Source: an uncultured Eubacterium sp. (GTDB lineage Bacteria; Bacillota; Clostridia; Peptostreptococcales; Anaerovoracaceae). From it: a stretch of DNA of 64,000 nucleotides. Positions 1-64,000 of this stretch are shown piece after piece; the first letter of the stretch is position 1; the number at the start of each line of letters is the position of its first letter. The notes under the pieces are model-generated. The model searched no databases and was not told where the DNA came from. It was given only the letters and a program-made list of their open reading frames with translations. The stretch lies in the NCBI GenBank assembly GCA_946555345.1, contig CAMNSS010000016.1:1-64000 (forward strand). Reading direction: 5' to 3'. Both the position numbers and the translations under genes were made by a program.

Positions 1-1221
1 GGGATTCTGTCCCCACTTCTTGCAAATGTAGTATTGAATGAGCTGGACTGGTGGATAGCCAGCCAGTGGGAAATGTTCAAAATCAGAGAGGGAAAAACAG
101 GCTTAGAGTTTAACAAGACTGATAAAGAGGGAAACGTACTCACGGTAGACAGAACGCAGAAATGGAATAAGCTAAGGGCTAAAACCGAGCTGAAAGAAAT
201 GTATATCGTAAGGTATGCGGATGATTTTAAAATCTTCTGTCGGGACTATGCAACAGCTAAGAAAGTAATGTGTGCCACGAAGCTCTGGTTAGCAGATAAC
301 CTGCATTTACAGACCAGTGATGAAAAATCGGGAATTACGAACCTGCAAAAGAATTACACCACTTTTCTTGGCATCAAATTTAAAGTTGTCCCCAAAGGCA
401 GCAAGTGGATAATACGCTCCCATATGGCAGACAAGAGCAAGGCTAAAGTCATTCAAAAGCTGAGAAATGTTTGGAGGGATATAAAGAATCCAAGCAGACA
501 AAGCGAGCTTGACAAAAATATCAGCCTTTATAACGCAATGGTCATGGGAATGCACAACTACTACTGCATGGCAACAATGGTGTCGGCGGACTTTGCAGAA
601 ATCGCCTTTAAAGTGACAGGGAAAAGCAACGGAATGAACCACAATAACCGCTGTACTCCTATTGAACGGCAAGGCGAGATAAACAGCAAGTTCATACAGG
701 AGAAGTATGGGAAATCCAAGCAGTTCCGATGGATAAGGGGAAGAATGATAATCCCTGTCGGCTATGTGTCATACGAATATCCAAAGTATAAGCGGCGTGA
801 AGTCAATAAATACGTGAGGAAGTATTCAGACGTCGAAAACTGTATCAGCTACGACGTTATGAAACACATGATGGAAAACGCACATCTCTACCCTACGTTG
901 GAGATGGCGGACAACGCTCTTTCGAGATATATAGCACAGAAAGGGAAATGTGCGGTAACGCATGAAGCCCTGTCAATATCAGACATGGTATGCGAGCATA
1001 TAAAACCCTGTAAGGGAGAGCGGAACGACACATACAGGAATCTGATTATCCTGTCAAAAGATGTGTCGGAACTGGTAGAGGCAACAAATGAAACAAAAAT
1101 AAGGAAGTTGCTGAAAGACCTGCCAATGACCGAAGAAATGCAAAATAAAATCAACAAGCTCCGTAAACACAGGGAGCTGGAGGAAATACAATTCGAGGAC
1201 TATACAGGCACTAAAAAGTAA
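1..1221 (+). CDS. ltrA: Group II intron reverse transcriptase/maturase, 5' end outside window
   Basis: This is the intron-encoded protein of a group II intron; it helps the intron RNA splice and reverse transcribes it into new DNA sites. The open frame runs through the left edge of the window, so the start is missing. Its first residues read GILSPLLANVVLNELD, the usual RT motif before the active site, and RYADDFKIF near residue 72 is the catalytic YADD box. A maturase (domain X) stretch follows, and the last 90 residues hold an HNH endonuclease pattern (CAVTHE, CEHIKP, YRNLIIL). The RNA domains V and VI lie directly downstream. The protein looks intact over the visible part and could be active. 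Confidence 0.93.
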   Translation, partial: GILSPLLANVVLNELDWWIASQWEMFKIREGKTGLEFNKTDKEGNVLTVDRTQKWNKLRAKTELKEMYIVRYADDFKIFCRDYATAKKVMCATKLWLADNLHLQTSDEKSGITNLQKNYTTFLGIKFKVVPKGSKWIIRSHMADKSKAKVIQKLRNVWRDIKNPSRQSELDKNISLYNAMVMGMHNYYCMATMVSADFAEIAFKVTGKSNGMNHNNRCTPIERQGEINSKFIQEKYGKSKQFRWIRGRMIIPVGYVSYEYPKYKRREVNKYVRKYSDVENCISYDVMKHMMENAHLYPTLEMADNALSRYIAQKGKCAVTHEALSISDMVCEHIKPCKGERNDTYRNLIILSKDVSELVEATNETKIRKLLKDLPMTEEMQNKINKLRKHRELEEIQFEDYTGTKK

Positions 1222-1233
1222 TCTTAGTCGGTG

Positions 1234-1321
1234 GAACGCCGTATGATGGGAAACTATCATGTACGGTGTGGAGCGGGGGAAAAGCCCGAGGTGCTTGCAC
1301 CAGAGGCTTACCTATCGCTAT
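1234..1321 (+). ncRNA. Group II intron domains V and VI (3' end of intron)
   Basis: Bases 1236 to 1269 fold into the domain V hairpin: ACGCCGTA pairs with TACGGTGT, TGATGG pairs with CTATCA, the loop is GAAA and a two-base TG bulge sits on the 3' strand. Domain VI follows at about 1281 to 1308 (AAGCC/GGCTT outer stem, GGTGC/GCACC inner stem) with an unpaired A after GGCTT that fits the branch point. The intron end is expected near 1321, at the CTATCGCTAT stretch; the exact base cannot be fixed without the 5' exon. Confidence 0.85.
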
Positions 1322-1923
1322 TATCTCTCCCCGATGATTTTGACAAGATCCTTTCCGTCATGCGGTCAAGGGAAGTTTCAGTATCCATCATCCTCCAGAA
1401 CTTGGCACAGCTTAAAGCCCTGTTTGAAAAACAGTGGGAAAGCATCGTGGGCAACTGCGATGAATTCTTGTACCTTGGCGGAAATGAACAATCAACCCAT
1501 AAATATGTTTCAGAACTCCTTGGCAAAGAGACGATAGACACGAACACTTATGGCAGATCGTGGGGACGGAACGGGAACTATTCCACCAATTACCAGATGA
1601 CAGGAAGGGAACTTATGACGCCGGATGAAGTGAGGCTGCTTGATAACAGGTACGCAATCCTCTTTATCAGGGGAGAACGCCCAGTACTTGATTTGAAATA
1701 CGATCTTCTGTCTCATCCGTTCGCAAAAGGTACGGCGGACGGTGATGAAGAGGCTTATGTTCATGGAAAGGCGCAGGGCATTGAAGCTGTTATCGAGATT
1801 GTTCCTTTGGAAGAAGCCCCGGAAGAAGGAACGGAAATGGAAGATGCAAGCATATACGAGCTTTTGAGCGATGAAGACCTGATTTTGGAATTTGAAGAAA
1901 CGAAGGAGGAAAACATTGATTAA
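1322..1923 (+). CDS. virD4: VirD4/TraG type IV coupling protein, 3' exon
   Basis: This encodes about the last 200 residues of the coupling ATPase that brings the relaxosome to the conjugation channel. The reading frame is open from within the intron RNA, but the first 30 codons of that frame are intron domains V and VI and not protein. VirD4-like sequence begins at SLPDDFDKILSVMRSRE and continues with SVSIILQNLAQLKALF, LYLGGNEQSTHKYVSELLG and a closing region after RELMTPDEVRLLDNRYAI. The 5' exon lies beyond the left edge. Splicing of the intron would rejoin the two parts; if the intron is defective, transfer would be lost. An acidic tail ends the protein and overlaps the next gene's start. 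Confidence 0.9.
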
Positions 1924-2248
1924 AAGAAAGAAATCAATCAAACCAAAAGAAAATGAGATAATACATATCCTTGTGGTTATGTATACAAGTGCCGTCTACA
2001 TGACGACGGTTGCTGCCATATCCGTAAATGCGGCGGGCGATCCCCTTGCCGTTGTAAACAACCTGTCTGAATTCATATTCAGCATCATCAGGGCTATTGG
2101 GCTGATACTCCTGGGGTTTGGCATCGTGCAGATAGGCTTGTCCTTAAAATCCCACGACCCATCCCAAAGGGCCAACGGGTTTCTGACGCTGGCAGGCGGC
2201 GTTATCATCACGTTCACAAAAGAGATCCTGACACTTATCACAGGGTAA
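1916..2248 (+). CDS. Maff2-family small membrane protein (VirB2-like)
   Basis: This is a protein of about 110 residues with two hydrophobic segments (about residues 12 to 35 and 50 to 75), matching the Maff2/VirB2-like small proteins found next to virD4 in Tn1549-type elements; a pilin-like role in the transfer channel is inferred from position. The TTG at 1916 is chosen because AAGGAGG at 1903 to 1909 lies at the right distance; a longer frame from 1892 has no ribosome binding site. The start overlaps the end of virD4 by 8 bases, so the two are probably translationally coupled. Confidence 0.82.
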   Translation: MIKRKKSIKPKENEIIHILVVMYTSAVYMTTVAAISVNAAGDPLAVVNNLSEFIFSIIRAIGLILLGFGIVQIGLSLKSHDPSQRANGFLTLAGGVIITFTKEILTLITG

Positions 2249-2261
2249 GGGGGCAGATCAT

Positions 2262-3098
2262 ATGTCAGATAATTGGGTCGTACAGAATTTGCAGAATACC
2301 CTTGCTACATGGAATGAAAAACTGACGGAAATATGGACGCTGCTTATGCAGTCGCCGGAGGAATTCAAGGGCGGCGATATATGGGACGTGATACTGAAAA
2401 TCCATGGGGCATTGCAGGCTATCGGCATTGCGCTTTTGGTGCTCTTCTTTTTAGTGGGTGTTGTCAAGACATGCGGGAGTTTTGCGGAATTGAAAAAGCC
2501 TGAACACGCATTAAAAGTATTTGTACGGTTTGCCATCGCAAAAGGCGTGGTCACATACGGGCTTGAATTGATGCTCGCCCTTTGCTCCATCGTGCAGGGA
2601 ATGACCAGCACGGTCATGAGGGCAGCAGGCATAGGAAAAGGAGGAGATGCGACACTTCCGGAAGAGATCGTGACTGCCATAGAGGAATGCGGATTTTTGG
2701 AATCCATTCCTTTATGGGCGGTAACGCTGATCGGGAGCTTGTTCATTACCGTGCTCGCCTTCATCATGATCCTGACGGTGTACGGAAGGTTCTTCAAACT
2801 GTATCTTTATGCAGCTATAGCACCTATCCCCCTTGCCACTTTTGCGGGAGAGCCGACGCAGCATATCGGGATTGCTTTTCTGAAATCCTATGCGGCAGTC
2901 TGCCTTGAGGGGCTTATCATCATTTTAGCCTGCATCATATTCTCGGTTTTCGCATCAAGCCCGCCTGTGGTGGATGCAGATGCATCGGTGGTATCCACGG
3001 TATGGAGTTATATTGCGCAGTTGGTGTTCAATATGCTTGTTCTTGTGGGGACGGTAAAGATGGCGGACAGGGTAGTGCGTGAAATGATGGGATTATAA
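2262..3098 (+). CDS. TrbL/VirB6-like conjugal transfer membrane protein
   Basis: A 278-residue polytopic membrane protein with hydrophobic stretches near residues 50 to 70, 85 to 115, 150 to 175, 180 to 200, 210 to 235 and 245 to 270. Composition, length and its place between the Maff2-like gene and prgI fit the VirB6/TrbL-like channel components of type IV secretion in Gram-positive elements. It starts 13 bases after the preceding stop. A 39-base fragment closely resembling bases 2943 to 2981 of this gene recurs at 9683 to 9721, which marks a rearranged second element. Confidence 0.82.
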   Translation: MSDNWVVQNLQNTLATWNEKLTEIWTLLMQSPEEFKGGDIWDVILKIHGALQAIGIALLVLFFLVGVVKTCGSFAELKKPEHALKVFVRFAIAKGVVTYGLELMLALCSIVQGMTSTVMRAAGIGKGGDATLPEEIVTAIEECGFLESIPLWAVTLIGSLFITVLAFIMILTVYGRFFKLYLYAAIAPIPLATFAGEPTQHIGIAFLKSYAAVCLEGLIIILACIIFSVFASSPPVVDADASVVSTVWSYIAQLVFNMLVLVGTVKMADRVVREMMGL

Positions 3099-3129
3099 CG
3101 AAGAGAGAAGAAAGAGAGGCAAATAAGAT

Positions 3130-3489
3130 TTGGAAGTTAAAGTGAATAAAGAGATCAGGGATTTTACGGAATCCATGTTTTTCGGGTTATCCATGCGGCA
3201 GTTTATATGTTCTGTTCTTGGGTGCGGGGCGGCAGTTGCTGCCTATTTTCTTTTAAAGGACCATATAGGGCTGGAACTTACTACGTGGGCGTGTGTCATT
3301 GTGGTGATTCCTTTCGCAGCGCTTGGATTTCTGCGGTACAACGGGATGGCTGCTGAAAGGCTTCTCATGGCATATGTCAAATACAGGTGGCTCGTGCCAA
3401 GGAAACTCACCTGCAAACCAGTAAGTTTATATTATGAAATGATGAAACCATCCATTGAAGAAAAACGGAAGGAGATGATGAAACGATAA
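3130..3489 (+). CDS. prgI: PrgI family protein (VirB3-like)
   Basis: A 119-residue protein with a conserved amino end (VKVNKEIRDFTESMFFGLSM), two closely spaced membrane segments at about residues 25 to 42 and 50 to 67, and a basic C-terminal tail. This is the PrgI pattern, the small inner-membrane partner of VirB4 in Gram-positive conjugation systems. The TTG start at 3130 follows an AGAGAGGC stretch. Its stop codon overlaps the virB4 start (TAATG), a strong sign of translational coupling. Confidence 0.9.
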   Translation: MEVKVNKEIRDFTESMFFGLSMRQFICSVLGCGAAVAAYFLLKDHIGLELTTWACVIVVIPFAALGFLRYNGMAAERLLMAYVKYRWLVPRKLTCKPVSLYYEMMKPSIEEKRKEMMKR

Positions 3490-5822
3490 TGAAAACCATT
3501 AAAACGATCATAAAGCAGGACAGGGAAACGTTTAAAGTGCCAAGGAGCATACAAGACACGATCCCAATAATAGCACTCCATGAAGACGGGGTGTTCCAGG
3601 TGGGGAAAAATAAGTTTTCCAAGACATTCCGCTTTGAGGACATTAATTATGCGGTAGCTTCCGAGGAAGATAAAGACAGCATGCTGCGCCAATACAGCCG
3701 AATACTTAATTCATATGACAGCGGCGTAACGGTGAAGCTCACCATCAATAACCGAAAATTTGACAGGGATGATTTCGTGCTGCATACCCTGATTGGCGGA
3801 AAAGAGGACGGGCTTGATGTGTTCAGGAAAGAGTACAACACATTCCTCTTAAAGCAGACCATAGGCGCTAATGCCGTTATCCAAGACAGGTACATAACCA
3901 TATCCGCATATAAGAACGACGTGGAGGATGCAAGAGTATATTTTGCACGGGCCGCAGCGGAACTATCGGCAAATTTCAGCAGGCTCGGTTCAAGATGCGT
4001 GGAGCTGGATGCCCTTGGCAGGCTTCGCATCCTTTATGATTTCTACCACCTTGGGAAAAAGACGCCATTCCGGTTCAGCCTAAAAAACAGCATGAGGAAA
4101 GGACACAGCTTTAAGGACTATGTCTGTACGGATGGTTTGCAGATCGAAAGTGACCATCTCATCATCGGGGATAAATTTGCAAGGGTATTTTTTTTGAAAG
4201 ATTATGCGAACTTCGTAACAGACGACCTGTTGTCTTCCCTTACAGGGAACAGCAGGAACATAATGCTTTCCATTGACATCATCCCCATCCCTACACATGA
4301 AGCGGTGAAAGAAGCGGAAAACAGGCTGCTTGGCGTGGAAACCAACGTGACCAACTGGCAGAGGCGGCAGAATGCCAACAATAATTTCTCTGCCATCGTG
4401 CCATATGACCTGGAACAGCAGCGGCAGGAGAGCAGGGAATTTTTGGAAGACCTTACCACAAGGGATCAGAAAATGATGCAGACATGCCTTACCATGGTGC
4501 ATGTGGCAGACAGCAAGAAGCAGCTCGATGTGGATACCGATACCCTCCACGCCATCGCAGGAGAAAGGGCGTGCCAGCTTGGCGTGCTGCGTTTCCAGCA
4601 GCTTGACGGCCTTAATACGGTACTGCCCATCGGTGTGCGGCAGGTAGAACCACTTAGGACTCTTACTACCGAATCCCTTGCGGTGCAGATTCCATTCAAC
4701 GTGCAGGATGTACGGCATGAACACGGGATTTATTACGGGCAGAACATCATCAGCAAGAACACCATTGTGGCTGACAGGAGAAAGCTACAGAACGGAAATT
4801 CCTTCATCCTTGGCGTATCGGGAAGCGGCAAATCCTTTGCAGCAAAGAATGAGATCGTATTTTCTGCCCTTTCCACGGATGCGGACATCATAGTAATTGA
4901 TCCGGAACACGAATATTCGGCATTGATACAGGCTCTGGGCGGGGAAGTCATTGACATATCGGCAACATCAGAAAACCATATCAATCCCCTTGATATGAAC
5001 ATATCTTACGGGGAGGCGAACCCCATCATAGAAAAGTCACAGTTCATGCAATCCTTATGCGAACAAGCAATAGCAGGGCATGTATTCATGAAAGGGCAGC
5101 AGTCTATCATTGACCGTGTGACAGAGCAGGTATACCGCTTTTATATGCAGGGGAATTTCGCAGGCGTTCCGCCAACATTGGAGGATTTCTACTATGAACT
5201 TCTGAAACAACCAGAGCCAGAGGCAAAAGCCCTTGCCCTTGACCTTGAACTTTTTACAAAAGGATCACTGAATACCTTTGCAAAGCAGACCAATGTGGAT
5301 GTGCATAGCCGGATCGTATGTTACGACATCCATGAACTCAGTGAACAGCTCCGGGGCATCGGCATGCTAATCATCCTTGATAATATCCTGAACCGCATCA
5401 CGATGAACCGCCGGAATAACAGGCAGACTTTTGTGTTTATTGACGAGGTGTATCTGCTCTTCATGCACGAGTATTCGGCGCAGTTCCTGTTCAGGCTATG
5501 GAAACGCGTGAGAAAGTACGGGGCTTATATTACAGGCATCACGCAGAACATGGAAGATTTGCTGCAAAGCCATACGGCAAGGACGATGCTTTCAAACTCC
5601 GAATTTCTAATCATCTTGAACCAAGCGGCGACGGACAGGGAAGAACTCGCAAGGCTTTTAAGCATCTCCGACGACCAGATCGGGTTTATTACAAATGCTG
5701 ACGTGGGAAGCGGCCTGATAAAGGTGGGCAGCGCCCTTGTGCCGTTTAAGAATGACTTTCCGAAAGACACACAGCTTTACAGCCTCATGACCACGAAACC
5801 GGGGGAAGCGGTTTATGGCTGA
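3489..5822 (+). CDS. virB4: VirB4-like conjugation ATPase
   Basis: A 777-residue ATPase that powers the type IV secretion channel. The Walker A motif GVSGSGKSF lies near residue 442 and Walker B (FVFIDEVYLLF) near residue 648, followed by an arginine-rich stretch and ITGITQNMEDLL typical of VirB4/TraE ATPases. The N-terminal half has the CagE/TrbE/VirB domain character. Length is normal for Tn1549-type VirB4. It starts within the prgI stop codon, and its last 8 bases overlap the start of the hydrolase gene. The frame is uninterrupted. Confidence 0.95.
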   Translation: MKTIKTIIKQDRETFKVPRSIQDTIPIIALHEDGVFQVGKNKFSKTFRFEDINYAVASEEDKDSMLRQYSRILNSYDSGVTVKLTINNRKFDRDDFVLHTLIGGKEDGLDVFRKEYNTFLLKQTIGANAVIQDRYITISAYKNDVEDARVYFARAAAELSANFSRLGSRCVELDALGRLRILYDFYHLGKKTPFRFSLKNSMRKGHSFKDYVCTDGLQIESDHLIIGDKFARVFFLKDYANFVTDDLLSSLTGNSRNIMLSIDIIPIPTHEAVKEAENRLLGVETNVTNWQRRQNANNNFSAIVPYDLEQQRQESREFLEDLTTRDQKMMQTCLTMVHVADSKKQLDVDTDTLHAIAGERACQLGVLRFQQLDGLNTVLPIGVRQVEPLRTLTTESLAVQIPFNVQDVRHEHGIYYGQNIISKNTIVADRRKLQNGNSFILGVSGSGKSFAAKNEIVFSALSTDADIIVIDPEHEYSALIQALGGEVIDISATSENHINPLDMNISYGEANPIIEKSQFMQSLCEQAIAGHVFMKGQQSIIDRVTEQVYRFYMQGNFAGVPPTLEDFYYELLKQPEPEAKALALDLELFTKGSLNTFAKQTNVDVHSRIVCYDIHELSEQLRGIGMLIILDNILNRITMNRRNNRQTFVFIDEVYLLFMHEYSAQFLFRLWKRVRKYGAYITGITQNMEDLLQSHTARTMLSNSEFLIILNQAATDREELARLLSISDDQIGFITNADVGSGLIKVGSALVPFKNDFPKDTQLYSLMTTKPGEAVYG

Positions 5823-7341
5823 TATTAAGGCGGGAAGTCCCGGGAAAAGGGGCATAAAGAGCGTCTCCCATAAAGGAACGGGCGCATTCCGGCAGGCAAG
5901 GCGTGTGCGGAATGATTACATCAAGACAAAGGAATATCTGACGAAACAGCAGGAAAAAAGTGAAGAAAGTGCAGAAAACTATGCGGCTGGGCAAGCCAGT
6001 GAAAAAGGATACCTTTTGGTGAAAAGAGGAGCTGCAAAAGCTGGTATGGCAGGAAAAATGGCTTTTCATTTGAGAAAAGGCAGGCTTATAAAAAGGCATG
6101 GAGCAGAAAAGAAACCAAGTCGGAACACAGCAAGCAAAAGCAGCAAGTTAGTGGCTTTAACACGTCAAACTTGTCATGCTGGCAATTCTGTGAAAAGCAT
6201 CCATAGGGTGAAAATGACAGAAGAAGCAGCAAAACAGACAGCGGTTACTGTCAGTATTGCCCTAAAACGGATATCAGCCAGCATTGCTATTTTTGTGAAA
6301 TCGTTTGCGGCAGGGGCGAAATCCCTTGCCGCAGCTATAGTTGCAGGCGGATGGGCGGCAATCGTTATCGTGCTGATTGTCGTTGTTTTGGGGGCTGCCG
6401 TCACTTTCTTTGGCAATCAAGAGGGTTCATACATTCCAGTAAGTGAAGAAGTGGAGCAGTATGATCCGTTAATACGGGAATATGCTGAAATGCATGGCAT
6501 CGCAGAATATGTTGATTTAATAAAAGCAGTGATGATGCAGGAATCGGGCGGCAGGGGCGCAGACCCCATGCAGGCATCAGAGTGCGGGTATAACAGGAAG
6601 TATCCAAACACGCCAGACGGCATTACCGATCCGGAATATTCCATAAATGTCGGAACAGAATACCTTGCAGCATGTATCAGGCAGGCAGGGGTAAAAAGTC
6701 CTGTTGACATTGCCAATATCAAGCTCGCTTTGCAGGGGTACAATTTTGGAAACGGATTCATTTCATGGGCAAAAGAAAAGCACGGGGGATATTCCGGGGC
6801 GGCAGCAAAGGAGTTTTCCGCCATGATGGCGAAACGGAATGGCTGGAACAGCTACGGCGATACAGACTATGTGGCCCATGTAATGAGGTATTATCCATAC
6901 ATCGGGTATTCCCCGGGCATGATGTTTTACAGCAAAGGCGTTTTGGGGCTTCCGATAGAAGGCATGACGAGGGCAAACATAACGTCTCCGTTTGGAAACC
7001 GGGCTTCGCCGGGCGGGATTGGCTCGACCAACCATAAGGGCACTGATTTTGGATTTTCGGCGGGGACACCTATTTATGCCTGTGAATCCGGCACGGTGGT
7101 CCACGCAGGATTAAAAGGCGGGTATGGGAAGTGCGTTATTATCGACCATGGGAATGGACTCCAGACTTTGTATGCCCACCAGAGCAGGCTCAATGTGGCG
7201 GCAGGGCAGCGGGTGATCCGTGGACAGTGCATCGGGGCAGTGGGAAGCACCGGGAACTCAACCGGTCCGCACCTGCACCTTGAAGTCAGGGTAAACGGCG
7301 TTCCTGTTGACCCAATGGGCGGGTATCTGGATATGCCGTAA
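5815..7341 (+). CDS. Two-domain peptidoglycan hydrolase of the transfer module (lysozyme-like plus M23)
   Basis: A 508-residue protein that probably opens the cell wall for the conjugation channel (VirB1-like role). It has a basic cytoplasmic region of about 170 residues, one membrane segment (about 173 to 199), a CwlT-like lysozyme domain (about 215 to 370, with VDLIKAVMMQESGG holding the likely catalytic glutamate) and a C-terminal M23 endopeptidase domain (about 400 to 500) with zinc ligands in NHKGTDFG and GPHLHLEV. The start overlaps virB4 (ATGGCTGA). The last 165 bases recur in a diverged form at 8310 to 8477, evidence of a second, broken copy. Confidence 0.93.
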   Translation: MADIKAGSPGKRGIKSVSHKGTGAFRQARRVRNDYIKTKEYLTKQQEKSEESAENYAAGQASEKGYLLVKRGAAKAGMAGKMAFHLRKGRLIKRHGAEKKPSRNTASKSSKLVALTRQTCHAGNSVKSIHRVKMTEEAAKQTAVTVSIALKRISASIAIFVKSFAAGAKSLAAAIVAGGWAAIVIVLIVVVLGAAVTFFGNQEGSYIPVSEEVEQYDPLIREYAEMHGIAEYVDLIKAVMMQESGGRGADPMQASECGYNRKYPNTPDGITDPEYSINVGTEYLAACIRQAGVKSPVDIANIKLALQGYNFGNGFISWAKEKHGGYSGAAAKEFSAMMAKRNGWNSYGDTDYVAHVMRYYPYIGYSPGMMFYSKGVLGLPIEGMTRANITSPFGNRASPGGIGSTNHKGTDFGFSAGTPIYACESGTVVHAGLKGGYGKCVIIDHGNGLQTLYAHQSRLNVAAGQRVIRGQCIGAVGSTGNSTGPHLHLEVRVNGVPVDPMGGYLDMP

Positions 7342-7346
7342 AAAGC

Positions 7347-7372
7347 GCAGGGGCATCGTATGATGCCCCTGC
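7347..7372 (+). terminator. Perfect 11-bp hairpin after the transfer module
   Basis: GCAGGGGCATC pairs with GATGCCCCTGC across a four-base loop. It starts six bases after the hydrolase stop. No T-run follows, so it may be a weak terminator or an RNA end-protecting stem and not a classic terminator. Confidence 0.5.
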
Positions 7373-7482
7373 ATACATACAGGGATGGAAGGCGTTTGAA
7401 AAAACCTGTTGATGGCGGGGGGTATTCCAGCTTATAATAATCAATAATAGGAAGAACAGGTTTTACGGGAGGTTTCATCAAA

Positions 7483-7797
7483 ATGAGGGTTGAATTTACC
7501 TTTGATTCTGACGTTATAGAAAAGCAGGGGCATACAATACAGGAAGTTTACAACGTAATTAAGAGAAACTTTATGGCGAAAGGGCTGCCCTGCGTGGAAG
7601 ACACCGAAGTGCTGGCATTTACGGATAATGGAGGGAAAAAGGATTATATTAATATGTGGGCAATCATAACCAAGCTGATGGACAGCAACTGGTTTATCCC
7701 GTCGGCCTCCTCATGTTCATGGTATGATGATGACAGTGCGGAAGCGGAGGACATATTGGCACAGGCGTGGAAGTTTGAAAAAAGGAAGTTATCATAG
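7483..7797 (+). CDS. Small protein paired with the VapD-like gene, function unknown
   Basis: A 104-residue acidic protein that I do not recognise by family. It begins MRVEFTFDSDVIEKQG, has no membrane segment or signal peptide, and carries a tryptophan-rich, acidic end (WYDDDSAEAEDIL). ATG at 7483 follows GGAGG at 7469 to 7473. Its stop is two bases before the next ATG, so it is almost certainly co-translated with the VapD-like protein. By analogy with VapX-VapD it could be the antitoxin of a toxin-antitoxin pair, but this is inference from position and size only. Confidence 0.72.
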   Translation: MRVEFTFDSDVIEKQGHTIQEVYNVIKRNFMAKGLPCVEDTEVLAFTDNGGKKDYINMWAIITKLMDSNWFIPSASSCSWYDDDSAEAEDILAQAWKFEKRKLS

Positions 7798-7799
7798 CG

Positions 7800-8147
7800 A
7801 TGGCAGGCAGTAAAAAACAAATCACATTTGACTTAAAACAGAAATCGTTGCAGAAGTCCTATCCAAAACCTAAAAATAGTGAAAACGCAAGATATTACAA
7901 AAAAGCGTATGCAGACATAAAGCGGTTCATGCAGGAAAACGGATTCCATCACAGGCAATACTCCGTATATATTTCCAATGCAGGAATGACAAATGTTGAC
8001 GTTGTCCTTTTGATGCAGGACCTAGATACAGCTCTGCCGTGGTTTTTCCAGTGCGTGACAGAAATAGACGTTACAAATATCGGAACACAGCACAGTCTGC
8101 TGCGAAGCATAGACGATGTGACAGAAGACATTAATGTGGAACTCTAA
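7800..8147 (+). CDS. VapD-like protein (possible Cas2-fold ribonuclease toxin)
   Basis: A 115-residue protein whose layout recalls VapD: an early FDLKQKSLQKSYP (compare the FDL start of VapD), then YKKAYADIKRFMQENGF, then RQYSVYISNAG, then a block ending LDTALPWFFQCVTEIDV. VapD proteins share a ferredoxin-like fold with Cas2 and several are mRNA-cleaving toxins. The match is by eye and from memory, so the family call is moderate. It sits two bases after the small acidic gene at 7483, giving a toxin-antitoxin-like pair on the element, downstream of the transfer operon. Confidence 0.6.
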   Translation: MAGSKKQITFDLKQKSLQKSYPKPKNSENARYYKKAYADIKRFMQENGFHHRQYSVYISNAGMTNVDVVLLMQDLDTALPWFFQCVTEIDVTNIGTQHSLLRSIDDVTEDINVEL

Positions 8148-8182
8148 TTGGCAGGCTAAAGATTTTTCAAACAGAGGAGCAA

Positions 8183-8309
8183 ATGGCAAAAGCAAAAAAG
8201 AAGAAGGAGAAAGTCGCTAAAAAGGCGATGAAGTTTGAGGTGAGAAAAGAGAAGGTAATCCGCTGGGTTGCCGGATATGACGGAACTGCATATAACGGGG
8301 ACATTTTAT
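8183..8309 (+). pseudogene. 5' end of a lysine-rich hypothetical gene, cut by a recombination joint
   Basis: A well-formed start (GAGGAGCAA then ATG) opens a lysine-rich protein of about 40 sensible residues (MAKAKKKKEKVAKKAMK, then [14 protein letters not shown]). From about 8310 the DNA becomes the diverged end of an M23 peptidase gene in a different frame, so the first gene runs on as an out-of-frame fusion to 8419 that resembles nothing. The natural product is unknown. I read this as the left side of a deletion or recombination joint between two related elements. Confidence 0.7.
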
Positions 8310-8477
8310 GCATACAAAAACAAGGTCAACGTAGCGGCAGGGCAGAGAGTAATCCGTGGACAGTGCATCGGGGCAGTGGGCAGCATCGGGAACTCAACCG
8401 GCCCGCACCTGCACCTTGAAGTCAGGGTAAACGGCGTTTCGGTAGACCCGATGGGCGGGTATTTGGATATGCCATAA
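8310..8477 (+). pseudogene. Diverged duplicate of the M23 hydrolase 3' end
   Basis: The translation from about 8310 ([18 protein letters not shown] onwards to GGYLDMP and stop) matches the last 56 residues of the hydrolase ending at 7341, including the HLHLEV zinc motif. At the DNA level most bases are identical, with scattered differences that are mainly third-position, so this is a homologue from a sister element and not a recent copy. It has no start codon or N-terminal part of its own and is not functional as a protease. Confidence 0.88.
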
Positions 8478-8523
8478 TAAATAAGCAGTATGGATAATAT
8501 TGCTTATTTTGGGACTGTCCCAA
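8478..8523 (+). terminator. Hairpins after the duplicated hydrolase end
   Basis: ATAAGCA (8480 to 8486) pairs with TGCTTAT (8501 to 8507) followed by TTTT, a plausible Rho-independent terminator for the broken gene. A second tight palindrome, TTGGGAC T GTCCCAA, lies directly after it at 8509 to 8523. Together they close the left scar beside the GH5 gene. Confidence 0.5.
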
Positions 8524-8613
8524 GGCTGATACTTCCTCTGTTGTTTACGATGAATCCGATCCGTTCAATCGTTGGATTCATAGGAAAAACCTTTGTATTT
8601 AGATTTTCTTTAT

Positions 8614-9666
8614 TTAATCTTTATTTCTGTTGACGAACCACAAGCCTGCCGGGCTGAGCTCCTCGGTGGTGATCCCGGAGGTTTTGGTACAGCCAGGGTC
8701 GATGGCGGCGGAGCTTTCCGCTTTATTGGAGAGATTCCATATGACGTAGCTGATTTGGTGGTCATTCATTAGGGCAAGCCATTTATCTGCCTCGGTTTCA
8801 TTGATGGCGCCGTTGCCTGACGCATCGCAAATCCCAAACTCCGAAACGAATACGGGGAATTTTGCGTCTGCTGCTTTTTGTAAAACCTGCCGCAGGTCAT
8901 CCCGATGGGTATCGGCGTAAAAGTGCAGGGTGTACATGATGTTTTGGAATGTTTCTGGTGAATACGGGCTTTCCTGATTCGATTGGCCAAGAGGATCGGT
9001 CATGGCCTGATCCAGATACTGACACCAGTTGGGTGTACCCACCAAAATGATGGCATCGGTGTTCTGGCGGATGACAGGAATGACCTGATTGGCGTATTCC
9101 TTAACGCTGTCCCAGGTTGCCGCGCCGTTTGGCTCGTTGCAAATCTCGTAAATCACATGGGTTTTATCTTTGTATTTCTGGGACATTTCCGTGAAAAATG
9201 CCATGGATTCGTCCACGTTGTCGAGAGGATTGCCGTCGCTCAGAATATGCCAATCGATGATAATGTACATACCAAGGGCTTCCGCATCGTTGACTGCCTG
9301 GTCGATGAGGCTCTTGAGGGTCTGCTTGTTCTGCTCATCACCAGTCAGATAGCCGTTGTAATCGGCAGTATACATGGCCAGGCGAAATACATTGCATCCC
9401 CATCCATCCCTAGTTTGCTGCATCATGTCATGGTTGACATATTGAGGAAACCAAGAAAGGCCATGGGTGCTGATGCCTTGCAGCTGGATGGTTTGCCCGT
9501 CTTCCGTAGTCAGTTGCCCATCTTTTACTGTGAGAGCACTGATGGCGTCGGATTGCCTGGGTTCTTCCTGCTGGGATTGGGATGCGGATTGGCCGCTCTG
9601 GCTACAGCCAGCCAGCAGAAGGCAAAACAGAAGGCTAAAAACAATGGTTAAAATGCTCTTCTTCAT
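8614..9666 (-). CDS. Glycoside hydrolase family 5 lipoprotein (endoglucanase-like)
   Basis: A 350-residue secreted, lipid-anchored glycanase. The N-terminus is a lipoprotein signal ending in LLLAGC, followed by a serine/glutamine-rich linker to about residue 45. The GH5 barrel then shows the family signatures: GISTHGLSWFP, FRLAMY, IIIDWHILSDGNP, the acid/base YEICNEPNG and the nucleophile VFVSEFGICD. The pattern is that of cellulase-type GH5 (subfamily 2-like). It runs against every other gene in this stretch and is bracketed by scraps of conjugation genes on both sides, so it was probably carried in with, or inserted into, the element. Substrate (cellulose, mixed-linkage glucan or mannan) is not certain. 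Confidence 0.9.
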   Translation of the reverse strand: MKKSILTIVFSLLFCLLLAGCSQSGQSASQSQQEEPRQSDAISALTVKDGQLTTEDGQTIQLQGISTHGLSWFPQYVNHDMMQQTRDGWGCNVFRLAMYTADYNGYLTGDEQNKQTLKSLIDQAVNDAEALGMYIIIDWHILSDGNPLDNVDESMAFFTEMSQKYKDKTHVIYEICNEPNGAATWDSVKEYANQVIPVIRQNTDAIILVGTPNWCQYLDQAMTDPLGQSNQESPYSPETFQNIMYTLHFYADTHRDDLRQVLQKAADAKFPVFVSEFGICDASGNGAINETEADKWLALMNDHQISYVIWNLSNKAESSAAIDPGCTKTSGITTEELSPAGLWFVNRNKD

Positions 9667-9682
9667 AATACACCTCGTTCAT

Positions 9683-9721
9683 TTTCTCGGTTTTCGCATC
9701 ACGTCCGCCCGTAGTGGATGC
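9683..9721 (+). pseudogene. 39-bp scrap of a trbL-like conjugation gene
   Basis: The bases from TTCTCGGTTTTCGCATC to GTAGTGGATGC match 2943 to 2981 inside the trbL-like gene at 35 of 39 positions by direct reading. Homology is lost on both sides. It lies just upstream of the GH5 start and is the right-hand counterpart of the M23 scrap at 8310, in the reverse of normal element order. Confidence 0.75.
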
Positions 9722-9887
9722 GTTCTTTATTATATTTTATATAATCCTTTGGTTGCGGTCAATAACCATTTCTAGCGTTGCAAGGGGAGTATAGACCTGC
9801 TTTTTTATAGTTTGGAATATGTAGTTGCTTAATTTTACCCATGGGATTTCATTTTATGGAAAGCATAGTTGAGAATCCCTTTGCAGA
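9722..9887. other. AT-rich spacer between GH5 and mod
   Basis: No open frame or strong structure was seen here. The stretch TTATATTTTATATAATCC at 9729 to 9746 could serve as a promoter region for the leftward GH5 gene, but no clear -35/-10 pair was recognised. Confidence 0.3.
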
Positions 9888-9916
9888 TTGCAGCAAGATC
9901 GCAAACCTGCTATAAT
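9888..9916 (+). promoter_or_regulatory. Sigma-A-type promoter of the type III R-M operon
   Basis: TTGCAG (9888 to 9893) and TATAAT (9911 to 9916) are separated by 17 bases, 33 bases before the mod start codon. The leader contains GGAGGGCGAGGAG as ribosome binding site. Confidence 0.75.
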
Positions 9917-9949
9917 TTACATAAAATCCTGTGAGCGGAGGGCGAGGAG

Positions 9950-11806
9950 ATGACCGATAAATTAGATGGGTTGAGCATGGACATGGAAGCTGTCAACAAA
10001 GAAAAGTTGCGGAGCGTGTTCCCGGAGTGCTTTAACGAGGGAAGCCTCGACATTGACAAGCTGCTGTCCCTGTGCGGCGAATACATTGTCGATGATTATG
10101 AAAAGTACGAATTTAAGTGGAAAGGAAAAAACGATTGCCTGCGGATTGCCCAGCGTCGCAGCACGGCGACCCTGCGCCCTGTGCCGGAGGAAAGCGTTAA
10201 CTTTGATGCGACCAAAAACTTGTATATTGAGGGCGACAACCTGGAGGTATTGAAGCTCCTGCAAAAATCCTATTTCCGAAAGGTGAAGATGATCTACATA
10301 GACCCGCCGTACAATACGGGCAATGATTTTGTGTATGAAGATGATTTTGCAGACCCCATGCGGCGGTACATCGAGGTGACGCAACAGACGACAAAGAGCA
10401 ACCCGGAAACGATGGGGCGCTACCACACGAACTGGCTGAACATGATGTATCCACGTTTGCGGCTTGCTGCGAACCTCTTGCGGGACGACGGGGTTATTTT
10501 CATTTCTATTGATGATAATGAGGTACATAATCTGCGTAAATTGTGCGATGAAGTTTTTGGGGAAGAAAATTTTATAGGTATGATTTCCTGGTTTAAAAAA
10601 GCATCCCCTTCAAATGATGCACAGTATTTTAGTAATGATATTGAATATCTTGTAGTTTACGCAAAAGTGAAACTTGAATGGCGACCTAATAGATTGCCTT
10701 TAACTGCAAAACAGATGAAGTACTATCAGAATCCGGATAACGATCCCCGTGGAGTGTGGAATTCCGCAACATATACATGTAACAAAAGCAAGGAAGAGCG
10801 GCCAAATCTATATTACCCTATAACGAATCCTTTTACAGGAGAAGAAGTTTATCCGAAAGAAAGTGCGGTATGGGCATATTCACAACAGCAATGTAAGGAG
10901 CATATTGAAAACAATTTATTGTTTTGGGGTACTGATGGAACTGCAAAATTCCCACGTTTTAAAAAATTTTTAACAAACCATCAGGGGGTTGTAAATAGAA
11001 CATTATGGCATTATGATGATGTGAATCATACACAAGGGGCGGCAGAAGAATTAAAAAGACTGGGAATAGCAGGGTTTTCTACTCCCAAGCCATCAAAACT
11101 TATTGAAAAAATTATACGAATTGCAAGCGACCCTGATTCAATCATCCTCGACTTTTTCAGCGGCAGTGCGACGACGGCCCATGCCGTCATGCAGCTGAAC
11201 GCCGAGGACGGGGGAAACCGCAGGTTTATCATGGTGCAGCTGCCCGAAGCCTGTGGCGAAAAAAGCGAAGCGTACAGGGCGGGATACCGGAATATCTGCG
11301 AAATCGGAAAAGAACGCATCCGCCGCGCCGGGCAGAAGCTTTTGGAAAGCGGGGGCGGGCAGACCCCTGACGAGGACAGACCGCCCCTTGACACGGGTTT
11401 CAGGGTGTTCCGGCTGGATTCTTCCAACATGAAGCTATGGGATGACACCCCGATTGAGGATGGGGACGTTGCGACGCTTTTTGACCGCATTGACAGGCAC
11501 ATTGACGGGCTGAAGCCTGACCGCAGCGATGAAGACCTGCTTTATGAAATCCTCCTGAAACTGGGATACCCGCTAACCTCCAGCATTTCTGTGCTTAACG
11601 TGGGCGGGATTGCCGTTTACAGCGTGGAGGGCGGCGGGCTGCTCGTCTGCTTGCAGGAAGGCGTCACCGCCGACCACATAGAACAAATGGCGGGGTTGTC
11701 CCCGCAAAAAGTGGTGCTTGCAGGGAGAAGCCTTGCGGACAGCAGCACGAAAGCAAACGCCTGCTACCTGCTTGAAAACAGTGGCATTGCGCTGGAAGTG
11801 ATCTAA
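9950..11806 (+). CDS. mod: Type III restriction-modification DNA methyltransferase (Mod)
   Basis: A 618-residue adenine methyltransferase and specificity subunit. Motif IV (MIYIDPPYNTGND) near residue 118 precedes the target recognition region, and the SAM-binding motif I (ILDFFSGSATTAHAV) lies near residue 402: the beta-class order used by type III Mod proteins. The middle of the gene, about 10,530 to 11,140 (residues 195 to 395), is visibly richer in A and T than both flanks and covers the target recognition domain, suggesting that this segment was exchanged by recombination. ATG follows GGCGAGGAG. The operon continues with a small unknown gene and res. Confidence 0.95.
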   Translation: MTDKLDGLSMDMEAVNKEKLRSVFPECFNEGSLDIDKLLSLCGEYIVDDYEKYEFKWKGKNDCLRIAQRRSTATLRPVPEESVNFDATKNLYIEGDNLEVLKLLQKSYFRKVKMIYIDPPYNTGNDFVYEDDFADPMRRYIEVTQQTTKSNPETMGRYHTNWLNMMYPRLRLAANLLRDDGVIFISIDDNEVHNLRKLCDEVFGEENFIGMISWFKKASPSNDAQYFSNDIEYLVVYAKVKLEWRPNRLPLTAKQMKYYQNPDNDPRGVWNSATYTCNKSKEERPNLYYPITNPFTGEEVYPKESAVWAYSQQQCKEHIENNLLFWGTDGTAKFPRFKKFLTNHQGVVNRTLWHYDDVNHTQGAAEELKRLGIAGFSTPKPSKLIEKIIRIASDPDSIILDFFSGSATTAHAVMQLNAEDGGNRRFIMVQLPEACGEKSEAYRAGYRNICEIGKERIRRAGQKLLESGGGQTPDEDRPPLDTGFRVFRLDSSNMKLWDDTPIEDGDVATLFDRIDRHIDGLKPDRSDEDLLYEILLKLGYPLTSSISVLNVGGIAVYSVEGGGLLVCLQEGVTADHIEQMAGLSPQKVVLAGRSLADSSTKANACYLLENSGIALEVI

Positions 11807-11817
11807 GGGGGGTGCAG

Positions 11818-12216
11818 ATGAAACACATTATACTAGGTACTTTTTATGATACCCACGGTGAAGCCCATGCGGAAACACTGATGGTCAGTTTTTTCGACCG
11901 GACGCTGCGCATCCGTCTGGAGGAAGGCGCACGGGCATCCTTTGTTGTCCCGTTCATGCCGATTGCGGCGTACATAAAAAACATGAGGGAACAACCGGAT
12001 GAGAGCGGAAAAGAAACCATGGTAAATGGGCATTACAGCAACCTGCAAAATAATGTGGGCATGACAAGCGGCGGCGTGAGCGTCCGATACCAGGCAGATC
12101 ATGCGCATGAAAGGATCAGCCTGGGCGCGCCCGGCTGCGGGATGATCGGAGTCAGTTTGGACAGGCTGGTCTCCTGCATGGATGCGGGCATGAAAAAGCT
12201 GTTAGAAGAACGGTAA
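11818..12216 (+). CDS. Small unknown protein encoded between mod and res
   Basis: A 132-residue soluble protein that I cannot assign. It begins MKHIILGTFYDTHGEAHAET and has alternating beta-like and charged segments but no recognisable catalytic motif, membrane segment or DNA-binding helix-turn-helix. ATG at 11818 follows AGGGGGG directly after the mod stop; res starts 15 bases after its stop. Codon and base use match mod's flanks and res. Type III systems normally need only mod and res, so a third gene in the middle of the operon is unusual. It could modulate the complex, act as an anti-restriction or delay factor during element entry, or be unrelated. Confidence 0.8.
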   Translation: MKHIILGTFYDTHGEAHAETLMVSFFDRTLRIRLEEGARASFVVPFMPIAAYIKNMREQPDESGKETMVNGHYSNLQNNVGMTSGGVSVRYQADHAHERISLGAPGCGMIGVSLDRLVSCMDAGMKKLLEER

Positions 12217-12231
12217 AAGGAGGACGGCGGC

Positions 12232-15200
12232 TTGAAACTGAAATTTAAACAGCAGGAGTTCCAGACGGATGCAGTGAAGGCGGTATGCGCGCTGTTCGAC
12301 GGGCAGCAGCGGCAGACCGCAACTTTCAGCATGGAGCAGGGCGGCGGGCAGACAGAACTGTTTGCAAGCGTGGGAATTTCCAATGCGCTCTGCATTAACG
12401 ACCAGCGCATCATGGAAAACATGCAGGCAGTGCAGAAAAAGAACCTGCTCCCCCGGACGGAAGATTTACAGGGGCGGCAGTTTTCCATTGAGATGGAGAC
12501 GGGAACGGGCAAAACCTACGTTTACACGAAAACCATTTATGAATTGAACCGCCTGTACGGTTTTACCAAGTTTATCATCGTCGTGCCGGGCGTGGCGATC
12601 CGTGAAGGCGTGTACCAATCGTTGCAGGCCACACAGGAGCATTTTGAAACGCTTTATGATCATGTGCCATGCCGCTATTTTATCTACAACAGCGCCAGAC
12701 TGTCCGACGTGCGGCAATTTGCCACCAATGCAAACATCGAGATCATGATCATCAACATCGACGCATTCCGCAAGGCTGAAAACGTGATCAACCAGCAACA
12801 GGACAGGCTGAACGGGGATGCGGCCATCAGGCTGGTTCAGGCTGTCCGTCCCATTGTCATCATCGACGAGCCGCAGAGCGTGGACAATACGAAAAAAGCA
12901 AAGGACGCAGTCGCATCCCTTGCGCCTCTGTGCGTGCTGCGCTATTCCGCAACCCACAGGGAAAAGATCAACCTGCTTTACCGCCTGACCCCCGTGGATG
13001 CTTACCGGATGGGGCTTGTCAAGCAGATCTGCGTATCCTCCAGCCAGGCGGCGGGCGGCTTTAACCGGCCGTATATCCGGCTGCTTTCCGTTTCATGCGA
13101 AAAGGGATTTTCGGCAAGGATTGAAATCGACAGGCTGGGAAAGGACGGGAAAGTAAGCCGCAAAACCATTTCCGTAAAACCGGGCGCAGACCTTTACAGG
13201 CTGTCCGGAAACCGCGGGCTTTATGAGGGGTATGCTGTCTCCGGCATTGACTGCACGCCGGGAATGGAACAAATTGAATTATCCGGGTCTGAAACGATAC
13301 GGCTGGGAAAAGCCATCGGCGACATTGATGAGAACCTCATCAAGCGTATGCAGATCCGCCGGACCATTGAAGCCCATCTGGACAAGGAACTTGCGTACAC
13401 GGAAAAAGGGATCAAGGTACTGTCCCTGTTTTTCATCGACGAGGTGAAAAAATACCGCACCCCGGAGGGAAGAAAAGGCGTTTATGCGCAGATGTTCGAG
13501 GAAGTTTACGGGGAACTGATGGAACAGTCGAAGTACGCCGATTTGAAAAGGCAGTTTCCCTTTGGTTGTTCCGCTGTCCATGACGGGTATTTTTCACAGG
13601 ATAAAAAAGGCAGCTATAAAAATACCAGGGGCGATACGCTGGCGGACGCCAGCACCTACAATACGATCATGAAAGACAAAGAGTGGCTTTTGTCCTTTGA
13701 TTGCCCGTTGCGTTTCATCTTTTCACATTCTGCCTTAAAAGAGGGATGGGATAATCCCAATGTGTTCCAGGTCTGCACGCTGATTGAACAGAAAAGTACC
13801 CTGACCGCCCGGCAGAAGGTGGGGAGGGGCTTGCGCCTCTGCGTCAACCAGGATGGGGAACGGGTTGAGGACCGGAACATCAACCTCCTGCACGTCATGG
13901 CAAATGAGAGCTTTGCGGAGTTTGCCAGCACGCTCCAGAAGGAGATGGAAGAAGAAACAGGCGTAAAGTTTGGGGCTTTGCAGCTTGATTTATTCAGCGG
14001 CATGGTGTTTGAAGAAACGAAAATCGAGGAAACGCCATTAAGCGGGCAGCAGGTGCAAACGCTGTTATCCCACCTTGCGGGGGAGGGCTTTATAAACCTA
14101 GATAAAACATCTGTGCGGAGCGAACCGCCGGACTTGGCTGAGCTTCCCCAAGAGCTGGAAACAGCGAAACAAAAAGCCGTTGAAGTGATTGCCCGCAAGG
14201 GAAGCATCACCCCTGCGGATGTGACGCAGCTGACGGCGGAGAAAACAGTCGTGATCCAGACACGGCTGACTTATGACGATGCGCAGCAGCTCATGACCCA
14301 CTTTGAGGAAAAGGGATACATCACAAAATCCGGTCGGATAAAGGACAGCATGAAAAATGCCGTACAGGAAGGGACACTTGCGCTGCCGGCCTGTTTTGAA
14401 AACGCAAGAACGCAGCTTGTAGAAGCCATCCGCCGCACAGATACGAAGCTCCCTGTGCGGGATGCTACCCGTGACGTGGCAGTAAAGCTGAAAAAGGAAG
14501 TGATGCTGTCGCCGGAATTTCTGGAACTGTGGGACAAAATAAAGCAGAAGACCACTTACCGCGTCCGAATTGATGAGGAAGAGCTGGTGCGGCGGGCTGT
14601 CCGGGGGTTAAAGGAGATGGAGCCGATCCCCAAAGCGCGCATCGTAACCCGGACGGCGGACATCCAGATAGACTCGCCGGGCGTGGCTTATGCCGAGCGT
14701 GGAATTAAGGCTTCTGATCTTGCGGACAGCTACCCGTCCCTGCCGGATATCCTTGCCATCCTTGACAAACAGACCATGGCGCGGCGCAGCGTGATTGCGG
14801 AAATCCTGAAACAGAGCGGAAGGGGGCAGGATTTTTTGAACGATCCGCAGATGTTCCTTGAGAATGCCGTGCAGGTGATCCGGGACGCCTGTTCCTCCCT
14901 TGCTATTGACGGGATCAGCTACAGGAAGCTGCATGGGGCGGAGTATTATGTGCAGGAGATTTTTGACAGTGCGGAGCTGATCGCAAACTTGGACAGGAAT
15001 GCCGTGCCTGTGGAACGCAGCGTATATGACCATATTGTGTATGACAGCGCAGTTGAAAACCGTTTTGCCCTTGAACTTGACAGTGACGATGATGTCAAGA
15101 TGTTTTTTAAGCTGCCCGGACGCTTTCAGGTGGATACGCCCATCGGGACTTATAACCCGGACTGGGCGGTCTGTGTGGAAATTGACGGCGAGAAAAAGCT

Positions 15201-15363
15201 GTACTTTATTTTGGAAACGAAAGGCAGCACAAACGAACTGGATTTGCGCGGGCGCGAAAACCTGAAAATCCGATGCGGCAAAGCGCATTTTCAGGCTGTT
15301 GCAAGCGGCGTCGAGCTTCATGCTGCGACAAGCTGGCCGGACTTTAAGTTGCGCAACGGGTAA
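12232..15363 (+). CDS. res: Type III restriction endonuclease subunit (Res)
   Basis: A 1,043-residue ATP-dependent translocase and nuclease. The helicase motif I is SIEMETGTGKTYVYTK near residue 90, motif II is IVIIDEPQSVDN near residue 210, later helicase motifs include LRYSATHRE, SALKEGWDNPNVFQVC and ARQKVGRGLRL, and the C-terminal nuclease domain of the PD-(D/E)XK kind reads YNPDWAVCVEIDG then FILETKGSTN near residues 973 to 1000. The TTG start is chosen because AGGAGG lies 8 bases upstream. The frame is complete, so with Mod this should be a working restriction system carried by the element. Confidence 0.95.
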   Translation: MKLKFKQQEFQTDAVKAVCALFDGQQRQTATFSMEQGGGQTELFASVGISNALCINDQRIMENMQAVQKKNLLPRTEDLQGRQFSIEMETGTGKTYVYTKTIYELNRLYGFTKFIIVVPGVAIREGVYQSLQATQEHFETLYDHVPCRYFIYNSARLSDVRQFATNANIEIMIINIDAFRKAENVINQQQDRLNGDAAIRLVQAVRPIVIIDEPQSVDNTKKAKDAVASLAPLCVLRYSATHREKINLLYRLTPVDAYRMGLVKQICVSSSQAAGGFNRPYIRLLSVSCEKGFSARIEIDRLGKDGKVSRKTISVKPGADLYRLSGNRGLYEGYAVSGIDCTPGMEQIELSGSETIRLGKAIGDIDENLIKRMQIRRTIEAHLDKELAYTEKGIKVLSLFFIDEVKKYRTPEGRKGVYAQMFEEVYGELMEQSKYADLKRQFPFGCSAVHDGYFSQDKKGSYKNTRGDTLADASTYNTIMKDKEWLLSFDCPLRFIFSHSALKEGWDNPNVFQVCTLIEQKSTLTARQKVGRGLRLCVNQDGERVEDRNINLLHVMANESFAEFASTLQKEMEEETGVKFGALQLDLFSGMVFEETKIEETPLSGQQVQTLLSHLAGEGFINLDKTSVRSEPPDLAELPQELETAKQKAVEVIARKGSITPADVTQLTAEKTVVIQTRLTYDDAQQLMTHFEEKGYITKSGRIKDSMKNAVQEGTLALPACFENARTQLVEAIRRTDTKLPVRDATRDVAVKLKKEVMLSPEFLELWDKIKQKTTYRVRIDEEELVRRAVRGLKEMEPIPKARIVTRTADIQIDSPGVAYAERGIKASDLADSYPSLPDILAILDKQTMARRSVIAEILKQSGRGQDFLNDPQMFLENAVQVIRDACSSLAIDGISYRKLHGAEYYVQEIFDSAELIANLDRNAVPVERSVYDHIVYDSAVENRFALELDSDDDVKMFFKLPGRFQVDTPIGTYNPDWAVCVEIDGEKKLYFILETKGSTNELDLRGRENLKIRCGKAHFQAVASGVELHAATSWPDFKLRNG

Positions 15364-15566
15364 AACATTGGAAAATATGATGCTGATAACAAGGAGATGC
15401 ATTGCATGAAATATTCTGGCCAGCAGCGTATATAGAAAATATGTGAATATTTGTAAAAGCTGCTTGGATATATTGGGGAAAAAAGAAGGCGCGTTTCAAA
15501 TAGACTTTCCCTGCGGGGCATGGTACAATGGAAGAAAGCAGGGGACAGGAGAAAGGCGGTGAAGGG

Positions 15567-16412
15567 ATGGAAAAAGAAAACCGAGAGCATAAGGACAGTG
15601 TGTTTGTGGACCTCTTCTATGGGGATGAGGGGGCGCAAAAGAACCTGCTGAGCCTCTATAACGCACTGCATGATACGGATTTGCAGGATGAAGCCCTGAT
15701 TCATAAGGTGAAAATCGAGGATGTGTTCTACAAGAATTTTAAAAATGACATTTCGTTTGAGGTAAACGGGCAGGTGCTGGTCTTTGGGGAGCATCAGTCC
15801 ACCAAAAATCCCAACCTCCCGTTGCGATGCCTCTTATATGTAGGAAGAGCCTATGAACAACTGGTCGAAGAAGAGGCCAAATACCGTACAAGTCTGGTAA
15901 AGATTCCCACGCCGGAATTTTACACTTTCTATAACGGAAAAGCGGACTATCCGCTGGAGCAGGAACTGCGGCTGTCCGATGCATTTCTGACGTCGGCAGG
16001 AAACAACACCGTGGAACTAAAAGTGACAGCTATCAATATCAATTCGGATAAGGCGCATCGGATTTTGGAGAAATGTCCGGTATTAAAGGAGTACAGTCTA
16101 TTTATCGATACCGTAAGAAAATATGGAGAGGATGAAGGCGCCTTAAAAAAAGCCATCAATGAGTGCATAGAAAAGGGGATTTTGGCGGAGTACCTGAAGC
16201 GAAAAGGGAGCGAGGTGAGGAACATGCTAATCGCAGAATACAGCTACGAAAAGGACATTGAGGTTAAGCAGAGAGAAGCCTGGCAGGAAGGACAGATGGA
16301 ACTGCTTTATGAGCTGGCCAGCCAGGGTCTGCTGTCCATAAAAGATGCAGCAATTCAGGCGGGAATGGAAGAACATGCATTCCAAGAACAAATGAAGCAG
16401 CGGGAGCAATAA
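15567..16412 (+). CDS. rpn: Rpn family PD-(D/E)XK nuclease (recombination-promoting nuclease / putative transposase family)
   Basis: A protein of about 281 residues with the Rpn layout: DSVFVDLFYGDEGAQKNLLSLYNAL at the start, then the nuclease core DISFEVNGQVLVFGEHQST (conserved D, E and Q) and NPNLPLRCLLYVGR. The C-terminal region is a variable helical tail with WQEGQMELL. ATG at 15567 is preferred (GTGAAGGG upstream); an in-frame ATG at 15528 adds 13 residues. Rpn proteins promote recombination and several act as phage-defence toxins controlled by a short product of their own 3' end. An internal ATG at 16295 behind AGGAAGG could give such a product of 38 residues. Confidence 0.85.
   Translation: MEKENREHKDSVFVDLFYGDEGAQKNLLSLYNALHDTDLQDEALIHKVKIEDVFYKNFKNDISFEVNGQVLVFGEHQSTKNPNLPLRCLLYVGRAYEQLVEEEAKYRTSLVKIPTPEFYTFYNGKADYPLEQELRLSDAFLTSAGNNTVELKVTAININSDKAHRILEKCPVLKEYSLFIDTVRKYGEDEGALKKAINECIEKGILAEYLKRKGSEVRNMLIAEYSYEKDIEVKQREAWQEGQMELLYELASQGLLSIKDAAIQAGMEEHAFQEQMKQREQ
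16223..16291 (+). repeat. Direct repeat copy 1 (rpn tail)
   Basis: A 69-base segment inside rpn that recurs at 16439 to 16507 with three differences. It encodes MLIAEYSYEKDIEVKQ and the start of the glutamine/tryptophan/glycine tail. Confidence 0.92.
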
Positions 16413-16430
16413 CAAATATTTGGCATAAGG

Positions 16431-16652
16431 ATGAGGAGCATGCTAATCGCAGAATACAACTACGAAAAGGACATTGAGGTTAAGCAGAAAGAAGCCTGGC
16501 AAGAAGGCTGGCAAGAAGGCTGGCAGGAAGCCGAAGATAGGATGATTCTGGAGCTGCAACAGAAAGGCTTTTTGCCGGAGCAAATTACAGAACTTGCAGA
16601 AAAGAAGATAGAAGAAGCCAAGAAATCTCTTCTTAAAAAAAAGTTTTATTAA
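16431..16652 (+). CDS. Detached second Rpn C-terminal tail
   Basis: A 73-residue frame that begins with the same MLIAEYNYEKDIEVKQ segment as the end of the upstream rpn gene, then has three WQEG/WQEA repeats and a different ending (QQKGFLPEQITELAEKKIEEAKKSL) typical of Rpn C-terminal tails. It follows the rpn stop by 18 bases. It is either the remains of a second rpn allele whose front has been lost, an alternative tail cassette, or a stand-alone short form comparable to the inhibitory short Rpn products. Start could be ATG 16431 or ATG 16440. Confidence 0.6.
   Translation: MRSMLIAEYNYEKDIEVKQKEAWQEGWQEGWQEAEDRMILELQQKGFLPEQITELAEKKIEEAKKSLLKKKFY
16439..16507 (+). repeat. Direct repeat copy 2 (detached rpn tail)
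   Basis: Matches 16223 to 16291 at 66 of 69 bases, in the same orientation, 147 bases after the first copy ends. Recombination between the copies would swap the rpn tail and remove the original ending. Confidence 0.92.
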
Positions 16653-16685
16653 GGAATAAAGAGCCAGTAAAGAAATGGCATCGGA

Positions 16686-16727
16686 AAGGGAGACACTTCG
16701 TAAGGAAGTTGTCTCCCTTCGGCTTTT
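16686..16727 (+). terminator. Terminator-like hairpin after rpn region
   Basis: AAGGGAGACACTTC pairs with GAAGTTGTCTCCCTT across GTAAG with one bulged base, and the sequence continues CGGCTTTTG. It would end the rpn transcript. Confidence 0.65.
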
Positions 16728-16786
16728 GTAATCAGTCAGAATGATTAGATTGTAGGTAAAATCAATCATATTGGAGGATTACAAAA

Positions 16787-16873
16787 ATGAAACAGCATTT
16801 TATTGACAAAACTATGAATAATATTCGGAACAGAGCAACAGAAATTGTAAATAAGGATTTGATTTATCGGTAA
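16787..16873 (+). CDS. Very short ORF with good ribosome binding site
   Basis: A 28-codon frame starting MKQHFIDKTMNNIRNRATE, nine bases after TTGGAGG (16771 to 16777) and followed by a strong terminator hairpin. It may be a small peptide gene or the front of a deleted gene. No family is recognised. Confidence 0.4.
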   Translation: MKQHFIDKTMNNIRNRATEIVNKDLIYR

Positions 16874-16878
16874 GTTAA

Positions 16879-16914
16879 AATAGGCAGGGATGATATTTTA
16901 TCACCCTGCCTATT
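16879..16914 (+). terminator. Strong hairpin terminator
   Basis: AATAGGCAGGG and TGATA pair with TATCA and CCCTGCCTATT, with one bulged A and a three-base loop, followed by TGTTGT. It closes the short ORF at 16787. Confidence 0.75.
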
Positions 16915-16960
16915 TGTTGTATATGATTGTTTTTTTGTAAAATTGAGAACAATATCGTTT

Positions 16961-17042
16961 ACACCGTAGCGGACAATTTCGGCGATAGCTGCCGAATCAA
17001 TCAGCATTCTGTTGGGTATTATCAAATACTCGGCTACGGTGT
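16961..17042. repeat. Inverted repeat in spacer before merR
   Basis: ACACCGTAGC (16961 to 16970) is repeated inverted as GCTACGGTGT (17033 to 17042), enclosing 62 bases. No gene was seen between 16,915 and 17,091. The repeat could be a structural RNA, or a scar of a lost element. Confidence 0.5.
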
Positions 17043-17091
17043 GTCATAGTATTAAAATCAGCTCCCCCGAAAAGGCGACTGTTACATATAT

Positions 17092-17910
17092 CTATTTATT
17101 CTTTTTACAGCCGATTGTGATCATTGTAATGTAATCGTCACGGTCTTGTAAGGTCATTTCGTTCAAGCCTTCTTCATAGGCATATCCAAACAGTTCCATT
17201 TGATTTTTCTCTGCAAATTTTACGATATTTTGGTAAACCGTCTCAATCTTGTCCCAGCCGCCTATGCAAAAGGCACGCAGATAAGTTCCGGCAGGGCGCA
17301 TGGTATCGTAAACTTCAATATCCTCTCTGCCATAAGCAAAAAAGCAGTCATAGTCATGGTAGTTTCCGTTTATGATTTGATCTGCCGTAATCCGGCTCCC
17401 GAAATTATCATAAAGACCGAATATTGTTTTCAGCCGCAGAGAAAATTCCCCGGCTACTGCAAAATCGTCGTCATCATAGGCACCCGTAATTGGACCGCTG
17501 AGCAAAATGCGCTGCGCAGGGAGCGTGATGACTTCTATCTCCCCGTCCTTTGCCGTAAGGCTCAAGGAGAGTTTGTTTGATTTTTGTTCTAAAAAAGTTT
17601 TCGTATTTAAGAGTTCCTGAATGGATTTATCAATGAACTGCTTCTTCTCGGCGATCAGATCTGCAAAGGAAGCCCCGGAGGGACTTTGCTGATAACGGAT
17701 AATTTCGTCAATCGACAATCCGATTTTTCGCAGTGTTACAATCAATTCCAGCTGTACGGTTTGAAAGCAGGTATAATAACGGTATCCGTTTTCTTCCTTA
17801 AATTCGGGAGAAAACAGTCCAATTTCATCATAATAATGCAAAGTGCGCTTATTTATTCCGTTGAGTTTCGCAAACTGTCCCGTGGTGTATAAAAATTTTT
17901 TATTTTTCAT
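17092..17910 (-). CDS. MerR family regulator with C-terminal effector domain
   Basis: A 272-residue transcription activator. The N-terminal MerR helix-turn-helix reads FLYTTGQFAKLNGINKRTL and HYYDEIGLFSPEF, followed by a dimerisation helix (about residues 80 to 110) and a GyrI/BmrR-like effector domain that should bind a small hydrophobic compound. ATG at 17910 is chosen because AAGAGG lies 7 bases upstream; a second ATG is at 17913 and the longer frame to 18018 runs through the promoter. It is divergent from the GNAT and ABC genes and very likely controls them, through the operator at 17922 to 17952. Confidence 0.9.
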   Translation of the reverse strand: MKNKKFLYTTGQFAKLNGINKRTLHYYDEIGLFSPEFKEENGYRYYTCFQTVQLELIVTLRKIGLSIDEIIRYQQSPSGASFADLIAEKKQFIDKSIQELLNTKTFLEQKSNKLSLSLTAKDGEIEVITLPAQRILLSGPITGAYDDDDFAVAGEFSLRLKTIFGLYDNFGSRITADQIINGNYHDYDCFFAYGREDIEVYDTMRPAGTYLRAFCIGGWDKIETVYQNIVKFAEKNQMELFGYAYEEGLNEMTLQDRDDYITMITIGCKKNK

Positions 17911-17921
17911 CATAAAACCTC

Positions 17922-17952
17922 TTGACCTTACAGCTACTGTATAATTCATACT
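17922..17952 (+). promoter_or_regulatory. MerR-type promoter/operator with stretched 19-bp spacer
   Basis: TTGACC (17922 to 17927) and CATACT (17947 to 17952) are separated by 19 bases, and the spacer starts TTACAGCTACTGTA, a dyad that fits drug-responsive MerR operators. It faces the GNAT gene. The over-long spacer is the hallmark of promoters that MerR proteins switch on by twisting the DNA. Confidence 0.75.
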
Positions 17953-17994
17953 ACCGTATGACAAAGAAAATTGCAAGCAGACAGGAGCAAACAT

Positions 17995-18531
17995 ATGGAT
18001 ATTTTGAATGAGAAGCAAAAATCGTGGAAAGAAATCAAAGAGATTTACCTTGAAGCTTTCCCCAAGTCCGAACGAAAACCGTTTTGCACGATTCAGTATT
18101 CTGTAAAAACAGGAAAAGCACAGCTGCTGACGGCTATGGAGAATAGGATTTTACAAGGCTTCATTATGGTGATCCCATACAAAGATATGGTTATGGTGGA
18201 TTATTTGGCGGTATCCGGGAAAATTCGCAGCCGTGGAACAGGCAGTAAAATACTGCAAGAGGTATGCAGGCACTTTCCTGACAAAAAAATCGTTCTTTTA
18301 ATTGAAAAGCTTGACGACAGCGCTGAAAACAAAGAACAGCGAATTGCCAGACGAAAGTTCTATTTCAAAAACGGTTTCACTTCCTCGAATATTTATATCA
18401 CCGGACATAGCGGCAATATGGAAATTCTGAACTTCGGCGGCACGGTATCTTTGCAGGAATATATGGATTTACAGCGGTACGCTTTAGGAAAGCTGATGTT
18501 TCGTCTGTCCGGAATCCGTCCGGCGGTATGA
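17995..18531 (+). CDS. GNAT family N-acetyltransferase
   Basis: A 178-residue acetyltransferase. The acetyl-CoA loop reads VDYLAVSGKIRSRGTGSKIL (residues about 66 to 85), and a second conserved block is ARRKFYFKNGF. ATG at 17995 follows CAGGAGC; a longer frame from 17971 has no ribosome binding site. It is the first gene after the MerR operator and upstream of two ABC half-transporters, so an antibiotic- or toxin-modifying role is plausible, but the substrate cannot be read from the sequence. Confidence 0.88.
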   Translation: MDILNEKQKSWKEIKEIYLEAFPKSERKPFCTIQYSVKTGKAQLLTAMENRILQGFIMVIPYKDMVMVDYLAVSGKIRSRGTGSKILQEVCRHFPDKKIVLLIEKLDDSAENKEQRIARRKFYFKNGFTSSNIYITGHSGNMEILNFGGTVSLQEYMDLQRYALGKLMFRLSGIRPAV

Positions 18532-18597
18532 GAAACACCCTGCGGGTATCCCTTTATGCGCAAAAAGCTGCGCAAGAATAAGGAAAGGAGTAATTAT

Positions 18598-20322
18598 ATG
18601 AAAACTATTTTTTCAAAGGTAAAATTGAAGGGGCGGCAGATTATGCTGTTGTCCGTATTGGTTTTGTTTGCAGCGGTTGCAGAAATGATGCTGCCTTCGC
18701 TGCTTGCTCAGATGATTAACAGCGGGGTAACGGATTCCTCGCAAAGCACTATTTTCCTGCTCGCCGCTGTGATGGCGGGTGTTGCGGCCCTTGCCTGTAT
18801 TGTCAATTTTCTTTCTGTGCGAATCGCTTCCCGTATTTCCACAGATTTTTCGGCAGTGCTTCGTGGGCAGATTTTTGAAAAGGTACAGAGTTTTTCTGCC
18901 GCCGAACTTGATAAATTTGGTACAGCCAGCTTAGTGACTCGAAGCACTTCTGATATTACAAACATTCAGAACTTCCTTACGATGCTTTTGCGTATTGGCA
19001 TTCTGGCGCCTATGATGGCGGTGGCGGGCTTGATTTTTTCCGCTGCTACCGGCGGTCAGGTCAGTTCCGTCCTCACCGTTGCAATCCCGGTGCTGCTAGT
19101 TGGGTGCGGTATTGTTATCCTGCTTGCGTCCCGTTATTCGATTAAGCTCAGACAGAAGCTTGACAGGATCAATCAGTTGTTTTTGGAATCTTTGGAGGGC
19201 GTTCGTGTCATCCGTGCTTTCAATAAACAAAAGACCGAGAGCCTGCGTTTTGACGAAGCAAATACGGATTATGCTGCCACAGCGATGACATCGGGGCGAA
19301 TTACAAGCCTTTTACTGCCGGTCATCAATGTGATTTTCGGCGTAACTACAACGGCGGTTTTAGGGCTTGGCGCACATTATGTGGAAACCGGCGCTATGGA
19401 AGTCGGCTCGCTGGTGGCGAACAGCCAGTATATCAGTATGGTGCTGATGTCGGTCATGATGTTGGCCCTTGTGATTATGATGTTCCCTACGGCATATGCC
19501 TGTGCAGGGCGCATTGCAGAGGTGCTTAACACGGAAACAAGTATTCAGGATGGAGCATTTTCTTTGCAGGATCGTCCGTTGCGTTCTACGGTAGAATTCC
19601 GTCATGTGACTTTTGCGTACCCCGGAGCGCCTGAACCGATTTTGAAAGATATTAGTTTTGAAACGCACCCCGGAGAAATTACTGCCATTATCGGCGGAAC
19701 GGGACGAGGTAAATCCAGTATATTGAAACTGATTCCACGCCTGTACGATCCCTTGTTCGGAGAAGTTTTGATTGACGGCGTAAACGCTAAGGAATATGCA
19801 GTAGACGATCTTCGAGCGCTGATTGGCTATGTCCCGCAGAAAAATGTTTTGTTTTCAGGCGATATTGCATCTAATCTGAATTTTGGAAAAAATGACGGAA
19901 CTGAACAGGATTGGCAGGCGGCAGCCCAAATTGCGTGTGCTGAGGAATTTATCACGAAAAAAGAAAACGGGTATCATGGCAGGATCGCACAGGGCGGAAC
20001 AAACCTTTCCGGTGGTCAGCGCCAGCGCATGGCGATTGCAAGAGCGATTATGAAAAAGCCTGAAATCTATGTGTTTGACGACAGCTTTTCGGCGCTGGAT
20101 ATGAAAACCGACCAAACCCTCCGCAAAAATCTAAAGGCGGCAATGGGAAGAGCCACCATCATTATGGTGGCGCAGCGGGTCAGCACGATTTTAGATGCAG
20201 ACCGCATTTTAGTAGTTGACGACGGAATGATCGTTGGTCAGGGAACGCATAAAGAACTGCTCCAAACCTGCCCTCTCTATCGTGAGATTGCGGAAATACA
20301 GTTGGGAAAGGAGGCTGTTTGA
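18598..20322 (+). CDS. ABC half-transporter with fused ATPase (multidrug type), first of pair
   Basis: A 574-residue exporter half: six membrane segments in the first 300 residues, then an ATPase domain with Walker A variant GGTGRGKSS near residue 374, signature LSGGQRQRMAIARA and Walker B YVFDDSFSALD. The usual ABC catalytic glutamate after Walker B is aspartate/serine here (DDS), as in the degenerate half of many heterodimeric exporters of the BmrCD/LmrCD kind. The Walker A has R in place of A/S before GK. ATG at 18598 follows AAAGGAG. The partner gene starts two bases after its stop. Confidence 0.93.
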   Translation: MKTIFSKVKLKGRQIMLLSVLVLFAAVAEMMLPSLLAQMINSGVTDSSQSTIFLLAAVMAGVAALACIVNFLSVRIASRISTDFSAVLRGQIFEKVQSFSAAELDKFGTASLVTRSTSDITNIQNFLTMLLRIGILAPMMAVAGLIFSAATGGQVSSVLTVAIPVLLVGCGIVILLASRYSIKLRQKLDRINQLFLESLEGVRVIRAFNKQKTESLRFDEANTDYAATAMTSGRITSLLLPVINVIFGVTTTAVLGLGAHYVETGAMEVGSLVANSQYISMVLMSVMMLALVIMMFPTAYACAGRIAEVLNTETSIQDGAFSLQDRPLRSTVEFRHVTFAYPGAPEPILKDISFETHPGEITAIIGGTGRGKSSILKLIPRLYDPLFGEVLIDGVNAKEYAVDDLRALIGYVPQKNVLFSGDIASNLNFGKNDGTEQDWQAAAQIACAEEFITKKENGYHGRIAQGGTNLSGGQRQRMAIARAIMKKPEIYVFDDSFSALDMKTDQTLRKNLKAAMGRATIIMVAQRVSTILDADRILVVDDGMIVGQGTHKELLQTCPLYREIAEIQLGKEAV

Positions 20323-20323
20323 C

Positions 20324-22063
20324 ATGAAAAATCATACTTTCAAACGACTTTTCGGATATTTGAAAGCCCATCGTCTGCGCCTGTTCTTCGTTTTACTGTT
20401 TGCTTCTGTTAGCACTATTTTTACCGTTATGGCTCCGTTTGTAATCGGTAAAGTCACAACGACCCTCTTTGACAGTATCCGGGACGGCGTGTTTTATTGG
20501 GAAACCATTCTTTGGCTGCTTGCAGCGCTGGTGTGTCTGTATCTGGTATCGCAGTTCTTTTCCTTTTTGCAGGGATTTCATATGGCAAAGATCACGGCAA
20601 ATGCAATGCGTGAAATCCGCAGCGACATAGATGAGAAAATGCACCGGTTGAAGCTGAATTACTATGATACGCATACCCACGGCGATATTCTCAGCGTGAT
20701 TACCAATGATGTCGATACCATCAATAATACTGTCAGCCAAAATCTGACCTCAATCGTTACACAGGTCATTACCGCAATCGGGATTCTTATTATGATGCTG
20801 GCAATCAGTCCGAAACTGACGCTGATCCCGATTATTATGGTGCCGTTGTCACTGCTAAGCGCAGCAGGCGTTATGAAATCCGGCAGCAGGCATTACGGAA
20901 AACAGCAGGAGCTGTTGGGACAGCTCAACGGATATATTGAAGAAATGTATAACGGTCAACAGGTCGTGCAGTCCTTTAGTTATCAGGACAGGGCAAAACA
21001 GGGCTTTTCTGCACTGAATGAGGCGTTGAAGAATAGTTCCTATAAGGCGGAAACAACCGCAGGGGCAGTCAGCCCGATCACTACTTTCGTAAATGATATG
21101 GGGTATATGGTTTGTGCAGCAATCGGCTGCCTGCGTGCCATAGGCGGCTTTATTACCGTGGGAAATGTGCAGGCCATGCTGGAATATACCCGTCGGTTTG
21201 CCGAACCGTTTTCTTCTTTGGCCGGTATGGCAGGAAGTTTTGGCGCAGCAAAGGCCGCAGGAGATCGGATTTTTGCCCTGCTGGACGCAGGGGAAGAATT
21301 GCCGGACGCAGAACACGGTATCATGCCGAAAGACCGCTCCGGCAGCGTAACTTTTCAAAATGTTCAATTCGGATATACGCCTGACCGTATGCTGATGAAC
21401 GGTGTGAATTTGACAGTAAAGCCCGGTCAAAAAGTTGCGATCGTTGGTCCCACCGGCGCAGGCAAGACGACTCTTATCAATCTGCTAATGCGTTTCTATG
21501 AGACGGGCGGCGGCGCTATTACGGTAGACGGTGTAAATATATGCGATATGCCAAGAGAAGAACTGCGGGATCGCTTTGGTATGGTTTTACAGGACACTTG
21601 GCTCTTTGAAGGAACGATTGCCGATAACTTGGGATATGCAGAAGAAAATATGGACAGAAACAAAATCATTGCTTCGGCAAAGTCCGCCTGCGCCCACAAT
21701 TTTATCAAAACGCTTCCCGGCGGGTATGATATGGAGCTTTCAAAAGGAGCGGAAAATATTTCACAGGGCGAGCGTCAGCTTCTCACCATTGCCCGCGCCA
21801 TCGCTTCCGATCCTGAAATTATGATTCTGGATGAAGCGACGAGTAATGTAGATACCCATACGGAGGTTTTAATTCAGCGTGCCATGGCGCAGCTTATGAA
21901 AGGCCGCACCAGCTTTGTGATTGCGCACCGTCTTTCTACCATTCGTGACGCCGATATGATTTTGTATATGGAGGACGGAGATATAAAGGAAGTCGGCAAT
22001 CACGATGAATTGATGGATAAGAACGGAAAATACGCCGCTCTGTATAACAGCCAATTTGCATAA
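20324..22063 (+). CDS. ABC half-transporter with fused ATPase, second of pair
   Basis: A 579-residue exporter half with six N-terminal membrane segments and a complete ATPase: Walker A GPTGAGKTT near residue 370, signature ISQGERQLLTIARA, and Walker B MILDEATSNVD with the catalytic glutamate. Together with the preceding half, whose Walker B is degenerate, it should form a heterodimeric multidrug exporter with one competent site. ATG at 20324 follows GGAAAGGAGG. The gene ends 21 bases before a serine recombinase remnant, so the MerR-GNAT-ABC set probably arrived as a unit. Confidence 0.95.
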   Translation: MKNHTFKRLFGYLKAHRLRLFFVLLFASVSTIFTVMAPFVIGKVTTTLFDSIRDGVFYWETILWLLAALVCLYLVSQFFSFLQGFHMAKITANAMREIRSDIDEKMHRLKLNYYDTHTHGDILSVITNDVDTINNTVSQNLTSIVTQVITAIGILIMMLAISPKLTLIPIIMVPLSLLSAAGVMKSGSRHYGKQQELLGQLNGYIEEMYNGQQVVQSFSYQDRAKQGFSALNEALKNSSYKAETTAGAVSPITTFVNDMGYMVCAAIGCLRAIGGFITVGNVQAMLEYTRRFAEPFSSLAGMAGSFGAAKAAGDRIFALLDAGEELPDAEHGIMPKDRSGSVTFQNVQFGYTPDRMLMNGVNLTVKPGQKVAIVGPTGAGKTTLINLLMRFYETGGGAITVDGVNICDMPREELRDRFGMVLQDTWLFEGTIADNLGYAEENMDRNKIIASAKSACAHNFIKTLPGGYDMELSKGAENISQGERQLLTIARAIASDPEIMILDEATSNVDTHTEVLIQRAMAQLMKGRTSFVIAHRLSTIRDADMILYMEDGDIKEVGNHDELMDKNGKYAALYNSQFA

Positions 22064-22084
22064 TAGCGATTACACATAAAAACA

Positions 22085-22231
22085 ACACTCAGGGAACTCA
22101 CGCCCGAACTGATACACGAATTTATAGACAGGATTATCGTGTATGCACCGAGATACCTTGACGGCAAGTGTGTTCAGTTAATGGATATCTACTACAAATA
22201 TTCTGGACAAAAATTGTTAAATAGAGTATAA
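22085..22231 (+). pseudogene. C-terminal remnant of a serine recombinase
   Basis: Read in frame from 22085, the DNA gives TLRELTPELIHEFIDRII, then VYAPRYLDGKCVQLMDIYYKY and ends LLNRV before a stop at 22231. This is the conserved C-terminal end of large serine recombinases (DUF4368-type). No start codon or upstream part is present because the ABC gene ends just before it. It marks the edge of a former mobile element that brought in the exporter genes. Confidence 0.75.
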
Positions 22232-22366
22232 ATATAATATAAATAGTTATTTTTTGACATTTTAAGAAATTACATTTTACAAGAAACAGCTACGGCAACG
22301 GTACAAGGATGTGAGGGGCATAGCAGTATTCGATGAAAAATGTCAGAAATGGAAAATTGTTATTAG

Positions 22367-22397
22367 ATGCCAATCCATATACGGGTTGGCATTTTTC
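22367..22397 (+). terminator. Hairpin terminator
   Basis: ATGCCAATCC pairs with GGGTTGGCAT (one G-T pair) across a six-base loop and is followed by TTTTC. The remaining stretch from 22,232 to 22,498 holds no gene; TTGTCGAAT occurs twice in tandem at 22,406 to 22,424. Confidence 0.7.
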
Positions 22398-22498
22398 ATT
22401 ACATATTGTCGAATTTTGTCGAATGAGGAATATGGCTGAAAGGCTCTGCTGCATTTTGTTAATCGAAAGTGGCAGCCGCAAATAGCAAAATATCCATG

Positions 22499-22547
22499 AC
22501 CTCCAGGTTTCAGCAACGTTAATGGTTTGAAATTTGGAGGTTTTTTT
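22499..22547 (+). promoter_or_regulatory. Hairpin that buries the ribosome binding site of the sigma-like gene
   Basis: ACCTCCAGGTTTC (22499 to 22511) can pair with GAAATTTGGAGGT (22529 to 22541) over 13 positions with two mismatches. The right arm contains the TTGGAGG ribosome binding site and is followed by seven T residues that run directly into the ATG at 22548. The same structure therefore looks like a Rho-independent terminator and a translation block at once, a likely off-switch for the regulator. Confidence 0.65.
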
Positions 22548-23090
22548 ATGAGAAATACAAAGAATCAATTATTTCAGGTATATGATTTCCGTGAAGAATA
22601 CGGAAACAGCCCGGATAAGATTAAACACATCATTGCTACAGACCTGACTGTTGAAGAGACGATAAAGAAATTGGCAGAAGCGGGCATTGACATAGAAGAA
22701 TTGAAACCGTTCATTCTTCTGCCGCTTGGCTATAAAGAGGTGTTTAATGAAGCCTTTCGCAATGAAAAGAAACATGAACGAAGAAACCGCCTTTATGGAG
22801 AGTTCCACGGATATGAAGATGGCGTTTTTGAGTTACATCATAAAGAATGCGCAAATAGCCTGGACTATATCGAAGAGGTATTTGCATATGAAAAGAAAAT
22901 GAGGCAGGAGGAAATAAAACGGTTGGATGAAGCCATGAAAAAATTGACCGAAATACAGCGCAGGAGGCTTCGTATGTATTATTATGATAATCTTGATTTC
23001 CACCAGATTGCCAGAAAGGAGCACAGAAGCAGGAATGCAATCAGGGATTCAATCCGCCTTGCACTGAAAAAAATACAAAAGTTTTTTTGA
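22548..23090 (+). CDS. Sigma-70 region 4-like regulator of the element
   Basis: A 180-residue protein with an acidic, helical N-terminal half and a C-terminal sigma region 4-like helix-turn-helix (LTEIQRRRLRMYYYDNLDF, then QIARKEHRSRNAIRDSIR). Such small sigma-like proteins are common in Tn1549-type elements and sit in their regulatory region. ATG at 22548 is chosen because TTGGAGG lies at correct spacing; a frame from 22527 has none. Expression is probably limited by the upstream hairpin. Target promoters are unknown; excision or transfer genes are the natural guess. Confidence 0.85.
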   Translation: MRNTKNQLFQVYDFREEYGNSPDKIKHIIATDLTVEETIKKLAEAGIDIEELKPFILLPLGYKEVFNEAFRNEKKHERRNRLYGEFHGYEDGVFELHHKECANSLDYIEEVFAYEKKMRQEEIKRLDEAMKKLTEIQRRRLRMYYYDNLDFHQIARKEHRSRNAIRDSIRLALKKIQKFF

Positions 23091-23540
23091 AAAAATACTC
23101 CCTTTTTGACCCGGAAAATCGGAATAAGTGAAAGGGCTTTTGAAAAAACAGCTTAAATCAATTTGCACATTGAAAACAGAATACCAAGGCATTGGATACG
23201 TTCTTTCTGGTCAGGCGATGAGCCGGAGCGCCGTTAGGGGATACGCCATAGCGATGATATATCCGCCTGTAAATAACAGTCGGCAGCTGTTAAGCGCCAT
23301 GACAACCAGAAAGCATAATGATACGCCCGTCCAGCCACAGCAGCACGCAATGGGGGCGGCCGCATGAGAACCATGCAGTGGTGCAATTCCAGTGGAGCAG
23401 GGTAGCTGCCTGCCATCCAATGCCTTTATTATGAAATGTTTTGACAGATTTAACAGATGTGACGCACGAAGGGATGCATTTGTCAAATGTGCCAAGACAT
23501 AGGTTATATTTTATATAAAGTGTAGATACTCTTTATATGA
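23091..23540. other. Long spacer without a convincing gene
   Basis: About 450 bases lie between the sigma-like gene and the next promoter. An open frame at 23128 to 23367 exists but has no ribosome binding site and no protein-like composition. The sequence from 23,200 to 23,420 is clearly richer in G and C than its surroundings. At 23,511 to 23,538 ATATAAAG and CTTTATAT form an 8-bp inverted repeat that could be an operator. I cannot name what this stretch does. Confidence 0.4.
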
Positions 23541-23569
23541 TTGACTTCAAACAGGATATCGATTAAAAT
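23541..23569 (+). promoter_or_regulatory. Sigma-A-type promoter of the AAA/DUF4143 gene
   Basis: TTGACT (23541 to 23546) and TAAAAT (23564 to 23569) are 17 bases apart, 43 bases before the start codon. An 8-bp inverted repeat lies immediately upstream. Confidence 0.7.
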
Positions 23570-23611
23570 AAAATAGCAATTTATAAAACACGGAAAAGGG
23601 CGGGGGATGCC

Positions 23612-24838
23612 ATGTATATTAACCGACATTTAGAAAATCAAATTCTTGAAGCTTCCAAGTTTTATCCGGTTGTAATGGTAACCGGGCAAAGGCAGGCCGG
23701 CAAGTCAACAATGCTCAACCACATAAAGGAAAACAGGCGAAAATATGTTACGCTGGATGATGGCAATGCGCGCAGGCTGGCGATGCAGGACCCGGCTCTT
23801 TTCTTTGAAGTGTATGGTTATCCGTTATTGATTGACGAATTCCAGAGGGCGCCCTCTATTTTGCTGGAAATGAAAAAAATCGTCGATGAAAAAGCGCTGG
23901 GCGGTGAAGACAATAGCGGCATGTTTTGGATAACAGGGTCGCAGAAGTTTAAAATGATGAAGGACGTATCAGAATCGTTGGCCGGAAGGATTGCAATCTT
24001 TGATATGGCAAGCCTTTCGGCGGCAGAAATCGAAGAAAGACCCGCGCAGCTATTCAAGCCGGATGTGGATTCCATTAAGGACAGGATGGTGTATGCCAAA
24101 AGGAAAGACATCCATAAAATTTATGAAGACATTTTCAGGGGCGGGATGCCTAAATTGCATGCAACGCAAGTCGATCGGGAACGGTATTACATGGATTACG
24201 TTAACACTTATATTGAAAGGGACATCAAGGATTTGGCGCAGGTCGGGAAGCTCAATGCGTTTTATGACTTCCTTGTTTATATGGCAGCCCGTACCGGGCA
24301 GGAGTTAAAATATGATGACATAGCGAATGCAATCAATATATCTGCGCCGACAGCGAAAGCATGGGTATCGATCCTTGAAAGATCGGGGATTATCTATATT
24401 TTAAGACCTTATTATTCTAACATTACGAAGAGGCTGGTCAAAACGCCGAAGGTTTATTTTTTAGATACGGGGTTAGTTGCATATTTATGCAGGTGGCCGA
24501 ATGCAGAAACAATTGCTAACGGACCGATGGACGGGGCTTTCTTTGAAACATATGTTGTTTCTGAAATTGTAAAGAACTATTACAATTCTGGCAAACAGGC
24601 TGATTTATATTATTACCGGGATACCGATAAAAAGGAAATAGACCTTCTTATTATTGAAGGCAATAAAATATACCCTGTTGAGATCAAAAAGAGCAAGCAG
24701 CCACTAAAACCTGATAAAAATTTCGATGTGTTAAAGAAGCTGAATTTTGAAGTACAGCCGGGGGTTATTATTTGCATGAGCGACGAATTGATACCGTATA
24801 ATCGGAATGCTTGGTATTGTCCAGTTTCGGCAATATAA
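23612..24838 (+). CDS. AAA-type ATPase with DUF4143 nuclease-like C-terminal domain
   Basis: A 408-residue protein of the AAA_14/DUF4143 family. Walker A is VTGQRQAGKSTML (residues 23 to 35), Walker B is LLIDEFQRAPS, and sensor-like WITGSQKF follows. The middle holds a winged-helix-like part (YDDIANAINISAPTAKAWVSIL) and the C-terminus shows a PD-(D/E)XK-like pattern: KKEIDLLIIEG then YPVEIKKSK. The family is widespread and poorly understood; links to mobile elements, stress and defence are common. Here it has its own promoter and terminator, so it behaves as a single-gene cargo unit. Confidence 0.9.
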   Translation: MYINRHLENQILEASKFYPVVMVTGQRQAGKSTMLNHIKENRRKYVTLDDGNARRLAMQDPALFFEVYGYPLLIDEFQRAPSILLEMKKIVDEKALGGEDNSGMFWITGSQKFKMMKDVSESLAGRIAIFDMASLSAAEIEERPAQLFKPDVDSIKDRMVYAKRKDIHKIYEDIFRGGMPKLHATQVDRERYYMDYVNTYIERDIKDLAQVGKLNAFYDFLVYMAARTGQELKYDDIANAINISAPTAKAWVSILERSGIIYILRPYYSNITKRLVKTPKVYFLDTGLVAYLCRWPNAETIANGPMDGAFFETYVVSEIVKNYYNSGKQADLYYYRDTDKKEIDLLIIEGNKIYPVEIKKSKQPLKPDKNFDVLKKLNFEVQPGVIICMSDELIPYNRNAWYCPVSAI

Positions 24839-24902
24839 ATCAGTTGTATGATATTCTGACATCGAAGCCAAATAAAGCGTATAGAAAACTTAATAAAACG
24901 CT

Positions 24903-24946
24903 AAAGCAATGCATTGAAACGGAATCTGTATTATGCATTGCTTTTT
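24903..24946 (+). terminator. Hairpin terminator after the AAA gene
   Basis: AAAGCAATGCAT pairs perfectly with ATGCATTGCTTT across 18 bases and is followed by TT. Confidence 0.8.
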
Positions 24947-25060
24947 ATATGCATGAAAAAAATAAGCATCACTTTTGCAACAGGCATTTTACCGGGGAAG
25001 GAATTATTTTATATCGATAATCATAGAGTTTATTGAGTGATTAAGGATTGGAGGCAAGAC

Positions 25061-25219
25061 ATGAAAAACGTGCAAAATAGTTCATATGGAAGTGATCAGA
25101 CAGTCAATGGATATAAAATAGAGAGGAATTATGGAAAAGAATCAATAAAAAATTGTATGTTGCAAGTGATACGGATGGTAATAACGCAGAATATACAAGA
25201 TAAACGAAAAACGATATGA
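25061..25219 (+). CDS. Small ORF just upstream of the serine recombinase
   Basis: A 52-residue frame starting MKNVQNSSYGSDQTVNGYK, with GGAGG at 25050 to 25054. The segment YKIERNYGKESIKNCMLQVI is typical in style of the very small proteins that precede large serine recombinases in Firmicute elements (TnpW-like). It could be an accessory or directionality factor, but no family match was proven. It lies 40 bases before the recombinase start and is read in the same direction. Confidence 0.55.
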   Translation: MKNVQNSSYGSDQTVNGYKIERNYGKESIKNCMLQVIRMVITQNIQDKRKTI

Positions 25220-25261
25220 TAACGGTAATCATTATATATGTTGCTGGGAAAGGAGAATATG

Positions 25262-26854
25262 ATGAAATTAAAAGCGGCAATATATTGCAGGTTATCGAAA
25301 GAAGATATTGATAAAGCATCATCGGGACAGGAAAGTGAATCTATTGTAAACCAGACATTGATGTTGTTGGATTTTGTAGAGCAAAAGGGCTTTGAGCTAT
25401 ATGATATTTACAAAGATGATGATTATTCAGGGTTGTATGATGACAGGCCAGGTTTTGAAAGGCTTATCAAGGATGCTGAAGATGGGAAATTTAATATTGT
25501 AATTGCAAAAAGCCAATCACGTTTTACGAGGAATATGGAACATCTGGAACGATATATCCATCATGATTTTCCACTTTGGGGAATCAGGTTCATCGGGATG
25601 GTCGATAATGCAGACACAGAAGTGAAAGGCAACAAGAAAGCAAGACAAATCAATGGTTTAGTCAATGAGTGGTATTGTGAAGACTTATCCGAGTCAATCA
25701 AGGCAAGTTACCGTATTAAGCAGAAAAAAGGACAATTTCTTGGGTCGTCTACACCATATGGATATCTGAAAGACCCAAAAGACAATCATCATCTGATACC
25801 TGATCCATATGCAGCAGATGTTGTTAAGAGAATCTTTCACATGTATTTGAGCGGCATAGGGAAAGCGCAAATCGGGCAAATACTGACGAAAGAAGGCATT
25901 TTAATTCCCACAGAATATAAAAGACAGGTTTTAAAAATCAATTACCATAATGCAATGCAAAAATACGGGGATGATTGCAGATGGTCGTTTCAGACAATAC
26001 ATGGAATTTTGAAAAACGAAGTGTATATTGGCAATCTGGTACAAAACAAATGCCGAAAAAAATCTTACAAGGACAAGTCGAAAAAAGCTGTCCCACAAGA
26101 AGAATGGATTAGGGTCAACAATACACATGAACCTATAATCAGTAAAGAAATCTTCGACAGGGTACAGGAACAATTAAAGGAAAGGGCTAGAAAAGTAAAC
26201 ATTGTTGCATTGGATGAAAATTTGTTTGCGAGAAGGCTTTTTTGTGGAGATTGCGGCAAGCCTTTTACGGTTTGTTATTCAAAACGAAATAAAAGGGGAG
26301 AACGATATCGAAAGTATATTTGCAGTGAATATAAGCAATGGGGAAATAAGTATTGTACAAGTCATTCTATACGAGAAGATGTATTGGAAGAAATCGTTCT
26401 CCAAGACCTCAGAAATCACGCATCAATGATTTTAACTGCGGAAAGCAAGAATATGTTAAATGAATTTAAGTGCATCAGTTCCTTTAACAATAAACCATCT
26501 GATGTAAAAAAGATAAAAGAAGAGCTGCAAAAGATTGAAAATTATAAAGTACAAGCATTTGAAAACTTTGTCGATGGGCTTCTTAATAAAAATGAGTATA
26601 TCAAATTGAAGGAAAAATACGAAAGCGATGAAAAAAAATTGCACGTTGCCTTGCAGAATTATGGAGGTGCTGTGTGCGAAAACATTGAAAAAACACAATT
26701 TGAAAAATGGCTATCTAGCTTTACCAACAATTTCAATGTAGAAGAGCTGACGCGGGAAATGGTTCTTAATTTAATTAACAGCATTTACATATTTGAGGAT
26801 AAACGGATACAGATTAACTATAGATTTGAATTTGCAGAGAAAAAAATAGGTTAA
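25262..26854 (+). CDS. Large serine recombinase (TndX/TnpX-like integrase of the element)
   Basis: A 530-residue site-specific recombinase. The resolvase domain begins AAIYCRLSKEDID with the nucleophilic serine at residue 12 and continues IVIAKSQSRFTRN. The recombinase domain covers about residues 155 to 290 (YGYLKDPKDN, WSFQTIHGILKNEVYIGNL), followed by a zinc ribbon (CGDCGKPFTVC, later YICSEY and YCTS) and a coiled-coil stretch near residues 400 to 460. ATG at 25262 lies 7 bases after AAAGGAG. It is complete and sits at the right end of the element, the position expected for the enzyme that inserted it into the carboxypeptidase gene. Confidence 0.95.
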   Translation: MKLKAAIYCRLSKEDIDKASSGQESESIVNQTLMLLDFVEQKGFELYDIYKDDDYSGLYDDRPGFERLIKDAEDGKFNIVIAKSQSRFTRNMEHLERYIHHDFPLWGIRFIGMVDNADTEVKGNKKARQINGLVNEWYCEDLSESIKASYRIKQKKGQFLGSSTPYGYLKDPKDNHHLIPDPYAADVVKRIFHMYLSGIGKAQIGQILTKEGILIPTEYKRQVLKINYHNAMQKYGDDCRWSFQTIHGILKNEVYIGNLVQNKCRKKSYKDKSKKAVPQEEWIRVNNTHEPIISKEIFDRVQEQLKERARKVNIVALDENLFARRLFCGDCGKPFTVCYSKRNKRGERYRKYICSEYKQWGNKYCTSHSIREDVLEEIVLQDLRNHASMILTAESKNMLNEFKCISSFNNKPSDVKKIKEELQKIENYKVQAFENFVDGLLNKNEYIKLKEKYESDEKKLHVALQNYGGAVCENIEKTQFEKWLSSFTNNFNVEELTREMVLNLINSIYIFEDKRIQINYRFEFAEKKIG

Positions 26855-26907
26855 AGCGGTTACTTTTCTCCTAAAAGTTCTCCCAATTAAACGCCACATG
26901 CGTGGCG
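26855..26907 (+). other. Right attachment junction of the element with the carboxypeptidase gene
   Basis: The recombinase stop is at 26854, and dac coding sequence is readable from about 26,899. Between them lies the right end of the element. CGCCACATGCGTGGCG at 26892 to 26907 is a near-perfect 16-base palindrome spanning the joint, a plausible recombinase arm. The crossover dinucleotide cannot be fixed without the left junction or an empty site. Confidence 0.75.
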
Positions 26908-27681
26908 CTGGCAGAACACTTATCAGGCAGCGTGGAAAGCTTCGTCGATTCCATGAACAACAGAGCCAAAGAGCTTGGCCTTAAAAACAGCCATTTCGTC
27001 AATACCAATGGGCTGCCTGTAGCAAATCACTATTCCTGTGCATATGATATCGGTATGATATCAAAGGAGCTGATGAAGCAAGAAGTGGCGCATCCATGGT
27101 TTACGGCATGGCAGGAGGATATCCAGGTAGGCCTTCCGGGAAAGAAGAGCAAGTTCACGTTGACGAATACAAACAAATTGATTCGCTCATATAATGGCGC
27201 GATCGGAACGAAAACAGGATATACGGAAAATGCGGGATACTGTCTTTCCGGAGCAGCGCAGCGGGAGTCAACCAGGCTGATCGGCGTCGTTTTAGGATGC
27301 AAAACCAGCGATATCAGATTTGCGGAAATGGGGCGGCTTCTGGATTACGGTTTTGCCAATTATGAGACCGTGCAGGTTGCGAAGGCGGGAAGCAAAATCA
27401 AGCAAGTCAGAATAGAAAAAGGCGATAATACGAAGCTCTTTGCCGTAGCGGAGGAATCTATCGGCCTTACCGTCCAAAAAGGCAACAAAAACAAAGTAAA
27501 GAAAAAAATCGAAATCGATAAAAACATCAAACTGCCGATTAAAAAAGGAGACCGAATTGGCATGATTGCCGTTTATGAAGGAAATGAAAAATCGGCGGAA
27601 TATGCGCTCGTCTCAGACCGGGATGTAGCGCGGGCGGGCTTTGTGACTACATACATACGGATGATAAAGAAACTCATATAA
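26902..27681 (+). pseudogene. dacF: 3' half of a D-alanyl-D-alanine carboxypeptidase gene split by the element
   Basis: The frame opens with VALAEHLSGSVESFVDSMN, sequence that in DacF/DacA-type penicillin-binding proteins follows directly on the SxN motif. The KTG motif is present (IGTKTGYTENAGYCLSG near residue 98), and the C-terminal beta domain is complete, ending with a short amphipathic or membrane stretch. The signal peptide, SxxK and SxN motifs are missing, so no active enzyme can be made from this half. GTG at 26902 has no ribosome binding site. Excision of the element should restore the gene. Confidence 0.9.
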
Positions 27682-27704
27682 GCTTGCAGAAGGGAGGCGT
27701 CCCT

Positions 27705-27935
27705 TTGAACGATAGAAGGTGCTACTTTTTCTTTGCCGGGTATCATACGGTTGCTACGGCTGCGGATGTTTTGGCCCGGTATCATATCGCAAGCCGAATC
27801 GTAAAAGCGCCGATAAGACTGCGGAACAGTTGCAGCTTTGCGGTCGTGGCCGATGAATATGATAAAGATATGGCGGTCTACGTGCTGGAAAGGGAAAATA
27901 TTCCAATCAGAAGGATCGAATATGCGGTACAGTAG
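27705..27935 (+). CDS. DUF3343 small protein
   Basis: A 76-residue protein starting at TTG 27705, eight bases after GGGAGG. It begins MNDRRCYFFFAGYHTVATA and includes LRNSCSFAVVADEYD. The pattern of a small protein with a phenylalanine-rich strand, an AxxxA helix and a short cysteine-bearing turn fits DUF3343, a family suggested to handle sulfur or selenium transfer. It lies 23 bases downstream of the carboxypeptidase gene and shares its transcript. Confidence 0.75.
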   Translation: MNDRRCYFFFAGYHTVATAADVLARYHIASRIVKAPIRLRNSCSFAVVADEYDKDMAVYVLERENIPIRRIEYAVQ

Positions 27936-27952
27936 AAAAAATATAGCGAAGC

Positions 27953-28027
27953 GCCCAGATAACAAAACGGTGTATGCCTTGCCGTTTCAGGCAAATGCCG
28001 TATCCAGTAGTTTTCTGGGCTTTTTTC
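27953..28027 (+). terminator. Branched hairpin terminator
   Basis: GCCCAGA (27953 to 27959) pairs with TCTGGGC (28014 to 28020), followed by TTTTTT. An inner hairpin, TGCCT and AGGCA, lies within the loop. It ends the dac-DUF3343 transcript. Confidence 0.75.
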
Positions 28028-28130
28028 GTTAACATGACACAATATAATCGCAAAAAAATAATTTTTGCAATATACACGAAATTTCCTAAAATTGGTCATG
28101 GAATTTCAGTGGCAAAAATGCGTGAAAGCA

Positions 28131-28159
28131 TTGACTTTTCAACGTTTTTATTATAAAAT
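28131..28159 (+). promoter_or_regulatory. Sigma-A-type promoter of the wall hydrolase gene
   Basis: TTGACT (28131 to 28136) and TAAAAT (28154 to 28159) are separated by 17 bases, giving a leader of about 60 bases before the ATG at 28227. Confidence 0.75.
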
Positions 28160-28226
28160 TATAGCAAATATTAACGCAAAAAACAACACAATTTAGATAA
28201 AAAATGCAGTTAACAAGGAGGAAATT

Positions 28227-30512
28227 ATGTCAACTATAGTCGATGCAAGCCACAGGAAATTATCTGGATTTATTGCAGCAATCATGATCCTTTTTACCGT
28301 TCTTTTCGCATTTTCGGCGCTGAATTGCGATCCGGTTTATGGTACAGGCGAGACAGCGCAAGTAACCGCAACACAGCTAAATATAAGGTCTGGGGCGGGA
28401 ACTGGCTATTCCAAGATCGGGTCTTTGGCAAAGGGAAAAACATTTACGGTCACAGGCGCTGCGAAGGACAGTTCCGGCGTCACTTGGTACAAGCTCAATT
28501 ATAATGGAAAAAACGGATATGCATCCTCGAAATACGTTAACATAAAACAAAATACGGTAACTCCAGTCAGCGGGATGCAGGGTACGGTAAACACGGCAAA
28601 AGACCCCCTGATTATCAGGAGCGGCCCGGGAACGGGATACAGCAAGCTGGGAAAGCTCGCCAAAGGCAAGACTTTTTCCATTACCGGCAAGGTGCAGGAT
28701 GGAAACGGGCTGTGGTGGTATCAGTTTTCTTTTAACGGGAAGACTGGCTATGCATCATCTGCGTATGTAAAAACGACGACGGCCTCTTCCGGTGTTACGG
28801 CAGTGTCCAACATGACCGGGACTGTCGCAACGAAAAGCTCTCCGTTAATTATCAGGAGCGGCCCGGGAACGGGATACAGCAAGCTGGGGACTCTTGCTAA
28901 GGGAAAGACCTTTGCAGTCACTGGCAAAGCGCAGGACAGCGCAGGTACGTGGTGGTATCAATTTTCCTTTAATGGGAAGACCGGTTATGCATCATCCCAA
29001 TACGTGACGGTTAAGGAGAATGCGCCTGCACCTGAACCAGCGCCAGGCGGTACGGCGACGCCAACGAAGGGCACGGTCGCCACACAAAAAGATCCGCTGA
29101 TCATCAGAAGCGGTCCTGCGAAGAGCTTCGCCAAAGTGGGAAGCATTCCAAAAGGAAAGACTTTCGATATTTTAGAAACGGCACAGGATTCCGCTGGGGG
29201 CGTGTGGTACAAGCTTACCTATAATGGAAAGACGGGATATGTTTCCGCATCGTATGTAAACGCAACGGGGGCTGGCACGGAAAACCCTGGCGAAACGACG
29301 GACCCATCTGTTCCAGCGCAGCCTGTAACATTCCAAATGGGAACGGTAAAGACATCGTCGACCGGGCTTAACGTCCGTTCTGGCCCAGGAACGAATTACA
29401 GCAAGCTGACGGTTCTCGCCAAAGGGTCGATGGTAACGATCACGGGGTCCGCCAAGGCAAGCAACGGAAAGCTGTGGTATACATATCAGTATTCCTCTGC
29501 TAAGACAGGGTATATTTGTTCCGATTATGTGACAGTTAAGACGATTACCTCGGACGGCGATTTTGAAACATACTTAAGCGCACAAGGTTTCCCGGAAAGC
29601 TATAAAGCGGGATTAAGGACCTTGCACGCCGCACATCCGCAGTGGATATTTAAAGCCTCTAACGTAGGCTATAGCTGGTCAAGCGCACTTTCGGCTGAAA
29701 GCAAGCTGGGAAGAAACCTGGTAAGCCCTTCATCGCCTGTCAGCTATCGAAATCCGGCTTCCTATAATTCTTCGACCAAAACGTGGACGAAGTACGATGG
29801 CACCTGGTATGCAGCAAACGCTACGGTCATCGCGCATTACATGGATCCGAGAAATTTCCTGAATGAAGACGGAATTTACCAGTTTATGGCACAAACATAT
29901 GATGCTGCTTCGCAAAATGCGAATACGGTATCCGCTGTGATCCAGGGTTCGTTCATGCAGACAAGAAATCCGGGCGGCGGTTATTCTTCCTATGCGTCGC
30001 TGATCCATGATGCCGGAAAAGCGGCCAATGTCAATCCGAATGTCCTGGCGGCCATGATCATACAAGAGCAAGGCTGGAAGGGTACGAGCGGATTGATTTC
30101 CGGTACATATTCGGGCTACGCCGGGTATTACAATTTCTTCAATATCGGCGCATGGACGACCAGCACGATGAACTCCATCCAGCGCGGGCTTTGGTATGCG
30201 AAAGGCGAGAATGAAGGAAAGACCTCGTATGCAAGACCTTGGACGACGCCGTATAAATCAATCCTGGGCGGCGCACAATATTACTCAAACAATTATGTGT
30301 CAAAGAATCAGGATTCGTATTATTCCAAAAAATTCAACGTCTATAACGGCGCAGGCAATGTAGGCGTGCATCAGTACATGACGAATGTCGCAGGGGCGGC
30401 AAGCGAAGGCGGTATTGTGAAAAAAGCATATGCGGACAATTCAAACTATCCAGTCGTATTTGAAATTCCTGTTTTCAGCGGCATGCCAGCCTCTAATTGT
30501 CCATTGCCATAG
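28227..30512 (+). CDS. Secreted SH3-repeat N-acetylglucosaminidase (autolysin-like)
   Basis: A 761-residue exported wall hydrolase. A signal segment at about residues 13 to 33 is followed by five bacterial SH3 domains (about 45 to 105, 118 to 182, 195 to 262, 283 to 345 and 370 to 435), each with a form of LxIRSGPGTGYSK. The first four are close copies, indicating recent internal duplication. The last 300 residues form a LytD-like glucosaminidase domain (HPQWIFKASNVGYSW, FMDPRNFLNE-like MDPRNFLNEDGIYQF, AAMIIQEQGWKG, YYNFFNIGAW). AAGGAGG precedes the ATG. It should cut the glycan chain of peptidoglycan while the SH3 domains bind the wall. Confidence 0.93.
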   Translation: MSTIVDASHRKLSGFIAAIMILFTVLFAFSALNCDPVYGTGETAQVTATQLNIRSGAGTGYSKIGSLAKGKTFTVTGAAKDSSGVTWYKLNYNGKNGYASSKYVNIKQNTVTPVSGMQGTVNTAKDPLIIRSGPGTGYSKLGKLAKGKTFSITGKVQDGNGLWWYQFSFNGKTGYASSAYVKTTTASSGVTAVSNMTGTVATKSSPLIIRSGPGTGYSKLGTLAKGKTFAVTGKAQDSAGTWWYQFSFNGKTGYASSQYVTVKENAPAPEPAPGGTATPTKGTVATQKDPLIIRSGPAKSFAKVGSIPKGKTFDILETAQDSAGGVWYKLTYNGKTGYVSASYVNATGAGTENPGETTDPSVPAQPVTFQMGTVKTSSTGLNVRSGPGTNYSKLTVLAKGSMVTITGSAKASNGKLWYTYQYSSAKTGYICSDYVTVKTITSDGDFETYLSAQGFPESYKAGLRTLHAAHPQWIFKASNVGYSWSSALSAESKLGRNLVSPSSPVSYRNPASYNSSTKTWTKYDGTWYAANATVIAHYMDPRNFLNEDGIYQFMAQTYDAASQNANTVSAVIQGSFMQTRNPGGGYSSYASLIHDAGKAANVNPNVLAAMIIQEQGWKGTSGLISGTYSGYAGYYNFFNIGAWTTSTMNSIQRGLWYAKGENEGKTSYARPWTTPYKSILGGAQYYSNNYVSKNQDSYYSKKFNVYNGAGNVGVHQYMTNVAGAASEGGIVKKAYADNSNYPVVFEIPVFSGMPASNCPLP

Positions 30513-30699
30513 CGGCAAAACCGGTGGTGTTTGTTATTATGGTAAGGGCAGCCGTTTCCCCGATGGCAGGCATAAGCGCATAGCAGCAGGCAGGCGTAGA
30601 GGCGGGATGGCTGGTCCTAAGCCTGCGCCAAATGGGATCTGCTGCACTGCTTTTGGAATTTGCGGCTATAAACAGAAAGGTTGATAAAGGAGCATTGAT
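30513..30699 (+). other. GC-rich structured spacer between wall hydrolase and cohesin genes
   Basis: From 30,583 the RNA can form nested stems: GCAGCAG (about 30,582) with CTGCTGC (about 30,640), and GCAGGC with GCCTGC inside. The T-run after it is short (TTTT). This could be a terminator for the upstream gene or a structured leader of the cohesin gene; it does not match any riboswitch consensus I know. The open frame at 30,430 to 30,684 is not protein-like. Confidence 0.4.
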
Positions 30700-31899
30700 A
30701 TGATAAAAGAAAAGGACAGTTTGCTAGAACGGACTTTGCGGAAGATCATCATCCTTATTGTCGTGATGGCGTTTGTCGTGCCGTTGATTACGCCGAATGT
30801 GTTCGCAGCTTCTTCCGTGAGCATAAACGGCGGGGACAACGTCAAAGGCGGGGACACGTTCACGTTGGTTGTCGCCTTTGAGGGAGGAAATATAGGCCGC
30901 GTGGATGCTTATATGACGTATGATACCAATAAGCTTACCTATATTTCGGGCGGTACGAGCAGCGGCAATACGGGATATATCCAGTTGAAGACGGCAGGCA
31001 CGGAAGGCAGCATCGTGTTCAACCTTAAATTCCAGGCTGTTTCAGAAGGTGCGGCAGATTTGGAAGTTGTAACGGATGAAATGTATGATTTTGATGATAT
31101 TGCATTGGACCGGCCATCGGTCACGAAAACGATAACGATCAGCGGGAACGCCGCTCCAGAAGCGCTCATTACAGAGACGGCTTCCCCGGAAAAGCCAGTC
31201 GATACGACTGAACTGGCAGGCGTTGATGAAAAAACGGAAAAATCTTCTGCGGTGAACCTCAATGCCATTTTTATCGCTGCCGCAGCGGTGCTGGTTATTT
31301 TCATCGTAATCATCTCCGTGATCCTGGCAAAGAAAAAGAAAAAAAGGGCTGGGGATGCAGCGCCTGGGGGTTCAAAGAATCAGCAACCCGGCAGCCTTGC
31401 TCCTGATAACTTCGGCAAAGCCAGCGCTTCGGAGCAAAAGGGATTTGGCGGCATGGGGCAGGTCAGCGGCGCAGAGCATAGCGATGGGAACGCACGTGTC
31501 GGCCACAGAGACCGCGCCAGCGGCAAGGAACGGGTTGACGGCGCAGAGCGCATGAGCAAGGAAGAAACGCAGGTACTTGATATGAACTTGGCGGAATCCC
31601 CTCGCGCCAAACAGGAGCAATCCTATGATGCCGGCCCGGCATCCACAGCAGGACAGCCGCGTATCGGCAGAAGCGGGAAGATACTCGATGCTTCTCCAGC
31701 GGAGGATGATTCTTGGCTGGAAGACCTCATGTCGGGAGAATCCTCACGCAAGCGGCGGGATGCACAGGCGGAAAATATCCAGGGCAAGGAACGCAGCAAA
31801 CGGGAAGCCCAAGAACAAGCAAACGAAGAAACCGAACTTTGGCGGCAATGGGATCTCAATATGAAAGATGACGATTCCGATGATATCGAAAAGTGGTAA
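30700..31899 (+). CDS. Membrane-anchored cohesin-domain protein
   Basis: A 399-residue protein with an N-terminal signal segment (about residues 14 to 34, ending NVFAAS), a cohesin-like domain at about 37 to 150 (SINGGDNVKGGDTFTLVV, DAYMTYDTNKLTYISGG, SIVFNLKFQAVSEGA), a short linker, a second membrane segment (about 188 to 210) followed by KKKKKR, and a long charged cytoplasmic tail rich in G, S, R, E and K that looks disordered. Cohesins bind dockerins, but no dockerin was seen nearby. The single external domain and large internal tail suggest a surface receptor or scaffold. ATG follows AAAGGAG. Confidence 0.85.
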   Translation: MIKEKDSLLERTLRKIIILIVVMAFVVPLITPNVFAASSVSINGGDNVKGGDTFTLVVAFEGGNIGRVDAYMTYDTNKLTYISGGTSSGNTGYIQLKTAGTEGSIVFNLKFQAVSEGAADLEVVTDEMYDFDDIALDRPSVTKTITISGNAAPEALITETASPEKPVDTTELAGVDEKTEKSSAVNLNAIFIAAAAVLVIFIVIISVILAKKKKKRAGDAAPGGSKNQQPGSLAPDNFGKASASEQKGFGGMGQVSGAEHSDGNARVGHRDRASGKERVDGAERMSKEETQVLDMNLAESPRAKQEQSYDAGPASTAGQPRIGRSGKILDASPAEDDSWLEDLMSGESSRKRRDAQAENIQGKERSKREAQEQANEETELWRQWDLNMKDDDSDDIEKW

Positions 31900-31923
31900 G
31901 CGGTAAACGTGTAATTTTATATT

Positions 31924-31976
31924 AAAATCCAGCTCATTCATTTCTTTTTTCAGGGAATGGCGGGCTGGATTTTCGC
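31924..31976. terminator. Hairpin terminator after the cohesin gene
   Basis: AAAATCCAGC (31924 to 31933) pairs perfectly with GCTGGATTTT (31964 to 31973). T and A runs lie on both sides, so it could work in both directions. Confidence 0.75.
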
Positions 31977-32077
31977 ATATTGGAAAATCAGGAAATGCGG
32001 AAAAAACGGCGCATGGTGTATTTTTTCGAGCCTGCATTCTTCCGTCATAATTATTTTTAGTACGATAAAATTTATGC

Positions 32078-32107
32078 TTGACAGACGTATTTGCCGTATG
32101 GTATAAA
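32078..32107 (+). promoter_or_regulatory. Promoter of the pyr operon
   Basis: TTGACA (32078 to 32083) and TATAAA (32102 to 32107) are 18 bases apart. Transcription would begin near 32,114, which leaves almost no leader for an ATG at 32122 and favours the ATG at 32170 for pyrC. No PyrR-type attenuator hairpins were seen in this short leader. Confidence 0.75.
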
Positions 32108-32169
32108 CAAAAGGATGTCCAATGACAGGAAATTTTTTATCAGGATATGACGTTAAAACGGAGAGAAAC

Positions 32170-33357
32170 ATGAAGAAAAAAGTGAACGGTTTTTCAAGAA
32201 TAAAAGACCTTGGCATGACAGACAGGGAGCGTATCGAATCCCTTGGTATTGATGTTTCGCAAGTTTCCAATTTTTATATTTTACCCGGTTTTACAGATGT
32301 ACACGTACATTTGAGAGAACCGGGTTTTTTATATAAGGAAACAATAGCGAGCGGGACAAAGGCGGCGGCGGCAGGCGGGTTTACGGATGTTTTTTCCATG
32401 CCAAACCTCGTTCCATGCCCCGACTGCAAGGAAAACCTGGAGGTGCAGCTTGCAGCCATTGCGCGGGATGCAAAGGTCAATGTATATCCTTACGGGGCGA
32501 TTACCGCAGGGCAGCAGGGTGGGCGGCTATCTGCGATGGAAGAACTGGCGGAGGATGTGATCGCCTTTACCGACGACGGCAAGGGCGTCGCCTCTGCGGA
32601 ATTGATGCTGGATGCCATGAAGAAAGCGAAAGCCCTTGGCAAAATAATCGTCGCGCATTGCGAGGATGAATCCTATCTGCGGGAAAGCTCCGAAAGCGAA
32701 TGGAAACAGCTCGAACGGGATATTGAACTCGTGCGGCAGGCCAAATGCAGCTATCACGTCTGCCATGTTTCGACGGAGGAATCTTTGCAGCTGATCAGAA
32801 GCGCCAAAGCAGAAGGGCTTGATATCACTTGCGAGACAGCGCCGCATTACCTGCTCTTATCCGAAAGCGATATCGAAGATAGCGGACGTTTTAAAATGAA
32901 TCCGCCGATCAAAAGCAGGGAAGACCAAAAGGCGCTTCTTGCGGCGCTTTCGGACGGGACGATCGACATGATCGCCACCGACCATGCGCCGCATAGCACA
33001 GAAGAAAAAAACAAAGGCTTCGAGAAAAGCGCTTTCGGCATCGTCGGCTTGGAAACCGCATTTTCCATGCTTTACACGGGTCTCGTTAAAAAAGGCGTTA
33101 TTCCCTTGAACAAACTGGTTGCGCTGTTATACGACAATCCGAGAAAACGCTTTTCCCTCCCAGGCCGGCCGTTTGCAAAAGAGCTTTCCCGCAGAGCGCC
33201 GACCTTTACATTATGGGAGCTGGAAGAGCGTTATACGATCGATCCAGCGCAGTTTCAATCAAAGGGCAAGAGTACGCCTTTTGAAGGCTGGCAAGCATAC
33301 GGCAGATGTATGCTGACCGTGATCGACGGCAGCATCGCATGGAGGCAGGAAAATTAG
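32170..33357 (+). CDS. pyrC: Dihydroorotase
   Basis: Catalyses the third step of UMP synthesis, closing carbamoyl-aspartate to dihydroorotate. A 395-residue amidohydrolase: the metal-binding HxH lies in GFTDVHVHLREPG near residue 43, later ligands in IIVAHCEDES, YHVCHVST and the catalytic aspartate in IATDHAPHS. The N-terminal strand region usual in class I enzymes is short. ATG at 32170 (GGAGAG upstream) is preferred over an in-frame ATG at 32122, which would sit at the expected transcription start. First gene of the pyr operon. Confidence 0.93.
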   Translation: MKKKVNGFSRIKDLGMTDRERIESLGIDVSQVSNFYILPGFTDVHVHLREPGFLYKETIASGTKAAAAGGFTDVFSMPNLVPCPDCKENLEVQLAAIARDAKVNVYPYGAITAGQQGGRLSAMEELAEDVIAFTDDGKGVASAELMLDAMKKAKALGKIIVAHCEDESYLRESSESEWKQLERDIELVRQAKCSYHVCHVSTEESLQLIRSAKAEGLDITCETAPHYLLLSESDIEDSGRFKMNPPIKSREDQKALLAALSDGTIDMIATDHAPHSTEEKNKGFEKSAFGIVGLETAFSMLYTGLVKKGVIPLNKLVALLYDNPRKRFSLPGRPFAKELSRRAPTFTLWELEERYTIDPAQFQSKGKSTPFEGWQAYGRCMLTVIDGSIAWRQEN

Positions 33358-33380
33358 CATAAGGCGCAAGGAGGTTATGT

Positions 33381-34271
33381 ATGCAGGATATTACATTAGA
33401 AGTCAGAAACAATAGGAAGCTGGCGGATCAAACGTATGAAATGGTTTTGCACGATATGGACCGCTTTCCGGAAACGATCAGACCGGGGCAGTTTATCAAC
33501 CTCAAGCTGGACGGCTATTATCTGCGGCGTCCCATATCGATTTGTGACTGGACAGAACATACGGTTACAATCGTTTATAAAATAGCAGGCCGGGGGACAG
33601 AAGCGATGAGCCAGTATGAAACGGGAAAAACAATCAGTGTGCTAATGCCGCTCGGAAATGGTTTTAATACGGGAAAAAGCGGGGAAAGGCCGCTTCTCGC
33701 CGGCGGCGGCGCAGGCGTTCCGCCGATGTATGGGCTTTGCAAAGAGCTTCTCGCCGAAGGAAAGAAGCCGATCGCCTTGTTGGGATTTAACAGCGCAGAG
33801 GAAATTTTTTATGCAGATGCGTTTCGTGCCCTCGGCGTAAGGCCGGTCATTACGACGGCTGATGGAAGCCGGGGCATCAAGGGATTCGTCACGGATGCCT
33901 TGCGGGCAGGCATCTTACATACAACCGCCGCAGAATCACCATGTCCAGAACCAACGGTAAGCAGATCGTTTTGCGCCGGGGTGAAAGCAGATGGGAAGGG
34001 AGCGGCAGGCGAACCGATTTGTGCAGAATCCGAGACGGATGGAAACGATGCGGCTTTGCCGTTTACTTATTTTTACGCTTGCGGGCCTATATCCATGTTA
34101 AGGGCGCTGAATGAGGCGATCGATTCCAGGATGGGCGGCCAAATGAGTTTTGAACAGCGAATGGGCTGTGGGTTCGGCGCTTGCATGGGTTGTACCTGCA
34201 AGACGAAATACGGCGCAAAGCGAATCTGCAAGGAAGGTCCCGTATTGGAAAGGAGTGAGATTTCATGGTAA
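33381..34271 (+). CDS. pyrK: Dihydroorotate dehydrogenase B electron transfer subunit
   Basis: A 296-residue iron-sulfur flavoprotein that passes electrons from PyrD to NAD. FAD-binding RRPISICDW, NAD-side GGGAGVPPMYGL and a C-terminal 2Fe-2S loop GCGFGACMGCTCKTKYG with a final ICKEGP are all present. Residues about 183 to 225 form an insertion rich in A, G, E, S and C between two conserved strands; typical PyrK proteins are about 40 residues shorter here. ATG follows AAGGAGG. The end overlaps pyrD by 7 bases (ATGGTAA). Confidence 0.93.
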   Translation: MQDITLEVRNNRKLADQTYEMVLHDMDRFPETIRPGQFINLKLDGYYLRRPISICDWTEHTVTIVYKIAGRGTEAMSQYETGKTISVLMPLGNGFNTGKSGERPLLAGGGAGVPPMYGLCKELLAEGKKPIALLGFNSAEEIFYADAFRALGVRPVITTADGSRGIKGFVTDALRAGILHTTAAESPCPEPTVSRSFCAGVKADGKGAAGEPICAESETDGNDAALPFTYFYACGPISMLRALNEAIDSRMGGQMSFEQRMGCGFGACMGCTCKTKYGAKRICKEGPVLERSEISW

Positions 34272-35284
34272 CAGAAATATGCGGCCGTGCGAAGAGTTCT
34301 GGCAAAGAGAGAGGCTTCGAGGATGCGAAACGTTCCGATTGTGCGAATGCTTCCAGCACTGCCCATACGAAAGCATTCACCACTGCGGTACGCCTTTGCG
34401 GCATCCCGCTTGAAAACCCCGTCATGGCTGCCAGCGGGACATTTGGATACGGCCATGAATTTGCGAAGCTGTACGACATCGATATCTTAGGTTCTTTTTC
34501 CTGCAAGGGGACGACCCTTGCGCCGAGGTTTGGCAACCGGACGCCCCGGATCGCGGAATGCACGGAAGGCCTGATCAATTCCATCGGCCTGGAAAATCCA
34601 GGCGTCGAGCGTGTTGTCACAGAAGAGCTGCCGAAGCTGGCAGAAAGTTTCCATAAAAAAGTTATGGCAAACGTGGGCGGGTTTTCGATCGAAGAATACG
34701 TGGAAGCCAGCAAAAGGCTGGATCGGGAAAAACAAGTCGGCTGGCTGGAGCTTAACATATCGTGTCCCAATGTACATGGCGGAGGCCTCGCCTTTGGGAC
34801 TGACCCGGATGCCGCTGCCGCTGTCGTAAAAGCCGTGAAAGCAGCCTGCGAAAAACCAGTCATCGTCAAGCTTTCGCCGAACGTGACGGATATCACCGCC
34901 ATTGCCAAAGCTTGCGAGACAGCAGGCGCAGACGGGATTTCTTTAATCAATACGCTTCTGGGGATGCGAATCGGCCTGAAGACAAAAAAGCCTGTCATCG
35001 CCAACAAAATGGGAGGCTTTTCAGGACCAGCCGTTTTTCCCATCGCTTTGCGGATGGTGTACCAGGTTTACGAAGCGGTCGATATACCGCTCATCGGCAT
35101 CGGCGGCATTTCCACGGCGGAAGACGTGATCGAAATGATGCTGGCAGGCGCTACGGCAGTGCAGATCGGGGCAGCCAACTTGGTAAACCCTTATGTATGC
35201 AGGGATGTGATCGAAGCGCTGCCAGCGGCAATGGATAAATACGGGATTCATCATTTAACGGATATCATAGGAGGTGCGCATTAA
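34265..35284 (+). CDS. pyrD: Dihydroorotate dehydrogenase, class 1B catalytic subunit
   Basis: A 339-residue FMN enzyme that oxidises dihydroorotate to orotate. NPVMAASGTFGYGHEF, LNISCPNVHGGG (with the class 1B active-site cysteine), PVIVKLSPNV and IGIGGISTAEDV are clear. The first 36 or so residues (MVTEICGRAKSSGKERGFED and on) precede the normal family start (VRLCGIPLENPVM) and resemble no known part of PyrD. The ATG overlaps the pyrK stop, so the extension is probably translated. No alternative in-frame ATG is found close to the family start. Confidence 0.95.
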   Translation: MVTEICGRAKSSGKERGFEDAKRSDCANASSTAHTKAFTTAVRLCGIPLENPVMAASGTFGYGHEFAKLYDIDILGSFSCKGTTLAPRFGNRTPRIAECTEGLINSIGLENPGVERVVTEELPKLAESFHKKVMANVGGFSIEEYVEASKRLDREKQVGWLELNISCPNVHGGGLAFGTDPDAAAAVVKAVKAACEKPVIVKLSPNVTDITAIAKACETAGADGISLINTLLGMRIGLKTKKPVIANKMGGFSGPAVFPIALRMVYQVYEAVDIPLIGIGGISTAEDVIEMMLAGATAVQIGAANLVNPYVCRDVIEALPAAMDKYGIHHLTDIIGGAH

Positions 35285-35988
35285 TGGGAAAGGACGTTAT
35301 CATCGCATGTGATTTTGAAAGTGCGGAAAAAACGCTCGCGTTTCTCGATCGATTTGACGGTAAAAAGCCGTATGTAAAAATCGGGATGGAGCTTTATTAC
35401 GCAGAGGGTCCGTCCATCGTCAAGCAGTTAAAGGAGCGGGGACACCGGGTATTCCTGGATTTGAAGCTTCACGATATCCCCAACACCGTAAAGAAGGCGA
35501 TGGCTGTGCTTTCCACGTTAAAAATCGATATGTGCAACCTTCATGCCGCAGGGACAAAGGAGATGATGGAAGCGGCGCGCAAGGGACTTACGAGGGCAGA
35601 TGGCACAAGGCCGCTTCTGATCGCGGTGACCCAGCTCACTTCCACCACGCAAGAGCGGATGGAAACGGATATCCTGATCGAAAAGCCGATGGAAGCAGTC
35701 GTTTCCCAGTATGCCGCCAATGCAAAGGAAGCGGGGCTTGACGGCGTGGTCTGCTCGCCGCTGGAATCCCCTGCGGTGCATCATGCTTGCGGAAATGGAT
35801 TTTTGACGGTCACGCCGGGCGTGCGTTTTGCAGACGATGAAAAAGGCGACCAGGCGCGCGTTACGACGCCGGCGAGGGCAAAAGCGCTCGGTTCTGACTA
35901 TATCGTGGTCGGGCGGAGCATCACCGGGGCGCAAGACCCGGAGGCGGCCTATGAACGATGCTTAAAAGAATTTGTGGATTCAATTTGA
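35284..35988 (+). CDS. pyrF: Orotidine 5'-phosphate decarboxylase
   Basis: Last step of UMP synthesis. A 234-residue barrel enzyme with the catalytic motif FLDLKLHDIPNTVKKAM near residue 58 and the phosphate-binding end DYIVVGRSITGAQDP. The start codon overlaps the pyrD stop (TAATG), so the two are translationally coupled. The gene is normal in length. Confidence 0.96.
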   Translation: MGKDVIIACDFESAEKTLAFLDRFDGKKPYVKIGMELYYAEGPSIVKQLKERGHRVFLDLKLHDIPNTVKKAMAVLSTLKIDMCNLHAAGTKEMMEAARKGLTRADGTRPLLIAVTQLTSTTQERMETDILIEKPMEAVVSQYAANAKEAGLDGVVCSPLESPAVHHACGNGFLTVTPGVRFADDEKGDQARVTTPARAKALGSDYIVVGRSITGAQDPEAAYERCLKEFVDSI

Positions 35989-36077
35989 TCTATTTCGTTT
36001 TTTTGCCAGTTAACGATGAGATATTTAGAATGTTGTCGCCTGATGCTGGAATATATTTACAATCTTGTTGTCCAGCG

Positions 36078-36131
36078 TTGGCAAACGATTGAAATATTGC
36101 TTTTGATACTGCCAGTTCATGCTGGCAAACG
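36078..36131 (+). promoter_or_regulatory. Repeat and hairpin in the pyrF-pyrE gap
   Basis: The 173-base gap holds TTGGCAAACG at 36078 to 36087 and again CTGGCAAACG at 36122 to 36131. TGCCAG (36110 to 36115) pairs with CTGGCA (36122 to 36127). This is the only sizeable gap in the operon and could set the level of pyrE-pyrB-pyrI separately. The stem is too weak for a sure terminator. Confidence 0.4.
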
Positions 36132-36161
36132 CTTAAATAAGGTGAATGAGAGGTAGGTAAA

Positions 36162-36815
36162 ATGAGAAAGGAAATTGCGAAGGGATTACTGAGCATCGAA
36201 GCTGTATTTTTGCGGCCGGATGAGCCGTTTACGTGGGCGAGCGGCATCAAAAGCCCCGTTTACTGTGATAACCGCTTGATCTTAACAGACCCGGAGATGA
36301 GAGACAAAGTTGAACAGGCGATTGCCGACGTTGTCAAGAAGGAATATCCGGCGGTGCAGGTGTTGATGGGGACGAGTACGGCGGGAATTGCCCATGCAGC
36401 CATCGCCGGGCATATCCTCGGGCTTCCAATGGGCTACGTCCGTTCCGGCGCGAAGGACCACGGCAGGAACAACCGCATCGAAGGAAGGCTGGAGAAAGGG
36501 CAGCGGGCCGTCGTGGTCGAAGACCTCATTTCGACGGGCGGCAGCGTGATCGATGTCGTGGAAACGCTGCGGGAGGCAGGAGCGGATGTTCTCGGCATCG
36601 TGAGCATTTTTACATATGGCATGGAAAAAGGGCGAAAACGGCTGGCCGCCGCCAGCGTGAAAAACATCAGCCTGACGGATTTCGACGCAGTAGCAGAAGC
36701 GGCCGTTGAAACGGGCTATATCAAAGAGGACGATATCGCAAGGCTCAAGGCGTTCCGGGATAACCCGCAGGACGAGGGCTGGATGAACACAAATGAGCCG
36801 TGCAACGAGGAATAA
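36162..36815 (+). CDS. pyrE: Orotate phosphoribosyltransferase
   Basis: Joins orotate to PRPP, giving OMP. A 217-residue protein with FTWASGIKSPVYCDNRL near the start and the PRPP-binding motif VVVEDLISTGGSVIDVV near residue 116. ATG follows GAGAGGTAGG. It lies after a gap with repeats and 18 bases before pyrB. Confidence 0.96.
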   Translation: MRKEIAKGLLSIEAVFLRPDEPFTWASGIKSPVYCDNRLILTDPEMRDKVEQAIADVVKKEYPAVQVLMGTSTAGIAHAAIAGHILGLPMGYVRSGAKDHGRNNRIEGRLEKGQRAVVVEDLISTGGSVIDVVETLREAGADVLGIVSIFTYGMEKGRKRLAAASVKNISLTDFDAVAEAAVETGYIKEDDIARLKAFRDNPQDEGWMNTNEPCNEE

Positions 36816-36833
36816 GCATATCAGGAGGAAGGA

Positions 36834-37748
36834 ATGAAACATTTAATTGACATTATGGAGATGACTGTAGAGGAAATCAGCCAGTTAATTGAAACTGCTA
36901 ACGATATCATCGCAAACCCGGAAAAATATGCACAGAAATGCAGGGGAAAGAAATTGGCGACGCTGTTCTTTGAACCGTCCACCAGAACGCGGCTGAGCTT
37001 TGAAGCCGCAATGTACGAGCTGGGAGGAAACGTCCTGGGCTTTTCCGAAGCGCAGAGTTCTTCGGCTGCCAAAGGGGAGAGCGTTTCCGATACCATCCGC
37101 ACCGTGGGCGCATATGCCGACATTATCGCCATGCGCCATCCGAAAGAAGGCGCACCGATGGTAGCGTCGAAGAAATCCATCGTCCCGATCATCAATGCCG
37201 GGGACGGCGGCCACAACCATCCAACGCAAACGCTGACGGATCTTCTGACCATCAGCCGGGAAAAAGGCGGTTTTGACGATCTGACGATAGGTTTATGCGG
37301 CGATTTGAAGTTTGGCAGGACGGTACACTCGCTGATCGGCGCCATGTCCCGCTACGAAAAAGTCAAATTCGTGCTGATTTCCCCGGATGAACTGAAAATC
37401 CCCGAATATCTCAAGCATGAAGTGCTGGAAAAGAAGCACCTGAAATACGTGGAAACGGCAGATCTGGAAGCAGCCATGCCACAGCTTGACATCCTCTATA
37501 TGACGAGGGTGCAAAAGGAACGGTTCTTCAATGAACAGGATTATATGCGGCTGAAAGACAGCTATATCCTCACGCCCGATAAGCTCCGCAATGCGAAGCA
37601 GGATTTGCGTATTTTGCATCCACTGCCCCGCGTGAACGAGATTTCCATCGCCGTGGATGACGATCCCAGGGCGACGTATTTCGAGCAGGTGCGCAACGGC
37701 AAGTTCATCAGGATGGCGTTGATTTTAAAGCTTTTGGAGGTGAAGTAA
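36834..37748 (+). CDS. pyrB: Aspartate carbamoyltransferase catalytic subunit
   Basis: Second step of the pathway. 304 residues; the carbamoyl phosphate site [13 protein letters not shown] is near residue 48, and [12 protein letters not shown] and [10 protein letters not shown] are present. AGGAGGAAGGA precedes the ATG. The regulatory chain follows at once (pyrB stop and pyrI start are adjacent), so the enzyme should be the allosteric catalytic/regulatory complex. Confidence 0.97.
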
Positions 37749-38165
37749 ATGCAGATAGACAAAATTGAAAACGGCATTGTGATAGATCATATCAAGGCAG
37801 GGCAGGGAATGGAGCTTTACCGGATACTGGGGCTGGATGCGCTGGACTGCCAAGTTGCCTTGATTAAAAATGCGGAAAGCGGGAAAATGGGCAAAAAGGA
37901 TATCATCAAAGTGGATCAGATGATCGATGTAAACCTGGACGCCATCGGATATATCGACCCAGATATCACGGTCAATATCATCAAGGACGGTAAGCGCAAG
38001 AAGGTGGAGCATATCGGTCCGCCTGATGAAATCGTGGATATCATCAAATGCAAAAATCCTAGGTGCATCACCACGACGGAGCAGGAGCTGCCGCACGTGT
38101 TCCGCCTGACCGACCGGGAAAACCGGGTGTACAGGTGCATTTATTGCGAAAGCAAAGCGAAATAG
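37749..38165 (+). CDS. pyrI: Aspartate carbamoyltransferase regulatory subunit
   Basis: A 138-residue chain that binds nucleotides and joins catalytic trimers through a zinc site. The N-terminal effector domain begins IDKIENGIVIDHIKAGQG, and four zinc cysteines lie in CKNPRC and YRCIYC at the C-terminus. It allows feedback by end-product nucleotides. Last gene of the pyr operon. Confidence 0.96.
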   Translation: MQIDKIENGIVIDHIKAGQGMELYRILGLDALDCQVALIKNAESGKMGKKDIIKVDQMIDVNLDAIGYIDPDITVNIIKDGKRKKVEHIGPPDEIVDIIKCKNPRCITTTEQELPHVFRLTDRENRVYRCIYCESKAK

Positions 38166-38367
38166 CCAAGCCAGCAAAAAACAGCAAAGCGATGGAAAGC
38201 GATATGGCAATCGCAAAACAAGAAAGCGAAATACGGCAAACCGGACGATTTTCCCGTTGATTGAAACATGAAAAACATGAAAACGGCGCATACTATAAAA
38301 AAGAGAACAAGCTGTTATTTTGACAGCTTATCCAAAGCTAACAAATACGAACAAATGGAGGGTCATT

Positions 38368-38538
38368 ATGGGAAAAATCTGTACGACGGTTTTAGGCTTA
38401 GGCGTTGCCGGAGCGGTCATTGGCATGGAACTCTACCGGTGCATGGATCGCAAAGATCAATGTGAATTGAAGGATGATGTAAAATGCGCGGTAGAGGATT
38501 TAAAAACGGCAACGAAAAAAATTATGGAAATGAACTGA
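38368..38538 (+). CDS. Small membrane-associated protein, unknown
   Basis: A 56-residue protein with one hydrophobic segment (VLGLGVAGAVIGMELY) and a charged, cysteine-bearing helical tail (DRKDQCELKDDVKCAVEDL). ATG at 38368 follows GGAGGG. A clear terminator comes right after the stop, so it is expressed as a short separate unit or as the end of the pyr transcript. No family is recognised. Confidence 0.65.
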   Translation: MGKICTTVLGLGVAGAVIGMELYRCMDRKDQCELKDDVKCAVEDLKTATKKIMEMN

Positions 38539-38544
38539 GCCTGG

Positions 38545-38568
38545 GCGGGGAAGGAAACCCCGCTTTTT
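38545..38568 (+). terminator. Rho-independent terminator
   Basis: GCGGGG pairs with CCCCGC across a seven-base loop, followed by TTTTT. Confidence 0.9.
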
Positions 38569-38593
38569 ATTTGCTTTTTATTGCGCCGGTTTC

Positions 38594-38622
38594 TTGAAAA
38601 TACAACGTTTTTCTGCTATAAT
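38594..38622 (+). promoter_or_regulatory. Promoter of alaS
   Basis: TTGAAA (38594 to 38599) and TATAAT (38617 to 38622) with a 17-base spacer. The leader of about 55 bases is too short for a T-box riboswitch, so alaS is probably not controlled by that route. Confidence 0.8.
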
Positions 38623-38684
38623 TTAAAGCTAAGCATTGTTTTCAAACGAGACGTGATATCATATTTTAGGAGGATACGCACAAG

Positions 38685-41306
38685 ATGGAAAAACTAGGCC
38701 TGAACCAAATCAGGGAACTGTTCCTTAACTTTTATCAATCAAAAGACCACTACAGAAGCCAGAGCTTTTCGCTGATTCCTGAAAAGGATAAGAGCCTGCT
38801 TATCATAAATTCCGGAATGGCGCCGCTCAAGCCTTATTTTGCAGGGCTGGAAACGCCTCCGGGCAAGCGGATGACCACCTGCCAGAAATGCATCCGTACC
38901 GGGGATATCGAAAACGTGGGATATACGTCAAGGCACGGCACTTTCTTTGAAATGCTGGGAAGCTTTTCCTTTGGCGATTATTTTAAGGAAGAATCCCTGC
39001 AATGGGGATGGGAGTTTATTACGGAAGCGCTGAAAATGCCGACGGACAAGCTGTGGGCCACCGTGTATGAAGACGACGACCAGGCATACCATATCTGGAA
39101 GGAGATCATCGGAATGCCGGAAGAGCGGATCGTGCGGCTCGGAAAGGACGATAATTTCTGGGAGATTGGGACAGGTCCTTGCGGGCCATGCTCTGAAATC
39201 TATTTTGACCGGGGTGAAAAATACGGCTGTGGCAACCCGGATTGCAAACCGGGCTGTGACTGCGACCGATACGTGGAATTCTGGAATCACGTATTCACAC
39301 AGTTTAATAAGGATGAAGACGGAAATTACACGGATTTAGCACATCCGAACATCGATACCGGCATGGGCTTAGAACGGCTTGCCTGCATCATGCAGGGCGT
39401 GGAATCGATCTTCGATATCGATACGATTCAGTACATTTGCCAAGGCGTTGTCAAGGCCAGCGGCGTCAAGTACAGGAACGGAGACGCGCCAGAAGATATT
39501 TCCATCCGCATTATCACGGATCACCTCCGATCCATGACCTTTATGATCGGGGATTCCATCCTGCCGGGAAACGAAGGCAGGGGATATGTATTGCGGCGGA
39601 TTATCCGGCGCGCCGCAAGGCATGGCAGGCTACTTGGCATTGAAGGCTCGTTCCTTTCCGATCTATGCGAACGGGTAATCGACGTTTCGGGAAAAGCTTA
39701 TCCGGAACTGGAAGAACGCCGCGTGATGATTAAAAAAGTTATCGGCGTAGAAGAAGAAAAATTTGCATCCACGATCGATCAGGGCATGAAATTCATCAAT
39801 GAATACATCGGCGAATTGAAGGCCGGAGGGCATACCGTCCTCGAAGGGGAAAAAGCGTTTAAGCTGCACGACACGTATGGATTCCCGATCGACTTAACGC
39901 GGGAAATCCTGGAAGAATCGGGTTTTTCGGTCGATATCCAGGGCTTTGAAGCGGCCATGGAGGAGCAGAAAAAGCGTTCCCAGGTAGAACAGGATATGGA
40001 AGGCGCAGGCTGGGAAGAAGCAAGCTCGGATTTCATCCTCACGGGCGATACCGTGTTCACCGGATACGATACCATGATAGAAAACAGCACCGTCAAGGCG
40101 ATTTTCTGGAACCAGAAGCCGCTCAATTCCGTTTCCGAAGGGGATACCTGCCGGATTGCGCTGGACAAGACGCCGTTTTATGCGGAAAGCGGCGGGCAGG
40201 CATGCGATACGGGTGCGATCTACAACGATAACTTTGTGGCGGAGGTCGTTGAAGTAATCAAATTCCAGAATGTTTTCGGACACAAAATCATCGTTAAACA
40301 AGGGACGCTGAAAGTTGGGGAAAAAGTGGTTTGTATGCCGCGCGTGCCATACAGGAACATGACGGCCGCCAACCATACGGCGACGCATCTTTTGCATAAA
40401 GCCCTGAAAGAAATCCTCGGCGAACACGTCAAGCAGGAGGGTTCCTCTGTAACCAAGGACGGGCTTCGTTTTGACTTCAATCATTTCCAGGCGATGACCC
40501 AGGAAGAAATTGCGCAGGTGGAACATATCGTAAACGATAAAATCAGCCATTTCATCGATGTAGAGACGAAGGAAGTGCCGATCAAGGAAGCATTCAAAGA
40601 GGGCGTTACAGCGTTGTTTGAGGAAAAATACGGCGATATTGTACGGGTTGTTTCCATTGGAAATTACAGCAAAGAATTGTGCGGCGGTACGCACGTAAAG
40701 AATACTGGGCAGATCGGCGCATTCAAAATTTTGAGCGAGTCTGGGGTTGCTTCGGGCATCAGGCGTATCGAAGCGGTCACAGGCCTCGGTCTTTTGCAGA
40801 AATATGATGAAGATGAAAAGTTGATTAGCGGCACAGCGGACGCATTGAAGGCAAAGCGGGATAATATGGCTGATCGTTGCTCAATACTGGTAAATGAAGT
40901 GAAAACGCTGAAAAAGGAAATCGAGGAGCTGAAAAAGGCGCAGATGGACAAAGGAATTGATTCCCTGGTCGATGATGCGAAGCAGATCAACGGCATCAAG
41001 CTGATTGCGAAAACGTTTGACGATTATAACATCAACGACTTGCGGGGCCTTTCCGATAAGATCAAGGCACAGCATAAGAATGTTGCGATGGTATTCGCCG
41101 CAGTTACGGAGGGGAAAGTGACTTTCCTTGTTTCCCTCACCGACGATTTGGTTGAACAGGGCTTACATGCTGGAAAGCTGATCAAGGAGATCGCAGCAGC
41201 GGCTGGCGGCGGCGGCGGCGGGAAGGCTGACATGGCGCAAGCCGGGGCAAAGGATGCTGGGAAAATTAAGGATGCATTCCAAAGGGCAGAAGAATTGCTC
41301 GGTTAA
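38685..41306 (+). CDS. alaS: Alanyl-tRNA synthetase
   Basis: 873 residues, full length. Class II catalytic domain at the N-terminus (GMAPLKPYF, RHGTFFEMLGSFSFGDYF), an editing domain with the metal motif NHTATHLLHKAL near residue 563 and CGGTHVKNTGQIG near residue 665, then a C-Ala domain ending with a glycine-rich GGGGGG loop. A 50-codon in-frame open stretch continues beyond its stop codon (41,307 to 41,453). Confidence 0.97.
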   Translation: MEKLGLNQIRELFLNFYQSKDHYRSQSFSLIPEKDKSLLIINSGMAPLKPYFAGLETPPGKRMTTCQKCIRTGDIENVGYTSRHGTFFEMLGSFSFGDYFKEESLQWGWEFITEALKMPTDKLWATVYEDDDQAYHIWKEIIGMPEERIVRLGKDDNFWEIGTGPCGPCSEIYFDRGEKYGCGNPDCKPGCDCDRYVEFWNHVFTQFNKDEDGNYTDLAHPNIDTGMGLERLACIMQGVESIFDIDTIQYICQGVVKASGVKYRNGDAPEDISIRIITDHLRSMTFMIGDSILPGNEGRGYVLRRIIRRAARHGRLLGIEGSFLSDLCERVIDVSGKAYPELEERRVMIKKVIGVEEEKFASTIDQGMKFINEYIGELKAGGHTVLEGEKAFKLHDTYGFPIDLTREILEESGFSVDIQGFEAAMEEQKKRSQVEQDMEGAGWEEASSDFILTGDTVFTGYDTMIENSTVKAIFWNQKPLNSVSEGDTCRIALDKTPFYAESGGQACDTGAIYNDNFVAEVVEVIKFQNVFGHKIIVKQGTLKVGEKVVCMPRVPYRNMTAANHTATHLLHKALKEILGEHVKQEGSSVTKDGLRFDFNHFQAMTQEEIAQVEHIVNDKISHFIDVETKEVPIKEAFKEGVTALFEEKYGDIVRVVSIGNYSKELCGGTHVKNTGQIGAFKILSESGVASGIRRIEAVTGLGLLQKYDEDEKLISGTADALKAKRDNMADRCSILVNEVKTLKKEIEELKKAQMDKGIDSLVDDAKQINGIKLIAKTFDDYNINDLRGLSDKIKAQHKNVAMVFAAVTEGKVTFLVSLTDDLVEQGLHAGKLIKEIAAAAGGGGGGKADMAQAGAKDAGKIKDAFQRAEELLG

Positions 41307-41453
41307 GGCAAAATCGTTTTGTTAAGAGAAATCACTGGGTTAAAAGAATTATTTGAGCAAGCAGAATCACTCGGTTCAGACAAATTATTTCATCAAGCAG
41401 AAAGCGAAAGATTCAAAAGAAACCGATATGTTTACCATAATTATATTACGTAA
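41307..41453 (+). other. In-frame, protein-like continuation beyond the alaS stop
   Basis: Directly after the TAA the same frame stays open for 48 codons and reads as helical protein: LLREITGLKELFEQAESLGS and then DKLFHQAESERFKRN. The pieces QAESLG and QAESER resemble the last residues of AlaS (RAEELLG), so the stretch looks like degenerate copies of the gene end. It has no start codon and is probably not translated, unless the stop is read through. Confidence 0.45.
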
Positions 41454-41495
41454 ATTTATAGCGTGTGATAATTTTGTGTAATTATTTGGTTTTCC

Positions 41496-41525
41496 TTGTA
41501 ATTCTATTCCATTCAATGGTATAAT
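41496..41525 (+). promoter_or_regulatory. Promoter of ireB-ruvX
   Basis: TTGTAA (41496 to 41501) and TATAAT (41520 to 41525) are separated by 18 bases, just upstream of GGAGG and the ireB start. Confidence 0.7.
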
Positions 41526-41558
41526 AATTTGACCGTGTAAAACAGTGGAGGTGTTTTT

Positions 41559-41807
41559 ATGGATAGACAAACCAGAATGTATGATAATTTCGATAGAATC
41601 GAACAGCGGACGATAGAAGAAATTTTAAATATAGTGTACGATGCTTTGGAAGAGAGGGGATATAATGCGATTGACCAGATGGTAGGCTATATATTATCAG
41701 GTGATCCGTCTTATATCACAAGCAATAACAATGCCAGGAACATTATGGGGCGTATTGAACGTGATGATTTAGTAGAAGAATTGATTCGGGCATACCTCCA
41801 TAAATAG
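41559..41807 (+). CDS. ireB: IreB family regulatory phosphoprotein (UPF0297)
   Basis: An 82-residue protein highly typical of IreB/YrzL: MYDNFDRIEQRTIEEILNIV, then GYNAIDQMVGYILSGDPSYI and NARNIMGRIERDDL. In enterococci IreB is phosphorylated by the PASTA kinase IreK and influences cephalosporin resistance. The order alaS-ireB-ruvX is the usual Firmicute order. GTGGAGGTG precedes the ATG. Confidence 0.96.
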   Translation: MDRQTRMYDNFDRIEQRTIEEILNIVYDALEERGYNAIDQMVGYILSGDPSYITSNNNARNIMGRIERDDLVEELIRAYLHK

Positions 41808-41822
41808 GAATTGATTCATGAT

Positions 41823-41848
41823 AGGCGGGCAGTAATGTCCGTCTTTTT
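41823..41848 (+). terminator. Hairpin terminator after ireB
   Basis: GGCGGGCA pairs with TGTCCGTC (with G-T pairs) across GTAA, followed by TTTTT. Confidence 0.65.
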
Positions 41849-41964
41849 AACTGCAATCGAACCGGTTCTGCGGCTCGATCAGGCACAAGCCATAAATTTC
41901 AAATCGTAACAGAATGATAATTGAACTGAGAATTTCAATGCAATGCAGTAAGGAGTAAAGGAAG

Positions 41965-42396
41965 ATGAGAAAAATAGCGCTGGATGTAGGCGATAAAACG
42001 ATCGGGGTTGCTGTCAGCGATGCGCTGGATATTACCGCACAGGGCATAACGACCATCGAACGGATTGGCATTCGCAAGGATGCCGGGAAGGTCATGGATT
42101 ATATCAAAGAATATGACTGCGATACGGTCGTGATTGGACTGCCGAAAAAGCTGGATGGGACAGATAGCCCGCAAACCGAAAAAGTTTATGAATTTAAGAC
42201 CATGCTTGAAAATAAAATGCGAAGCAGCGGCATGGCACACATCAAAGTGGAATTCTATGATGAACGGTTCACGACTGTGATGGCGGAAAAAGTCCTGATC
42301 GAAGCGGATATGCGCCGCCAAAAACGAAAAAAGGTAATCGATAAACAAGCTGCTGTCATCATCCTGCAAGGATACCTTGATGCGAGAAAAGCATAG
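41965..42396 (+). CDS. ruvX: Holliday junction resolvase-like protein RuvX (YqgF)
   Basis: A 143-residue RNase H-fold protein: RKIALDVGDKTIGVAVSDAL with the first acidic residue, VVIGLPKKLDGTDSPQ, YDERFTTVMAEKVL and DKQAAVIILQGYLDARK. In bacteria it processes 16S rRNA ends and may act on recombination junctions. Normal length. AAGGAAG precedes the ATG. Confidence 0.95.
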   Translation: MRKIALDVGDKTIGVAVSDALDITAQGITTIERIGIRKDAGKVMDYIKEYDCDTVVIGLPKKLDGTDSPQTEKVYEFKTMLENKMRSSGMAHIKVEFYDERFTTVMAEKVLIEADMRRQKRKKVIDKQAAVIILQGYLDARKA

Positions 42397-42660
42397 CGGA
42401 CATAGGGAAGATACATAAGAGCTATCGGATGCATTATTTAAGATTGATTCAACTATTCCTATAATCACAATTATCGGAATAGTTGGTGTCGCTGAAAAGC
42501 CGATATCTGCATTTATGGGTTTGTATCGGCGCTTTATGCCCATCATCCCTATATGAAAATCGCCGGAATGGTATGCGTTGCGGCTACATTAAGATACGCC
42601 TACAGGGAAGCTTCGTTTCTGTGGCTTTTCGTTTTTTATATGGAAGCGATGCATACATAT
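42397..42660. other. Spacer after ruvX with a protein-like scrap
   Basis: Read from about 42,420 the + strand gives a short open stretch with STIPIITIIGIVGVAEKPIS and GLYRRFMPIIPI, which resembles a membrane protein fragment but has no start and ends at 42,555. A further open frame at 42,553 to 42,804 has no ribosome binding site. I see no real gene here; decayed sequence is the best reading. Confidence 0.35.
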
Positions 42661-42705
42661 GAAAAGCGCCACGCAATCCTATGTTTTAGGTGCGCAGCGC
42701 TTTTC
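42661..42705. terminator. Hairpin, likely terminator
   Basis: GAAAAGCGC (42661 to 42669) pairs with GCGCTTTTC (42697 to 42705), with a further inner CGCA/TGCG pairing. It may end ruvX transcription. Confidence 0.55.
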
Positions 42706-42897
42706 TTGATATATATAAACTTATGTATTGTCGTGATATTTTCTGTGCAAAAATCTGAGGCTCTATTTTTCGATTTAAGCACTTTTTCCAGTTCTATCGA
42801 TTAATCCCCTTTATAATATGATCGATTCATCAAGTGTTTTATCTTAAAAAGATCGTATGCTCTCGCAATGTACGTTTTTAATAAAATACATACGCTT

Positions 42898-43212
42898 TTA
42901 TAGATTTTCTGGAATCAAGATTACCATGTCCGGTTTCATATCAGATGCATCGATTTCATTGATTCGGCAAATTTCATAAACGGCTTTTCGCGTATCGGTG
43001 CCATCGGATTTATATTGATTAGCAAGATCCCACAGCGTATCACCAGATACGACCTTAACTTGTGTATATTGCGATTTTGTTAATGCGGTTGATGTATCAG
43101 ACCCTGTGACGGCGTTAAGCCCGGTTATCAGTAAAGTGAACAGAATCATCATCGTTGTAATAAAGCGAAATTTAGAAGCAATCCTGTATTTTCTTCTTCT
43201 CTGCGCCTTCAT
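42898..43212 (-). CDS. yneA: YneA-like LysM protein, probable SOS cell division inhibitor
   Basis: A 104-residue protein with a basic start, one membrane segment (about residues 16 to 36: RFITTMMILFTLLITGLNAV) and a LysM domain (VKVVSGDTLWDLANQYKSDG to VILIPENL). This is the layout of YneA, the Firmicute protein that stops division after DNA damage. ATG at 43212 follows GGGAGG. The promoter region has LexA-like boxes overlapping a consensus promoter, which supports the SOS assignment. No lexA gene is beside it in this window. Confidence 0.85.
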   Translation of the reverse strand: MKAQRRRKYRIASKFRFITTMMILFTLLITGLNAVTGSDTSTALTKSQYTQVKVVSGDTLWDLANQYKSDGTDTRKAVYEICRINEIDASDMKPDMVILIPENL

Positions 43213-43242
43213 ATCGTGTTCCTCCCTTTCCTGCCCTGTGTT

Positions 43243-43316
43243 AAACGTTTGTTCGCTTTTCATCTTCATTATACAAGAACACACATTTGTTGTCAATGTT
43301 TTTTAAACATTTGTTC
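43243..43316 (-). promoter_or_regulatory. SOS promoter: consensus -35/-10 with LexA-like boxes
   Basis: On the - strand TTGACA (43296 to 43291) and TATAAT (43273 to 43268) are exactly 17 bases apart. Three LexA-like half-site pairs surround them: GAACAAACGTTT (43254 to 43243), GAACAAATGTTT (43316 to 43305), and GAACACACATTT on the + strand at 43277 to 43288, inside the spacer. A bound repressor would cover the promoter fully. Confidence 0.85.
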
Positions 43317-43330
43317 TTGCTTTTTGCATA

Positions 43331-43373
43331 ATAAAAAAAGTGTGCAAGACGGAATCGAAGATTCCTTTGCACA
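43331..43373 (+). repeat. 43-bp hairpin repeat, copy 1
   Basis: Begins ATAAAAAAAG and contains nested inverted repeats: TGTGCAA with TTGCACA, and GGAATC with GATTCC around GAA. Identical to 43456 to 43498. Confidence 0.92.
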
Positions 43374-43433
43374 TATGCCGCCCATTTTGGGGCGACGCTC
43401 CACAAGGTGCTTTCTTTGAAGCATGGGAAATAT

Positions 43434-43455
43434 TGAAACCAGCATTTCCCATGCT
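43434..43455 (+). repeat. End of an 11-bp perfect hairpin between the repeats
   Basis: GCATGGGAAAT (43422 to 43432) pairs with ATTTCCCATGC (43444 to 43454) with an 11-base loop, lying directly before repeat copy 2. Confidence 0.7.
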
Positions 43456-43498
43456 ATAAAAAAAGTGTGCAAGACGGAATCGAAGATTCCTTTGCACA
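43456..43498 (+). repeat. 43-bp hairpin repeat, copy 2
   Basis: Identical at all 43 bases to 43331 to 43373 and in the same direction. Both copies follow a GCATAAT/ATGCTAT-like sequence. Only two copies occur and the spacing is 82 bases. Confidence 0.92.
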
Positions 43499-43623
43499 CG
43501 CATTTCCTAGTTCGTAGCGATATTAGGGGTATTTGCAAGGTGTTTTTGTATCAAAAAATTGCAATGAAGCTGCGATGCCCGTTTGTTTTGTTCACAGCAG
43601 CAGATTGCCGCCTCCCGTCCTTT

Positions 43624-44364
43624 TTACAGCCGCATCAGCTTATCATAAGCTTTATCCATCACGCTGGTAATTTGTTTTCTAAACAAGACGCCTAAAAGGC
43701 AGAGAACCAATGCGATAACGGCGATGATGATGGCGCTGGTATAGCCCCCTACTTCTACTTGCCTTCCGATGAGCAGGCTGCCCATCATGCCTGGAGAGCG
43801 GCCAATCAAGGAAATAATAAGAAACGGTTTTAGCTTCATTTCCGATAGGCCTGCGACGTAGCTGCAAAGATCTTTGGGGACGCCCGGGATTAAATAAATG
43901 AGGAATACGAGGATAACCGCTTTCTTGCTGTTCAATTTTTTCAGCATGCTGCGGATTTTATCTTCGCTGAAAATAAGATGCATCACATCATGGCCGAGGA
44001 GTTTTGCCAGATAATAGGTAATTACCGTGCCGATGAAAGCGCCGGCCAGGGACCACAGGTAGCCCAGCCAGAACCCGTACATATATCCGGCAGCAAATTG
44101 AAGCCATTGCCCCGGAATAATGCATATGACAATTTGAAGCACTTGGACAGCGATATAAATGAAGATGCTCTGCGTACGGTACTCCTCAAAAAAGGCATTG
44201 ACATCTTCAAGGCTTGAAAACTGCTCGATGATATCGTGTTGAAAGAAATAGATATATAGCGGTATCCCGATTAAAATCATCAACAGTAAACCGAATTTGA
44301 ATATGCTGCTGAAAATTTTAAACCGCTTCTTTAACTTGTCCTTTTTGCTTTTTGTAAAAGACAT
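43624..44364 (-). CDS. TVP38/TMEM64 (DedA-like, VTT domain) membrane protein
   Basis: A 246-residue polytopic protein with a basic N-terminus, a first membrane segment at about 20 to 40 and a VTT domain (QLQFAAGYMYGFWLGYLWSL-type block, GAFIGTVITYYLAKLLG, YLIPGVPKDLCSYVAGLS, RSPGMMGSLLIGRQ). Relatives are thought to move lipids or ions across the membrane. It lies 37 bases after the PLP enzyme gene's end region in reverse orientation order (transcribed after it), and may share its transcript. Confidence 0.9.
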   Translation of the reverse strand: MSFTKSKKDKLKKRFKIFSSIFKFGLLLMILIGIPLYIYFFQHDIIEQFSSLEDVNAFFEEYRTQSIFIYIAVQVLQIVICIIPGQWLQFAAGYMYGFWLGYLWSLAGAFIGTVITYYLAKLLGHDVMHLIFSEDKIRSMLKKLNSKKAVILVFLIYLIPGVPKDLCSYVAGLSEMKLKPFLIISLIGRSPGMMGSLLIGRQVEVGGYTSAIIIAVIALVLCLLGVLFRKQITSVMDKAYDKLMRL

Positions 44365-44401
44365 CTATGCAATACACCTGATCTTTCCAAATTACCAGTT
44401 T

Positions 44402-45709
44402 CTATAATGTAATGAGCTTTTGATCATACAGTTCCTGCAATGCTTTAATCACGCCGAATTTGGAATGCTCATACGTCAATCCGCCCTGAAAATAAACGAT
44501 GTACGGCTTCCTGACCGGTGCGTCCGCTGAAAGCTCGATGGATGAGCCTTGCACGAATGCTCCGGCAGCCATGATCACGGGATCGTCGTAGCCTGGCATA
44601 GCCCACGGTTCAGGCGTTACATGGGAATCCACAGGCGCAGCGGCTTGAATCCCCTTGCAGAAGGCAATGACGCTTTCCGCTGAACCGAGCTTGACCGCTT
44701 GGATAATATCGCTGCGTACATCTTCTGCTTTCGGGCATACGTCATATCCTAAAAGCTCAAACGCCTTCGCGCATAATGCCGCCCCTTTTACCGCCCCGTT
44801 TACGGTCTTAGGCGCGATAAACAATCCTTGCAGCATGGTCCTGGTCTGCCCGAAGGTAAGACCGCATTCCCCGCCAATTCCCGGCGATGTCATGCGATAG
44901 GATATTTTCTCGATTAAGTCCGCCTTTCCGGCGATGTATCCGCCGGTCAGGGCAAGCCCGCCGCCAGGGTTTTTAATCAGGGACCCCGCAATTACATCAG
45001 CGCCAACGTCCGTCGGTTCTTTAACATGAAGAAATTCGCCATAGCAATTATCCACCATGCATATGATGTTAGGATTGATCCCCTTCACGAAGCTCATCCA
45101 TTCCTCGATTTCCTCGATGGAAATAGCCTTTCGCCATCCGTAGCCAGTCGCCCGTTGCAGGGTAATCATCCTGGTCGCCGGGCTGATTGCCGCTTTTAGC
45201 GCATCATAATCGATCTTTCCATTCGCTGTAAGTTCTACCTGGCGATAAGAAACACCATATTCTTTCAGCGAGCCTTTTCCTTCTCCCCGGATGCCGATGA
45301 CTTCTTCCAGCGTATCGTAAGGAGCTCCGGTACAGTAAACCAATTCATCCCCCGGGCGCAAAATCCCCATCAGCGTCAAGGTCAGGGCGTGCGTGCCGTT
45401 TACGATGATCGGGCGTACAAGCGCCGCTTCCGTATGGAAAATATCCGCATACACGCGTTCGATCGCATCCCTTCCAGGATCATCGTATCCGTAGCCTGTA
45501 TTCCAGGAAAAGTGCATATCCCTTATCGTGTTTTTTTGAAAAGCATCCAGTACTTTGTACTGATTAAATGCCATGATATCATCCATTTGTGTAAACAGTG
45601 TGGAGATTTTTTGTTCGCTTTCTTCAATCAGGGATAAAACCTTTCCTGAGATGTTAAACTGTTCCCTTAAAAGCTGTCTCGTATTATTTTGCAAGTTGTT
45701 GTTCATCAT
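44402..45709 (-). CDS. Methionine gamma-lyase family PLP enzyme (aluminium-resistance/YnbB type)
   Basis: A 435-residue fold-type I PLP protein: IIVNGTHALTLTLMGILRPGD, MVDNCYGEFLHVKEP with the PLP-binding aspartate, and GSLIKNPGGGLALTGGY with the Schiff-base lysine. The family includes YnbB of Bacillus, annotated as cystathionine beta-lyase or aluminium-resistance related; true substrate is unsettled. Two adjacent ATG codons (45709 and 45706) could serve as start; no strong ribosome binding site is visible. Confidence 0.9.
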   Translation of the reverse strand: MMNNNLQNNTRQLLREQFNISGKVLSLIEESEQKISTLFTQMDDIMAFNQYKVLDAFQKNTIRDMHFSWNTGYGYDDPGRDAIERVYADIFHTEAALVRPIIVNGTHALTLTLMGILRPGDELVYCTGAPYDTLEEVIGIRGEGKGSLKEYGVSYRQVELTANGKIDYDALKAAISPATRMITLQRATGYGWRKAISIEEIEEWMSFVKGINPNIICMVDNCYGEFLHVKEPTDVGADVIAGSLIKNPGGGLALTGGYIAGKADLIEKISYRMTSPGIGGECGLTFGQTRTMLQGLFIAPKTVNGAVKGAALCAKAFELLGYDVCPKAEDVRSDIIQAVKLGSAESVIAFCKGIQAAAPVDSHVTPEPWAMPGYDDPVIMAAGAFVQGSSIELSADAPVRKPYIVYFQGGLTYEHSKFGVIKALQELYDQKLITL

Positions 45710-45811
45710 GATCTAAGTCTTTCTTTTTTATTGATTATGAATTTTAAGCGGAATATTTCATTTAATTATCCAGTCTTTTTGCTATTTTCCGTTTTTTGCG
45801 CCTCGCTACAA

Positions 45812-47344
45812 TCATTCGTCATTTTCCGCATCCTTCTCTTTTTCCTTCTCTTTTTCGCTCAATTTATCTTGTGCTTCCATATAAAAGATGAATGCATTGG
45901 TCGTAACGTTATCCGGCGAGAAAAAGTCCAAAATTTTCTGTCCGTAAGGCGCTATCCCTGCGGTTTTGATCAGGTACTGGTCGAGGTTGTTTTGAACTTC
46001 CTGTGGCACGCCGGCCATATAGACCTTTTTATTGTTTGCGGCAGGAGATTGCCAGCGAAGCACCGGATAACCGTTGTTGCCGTAAATCCCGGTATCCTTC
46101 ATATACGCCACGGACAAGGAGGATGACAGGCTGTTCATATTGCTTTCGGCTACAGATACTGCCGTATCCTTTAAATAAATATCGCTGGGATCATCTATCT
46201 TGCCGATCCCCGAACGGAATCCGCTGCTGATATAATAATTATTTTTGATTTGCCCTGGTTCGCTCGTTTTGCTTTCATTCATGTAGTGTCCGATAATCCC
46301 GCCCGAAACATCCGCGTGCCGGATCATGCCCGTATTGTAACAATTTCGGATCACGACCCCGGAGACGCCCGCAATCCCAACGATACCGCCAGCGTAAGCC
46401 TTGGCAATCGCATTTTTCGCATTTTTGCTTTCTATGTTTATGTTGGCTACATTATAGCTATCTTTGATGGTGCAGCCGATCGCATTGGTATAGCCGACGA
46501 TGCCGCCTGTTCCTTCCGTATTGGAAACGATCGTCCCCGCATTGTAGCATTCCGATATCTCCGCCGCAGGGGAAACGGAGCGGCCCGCTACGCCGCCTGT
46601 TCCATAGGTTGCGACACCGCGTTTGGAAGAAACGACGCGCCCGGTGTTGCCGGAGGATGTAACGACGCCGCCCCAGTTTTCCCCGACGATGCCGCCCACT
46701 TTATATGTCCCGGAAACCTTGCCTGTATTCAGGCATCCTTCGATCCGCCCGCCCTCATTAAACCCGGCGATTCCTCCCGTCTTGTCCTTGCCGGATACAT
46801 TGATATGCGCAGTGCAGCCCGTCACCCGTCCCGAAGCGGCTAGATGCCCCGCAATGCCGCCACAGTCGCTGTCCTCGGAATCGCATTTTCCTTCAATCGT
46901 AAGATCCTTTGCTTCCCCAACGAGATAGCCGAAAAAGCCTGATGTTCCCAGCGACGTCGATACCTTCATATTGCTTATGGTATGGCCGTTCCCATCGAAT
47001 GTCCCTGCGAAATGGGATGCATTGCCTGTGCCGATCGGCGTCCACGGCTGTGTGAGCTTGATATCCTTTACCAACGTGAACGTCACGCCCTCAAAGGTTT
47101 CAATTCTCGTCGGCTTCCATTTATCGACCTGGTTTTCATTGACAAGGCTAGCAAGCCCCATCAGCTGTGATTCAGTCGCAATGCGGTATTCCGTCTTTGG
47201 ATTCTTATAATCGAACCACGAGGTGTCTTTCGCTACGGGTTCTTCTTTTTTTGAATCTTCATCCGTGACAGCAAAAACAGGCGCGGAAACTACCGTGCTA
47301 AATGAAAGAACGAAGATAACGATCAATGTCCAAATTCGTTTCAT
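45812..47344 (-). CDS. Secreted GLUG-repeat protein
   Basis: About 510 residues. Signal peptide at residues 1 to 25 (RIWTLIVIFVLSFSTVVSA), a linker, then repeated GLUG-like units from about residue 105 to 370 with GGIAGH, GGIAGFN, GGIVGEN, GGVAGRS, GGIVGYT and GGIVGIA patterns that predict a beta-helix surface protein. The C-terminus is highly charged (KEKEKEKDAENDE). Cell-surface binding or adhesion is likely. ATG at 47344 (GGGAAG upstream) is used; the longer frame overlaps the recombinase gene. It starts 5 bases after the recombinase stop. Confidence 0.85.
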   Translation of the reverse strand: MKRIWTLIVIFVLSFSTVVSAPVFAVTDEDSKKEEPVAKDTSWFDYKNPKTEYRIATESQLMGLASLVNENQVDKWKPTRIETFEGVTFTLVKDIKLTQPWTPIGTGNASHFAGTFDGNGHTISNMKVSTSLGTSGFFGYLVGEAKDLTIEGKCDSEDSDCGGIAGHLAASGRVTGCTAHINVSGKDKTGGIAGFNEGGRIEGCLNTGKVSGTYKVGGIVGENWGGVVTSSGNTGRVVSSKRGVATYGTGGVAGRSVSPAAEISECYNAGTIVSNTEGTGGIVGYTNAIGCTIKDSYNVANINIESKNAKNAIAKAYAGGIVGIAGVSGVVIRNCYNTGMIRHADVSGGIIGHYMNESKTSEPGQIKNNYYISSGFRSGIGKIDDPSDIYLKDTAVSVAESNMNSLSSSLSVAYMKDTGIYGNNGYPVLRWQSPAANNKKVYMAGVPQEVQNNLDQYLIKTAGIAPYGQKILDFFSPDNVTTNAFIFYMEAQDKLSEKEKEKEKDAENDE

Positions 47345-47349
47345 TGCTA

Positions 47350-48483
47350 TCACTTCCCTTCTTTTCTCTCCAATTCCCATTCCATATCCTTTACCAAATC
47401 TCTTTTTACGTTTATTTTATGGCTGGCGTATAGCTGCGTGGTCGTTACCTGCTCATGATCCAGCAATGCCTGGACATCAAAGATGGAATTTCCGCGCCCG
47501 ATGAGGCTGGTTGCGGCAGTTGCCCGCAGCTTATGCGGGCTGTAGCCTGCCTTCCTTGAGGTCGCAAGCCCGATCGCAGTATACTTTTTTACCAGCTCGC
47601 GGATCTGCCGTTCGGTCATCCGTTTTCCTTGCAGGGAAAGAAACAACGCATCCCGGTGCGCTTCCGCAAGGGTATCGTCACGGGGGCGTTCATTTTCAAG
47701 ATAATCGGTGATCACATCCGTCACCGAGCCATTAAGGGGCATGACCGCCTCCTTGTCGCGCTTTCTGTATATTTTAAATTCACCCCTTGAGAAATTGAAT
47801 GACGAAACGTTGAGCTGCTGCAACTCAAAAAGCCGCAGGCCGTAGGTCAGAAACAGGATCAATATCGCTTTATCCCGTTTTTTCGTCTTCTGCCAGTATT
47901 GCCGTTCTTTTTCCGTCAGATGCGCCCCGGAAGATACGGCATCCAGCATGATCATCACTTCATCATCCTGCAATGCCTTGATTTCCCGTTCACTGGCCTT
48001 GGGCACCCTGATCGGGTCGAATCCATCGGTGATGTTCTTTTCCAGCAGCTCATCCCTGTAAAGCTGTTTAAACATCACGGAAAGCGACGATTTTTTTCTT
48101 GCCAGCGTTTTGCTGCCATTTTCATAGATAACGGTTTCATCTTCCCTTTCAACCGTATACTTTCTGCAATAATCGATGAATAAATTAATATCGATCGCTT
48201 TTATTTTATTAAAATCTGACAGTTTTATGTCAGATATCTTTTCCGCATCCGTTAAATCGGTCTCATCTATGAGGTAACTGCAAAAAAATTTAATATCGCC
48301 CAAGTATGCCAGCCTGCTCAGCGGCAGGACATTACCGCGCAGGTAAGCAAAAAAACCGCGCAGGAAGCGGGGAAGCTGTTCTTCGATTTCCTCGCATTTT
48401 GAAACGATTTCGTGTTCCTTCTGCACGATATTATCCGGTTTATCGCTTTTGTTATAGAACTTTACCTGCTTTTCCGAAGCCAT
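47350..48483 (-). CDS. Tyrosine recombinase (XerC/D-like integrase)
   Basis: A 377-residue site-specific recombinase with a SAM-like N-terminal DNA-binding domain and the catalytic set R (YGLRLFELQQL), K in the beta hairpin, HKLRATAAT, and HEQVTTTQLYAS with the nucleophilic tyrosine. It overlaps the end of miaA by 22 bases and precedes the GLUG gene, so it is embedded in the mutS-mutL-miaA operon and not in a visible element. It may be a housekeeping dimer resolution enzyme or a relic integrase. Confidence 0.9.
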   Translation of the reverse strand: MASEKQVKFYNKSDKPDNIVQKEHEIVSKCEEIEEQLPRFLRGFFAYLRGNVLPLSRLAYLGDIKFFCSYLIDETDLTDAEKISDIKLSDFNKIKAIDINLFIDYCRKYTVEREDETVIYENGSKTLARKKSSLSVMFKQLYRDELLEKNITDGFDPIRVPKASEREIKALQDDEVMIMLDAVSSGAHLTEKERQYWQKTKKRDKAILILFLTYGLRLFELQQLNVSSFNFSRGEFKIYRKRDKEAVMPLNGSVTDVITDYLENERPRDDTLAEAHRDALFLSLQGKRMTERQIRELVKKYTAIGLATSRKAGYSPHKLRATAATSLIGRGNSIFDVQALLDHEQVTTTQLYASHKINVKRDLVKDMEWELERKEGK

Positions 48484-49403
48484 TGCCTCATTACCCCTGC
48501 AGCCTCTTCATCACTATTAAAATCTGAAATATTATACCAATTCATTTTATCATATCTTCTAAACCACGTTAACTGTTTTTTGCCATAATGTCTCGTATTT
48601 TTTTTTATTTTGTCGATCGATTCTTCCAGGCAGCACTCGCCGTCGAGATACGCCATCAGCTCTTTATAGCCGATTCCCTTCATCGATATGTTTTCCTGCG
48701 TAAGCCCCATATCTTTCAGGCGTTTCACTTCGTCGAGAAGCCCTGCTTCCATGAGGGCGTCAACACGCTGGTTGATCCGCGCATAAAGCTCATCCCTGTT
48801 TCTGGTAAGGCCGATGAGGATGGCATGGTAATCCGCGGTTTCCGTGTTCGCCTGGCGGAACTGCCTCACCTTTCCTTCCCCTTCTTTTAAGCGTTCCAAC
48901 GCCCGGATGATCTTTTTCGTATTGTTCGGATGGATTGCCTCCGCCGCTTCGGCATCGAGCTTTTGCAGCATTTCATGCAAAACGCCGCTGCCCTCCTTTT
49001 CGGCAAGCTTCATCAAATCGTTCCGGTAAGAATCATCCTGCGGCGCTGCGGAAAAATCCATTTCATAGAGCAGGGAATTTAAGTAAAGCCCTGTGCCGCC
49101 TGCGATAATTGGCGTTTTTCCCCTGCTGAAAATATCTTTGATCGCCGCCTTTGCCAGCTTCTGGTATTGTGCGACGGAAAAATCCTCGCGCGGGTCGATG
49201 AGATCCACTAGATGATGCTTTACCCTTGCCATTTCAGCTTTGGATGGTTTGGCGCTTCCGATATCCATGAATTTGTATAGCTGCATGGAATCACAGGAAA
49301 CGATTTCACCATGAAATTCCTCGGCCAGCATCATTGCGAACTTCGTTTTTCCGACGGCGGTAGGCCCTGCCACTGCAATGATTGTGTTCAAATCAGCCAA
49401 CAT
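48462..49403 (-). CDS. miaA: tRNA dimethylallyltransferase
   Basis: Adds a dimethylallyl group to A37 of tRNAs that read U-starting codons. 313 residues: the P-loop is VAGPTAVGKTKFAM, followed by SCDSMQLYKFMDIGSAKPS and a conserved tRNA-binding C-terminus with NTRHYGKKQLTWFRR. It follows mutL with no gap. Confidence 0.96.
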   Translation of the reverse strand: MLADLNTIIAVAGPTAVGKTKFAMMLAEEFHGEIVSCDSMQLYKFMDIGSAKPSKAEMARVKHHLVDLIDPREDFSVAQYQKLAKAAIKDIFSRGKTPIIAGGTGLYLNSLLYEMDFSAAPQDDSYRNDLMKLAEKEGSGVLHEMLQKLDAEAAEAIHPNNTKKIIRALERLKEGEGKVRQFRQANTETADYHAILIGLTRNRDELYARINQRVDALMEAGLLDEVKRLKDMGLTQENISMKGIGYKELMAYLDGECCLEESIDKIKKNTRHYGKKQLTWFRRYDKMNWYNISDFNSDEEAAGVMRQWLRKSR

Positions 49404-49404
49404 T

Positions 49405-51324
49405 TTATACCCTCTTAAACAATTTTTCTATTTCATATTTGCGCATCCGTATAAACGTGGGCCGCCCGTGGGGGCAGGAAAAAGGATTGGCGCAGCTTGC
49501 CAAATCCTTGATCAGCGCATCAACCTCGGAATCGCTTAATGCATCCCCGCCTTTTACTGCGCTCTTGCAGGATCGCATGATGATTTTTTCCAGCGTTTTC
49601 CGATTGGTGAGATCAGGCTTATCCTCCAGCGAGCGGAAGAGATCCGAGAGGAAGGTTCCGGCTTCATCCAGCTCCATGAAAGCAGGGATCTCACGTACAA
49701 GATAGGTATTGTTGCCAAAAAACGCAATCTCATATCCCATGCTGCATACCTGTGAAAGCCAAGCCTCTTCCGTGACCGTTATTTGTGCGGCAACATGAAA
49801 CTGCAAGGGCATGAGCAATGGCTGCCGTACTTTTTCGGCATTGTTATACTGTGCGAGCAGGCGTTCATAAAATATGCGTTCGTGGGCGGCGTGCTGATCG
49901 ATTAAATAGAAGCTGTCTTCATCGGAGGCTATGATGTAAGTGTTGAAGATCGTTCCTTTGAAATCCAGCGTGGCGAAATCAAAAGGTGCGGCCGCCAGTG
50001 TTTCCGGTGCAAAAGAAATTTCCGTTTGGACAGCGTTCTGTTCGTTCTGCTTTTGACGCATACTTGACAATATATTTTTTACGTCAACCTCTTCTGCAAC
50101 AGCGGCGTCTTTTTGCAAAGCCTGCGCAGGCGCAAAAACGTATTGGCTTGCGTCTGTGTCTTGGATTTCCTGTGCGCCCGGCGTTTTTTGTGCCGTTTGC
50201 ATCTCCTGTGCGCACAGCGATGCTTGTTCCGCCTGCGCTTTCCGTGCGCCCTGCACGCCTAGTGCCTCCTGGCGTTCCCTCCGTCCCTGCGCCATATGTT
50301 GGAGCGGCTTGATATGCTCGTGCCTGATCTGCGGAAGCGATTCTTTGATTGCCAGCGCCGCCCTTACGGCATCGGCGACAAAATCCGATACTTCAAAGGG
50401 ATCGTCAAAGCGGATTTCTTTCTTCGTCGGATGCACGTTGACGTCCAGCTTGTCAGGCGGCATGGCGAGAAATAGAAACGCCATCGGGAACCTGCCGTGA
50501 AACAGCTTTTCCCGGTAAGCCGTATCGAGCGCTTTTTCTAAGACGCCGCTGGATATGATCCTGCCGTTGACGCAGAAAATTTGCCTGCTTCTGGAGGGAG
50601 CGGATACCGCTGGCGGAGAAATAAAGCCTTTGAGGAGAAACCCGCCCCTGCCGCTTTCCACGGGCAGAAGATCCCTGCCCGTATCGCTTCCGTAAATGCT
50701 TATGATGTTGTTTAAAATATTTCCGTTCCCGCGCGTGGAAAACACCTTGGATGAGCCGTTGATTAAATTGAACTTGACGTCGCCATAGGATAGCGCGATG
50801 CGGGAAACCATGTCGACGATCCGCCGTGTTTCCGCACTGTCCGAGGCCAGGAATTTTTTTCTCGCCGGAACATTGTAAAACAGGTCCCGCACCGTTATCG
50901 TCGTGCCATCCGGACATCCGGTCGCCGTATTTTCGAGGAGCTTGCTGCCTTCGAGAATCAGGCGGCGTCCTACCTTAGAAGAAACGGTTTTCGTAATCAG
51001 CTCAATCCTTGCCACGGCGCAGATGCTGGCGAGCGCCTCGCCCCGGAATCCCAAGGTTTCGATGGCGTCCAAATCCGCCGCGGAGGTGATTTTGCTGGTG
51101 GCATGGCGTGCAAAGGCAAGTTCTGTTTCCTCGGCGGCAATGCCGCAGCCATTGTCCGTAATGCGGATATAATCCTTTCCGCCCTTGCGGATTTCGATGG
51201 TAATGTTGTCAGCGCCTGCATCCAATGAATTTTCCAGCAGTTCCTTGATGATTGAGACAGGCCGGTCGATGACTTCTCCTGCGGCGATTTTATCAGCCAC
51301 GTGTTTATCCAGTATTTTAATCAT
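49405..51324 (-). CDS. mutL: DNA mismatch repair protein MutL
   Basis: 639 residues. The GHKL ATPase shows IAAGEVIDRPVSIIKELLEN, DNGCGI and FRGEALASICAV. The C-terminal nuclease motif DQHAAHERIFYE is present, so this is a nicking MutL. Residues about 340 to 420 form a low-complexity linker rich in Q, A, E and K (AQEMQTAQKTPGAQEI-like repeats). The start overlaps the mutS stop. Confidence 0.97.
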   Translation of the reverse strand: MIKILDKHVADKIAAGEVIDRPVSIIKELLENSLDAGADNITIEIRKGGKDYIRITDNGCGIAAEETELAFARHATSKITSAADLDAIETLGFRGEALASICAVARIELITKTVSSKVGRRLILEGSKLLENTATGCPDGTTITVRDLFYNVPARKKFLASDSAETRRIVDMVSRIALSYGDVKFNLINGSSKVFSTRGNGNILNNIISIYGSDTGRDLLPVESGRGGFLLKGFISPPAVSAPSRSRQIFCVNGRIISSGVLEKALDTAYREKLFHGRFPMAFLFLAMPPDKLDVNVHPTKKEIRFDDPFEVSDFVADAVRAALAIKESLPQIRHEHIKPLQHMAQGRRERQEALGVQGARKAQAEQASLCAQEMQTAQKTPGAQEIQDTDASQYVFAPAQALQKDAAVAEEVDVKNILSSMRQKQNEQNAVQTEISFAPETLAAAPFDFATLDFKGTIFNTYIIASDEDSFYLIDQHAAHERIFYERLLAQYNNAEKVRQPLLMPLQFHVAAQITVTEEAWLSQVCSMGYEIAFFGNNTYLVREIPAFMELDEAGTFLSDLFRSLEDKPDLTNRKTLEKIIMRSCKSAVKGGDALSDSEVDALIKDLASCANPFSCPHGRPTFIRMRKYEIEKLFKRV

Positions 51325-53990
51325 AGCTGTTCTTTCAGTTCCTCTAATATTTTTAACGCTTCTGATGGCGTTGTATGCATCAGGTCAAGGGATTTCAGCC
51401 TGCTTACCATTGGATCTGGGAGCGATGCGAAGAGCGAAAGCTGCATTTCCCCATTTGCTGTCCCGCCTTTGGCGGATTCGTTTCCCTGCGATGCTCCCTG
51501 CGGGGTTTCATATGATGCCCCGCGTGGCGTCCCGCCAAGGGATTGGCGGGCTTTGCCGCTTCCGCTTTCCAGCTCGAAAAGCCGTTCTTTTGCCCGTTCC
51601 AGAAGTTCCCGCGGCGCTCCTGCCAGCTTCGCTACGTGGATTCCATAGCTTCTGCTGGCGCTGCCCTTCACGATTTTATGGAGAAACACGATATTTCCGT
51701 TTTCCTCGGCGACATCCACATTGAGATTCGTAACGCCTTCCAGCGTCCCTTCCAGGCTCGTCATTTCATGGTAATGGGTCGCAAACAGCGTTCTTATTTT
51801 GCGGTTTGGCTTGCACAGGTATTCCGATGCGGCAAAGGCGATGGAAAGGCCGTCGTATGTACTCGTTCCCCTGCCGATTTCATCCAGGATTACCAGGCTT
51901 TTTTCGGTCGCCGTATTCAAAATATATGCCAGCTCGCTCATCTCCACGAAGAATGTACTCTGTCCCCGCGCCAGGTTATCGGATGCGCCGATCCGGGTGA
52001 ATATCCGGTCGCATACGCCGATATGAGCGCTTTCACATGGGATAAAGCATCCGGCTTGCGCCATTAAGACCATCAGCGCAGTTTGGCGCATATAAGTGGA
52101 TTTGCCGGCCATGTTCGGACCTGTGATCAAGAGCAGGCTCTGGTCTGTCCGGTTGAGATAAGTATCGTTGCTGACAAAAATACCATCGCGGATCGTCTGT
52201 TCAATGACGGGATGGCGTCCCTTGTGAATAGCCAGTGTATCGCTTGCGTCAACCTCCGGTTTGACATAATCGTTCTTTTCACTGACCTCTGCGAAGGAAA
52301 GTAGCGCGTCAAGCTCTGCAATTGCCCTGGAGGTCGCCTGGATTTCCCTGATATGCGCATGCAGCTTCTGCCGCACTTCGATGAAAAGCTCGTATTCCAT
52401 CTGGTTGATTTTCGATTCGGCGTTGAGTACCAGGCGTTCCGTATCCTTTAGTTCAGGCGTGATGAACCGCTCGCAATTTACCAGCGTCTGCTTTCGGATA
52501 TAATTGTCCGGAATCAAATCGTAGTAGGATTTAGTCACCTCGAGATAGTAGCCGAACACCTTGTTATAGCCCACCTTGAGGTTCTTGATCCCCGTGCGCT
52601 GCCGCTCTGTTCCTTCCAGCCCGGCAATCCAGTCCTGTGCATCCTTGATCGAGGCTTTCAGCTCATCCAGCTCCGCAGAAAATCCAGGCTTTATGATACC
52701 GCCCTCCTTGATCGTAAACGGCGGGTCTTCCACGATGCTCGCATCGATTAAGCTGTAGACTTGCTCCAGCGAATGCATTTCCTGGGTTAATGCATGGAGC
52801 AAATTTGCATCAGCATCTTTTAATTCCTCTTTGATATCCGGTATGACGGCGCATGAGTTCCGCAATGCAACCAGGTCTTTTCCATTGGCTGTGCCGCAAG
52901 CGATCCGCCCGGTCAGCCGTTCAAAATCATAGATGCGCTTTAAATGTTCTTTGAGGTTGTTCCTAGTCAAGATACCATCCAAAAGCGCCTCCACCGCATC
53001 CAGCCTGTCCCGTATTTTTTCCACATGGTTCAGGGGTTCCCGGATCCACTGCTTTAACTTTCGCGATCCCATCGCAGTATTCGTCTTATCGAGTACGCCT
53101 AAAAGAGACCCGTTCCGCTTCTTTTCAAAAAGAGTCTCCGTAAGCTCCAGGTTTTTAATCGTGGATTTATCCAGCGACATATGCTGGTTTATGGAATAGG
53201 TATTGAGGTCGGCGATGTGATCTAAGCTGTTTTTCTGGTTTTCCAGAAGATAGAGGAGCAAAGCGCCCAGCGCCGCCTCGGAAACGGAGTCCTCTTCGAT
53301 CCCCAGCCCGAGGAGAGCGGATACTTTAAACTGCCGCTTAATAGCGTCCCTCACCGCCTCCGTCCGGTAATACGATTCCCCGATCATATTAAAATAAGCC
53401 TCTGTGGCAGGCTTCATCTCTTCCGCATCGATCGCATCGCAGGTCGCAGCGTTCATGATCACTTCCCGGGCATTGATTTTCACCAGCTCGTTTAGCAAGC
53501 TCTCGCGGCGCCCCGCTTCGGAAAGCGCCGTGAGGCATATTTCTCCGGTCGATACATCGCAGTACGCAATGCCGATCGATGCATCGTCTGCATAGACGGA
53601 TGCAATGTAATTGTTTTCCGTTTCTTTCAGCATCGCACTGCTGACGACTGTACCCGGTGTTACGATCTGTATGACCTCGCGTTTGACGATGCCCTTTGCT
53701 GCCGCCGCATCTTCTACCTGCTCGCAGATTGCCACTTTATAGCCGCGCTCTACAAGGCGGGCGATGTACGTTTCGGCAGAATGGAAAGGAACTCCGCACA
53801 TGGGAGCCCTTTCTTCCATACCACAATTTTTTCCTGTCAGTGTCAGTTCCAGTTCACGGGATGCAGTATCCGCATCATCAAAAAACATTTCATAAAAATC
53901 ACCGAGCCTGAAAAACAGGATACAATCCTGGTAGCCTTTCTTGATATCCATATATTGCTGCATCATCGGTGATAGCTTTGGCGCTGCCAT
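51321..53990 (-). CDS. mutS: DNA mismatch repair protein MutS
   Basis: 889 residues. Mismatch-reading FYEMFFDDA near residue 30, Walker A TGPNMAGKSTYMRQ, Walker B LVILDEIGRGTSTYDG and ATHYHEM are intact. Near the C-terminus a G/S/T-rich stretch leads to QLSLF, which matches a beta-clamp binding motif. It follows the aminotransferase gene by 18 bases in the same direction. Confidence 0.97.
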   Translation of the reverse strand: MAAPKLSPMMQQYMDIKKGYQDCILFFRLGDFYEMFFDDADTASRELELTLTGKNCGMEERAPMCGVPFHSAETYIARLVERGYKVAICEQVEDAAAAKGIVKREVIQIVTPGTVVSSAMLKETENNYIASVYADDASIGIAYCDVSTGEICLTALSEAGRRESLLNELVKINAREVIMNAATCDAIDAEEMKPATEAYFNMIGESYYRTEAVRDAIKRQFKVSALLGLGIEEDSVSEAALGALLLYLLENQKNSLDHIADLNTYSINQHMSLDKSTIKNLELTETLFEKKRNGSLLGVLDKTNTAMGSRKLKQWIREPLNHVEKIRDRLDAVEALLDGILTRNNLKEHLKRIYDFERLTGRIACGTANGKDLVALRNSCAVIPDIKEELKDADANLLHALTQEMHSLEQVYSLIDASIVEDPPFTIKEGGIIKPGFSAELDELKASIKDAQDWIAGLEGTERQRTGIKNLKVGYNKVFGYYLEVTKSYYDLIPDNYIRKQTLVNCERFITPELKDTERLVLNAESKINQMEYELFIEVRQKLHAHIREIQATSRAIAELDALLSFAEVSEKNDYVKPEVDASDTLAIHKGRHPVIEQTIRDGIFVSNDTYLNRTDQSLLLITGPNMAGKSTYMRQTALMVLMAQAGCFIPCESAHIGVCDRIFTRIGASDNLARGQSTFFVEMSELAYILNTATEKSLVILDEIGRGTSTYDGLSIAFAASEYLCKPNRKIRTLFATHYHEMTSLEGTLEGVTNLNVDVAEENGNIVFLHKIVKGSASRSYGIHVAKLAGAPRELLERAKERLFELESGSGKARQSLGGTPRGASYETPQGASQGNESAKGGTANGEMQLSLFASLPDPMVSRLKSLDLMHTTPSEALKILEELKEQL

Positions 53991-54008
53991 TGTCGTATAA
54001 CCTCGTTT

Positions 54009-55199
54009 CTATCTGTTGTTGTATGCTTCCATGCCCAGCCTGATCAGCTCTACGCCCCGCCTCATATCCTCTTGTTTCAGCACATAGGCGATGCGGATTT
54101 CATCCTTGCCCAGCCCAGGCGTTCCATAAAACCCGGCCGCTGGCGTAAACATAACGGATTCGCCGTTGTCTTCAAATTCCGTCAATAGATACATCAAAAA
54201 ATCCTCTACGTTTTCAATCGGAAGCTTAGCCGTCAGGTAAAATGCGCCGCCCGGTTTCTGGCATACGACTCCAGGAATCTTCATCAGTTCTTCGTATACC
54301 ACGTCCCGCCTTGCTTCGTACTCCGCTTTTACCGCATCATAGTATGTCTTGTCGAGCTGGTAAAGCGCGGCTGCGCCGACTTGGTCCAGGGTCGGACAGC
54401 ACAGCCTGCCCTGTGCGAGCTTCATGATTGCGTCCATCAGGCCGGCATTTTTGCTGGCAATGCAGCCGATCCTGGCCCCGCAAGCGGAAAAACGCTTGGA
54501 AATGGAGTCGATGATGATCACCCTGTCCGCCAGGCTGGAAATCATGCCAAATGAAGTGACAGATCTATCGTCATATGCAAATTCCCGGTATACTTCATCT
54601 GCGATGATCCATAAGTCATGCGCTTTTGCGATATCCCCGATGAGCTGCATATCCTCTAATGTAAGAACCCTTCCCGTCGGGTTGCCCGGGCTGATACAGC
54701 AGATCGCTTTTGTCTTAGGCGTGATGGCGGCTTCGATCAGCTCCTTTTTCGCATAATCGTAGCCTTCCTCCGCTTTGGTCGTCAATGGGACGACTTTCCC
54801 GCCGGCAGCGGTGATGAACGTATGGTAATTGGTATAAAACGGTTCTGCGATGAGAACTTCATCGCCAGGATTCAGGATCGACGTGAAAACCATATTGAGC
54901 GCTTCCGAGCCTCCATTGGTTATCATGAGGTCTTTTCTCCCAAAATCCATGCCATATCCCTTGAAGTAATTGGAAATCGCATCCTGCAAAACGGTTTCCC
55001 CGCCTGACTCCGAATATGCGATTACTTTTTTGTCAAAGCTCTTGATGGCTTCCATGAAGCATGGGGGCGTTTCGATATCCGGCTGCCCGATATTAAGGTG
55101 ATAAATCTTCTTGCCTTTTCCTTCCGCTTCAATCGCGTACACATTGAATTTTCTGATCGGCGAATGCCCCATTGCCTCCACTCTCTTTGATAACTGCAT
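54009..55199 (-). CDS. Class I/II aminotransferase (aspartate aminotransferase-like)
   Basis: A 396-residue PLP enzyme: YHLNIGQPDIETPP, NGGSEALNMVF, SPGNPTGRVLT, DEVYREFAYD and the lysine motif IDSISKRFSACGARIG with SKRFS. The family includes aspartate, aromatic and branched-chain aminotransferases; the substrate is not fixed by sequence alone. It is the first gene of the mutS-mutL-miaA transcription unit, 18 bases before mutS. Confidence 0.92.
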   Translation of the reverse strand: MQLSKRVEAMGHSPIRKFNVYAIEAEGKGKKIYHLNIGQPDIETPPCFMEAIKSFDKKVIAYSESGGETVLQDAISNYFKGYGMDFGRKDLMITNGGSEALNMVFTSILNPGDEVLIAEPFYTNYHTFITAAGGKVVPLTTKAEEGYDYAKKELIEAAITPKTKAICCISPGNPTGRVLTLEDMQLIGDIAKAHDLWIIADEVYREFAYDDRSVTSFGMISSLADRVIIIDSISKRFSACGARIGCIASKNAGLMDAIMKLAQGRLCCPTLDQVGAAALYQLDKTYYDAVKAEYEARRDVVYEELMKIPGVVCQKPGGAFYLTAKLPIENVEDFLMYLLTEFEDNGESVMFTPAAGFYGTPGLGKDEIRIAYVLKQEDMRRGVELIRLGMEAYNNR

Positions 55200-55315
55200 T
55201 TCTTTCCTCTCCTTTTACTCTAAAATCATTTTTATAATGCAGGAAATCCGCTTACGGTTATTCCCTGCGTTTCAGCAAAGCCAGCCGCAAAAAAAGAGCG
55301 GCAAGGTCAGCCTTT

Positions 55316-56107
55316 CTATACAAGCTCCCGGTGGGAGTCTGCAACAACCTGATCGATGTTCGGCATCTGCTCGGCAGGCGATTTTTTCATATATAAAAGG
55401 TATTCGATGTTTCCTTTCGTTCCGGTTATCGGGGAATATGTCAGTCCGTGGCTGTAAAGCCCGTTATCAAGGCCATAGCTGACGACGTTTTGGATCACCT
55501 CTTGCTGTACGTTCGCATCCCTGACGATCCCCTTTTTCCCCACCTGGCTTCTGCCTGCTTCAAATTGTGGTTTTACGAGACAGACAAGGCTTCCTTCCTT
55601 GGAAAGGAGCTTCGCCGCTACCGGCAGGACTAGCCGCAGGGAAATAAAGGACACGTCGATGCTGATGAAGTCCAGCTCCGCATCGACGGCGTCCAGCTCC
55701 AGATACCGCACATTGGTTTTTTCCAGATTCACGACCCGCGGGTCATTCCGTAGCTTCCAGTCGAGCTGTCCGTAGCCTACATCTATTGCGAAAACTTTAG
55801 ATGCGCCCTTTTGCAGCATACAGTCCGTAAAACCGCCCGTCGATGCGCCGATGTCGGCTGCTGTCGCCCCGCTGAGGGAAAAATCAAAGGCTTTAAGCGC
55901 CTTTTCCAGTTTCAGCCCGCCCCGGCTCACATAGGGACACAAATCTTCTTTTACGGTGATTTCCGCATCCTTTTTAACAGGCGTTCCCGGTTTGTCGATC
56001 CGCTGGCCGTCAACGTAGATCAATCCGGCCATGACGGATGCTTTCGCTTTTTCCCTGGAGGAAAACAAATTCCGTTCCGTCAAGATAACATCCAGCCTAT
56101 CTTTCAA
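55316..56107 (-). CDS. tlyA: TlyA family rRNA 2'-O-methyltransferase
   Basis: A 263-residue protein with an N-terminal S4 RNA-binding domain (RLDVILTERNLFSSREKAK) and an FtsJ-like methyltransferase domain (AADIGASTGGFTDCMLQKGA, LDFISIDVSFISL, VKPQFEAGR). In other bacteria TlyA methylates ribosomal RNA and affects capreomycin sensitivity. The start TTG at 56107 overlaps the dxs stop by 11 bases and fits the usual TlyA length; the frame stays open further upstream inside dxs but that part is shadow. Confidence 0.93.
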   Translation of the reverse strand: MKDRLDVILTERNLFSSREKAKASVMAGLIYVDGQRIDKPGTPVKKDAEITVKEDLCPYVSRGGLKLEKALKAFDFSLSGATAADIGASTGGFTDCMLQKGASKVFAIDVGYGQLDWKLRNDPRVVNLEKTNVRYLELDAVDAELDFISIDVSFISLRLVLPVAAKLLSKEGSLVCLVKPQFEAGRSQVGKKGIVRDANVQQEVIQNVVSYGLDNGLYSHGLTYSPITGTKGNIEYLLYMKKSPAEQMPNIDQVVADSHRELV

Positions 56108-57953
56108 GTTCCTGTAATATCCTTTCTGCGATGGATTCTGCGTCCATGCCATATTTATGGTACAGTTCCCCGCTCGTTCCGTGTTCGATAAAATCATTCG
56201 GCCATCCGATGTTAACGATCTTAACAGGAGCGTTTGCCAGCAAAGCATTGATTGCTTCCCCTGCGCCGCCTTCCAATATATTGTCCTCCAGCGTAACGAT
56301 CAGCGGAAATTCTTCCGCAGACCTGCGCAGATGCTCCGCATCGAGCGGTTTTACAAACGTCATATCGACCACGCTCACATCGATATTTTTTTCCGCAAGG
56401 AGATCGGCGGCTTCCATGGCCTTTTCCGCCATTGTGCCGACCGCCCAGATTTCCAGGGCGCTGCCTTCCCGCAGTTTTTGCGCCTTGCCTATATGTAGCT
56501 CCTGTGCCTCGTCCAGCAGCAAGGCCGCTGCCCTCGGATAGCGGATTGCGCACGGATGTCCCAGCGCCGCCGCAAAGTCCATCATCGCCGTTAGCTGGCC
56601 GCCATCCCGGGGCGCCATGATCGTCAGGTTCGGGATGTGCCGCAGGTAGCTTAAATCGTATATCCCGTGGTGGGTTTCCCCGTCCGCCCCGACAATCCCG
56701 GCGCGGTCGATGCAGAATACGACGGGCAAATCCTGAAGGCACACGTCTTCCATGATCTGGTCGTAGCTTCTCTGCAGGAAAGTGGAATATATGGCGACAA
56801 ACGGCTTCATGCCCGCTTTGGCAAGCCCCGCCGCAAATGTTACCGCATGGCTCTCTGCGATTCCGACGTCAAACGTCCTTGCAGGAAATTTTTTATGGAA
56901 GGAGGAAAGCCCGGTTCCCTCCAGCATGGCTGCGCCTACCGCAACGATCCGCTTATCATGGCTGGCCATGTCCGAAAGCTTATCGCCAAATGCTTGCGAA
57001 TAGGATTTTGCGCCGGGCGCTTTCCGCGGCAGTCCCGTCTCCATATGGAACGGCCCGATCCCGTGGAACTGATCCGGTTTTTCTTCCGCCTTGCTATAGC
57101 CTTTTCCTTTTTGCGTAATTGCATGGATCAGTACCGGACCTTTGATATTTTTGGCAAGCGCAAACGTCTCGCACAATTCTTTGATATTGTGTCCGTTCAC
57201 CGGACCGAAATATTTAAATCCCAGTTCTTCAAACAATGCGCCGTCGATCACTGCGTATTTGATAAAATCCCTCGTGTGCTGCATTCCGGCTACAACGCCT
57301 TCCCCGATCAGCGGCACGCGGGAAACATTCTTCTTGATTTGCTCCTTGATGGAGATGTATTTCCCTGAGCTTCGCAGCTTTCCCAGGTATTTGGAAAATC
57401 CGCCGGTATTCTTGGAAATGGACATTCCGTTATCGTTGAGCACGACGATCATATTGCTGTTGAGCGCCGCCGCATTGTTCATGGCCTCAAATGCCATGCC
57501 GCCTGTCATTGCGCCGTCTCCGATGATGGATACTACTTTGTAATCCTCCCCGGCAAGGTCTCTTGCGGTGGCCATGCCCAGCCCGAGTGAAATCGATGTA
57601 CTGCTATGGCCTGTATTGAAAATATCGTGTTCGCTTTCCCTTGTCTTCGGAAAACCGCTCAAGCCTTCCATTTGCCGCAGGGTATCAAACTGCTCCATGC
57701 GTCCTGTCAGTATTTTATGGACGTACGTCTGGTGCCCTACGTCCCAGATCAGCTTGTCGGTGGGGGAATCAAAGCTTCTATGCAACGCTGCGGTAAGTTC
57801 TACAATGCCGAGATTTGATGCCAGGTGGCCTCCTGTTTTAGAAACCTCTTCCACTAAAAAATCCCGTACTTCATAGGTGAGAAGCTCCAGTTCGTCATAG
57901 CTCATGCGCTTTAGGTCTTTCGGGAACTGGTGCTTCGCCAAATAGTTGTTCAT
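56097..57953 (-). CDS. dxs: 1-deoxy-D-xylulose-5-phosphate synthase
   Basis: First enzyme of the MEP isoprenoid pathway. 618 residues with the thiamine diphosphate motif IGDGAMTGGMAFEAMNNA near residue 150 and DRAGIVGADGETHHG near 420. It follows ispA directly (one base between stop and start), so precursor supply and prenyl chain synthesis are coupled. Confidence 0.97.
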   Translation of the reverse strand: MNNYLAKHQFPKDLKRMSYDELELLTYEVRDFLVEEVSKTGGHLASNLGIVELTAALHRSFDSPTDKLIWDVGHQTYVHKILTGRMEQFDTLRQMEGLSGFPKTRESEHDIFNTGHSSTSISLGLGMATARDLAGEDYKVVSIIGDGAMTGGMAFEAMNNAAALNSNMIVVLNDNGMSISKNTGGFSKYLGKLRSSGKYISIKEQIKKNVSRVPLIGEGVVAGMQHTRDFIKYAVIDGALFEELGFKYFGPVNGHNIKELCETFALAKNIKGPVLIHAITQKGKGYSKAEEKPDQFHGIGPFHMETGLPRKAPGAKSYSQAFGDKLSDMASHDKRIVAVGAAMLEGTGLSSFHKKFPARTFDVGIAESHAVTFAAGLAKAGMKPFVAIYSTFLQRSYDQIMEDVCLQDLPVVFCIDRAGIVGADGETHHGIYDLSYLRHIPNLTIMAPRDGGQLTAMMDFAAALGHPCAIRYPRAAALLLDEAQELHIGKAQKLREGSALEIWAVGTMAEKAMEAADLLAEKNIDVSVVDMTFVKPLDAEHLRRSAEEFPLIVTLEDNILEGGAGEAINALLANAPVKIVNIGWPNDFIEHGTSGELYHKYGMDAESIAERILQELER

Positions 57954-57954
57954 G

Positions 57955-58851
57955 TTAATTACCCCTTATTGCCAGCTGTTTTGCCAGTTTTGTAAATACT
58001 TCTGCATTATCATAATATTGCTCCAATGCACCGATCGCTGTATTTGTCAGCGTTTCCAGCCATTTTCTGGATTCCTCCAGTCCGTAGATCGCAGGGTAAG
58101 TCGCTTTCTTATTGATCAAGTCCATTCCTGCTTTCTTTCCCATTTCCTCTTCCAGTCCTTCGACATCGAGGATGTCGTCCCGGATCTGGAACGCAAGCCC
58201 TAAGTTCTCCGCAAAGACGGTCAGGTTGGAAAGCATTTCATCATCGGGATTTCCCAGGTGCGCACCGGCCCGCACGGCGGCCACGATTAGCGCAGAGGTT
58301 TTCGTAATATGGATGTAATCCAGCATTTCTTTGGAAGAAGATCTGTCCATCGCCTCCATGTCTGCCACTTGCCCCGCAACAATGCCGCGGCAGCCGGCGC
58401 CTTTGGTGATTTCATAAGATGCGTTTACCCGTTTTTTCAGGGCGGCAGCATTGTCAAAATAGAGAATCATATCCCGGTTCATCGCTTCATATGCGGCGGA
58501 TTGCAATCCGTCGCCCGCTAAAATTGCCATCGCTTCCCCATAGACCTTGTGATTGGTCGGCACGCCGCGCCGCAGGTCGTCATCGTCCATGCAAGGCAAA
58601 TCATCATGAATCAACGAATACGTGTGAATGTATTCAATGGCGCAAGCATAAGGCAATGCATCCTCCACTTTTCCGCCGCAAAAATCACAGGCCGCCAGCA
58701 AAAGCACCGGGCGAATCCGTTTCCCGCCAGCGGTCAAGCTGTACTTCATCGCTTCGTAGAGCGTTATGCTTTTGTGATCCACGTCCGGTATAAAATCCAT
58801 TAGATGTTTTTCGACAAGATCCTTGTAATCTTCAAACGTATAATCCTCCAT
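57955..58851 (-). CDS. ispA: Polyprenyl (farnesyl/geranyl) diphosphate synthase
   Basis: 298 residues. The first aspartate-rich motif is IHDDLPCMDDDDLRRG near residue 80 and the second is FQIRDDILDVEG near 220. Two residues upstream of the first motif are typical of short-chain (C15) enzymes. Strong ribosome binding site TAAGGAGGTG. It is in the usual xseA-xseB-ispA-dxs-tlyA order. Confidence 0.95.
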   Translation of the reverse strand: MEDYTFEDYKDLVEKHLMDFIPDVDHKSITLYEAMKYSLTAGGKRIRPVLLLAACDFCGGKVEDALPYACAIEYIHTYSLIHDDLPCMDDDDLRRGVPTNHKVYGEAMAILAGDGLQSAAYEAMNRDMILYFDNAAALKKRVNASYEITKGAGCRGIVAGQVADMEAMDRSSSKEMLDYIHITKTSALIVAAVRAGAHLGNPDDEMLSNLTVFAENLGLAFQIRDDILDVEGLEEEMGKKAGMDLINKKATYPAIYGLEESRKWLETLTNTAIGALEQYYDNAEVFTKLAKQLAIRGN

Positions 58852-58862
58852 GGCACACCTCC

Positions 58863-59048
58863 TTATTTCGTAAGGGTTTCAATTTTCTGGCTTGCTTTTT
58901 CTAAAATATCATTGCATTCGTTGTAATATTTTATGCCTTCTTCATAGCTTTTGATGGCATCCGCCAAGGAAATTTCTTCCGATTTCAGCTTTTGCGAAGC
59001 CTCTTCGAGCTTTTTTAACATCGTTTCAAAATCTTTCTGTCCGCCCAT
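58863..59048 (-). CDS. xseB: Exodeoxyribonuclease VII small subunit
   Basis: A 61-residue coiled helical protein: DFETMLKKLEEASQKLKSEE then SLADAIKSYEEGIKYYNECN. It partners XseA, whose stop is one base away. Confidence 0.95.
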   Translation of the reverse strand: MGGQKDFETMLKKLEEASQKLKSEEISLADAIKSYEEGIKYYNECNDILEKASQKIETLTK

Positions 59049-59049
59049 C

Positions 59050-60264
59050 TTACCGCTCCTTTCCGGCGTTCGTTACCAAAGCCTTTGCGAACCCTTTCGC
59101 CGCTTCTATCGTTATCATCTGATCCTGTTTGAGGAGCGAGGCGTCTTTGACGATAGTCCCCGCTTCATCCGTAACCACGGAATATCCTTTTCGTAGAATC
59201 CGTTTCGGGTCTGCTCCGTCCAGCGTTTCTTTTAGAAGCGCAAGCCTGTGGCGGCATTCGCTGATTTTGCCGGCCGCTTGTTTTTCCATTTCTGCCCGGA
59301 TCGTCCCGGTCCGCATCTGCTCCATGGCAATGCGGCCCTGAATATCCCGCCCAAAGCTATGGGGATTGCAAAGCGCAAGCGCTTTTCGCCGGTCCTCCAT
59401 CACCATCCGCAGGTTTCGTTTCATCTCAATCTGTAATTCCGTCAAATGTTCCCGCAGAAGGAAGGTGTCGGGAACTGCTTGATTTGCGGCCGCTGTCGGC
59501 GTTTCCGCCCGCAGGTCAGCGACGAAATCAGCGATCGTAAAATCCGTTTCATGGCCGACGGCAGAGATAACGGGAATTTGGGAACGGAAAATGCTCCTGG
59601 CTACGATTTCTTCGTTAAATGCCCACAGGTCTTCGGCAGAACCGCCGCCTCTTCCGACGATCATCACGTCTACATCCCTATGGTTCTCGTTCAGGTCGTC
59701 GATTGCGGCGGAAATCTCCCCTGCGGCATTCACGCCCTGGACCAGAACGGGATAAATGAGGATATCCACATAATCGTTCTTTTGCCGGATGATCTTCTGG
59801 ATGTCCCGCACGGCAGCGCCGGAACTGGACGTGACCACCGCCACTTTATGCGGAAAGCCTGGAATGGCTTTTTTATGCTTCTGGGCAAAGAGTCCTTCCG
59901 CTTCCAGCTTCGCTTTTAACCGTGCGAAAGCCGCCGCTAAATCACCTTGTCCGGCCGCTTCGATCACGCTGATGTTAATCGAATACTGCCCGTTTGGAAT
60001 ATGCAGGTAGATGAAACCATGCACGATGACTTCCATACCTTCCTCCAATTCAAAATCGAGGCAGGCATATTTATCGCCGCTCAAAAAACAGCGGATGCTG
60101 CTCGCCTGGTCCTTCAAGGAAAAATAAGCATGCGCATTTCTGCCGGGTTTTCTAAAATTGGAAATTTCCCCTATGACCGAAAGATTGCCGAGCATTGGAT
60201 CGGTCTGGAGAATCCTCTTGATATAATTATTTAATTGCGATACCTTTACTGGTTTCACCGCCAT
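59050..60264 (-). CDS. xseA: Exodeoxyribonuclease VII large subunit
   Basis: 404 residues. An OB-fold DNA-binding N-terminus (VSQLNNYIKRILQTDPML, GEISNF) followed by the catalytic region (VVTSSSGAAVRDI, VMIVGRGGGSAEDLWAFN, ISAVGHETDFTIADFVADLR with TPTAAA). GGGAGG precedes the ATG. It overlaps the TsaD-like gene by 10 bases. Confidence 0.96.
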   Translation of the reverse strand: MAVKPVKVSQLNNYIKRILQTDPMLGNLSVIGEISNFRKPGRNAHAYFSLKDQASSIRCFLSGDKYACLDFELEEGMEVIVHGFIYLHIPNGQYSINISVIEAAGQGDLAAAFARLKAKLEAEGLFAQKHKKAIPGFPHKVAVVTSSSGAAVRDIQKIIRQKNDYVDILIYPVLVQGVNAAGEISAAIDDLNENHRDVDVMIVGRGGGSAEDLWAFNEEIVARSIFRSQIPVISAVGHETDFTIADFVADLRAETPTAAANQAVPDTFLLREHLTELQIEMKRNLRMVMEDRRKALALCNPHSFGRDIQGRIAMEQMRTGTIRAEMEKQAAGKISECRHRLALLKETLDGADPKRILRKGYSVVTDEAGTIVKDASLLKQDQMITIEAAKGFAKALVTNAGKER

Positions 60265-61223
60265 AATCGCTTTCCTCCCAGCAATGCAACCCCCACAGCG
60301 TTATCCTGCGATAAATCATTTTGGCCGAATACAGCCGTTATGCCCATTTTCCCGAGCCTTGCTGGCAATCGTTTCCTGATATACTGGCTGGAGGCTACGC
60401 CGCCTGCCATAAGAACTTTTCCGATCCCTGTTTTTTCCGCGCCTTGCAAAATCATTTTTTCCATGGCGTCCGTGATTTTGTCGAAGATTTCCCGGATCAG
60501 GGGATTGCGGTCATTCATAGCAGGCAAAAGGTTCTTGGCCTGCGTATCAATGCCGGAAAGATTCAGCCATGCATCCTTTACCTTGACTTGCGTTAAAGCG
60601 GCGCTGGCATATTCCGTATGCAATGCGATTTCATCCATTTCAGCGCCTGCCGGAAAGCCCATCCCCAAGGCTACGCCCGCCCGGTCCAGCACCTGTCCGA
60701 AGGAGATGTCCTTCGAGCCTCCTGCAATAACGATCTCATATCCAGCTTCTTGCGGATCTTTTTCCGTAACTTGCAAGAGTTCGCTCGTTCCGCCGGAAAA
60801 ATGGCAAGCGAGAAATGTGCGCTCTTCCTGCAAGGAAGAAAAGGCTTTTATCGCTTCGATATGTCCCTCTTGGTGCGAAAAGCCGGCGATCGGGATGCGC
60901 ATTGCCGCCGCCAGCGTCCTGCCATAGCCTTCCCCTGCGAGGAAAACCGGCATATACGAACTTTCGCAAGGGCGCGGTTTCGCAGAATATGCGATGGCGT
61001 CAAATGTGCCTTGGAAGCCATTGCGGAACGTTTCCATCATTTCGGGCAGATTTTTCATATGCTGAAACAAGGCGTCCGACTGCCGCAGGCCTCGTTCCCC
61101 TGGTTTTACGGCTAAAAAGCGGCGGTCGTCGTAAACCACCGACCGACGCCTGTCCGTTACGGCGATCGACGTCTTGTAATTGCTCGTATCGATCCCTAAT
61201 ATATATCGCTCATTCATCTTCAT
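60255..61223 (-). CDS. Divergent TsaD/Kae1-like protein
   Basis: A 322-residue ASKHA-fold protein. It starts ILGIDTSNYKTSIAVTD and has a metal site FSHQEGHIEA (HxxGH type), LACHFSGGTSELLQV and VLMAGGVASSQYIRKRL, which are the Kae1/TsaD landmarks. It differs from true TsaD in many conserved blocks, so it is probably the paralogue seen in many Clostridia beside nusB and not the tRNA t6A enzyme itself. Function unknown. Its start overlaps nusB's stop. Confidence 0.82.
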   Translation of the reverse strand: MKMNERYILGIDTSNYKTSIAVTDRRRSVVYDDRRFLAVKPGERGLRQSDALFQHMKNLPEMMETFRNGFQGTFDAIAYSAKPRPCESSYMPVFLAGEGYGRTLAAAMRIPIAGFSHQEGHIEAIKAFSSLQEERTFLACHFSGGTSELLQVTEKDPQEAGYEIVIAGGSKDISFGQVLDRAGVALGMGFPAGAEMDEIALHTEYASAALTQVKVKDAWLNLSGIDTQAKNLLPAMNDRNPLIREIFDKITDAMEKMILQGAEKTGIGKVLMAGGVASSQYIRKRLPARLGKMGITAVFGQNDLSQDNAVGVALLGGKRLWR

Positions 61224-61614
61224 TTTTATTTACGATCGCACCGAGAACGCCATGAATAAACCGGGAAGAACGCTGCGTGCTGTATTTTTTCGCCAGGTTG
61301 ATTGCTTCGTTGATGGCGACGACCTTGGGAACGTCCTCCCCATACCGTATCTCCCCGAGCGCAAGCCGCATAATCGCCAGATCCACGCGGGGCATTCTGC
61401 CCGTTTTCCACGATTTGCTGTTCGCATTGATGAGGCCGTCAAGCTCCGGTAAATGATCGATGATATGGCAAAGCAATGCTTGTCCCCTCCGTTTATGGTT
61501 TCCAGCCAGCCTTTCTTCGGAAAGCCTGGCTGCCGTCTCCTTGTCCATGCATTTTGCGGCATCCATTTCGTACATGATCTGCATCAGAATTTCCCGCGCT
61601 TCATTTCTCGTCAT
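61210..61614 (-). CDS. nusB: Transcription antitermination factor NusB
   Basis: A 134-residue all-helical protein: MTRNEAREILMQIMYEMDA and later VDLAIMRLALGEIRYGEDVP, VVAINEAINLAKKYSTQRSS with the conserved C-terminal FIHGVLG. ATG at 61614 follows GGAGGAAG; the longer frame overlaps asp23. It binds boxA RNA in rRNA transcripts. Confidence 0.95.
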   Translation of the reverse strand: MTRNEAREILMQIMYEMDAAKCMDKETAARLSEERLAGNHKRRGQALLCHIIDHLPELDGLINANSKSWKTGRMPRVDLAIMRLALGEIRYGEDVPKVVAINEAINLAKKYSTQRSSRFIHGVLGAIVNKNEDE

Positions 61615-61984
61615 TTGTATTCTCTTCCTCCGATGGTATTTCAACACCTTGCACATGTATATTGACAGCTTTTACAGGAAGCTCTGTCATGGACTGGACT
61701 TCCTTCTTGACATTTTCCTGTATGTCCCAAGCGACAGCCGGAATCTTAACATGGTACTTCACGATGATATGCACGTCGATCGTAACCCCTTCCTCCCCCT
61801 GGGATACCTTGATGCCTTTTGACATCAATTCTTTTCCCAGGATATTGCGGGAAAGGGTATTGGAAAAGCCGCCTGCCAGATTAGCCACGCCTTCCGTTTT
61901 CAGGGCAGCGTTCACCGCACATACCGCTATGACTTCATCTGAAATTTTTACTGCGTCTTCCCCGTGTCCTTTCGCTGTATTCAT
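61601..61984 (-). CDS. Asp23/Gls24 family envelope stress protein
   Basis: A 127-residue protein: VKISDEVIAVCAVNAALKTE, GVANLAGGF and a region with GVTIDVHIIVKYHVKIPAVA. This is the YqhY type that usually precedes nusB in Firmicutes and is linked to envelope and fatty acid homeostasis. ATG at 61984 follows AGAGGTGG. It overlaps nusB by 14 bases and is the first gene of the unit running to tlyA. Confidence 0.92.
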   Translation of the reverse strand: MNTAKGHGEDAVKISDEVIAVCAVNAALKTEGVANLAGGFSNTLSRNILGKELMSKGIKVSQGEEGVTIDVHIIVKYHVKIPAVAWDIQENVKKEVQSMTELPVKAVNIHVQGVEIPSEEENTNDEK

Positions 61985-62111
61985 AAACCACCTCTGCTGC
62001 GCTGCGGCGATGCCGTTCTTAGTCTCATCCTCATTATAGCAAAGATGTACCAAAAATAAAAGCAGGAGCTTTGAAAAACGAAAACTCCCTTTTTTGCCTT
62101 TCCCGCAATCG

Positions 62112-62146
62112 AAAAAGGAGCCGCCGCTTCCTGCGGCCGCTCCTTT
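62112..62146 (-). terminator. Terminator of the permease gene
   Basis: AAAGGAGC and GCCGC pair with GCGGC and GCTCCTTT; read on the - strand it is followed by TTTTTC, 80 bases after the permease stop. Confidence 0.85.
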
Positions 62147-62224
62147 CCTTACAGGTTCGGATCATTCTATACAAACCTGCTTGCATGATAATACTATTTG
62201 AATATTTGATTTTGCTTTATAGGG

Positions 62225-63577
62225 CTAGAGATTGAGCTCCGGCGGCAGTTCCTTGAAGCCCTTCGTCTTGATCACGAGGACGATAAGCCCGATTGCAATC
62301 CAGCCGAAGCCGACGATCTTCGCCGTCATCGGCAGGCTGATCCAGAGCCATACGCAGAATGCAGCCGCAATAAGGGGGACAATCAAGTACTTAACTACCG
62401 CTGCACCAGAACGTTCTTTATCCTTGCCCCAGAACCTGACGATCACGCAGATATTCGTGCAGATAAAACCAAACAGTGCGCCGAAGCTTACGAGCGACAT
62501 TGCGTTCATCAAACTGTCTTGGAAGAAAACGGCGCAGAGGCCGACAACCGCCGTCAGCAGGATATTCTTCGCCGGCGTCTTGAATTTCGGATGGACGTAA
62601 CCGAAGAATTTCTTCGGCAGGAATCCGTCACGGCCCATGCCGAGCAGGATTCTCGACGTCGCGCCCTGTCCTGCGATGCAGCAGCCGAGCGAAGAAAGCG
62701 TGTTGATCGCTACGAAGATCGTATTCATCCAGCCGATTCCGATGTGGATATTGTACTCTGTAATCGCTGTATCAGGGTTTGTGATCGCACCTACTTCATA
62801 TGGCCATCCACAGTTCATCATATATGCGACGATGATAAATTCGAGTGCAGCCCCGATGCAGATGATGGTTACGGCTCTCGGCATGGTCTTTTCCGGGTTT
62901 ATCGTTTCTTCTGCGTAGGTCGTAACCGAGTCGAAGCCGACGAACACGATCGCCATGATGCCAGCGCCTGTGAAGATCGTGCTTGCCTGGAAAAGCTCAG
63001 GATTGTAGATTGCTTCAGGGCAGATGAATGTTCCTGCACCGCCGCCGCCTGCAACGAACTTGATGATCGCAATCAGCGTAACGATGATGGCGATGATCGG
63101 CGCAACGACATTGATGTTGTTGACGATTGACGCAACCGTTACGCCGACGATATTACATACGGCAACGAAGATGACCGCAATGATGATCCATGCCCAGATC
63201 GGGATTGCCGGGATCATGATATTGAGGTAAAGCCCGCATCCCAAATAACAGGTCAGTGGAAGCAATAAATAATCGAGCATCAGCGACCAGCCGGATATGA
63301 ATCCGAATTTTGGCCCGATGGACTTGCTCACATAACTATAAACCGAACCTGCCACAGGGTATTTCCGGCACATTTTCGCATAGCTGAATGCGGTAAGCGA
63401 CATGGCGACCCCGGCGACGATCAGCACCAGGACAAAATGACCGCCCGTTAAAACATTGATGATTCCGTAGTACATGAAGATACATGCGGGACACAGATAC
63501 GCCAGTCCCTGGCATACCAGCGTAGGCAATTTCAAGACACGCTTCAGTTCCGTGTTTTGAGCAGTGTTTCCTTCCAT
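62225..63577 (-). CDS. APC family amino acid/polyamine permease
   Basis: A 450-residue transporter with about 12 membrane segments. FMYYGIINVLTGGHFVLVLI, KYPVAGSVYSYVSKSIGP and FVGFDSVTTYAEETINPEK are typical of the APC superfamily near putrescine and amino acid importers. Ribosome binding site GAAGGAGG. It is transcribed after an amidohydrolase gene 35 bases upstream, so it may take up the amidohydrolase's substrate or product. Specificity unknown. Confidence 0.92.
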   Translation of the reverse strand: MEGNTAQNTELKRVLKLPTLVCQGLAYLCPACIFMYYGIINVLTGGHFVLVLIVAGVAMSLTAFSYAKMCRKYPVAGSVYSYVSKSIGPKFGFISGWSLMLDYLLLPLTCYLGCGLYLNIMIPAIPIWAWIIIAVIFVAVCNIVGVTVASIVNNINVVAPIIAIIVTLIAIIKFVAGGGGAGTFICPEAIYNPELFQASTIFTGAGIMAIVFVGFDSVTTYAEETINPEKTMPRAVTIICIGAALEFIIVAYMMNCGWPYEVGAITNPDTAITEYNIHIGIGWMNTIFVAINTLSSLGCCIAGQGATSRILLGMGRDGFLPKKFFGYVHPKFKTPAKNILLTAVVGLCAVFFQDSLMNAMSLVSFGALFGFICTNICVIVRFWGKDKERSGAAVVKYLIVPLIAAAFCVWLWISLPMTAKIVGFGWIAIGLIVLVIKTKGFKELPPELNL

Positions 63578-63612
63578 TTTGAAACCTCCTTCGTGAACGC
63601 TTTTGATAAAAC

Positions 63613-64000
63613 TTAAACTCTCTCATAGACGGTATTTCCCTTGAATATCGTCTGCTTCACCTTTATTTGATAGATTTGATCTATAGGGACTTTTTCAATA
63701 TCGGAATCTAAGATCACCAGATCGGCTGATTTTCCTTCCTCAATGCTGCCGGTAATGTGTTCGGCGGACATCTGATACGCTCCGTTTAAAGACAGCGCCT
63801 TGATGCATTCACTAAGCGCAGCCGGTTTCTCGTCTCCCAGCACTTTTCCCTTAAATTGCTCATAATCCGGCGCATCGGGGAAAACCGAACGCGTCATGGC
63901 GCACTGGATTTCATGCATCGTATCGGGCGGCGGCGTGACCGGGAAATCCGTTCCGAACGAAATATCGATCCCTGCATCGAGCAATTTTCTCAACGGATAT
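63613..64000 (-). CDS. Amidohydrolase, C-terminal part (start outside window)
   Basis: The frame runs through the right edge. The visible 128 residues are the end of a YtcJ-type metal-dependent amidohydrolase: LLDAGIDISFGTDFPVTPPP with the conserved catalytic aspartate, SLNGAYQMSAEHITGSIEEG, KSADLVILDSD and a final beta strand VKQTIFKGNTVYE. Substrate unknown. The apparent TTG start at 63993 is internal to the gene. Confidence 0.88.
   Translation of the reverse strand, partial: YPLRKLLDAGIDISFGTDFPVTPPPDTMHEIQCAMTRSVFPDAPDYEQFKGKVLGDEKPAALSECIKALSLNGAYQMSAEHITGSIEEGKSADLVILDSDIEKVPIDQIYQIKVKQTIFKGNTVYERV

Follow-up and report, generated by a model that had tools for sequence, protein, structure and literature searches.

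Recombinase-bearing elements that split a spore gene whose halves rejoin are known from skin (in sigK), SPbeta (spsM), vfbin (spoVFB), gin (gerE) and yin (yabG), as described in passages of PMC5595907 and PMC10747680, according to which the shared core of gin measures 9 bp and lies within an imperfect inverted repeat. Passages of PMC10083194 (Durrant et al. 2022) likewise describe many diverged large serine recombinases that share one site in a conserved gene, with a prolyl isomerase and a Mg-chelatase among the single-site examples. The locus considered here lies in a window of 64,000 nucleotides (the whole stretch of DNA analysed) from an uncultured Eubacterium sp., and insertion into a D-Ala-D-Ala carboxypeptidase gene at this locus is both real and recurrent. 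To judge from the passages cited, the element belongs with the known sporulation-gene elements, as it lies within a gene that comparative evidence links to sporulation, its halves join in frame and its 9-bp core resembles that of gin, and also with the single-site serine recombinases. Unlike skin-type elements, it interrupts a predicted DacF-like target at a catalytic motif, and the carriers found at this site include a full ICE (integrative conjugative element), phage and small cassettes of 2.7-7 kb, in several families. Compared with the examples in those passages of PMC10083194, the target goes with sporulation and is cut at a catalytic-motif codon; the words "carboxypeptidase" and "peptidase" are absent from the main text of that paper, the part covered here. 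In the open-licence PMC literature, no element in dacF or another D-Ala-D-Ala carboxypeptidase gene appeared in the titles or abstract openings among the matches listed. The source recombinase is weakly similar to XisF of the fdxN element and to CcrB and CcrC of SCC (101.7, 128.9 and 104 bits), scores so far below the NCBIfam cut-offs (375, 900 and 900) that it is not a member of these families.

The element extends over two contigs, C12 and C16, of which the latter holds the window. Their ends overlap by an exact 55 bp inside a reverse transcriptase gene, and the T4SS-DNA_transf domain is divided between them (positions 6-313 on C12, 319-438 on C16), the coupling-protein gene being split by an intron; the TraG/VirD4 halves and the overlap therefore place C12 beside C16 independently of the carboxypeptidase gene. 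Joined in this way, the element measures 50,448 bp from core to core. A relaxase, a coupling protein, a conjugation ATPase and an integrase are present between two att sites, and this predicted gene content assigns the unit to the ICEs. The conjugation ATPase is of the VirB4 type, and the element further encodes a NikA-like protein, a lysozyme/M23 hydrolase, ParA and ParB; Bacillota ICEs with serine integrases likewise combine a relaxase, coupling protein, VirB4-type ATPase, hydrolase, ParA/ParB and serine integrase, and the present element differs from them in its insertion site. Among the cargo genes are a restriction-modification pair, likely of type III, two genes for ABC transporters, one for a family 5 glycosidase and one for an AAA_14/DUF4143 ATPase (Table 1). 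The recombinase matches the PHROG 95 integrase family (E 1.4e-100) and clusters with other recombinases from the same carboxypeptidase site in a quick tree. Some smaller features may be recorded here. An intron-type reverse transcriptase gene splits TraG/VirD4 (window 1-1923 together with L005:1-2768); we read it as a group II intron, and its reading frame shifts at the C12/C16 join. The family 5 glycosidase (cellulase) gene lies within the element on the minus strand (window 8614-9666), and AAA-ATPase-like cargo near the recombinase was also seen by eye in four other elements at this site (L043, L050, L055, L056).

Table 1. Coordinates of the element, its att site and the neighbouring host genes (window positions unless a contig is named)
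Feature	Position	Strand	Basis
Right-hand 26.9 kb of the putative ICE	1..26898	+	Contig overlap, TraG halves, dac halves at the outer ends
Left-hand 23.6 kb of the putative ICE	G000:C12:1-23605		Same basis as the right-hand part
Reverse transcriptase/maturase, C-terminal part	34..1221	+	Weak RVT_1 match; N part of RVT_1 on C12
TraG/VirD4 coupling protein, C-terminal half	1231..1923	+	N half on C12 (L005:1503-2768)
VirB4/TraG P-loop conjugation ATPase	3489..5822	+	Pfam P-loop_TraG, E 9.1e-20
Conjugation-type peptidoglycan hydrolase, lysozyme-like + M23	5815..7341	+	Pfam
DNA methylase, likely type III restriction-modification	9950-11806	+	N6_N4_Mtase (Pfam)
Res subunit, likely type III restriction-modification	12232-15363	+	ResIII, RE_endonuc (Pfam)
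AAA_14/DUF4143 ATPase, cargo adjoining the recombinase	23612..24838	+	Pfam
Large serine recombinase (integrase), 538 aa	25238..26854	+	Resolvase, Recombinase, Zn_ribbon_recom
Stretch in which the element arm of attR lies (half of the near-palindromic attP)	26855..26898	+	Arm pairing
Core dinucleotide TG, cysteine codon of SAN-D-G-C	26899..26900	+	attL vs attR; centre of the attP palindrome
3' half of the interrupted DacF-like (predicted) D-Ala-D-Ala carboxypeptidase gene	26899..27681	+	Pfam; joined frame; uninterrupted orthologues
Next host gene, Se_S_carrier	27684..27935	+	Pfam

The window carries the 3' half of the split gene (26902-27681; Pfam matches to Peptidase_S11 positions 110-238/239, E 1.7e-35, and to PBP5_C, E 1.9e-19), with its KTG codons at 27211-27219. 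A whole-genome S11 search located the 5' half at G000:C12:23597-23896(-), covering S11 positions 7-110, where it encodes SxxK (PPASVTK) and reads ...SANDGCVA before passing into element DNA. SxxK and SxN lie to the left of the element and KTG to its right, and joining the flanks at their common 9-bp TGCGTGGCG yields one open frame with SxxK, SxN, KTG and the C-terminal part. The sequence-only reading had placed the insertion between SxN and KTG, had proposed to look for the 5' half at the left end of the element and had held that excision would switch the gene back on; the first two points are borne out by the C12 flank, which supplies the missing 5' part of the split gene, and the mechanical part of the third by the in-frame join. 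Its distance of 47 bases likewise stands, as the half-gene ORF opens with the GTG at 26902, 47 bases past the recombinase stop, the core lying 44 bases past it. The reading had named a left flank from another gene, or a full-length copy of this one, as outcomes that would count against it. Neither was encountered: S11 matches occur at four places in the source genome, namely the two halves and paralogues on C2 and C17 that match the split gene at 36-42%, and the S11 search gave no uninterrupted copy of it in the 36-contig draft assembly. A little way downstream, a protein with five SH3_3 stretches is encoded at 28227-30512; by eye, SH3-like ORFs also lie 3' of the uninterrupted gene in L010 and L012, and a small ORF resembling the Se_S_carrier gene lies 3' of the orthologue in L009 and L011.

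The attL and attR of the source element share the 9-bp repeat, and the attP reconstructed from them is a near-palindrome around A-TG-C whose arms pair at 16/23 positions. Over this site, those of eight other two-ended loci (nine such loci were available, L047 repeating L044) and the unrecombined attP-like sites of L038, L145 and L147, 15-19 of 22-23 positions pair, and for each of them 0/5000 shuffles were as good. A symmetric attP that shares its central dinucleotide with attB, as expected of a large serine recombinase, is thus present. At the insertion place, the uninterrupted gene reads SANDGCVALAEHLSGS in four same-genus genomes. The sequence-only reading had also called for attB and circular junctions; among 12-base matches in the source assembly, no empty site or circle junction was recognised. 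There are seven such matches, two of which are the att sites, and TGCGTGGCGCTG matches two further places (C1, C27), the S11 search showing no additional S11 gene. An IMG/VR scan with the source attP gave no match, and one with a degenerate attP returned only the already known phage.

The same codon is occupied in many other bacteria. Recombinase relatives were drawn from a species-genome collection (69) and a class-wide sample (two), and a quick tree was built from 65 rows of at least 450 residues, the source recombinase included; L073, L099, L100, L101 and L105 were left out as too short. A branch with SH-aLRT 100 separates the source recombinase and 37 others from the remaining rows; the source row and L074 have long branches. 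With L073, L137 and L138, included on similarity alone (57%, 51% and 49% to a group member), the group amounts to 41 loci. The count of 32 dac-labelled loci in the tree and its "changes" figure understate the clustering, because L045, L056, L057, L072 and L074 are unlabelled in spite of their dac halves. A broken S11 half lies beside the recombinase in 40 of the 41 loci (the source element, 38 within the fetched loci, and L073 on the same contig), and in 39/41 the break falls at the equivalent codon of the same gene, one further locus (L138) being inserted in a distant S11 paralogue that is without the cysteine codon. Together with the parallels in sister groups considered below, this agrees with the earlier suggestion that a conserved catalytic-motif codon is a good target for a recombinase. 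Minor variants are a TC core in L048 and a stop at the cysteine codon in L072. The exception is L038, which has an unrecombined attP-like site together with an uninterrupted dac gene (L153) in its assembly; superoxide-dismutase- and rubrerythrin-like ORFs, by our reading, lie on the contig beyond that site, so that this element may be integrated elsewhere and is not counted as proof of excision.

Recombinase and split gene lie on the same strand in 24/38 loci and on opposite strands in 14/38. In the nine loci with both ends the elements span 2,746-7,008 bp, and in each of the nine a single frame results when the flanks are joined. Of the 3' halves, 23/24 end in a stop codon after 256-281 codons, the remaining one being cut by a contig end, and of the 5' halves, 22/23 are open for at least 138 codons as far as the cut, which fits either recent arrival or genes kept usable. 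A class-wide sample yielded a group recombinase (E<=1e-125) in 3/291 genomes, the source included, and an S11 half adjoins it in all three, that of L138 being the distant paralogue; further samples of 16 and 51 genomes gave no additional group-recombinase match. These loci constitute a clear case of mobile elements with different lifestyles that dock at a single codon of a conserved enzyme motif.

Several comparisons document movement. Three IMG/VR records of two phage types, recognised by tail genes, have an intact attP. Among these, L147 shares 98.2% identity over 2,562 bp with an integrated end (L066), the two diverging directly after the core into phage DNA and the dac gene, respectively. 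The recombinases of L059 and L061 differ by a dS of 0.01, whereas the 5' halves of their split genes differ by a dS of 0.75, a sign that the same site was entered recently in two species. L061 comes from the commensal isolate Petralouisia muris NM01; another such isolate with a split dac gene is Schaedlerella arabinosiphila DSM 106076 (L050). Vertical maintenance by selection of the insertions shared by L043, L044, L047 and L052 was considered and rejected, the pattern being mosaic and horizontal. In the host DNA upstream, G550 and G552 agree at 94-98%, and each of them agrees with G553 mostly at about 87% (pieces 78-93%); the elements of L043, L047 and L052 are 95-98% identical, and L043 and L047 share 86% identity over part of the 5' half. 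Because identity among the elements does not follow that among the hosts, the argument for long co-inheritance was dropped. In L052 and G553:C15, the cassette common to L043 and L047 holds about 9 kb extra between recombinase and attR, which suggests a nested second insertion.

The target gene accompanies sporulation. Orthologue-strength matches were found in 16/61 genomes, the source included, at a cut-off (E<=1e-50) chosen after viewing the list, in which these 16 lie at 2.1e-60 or better and the next at 8e-36. SpoIVA, which the source genome also has, occurs in 15/61, and all 15 carry the target gene (Fisher p = 2e-13, uncorrected for relatedness); the sixteenth carrier, G054, without a SpoIVA match, is 86% complete. 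In the source genus the same 5/37 genomes have both genes. Four of the 36 other same-genus genomes keep an uninterrupted orthologue with 66-75% identity, and 32/36, several of them incomplete, have no orthologue-strength match (E<=1e-50). A quick tree of C-terminal halves unites the source target, genes from other families of the order and the Lachnospiraceae targets in one clade (SH-aLRT 92), outside which falls the second dac gene, located after scpB in L058 and its kin. Neighbours of the target within the order are a XerD-like recombinase, a purine or pyrimidine nucleoside phosphorylase, ScpA, ScpB and GerW, as well as SpoIVA in G052. In B. subtilis, the dacF gene order is xerD-drm-punA-dacF. 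Passages in the literature place dacF of C. difficile under sigma G and say that it regulates spore peptidoglycan cross-linking (PMC3789822), list, among proteins required for sporulation, the one most similar to B. subtilis DacF (43.8%; PMC8417463) and describe DacB and DacF as affecting spore heat resistance (PMC5376575). The SH-aLRT 92 fork, the neighbours and this literature on other species point to a DacF-like target; the link of the insertion target to sporulation, through SpoIVA co-occurrence, the orthologue clade and the dacF literature, is an indirect one drawn from sequence comparison. The sequence-only reading had spoken of a switch for peptidoglycan cross-linking. A gene for a wall enzyme is indeed interrupted, but since it tracks sporulation and appears DacF-like, the process touched is most likely cross-linking of the spore cortex rather than of the vegetative wall.

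It seems probable that a 50,448-bp conjugative element has integrated through its own serine recombinase at a preferred attB in a DacF-like, sporulation-linked gene. The recombinase would pair its palindromic attP with the SAN-D-(G/A)-C-V-A codons and, following established serine-integrase chemistry, exchange strands at the TG of the cysteine codon. While the element is integrated the gene would be off and the enzyme lost; precise excision, as predicted, would restore the gene exactly, in keeping with the in-frame join observed. Such a site would suit the element because catalytic-motif codons vary little and growing cells seem able to do without the gene, to judge from its occurrence within the genus only in SpoIVA genomes, and excision would presumably be part of transfer or induction, not of a programme serving the host. 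An origin of the split in misassembly or chance, with halves from different genes or contigs wrongly read, might be entertained for a 36-contig draft; it is extremely improbable in view of the in-frame join at a common 9-bp core, the split TraG with its 55-bp overlap and a junction at this codon in 38 further loci, a recurrence in other assemblies that contradicts it. The element might also have inactivated a dispensable gene for good, so that excision no longer matters, as the 32/36 same-genus genomes (several incomplete) without an orthologue-strength match and the lack of a recognised empty site in the source assembly would allow. The seemingly intact recombinase ORF and both att arms, the undamaged dac halves and the SpoIVA still in the genome make such a permanent knock-out quite unlikely.

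A regulated switch, in which excision in sporulating cells or in part of the population rebuilds the carboxypeptidase gene as for skin/sigK and gin/gerE, accords with a target that tracks sporulation, with sister recombinases in two more genes leaning to SpoIVA genomes, with undecayed split halves, with cassettes down to 2,746 bp and with the precedent elements in sporulation genes in passages of PMC5595907 and PMC10747680. Such a switch is mechanically possible, and it would be one of the spore wall rather than the growth wall. Against it, no excision product was recognised in the source assembly, and element and host identity in L043, L044, L047 and L052 are out of step, with no sign of long co-inheritance. 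In addition, C. difficile dacF is described, in a passage of PMC3789822, as controlled by forespore sigma G. Excision in the forespore, unlike that of skin in the mother cell, would remove the element from the surviving line, which makes a skin-like programme less obvious; were the gene active in the forespore, an excised element would be lost to later generations unless it reintegrated. The evidence favours mobility over regulated excision, and the switch is regarded as rather doubtful.

Integration of a mobile element at a preferred codon, the reading preferred here, has parallels among the sister recombinases. The 31 other fetched relatives, examined by tblastn, show an S8 peptidase in six, a PRK06851-type ATPase in 23 and neither in L100 and L101. 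In the six (L075, L076, L077, L078, L102, L105) the S8 peptidase (subtilase) match starts or ends at GHGTH, and in the 23 (L079-L099, L103, L106) the recombinase lies in or beside the ATPase gene, as halves or copies. At cut-offs fixed beforehand, the ATPase (E<=1e-15) occurs in 13/15 SpoIVA genomes and 2/46 others among the 61, and the S8 peptidase (E<=1e-30) in 8/15 and 1/46, with none in the source genus; judging by these co-occurrence counts, all three targets lean to spore formers, S8 least. A tentative and somewhat speculative extension is that serine recombinases radiated onto conserved-motif codons of spore genes (SAN-D-x-C of DacF, GHGTH of the subtilase and DGTAPH of the PRK06851-type ATPase), making ICEs, phages and cassettes reversible switches of sporulation in Clostridia, including spore-wall cross-linking. 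The choice of docking codon appears linked to spore formation, and, should excision prove to be timed, commensal sporulation and spore resistance would depend on the state of a mobile element. With their defined TG core, the attP/attB pairs also offer ready material for integrase work. As to the sister loci themselves, the S8 subtilase gene is cut at or beside its catalytic His motif GHGTH in the six loci, and L075 has an uninterrupted dac gene some 1.7 kb past the split S8 gene. The PRK06851-type ATPase gene is cut after DGTAPH where the junction is visible, and that of L091 looks uninterrupted.
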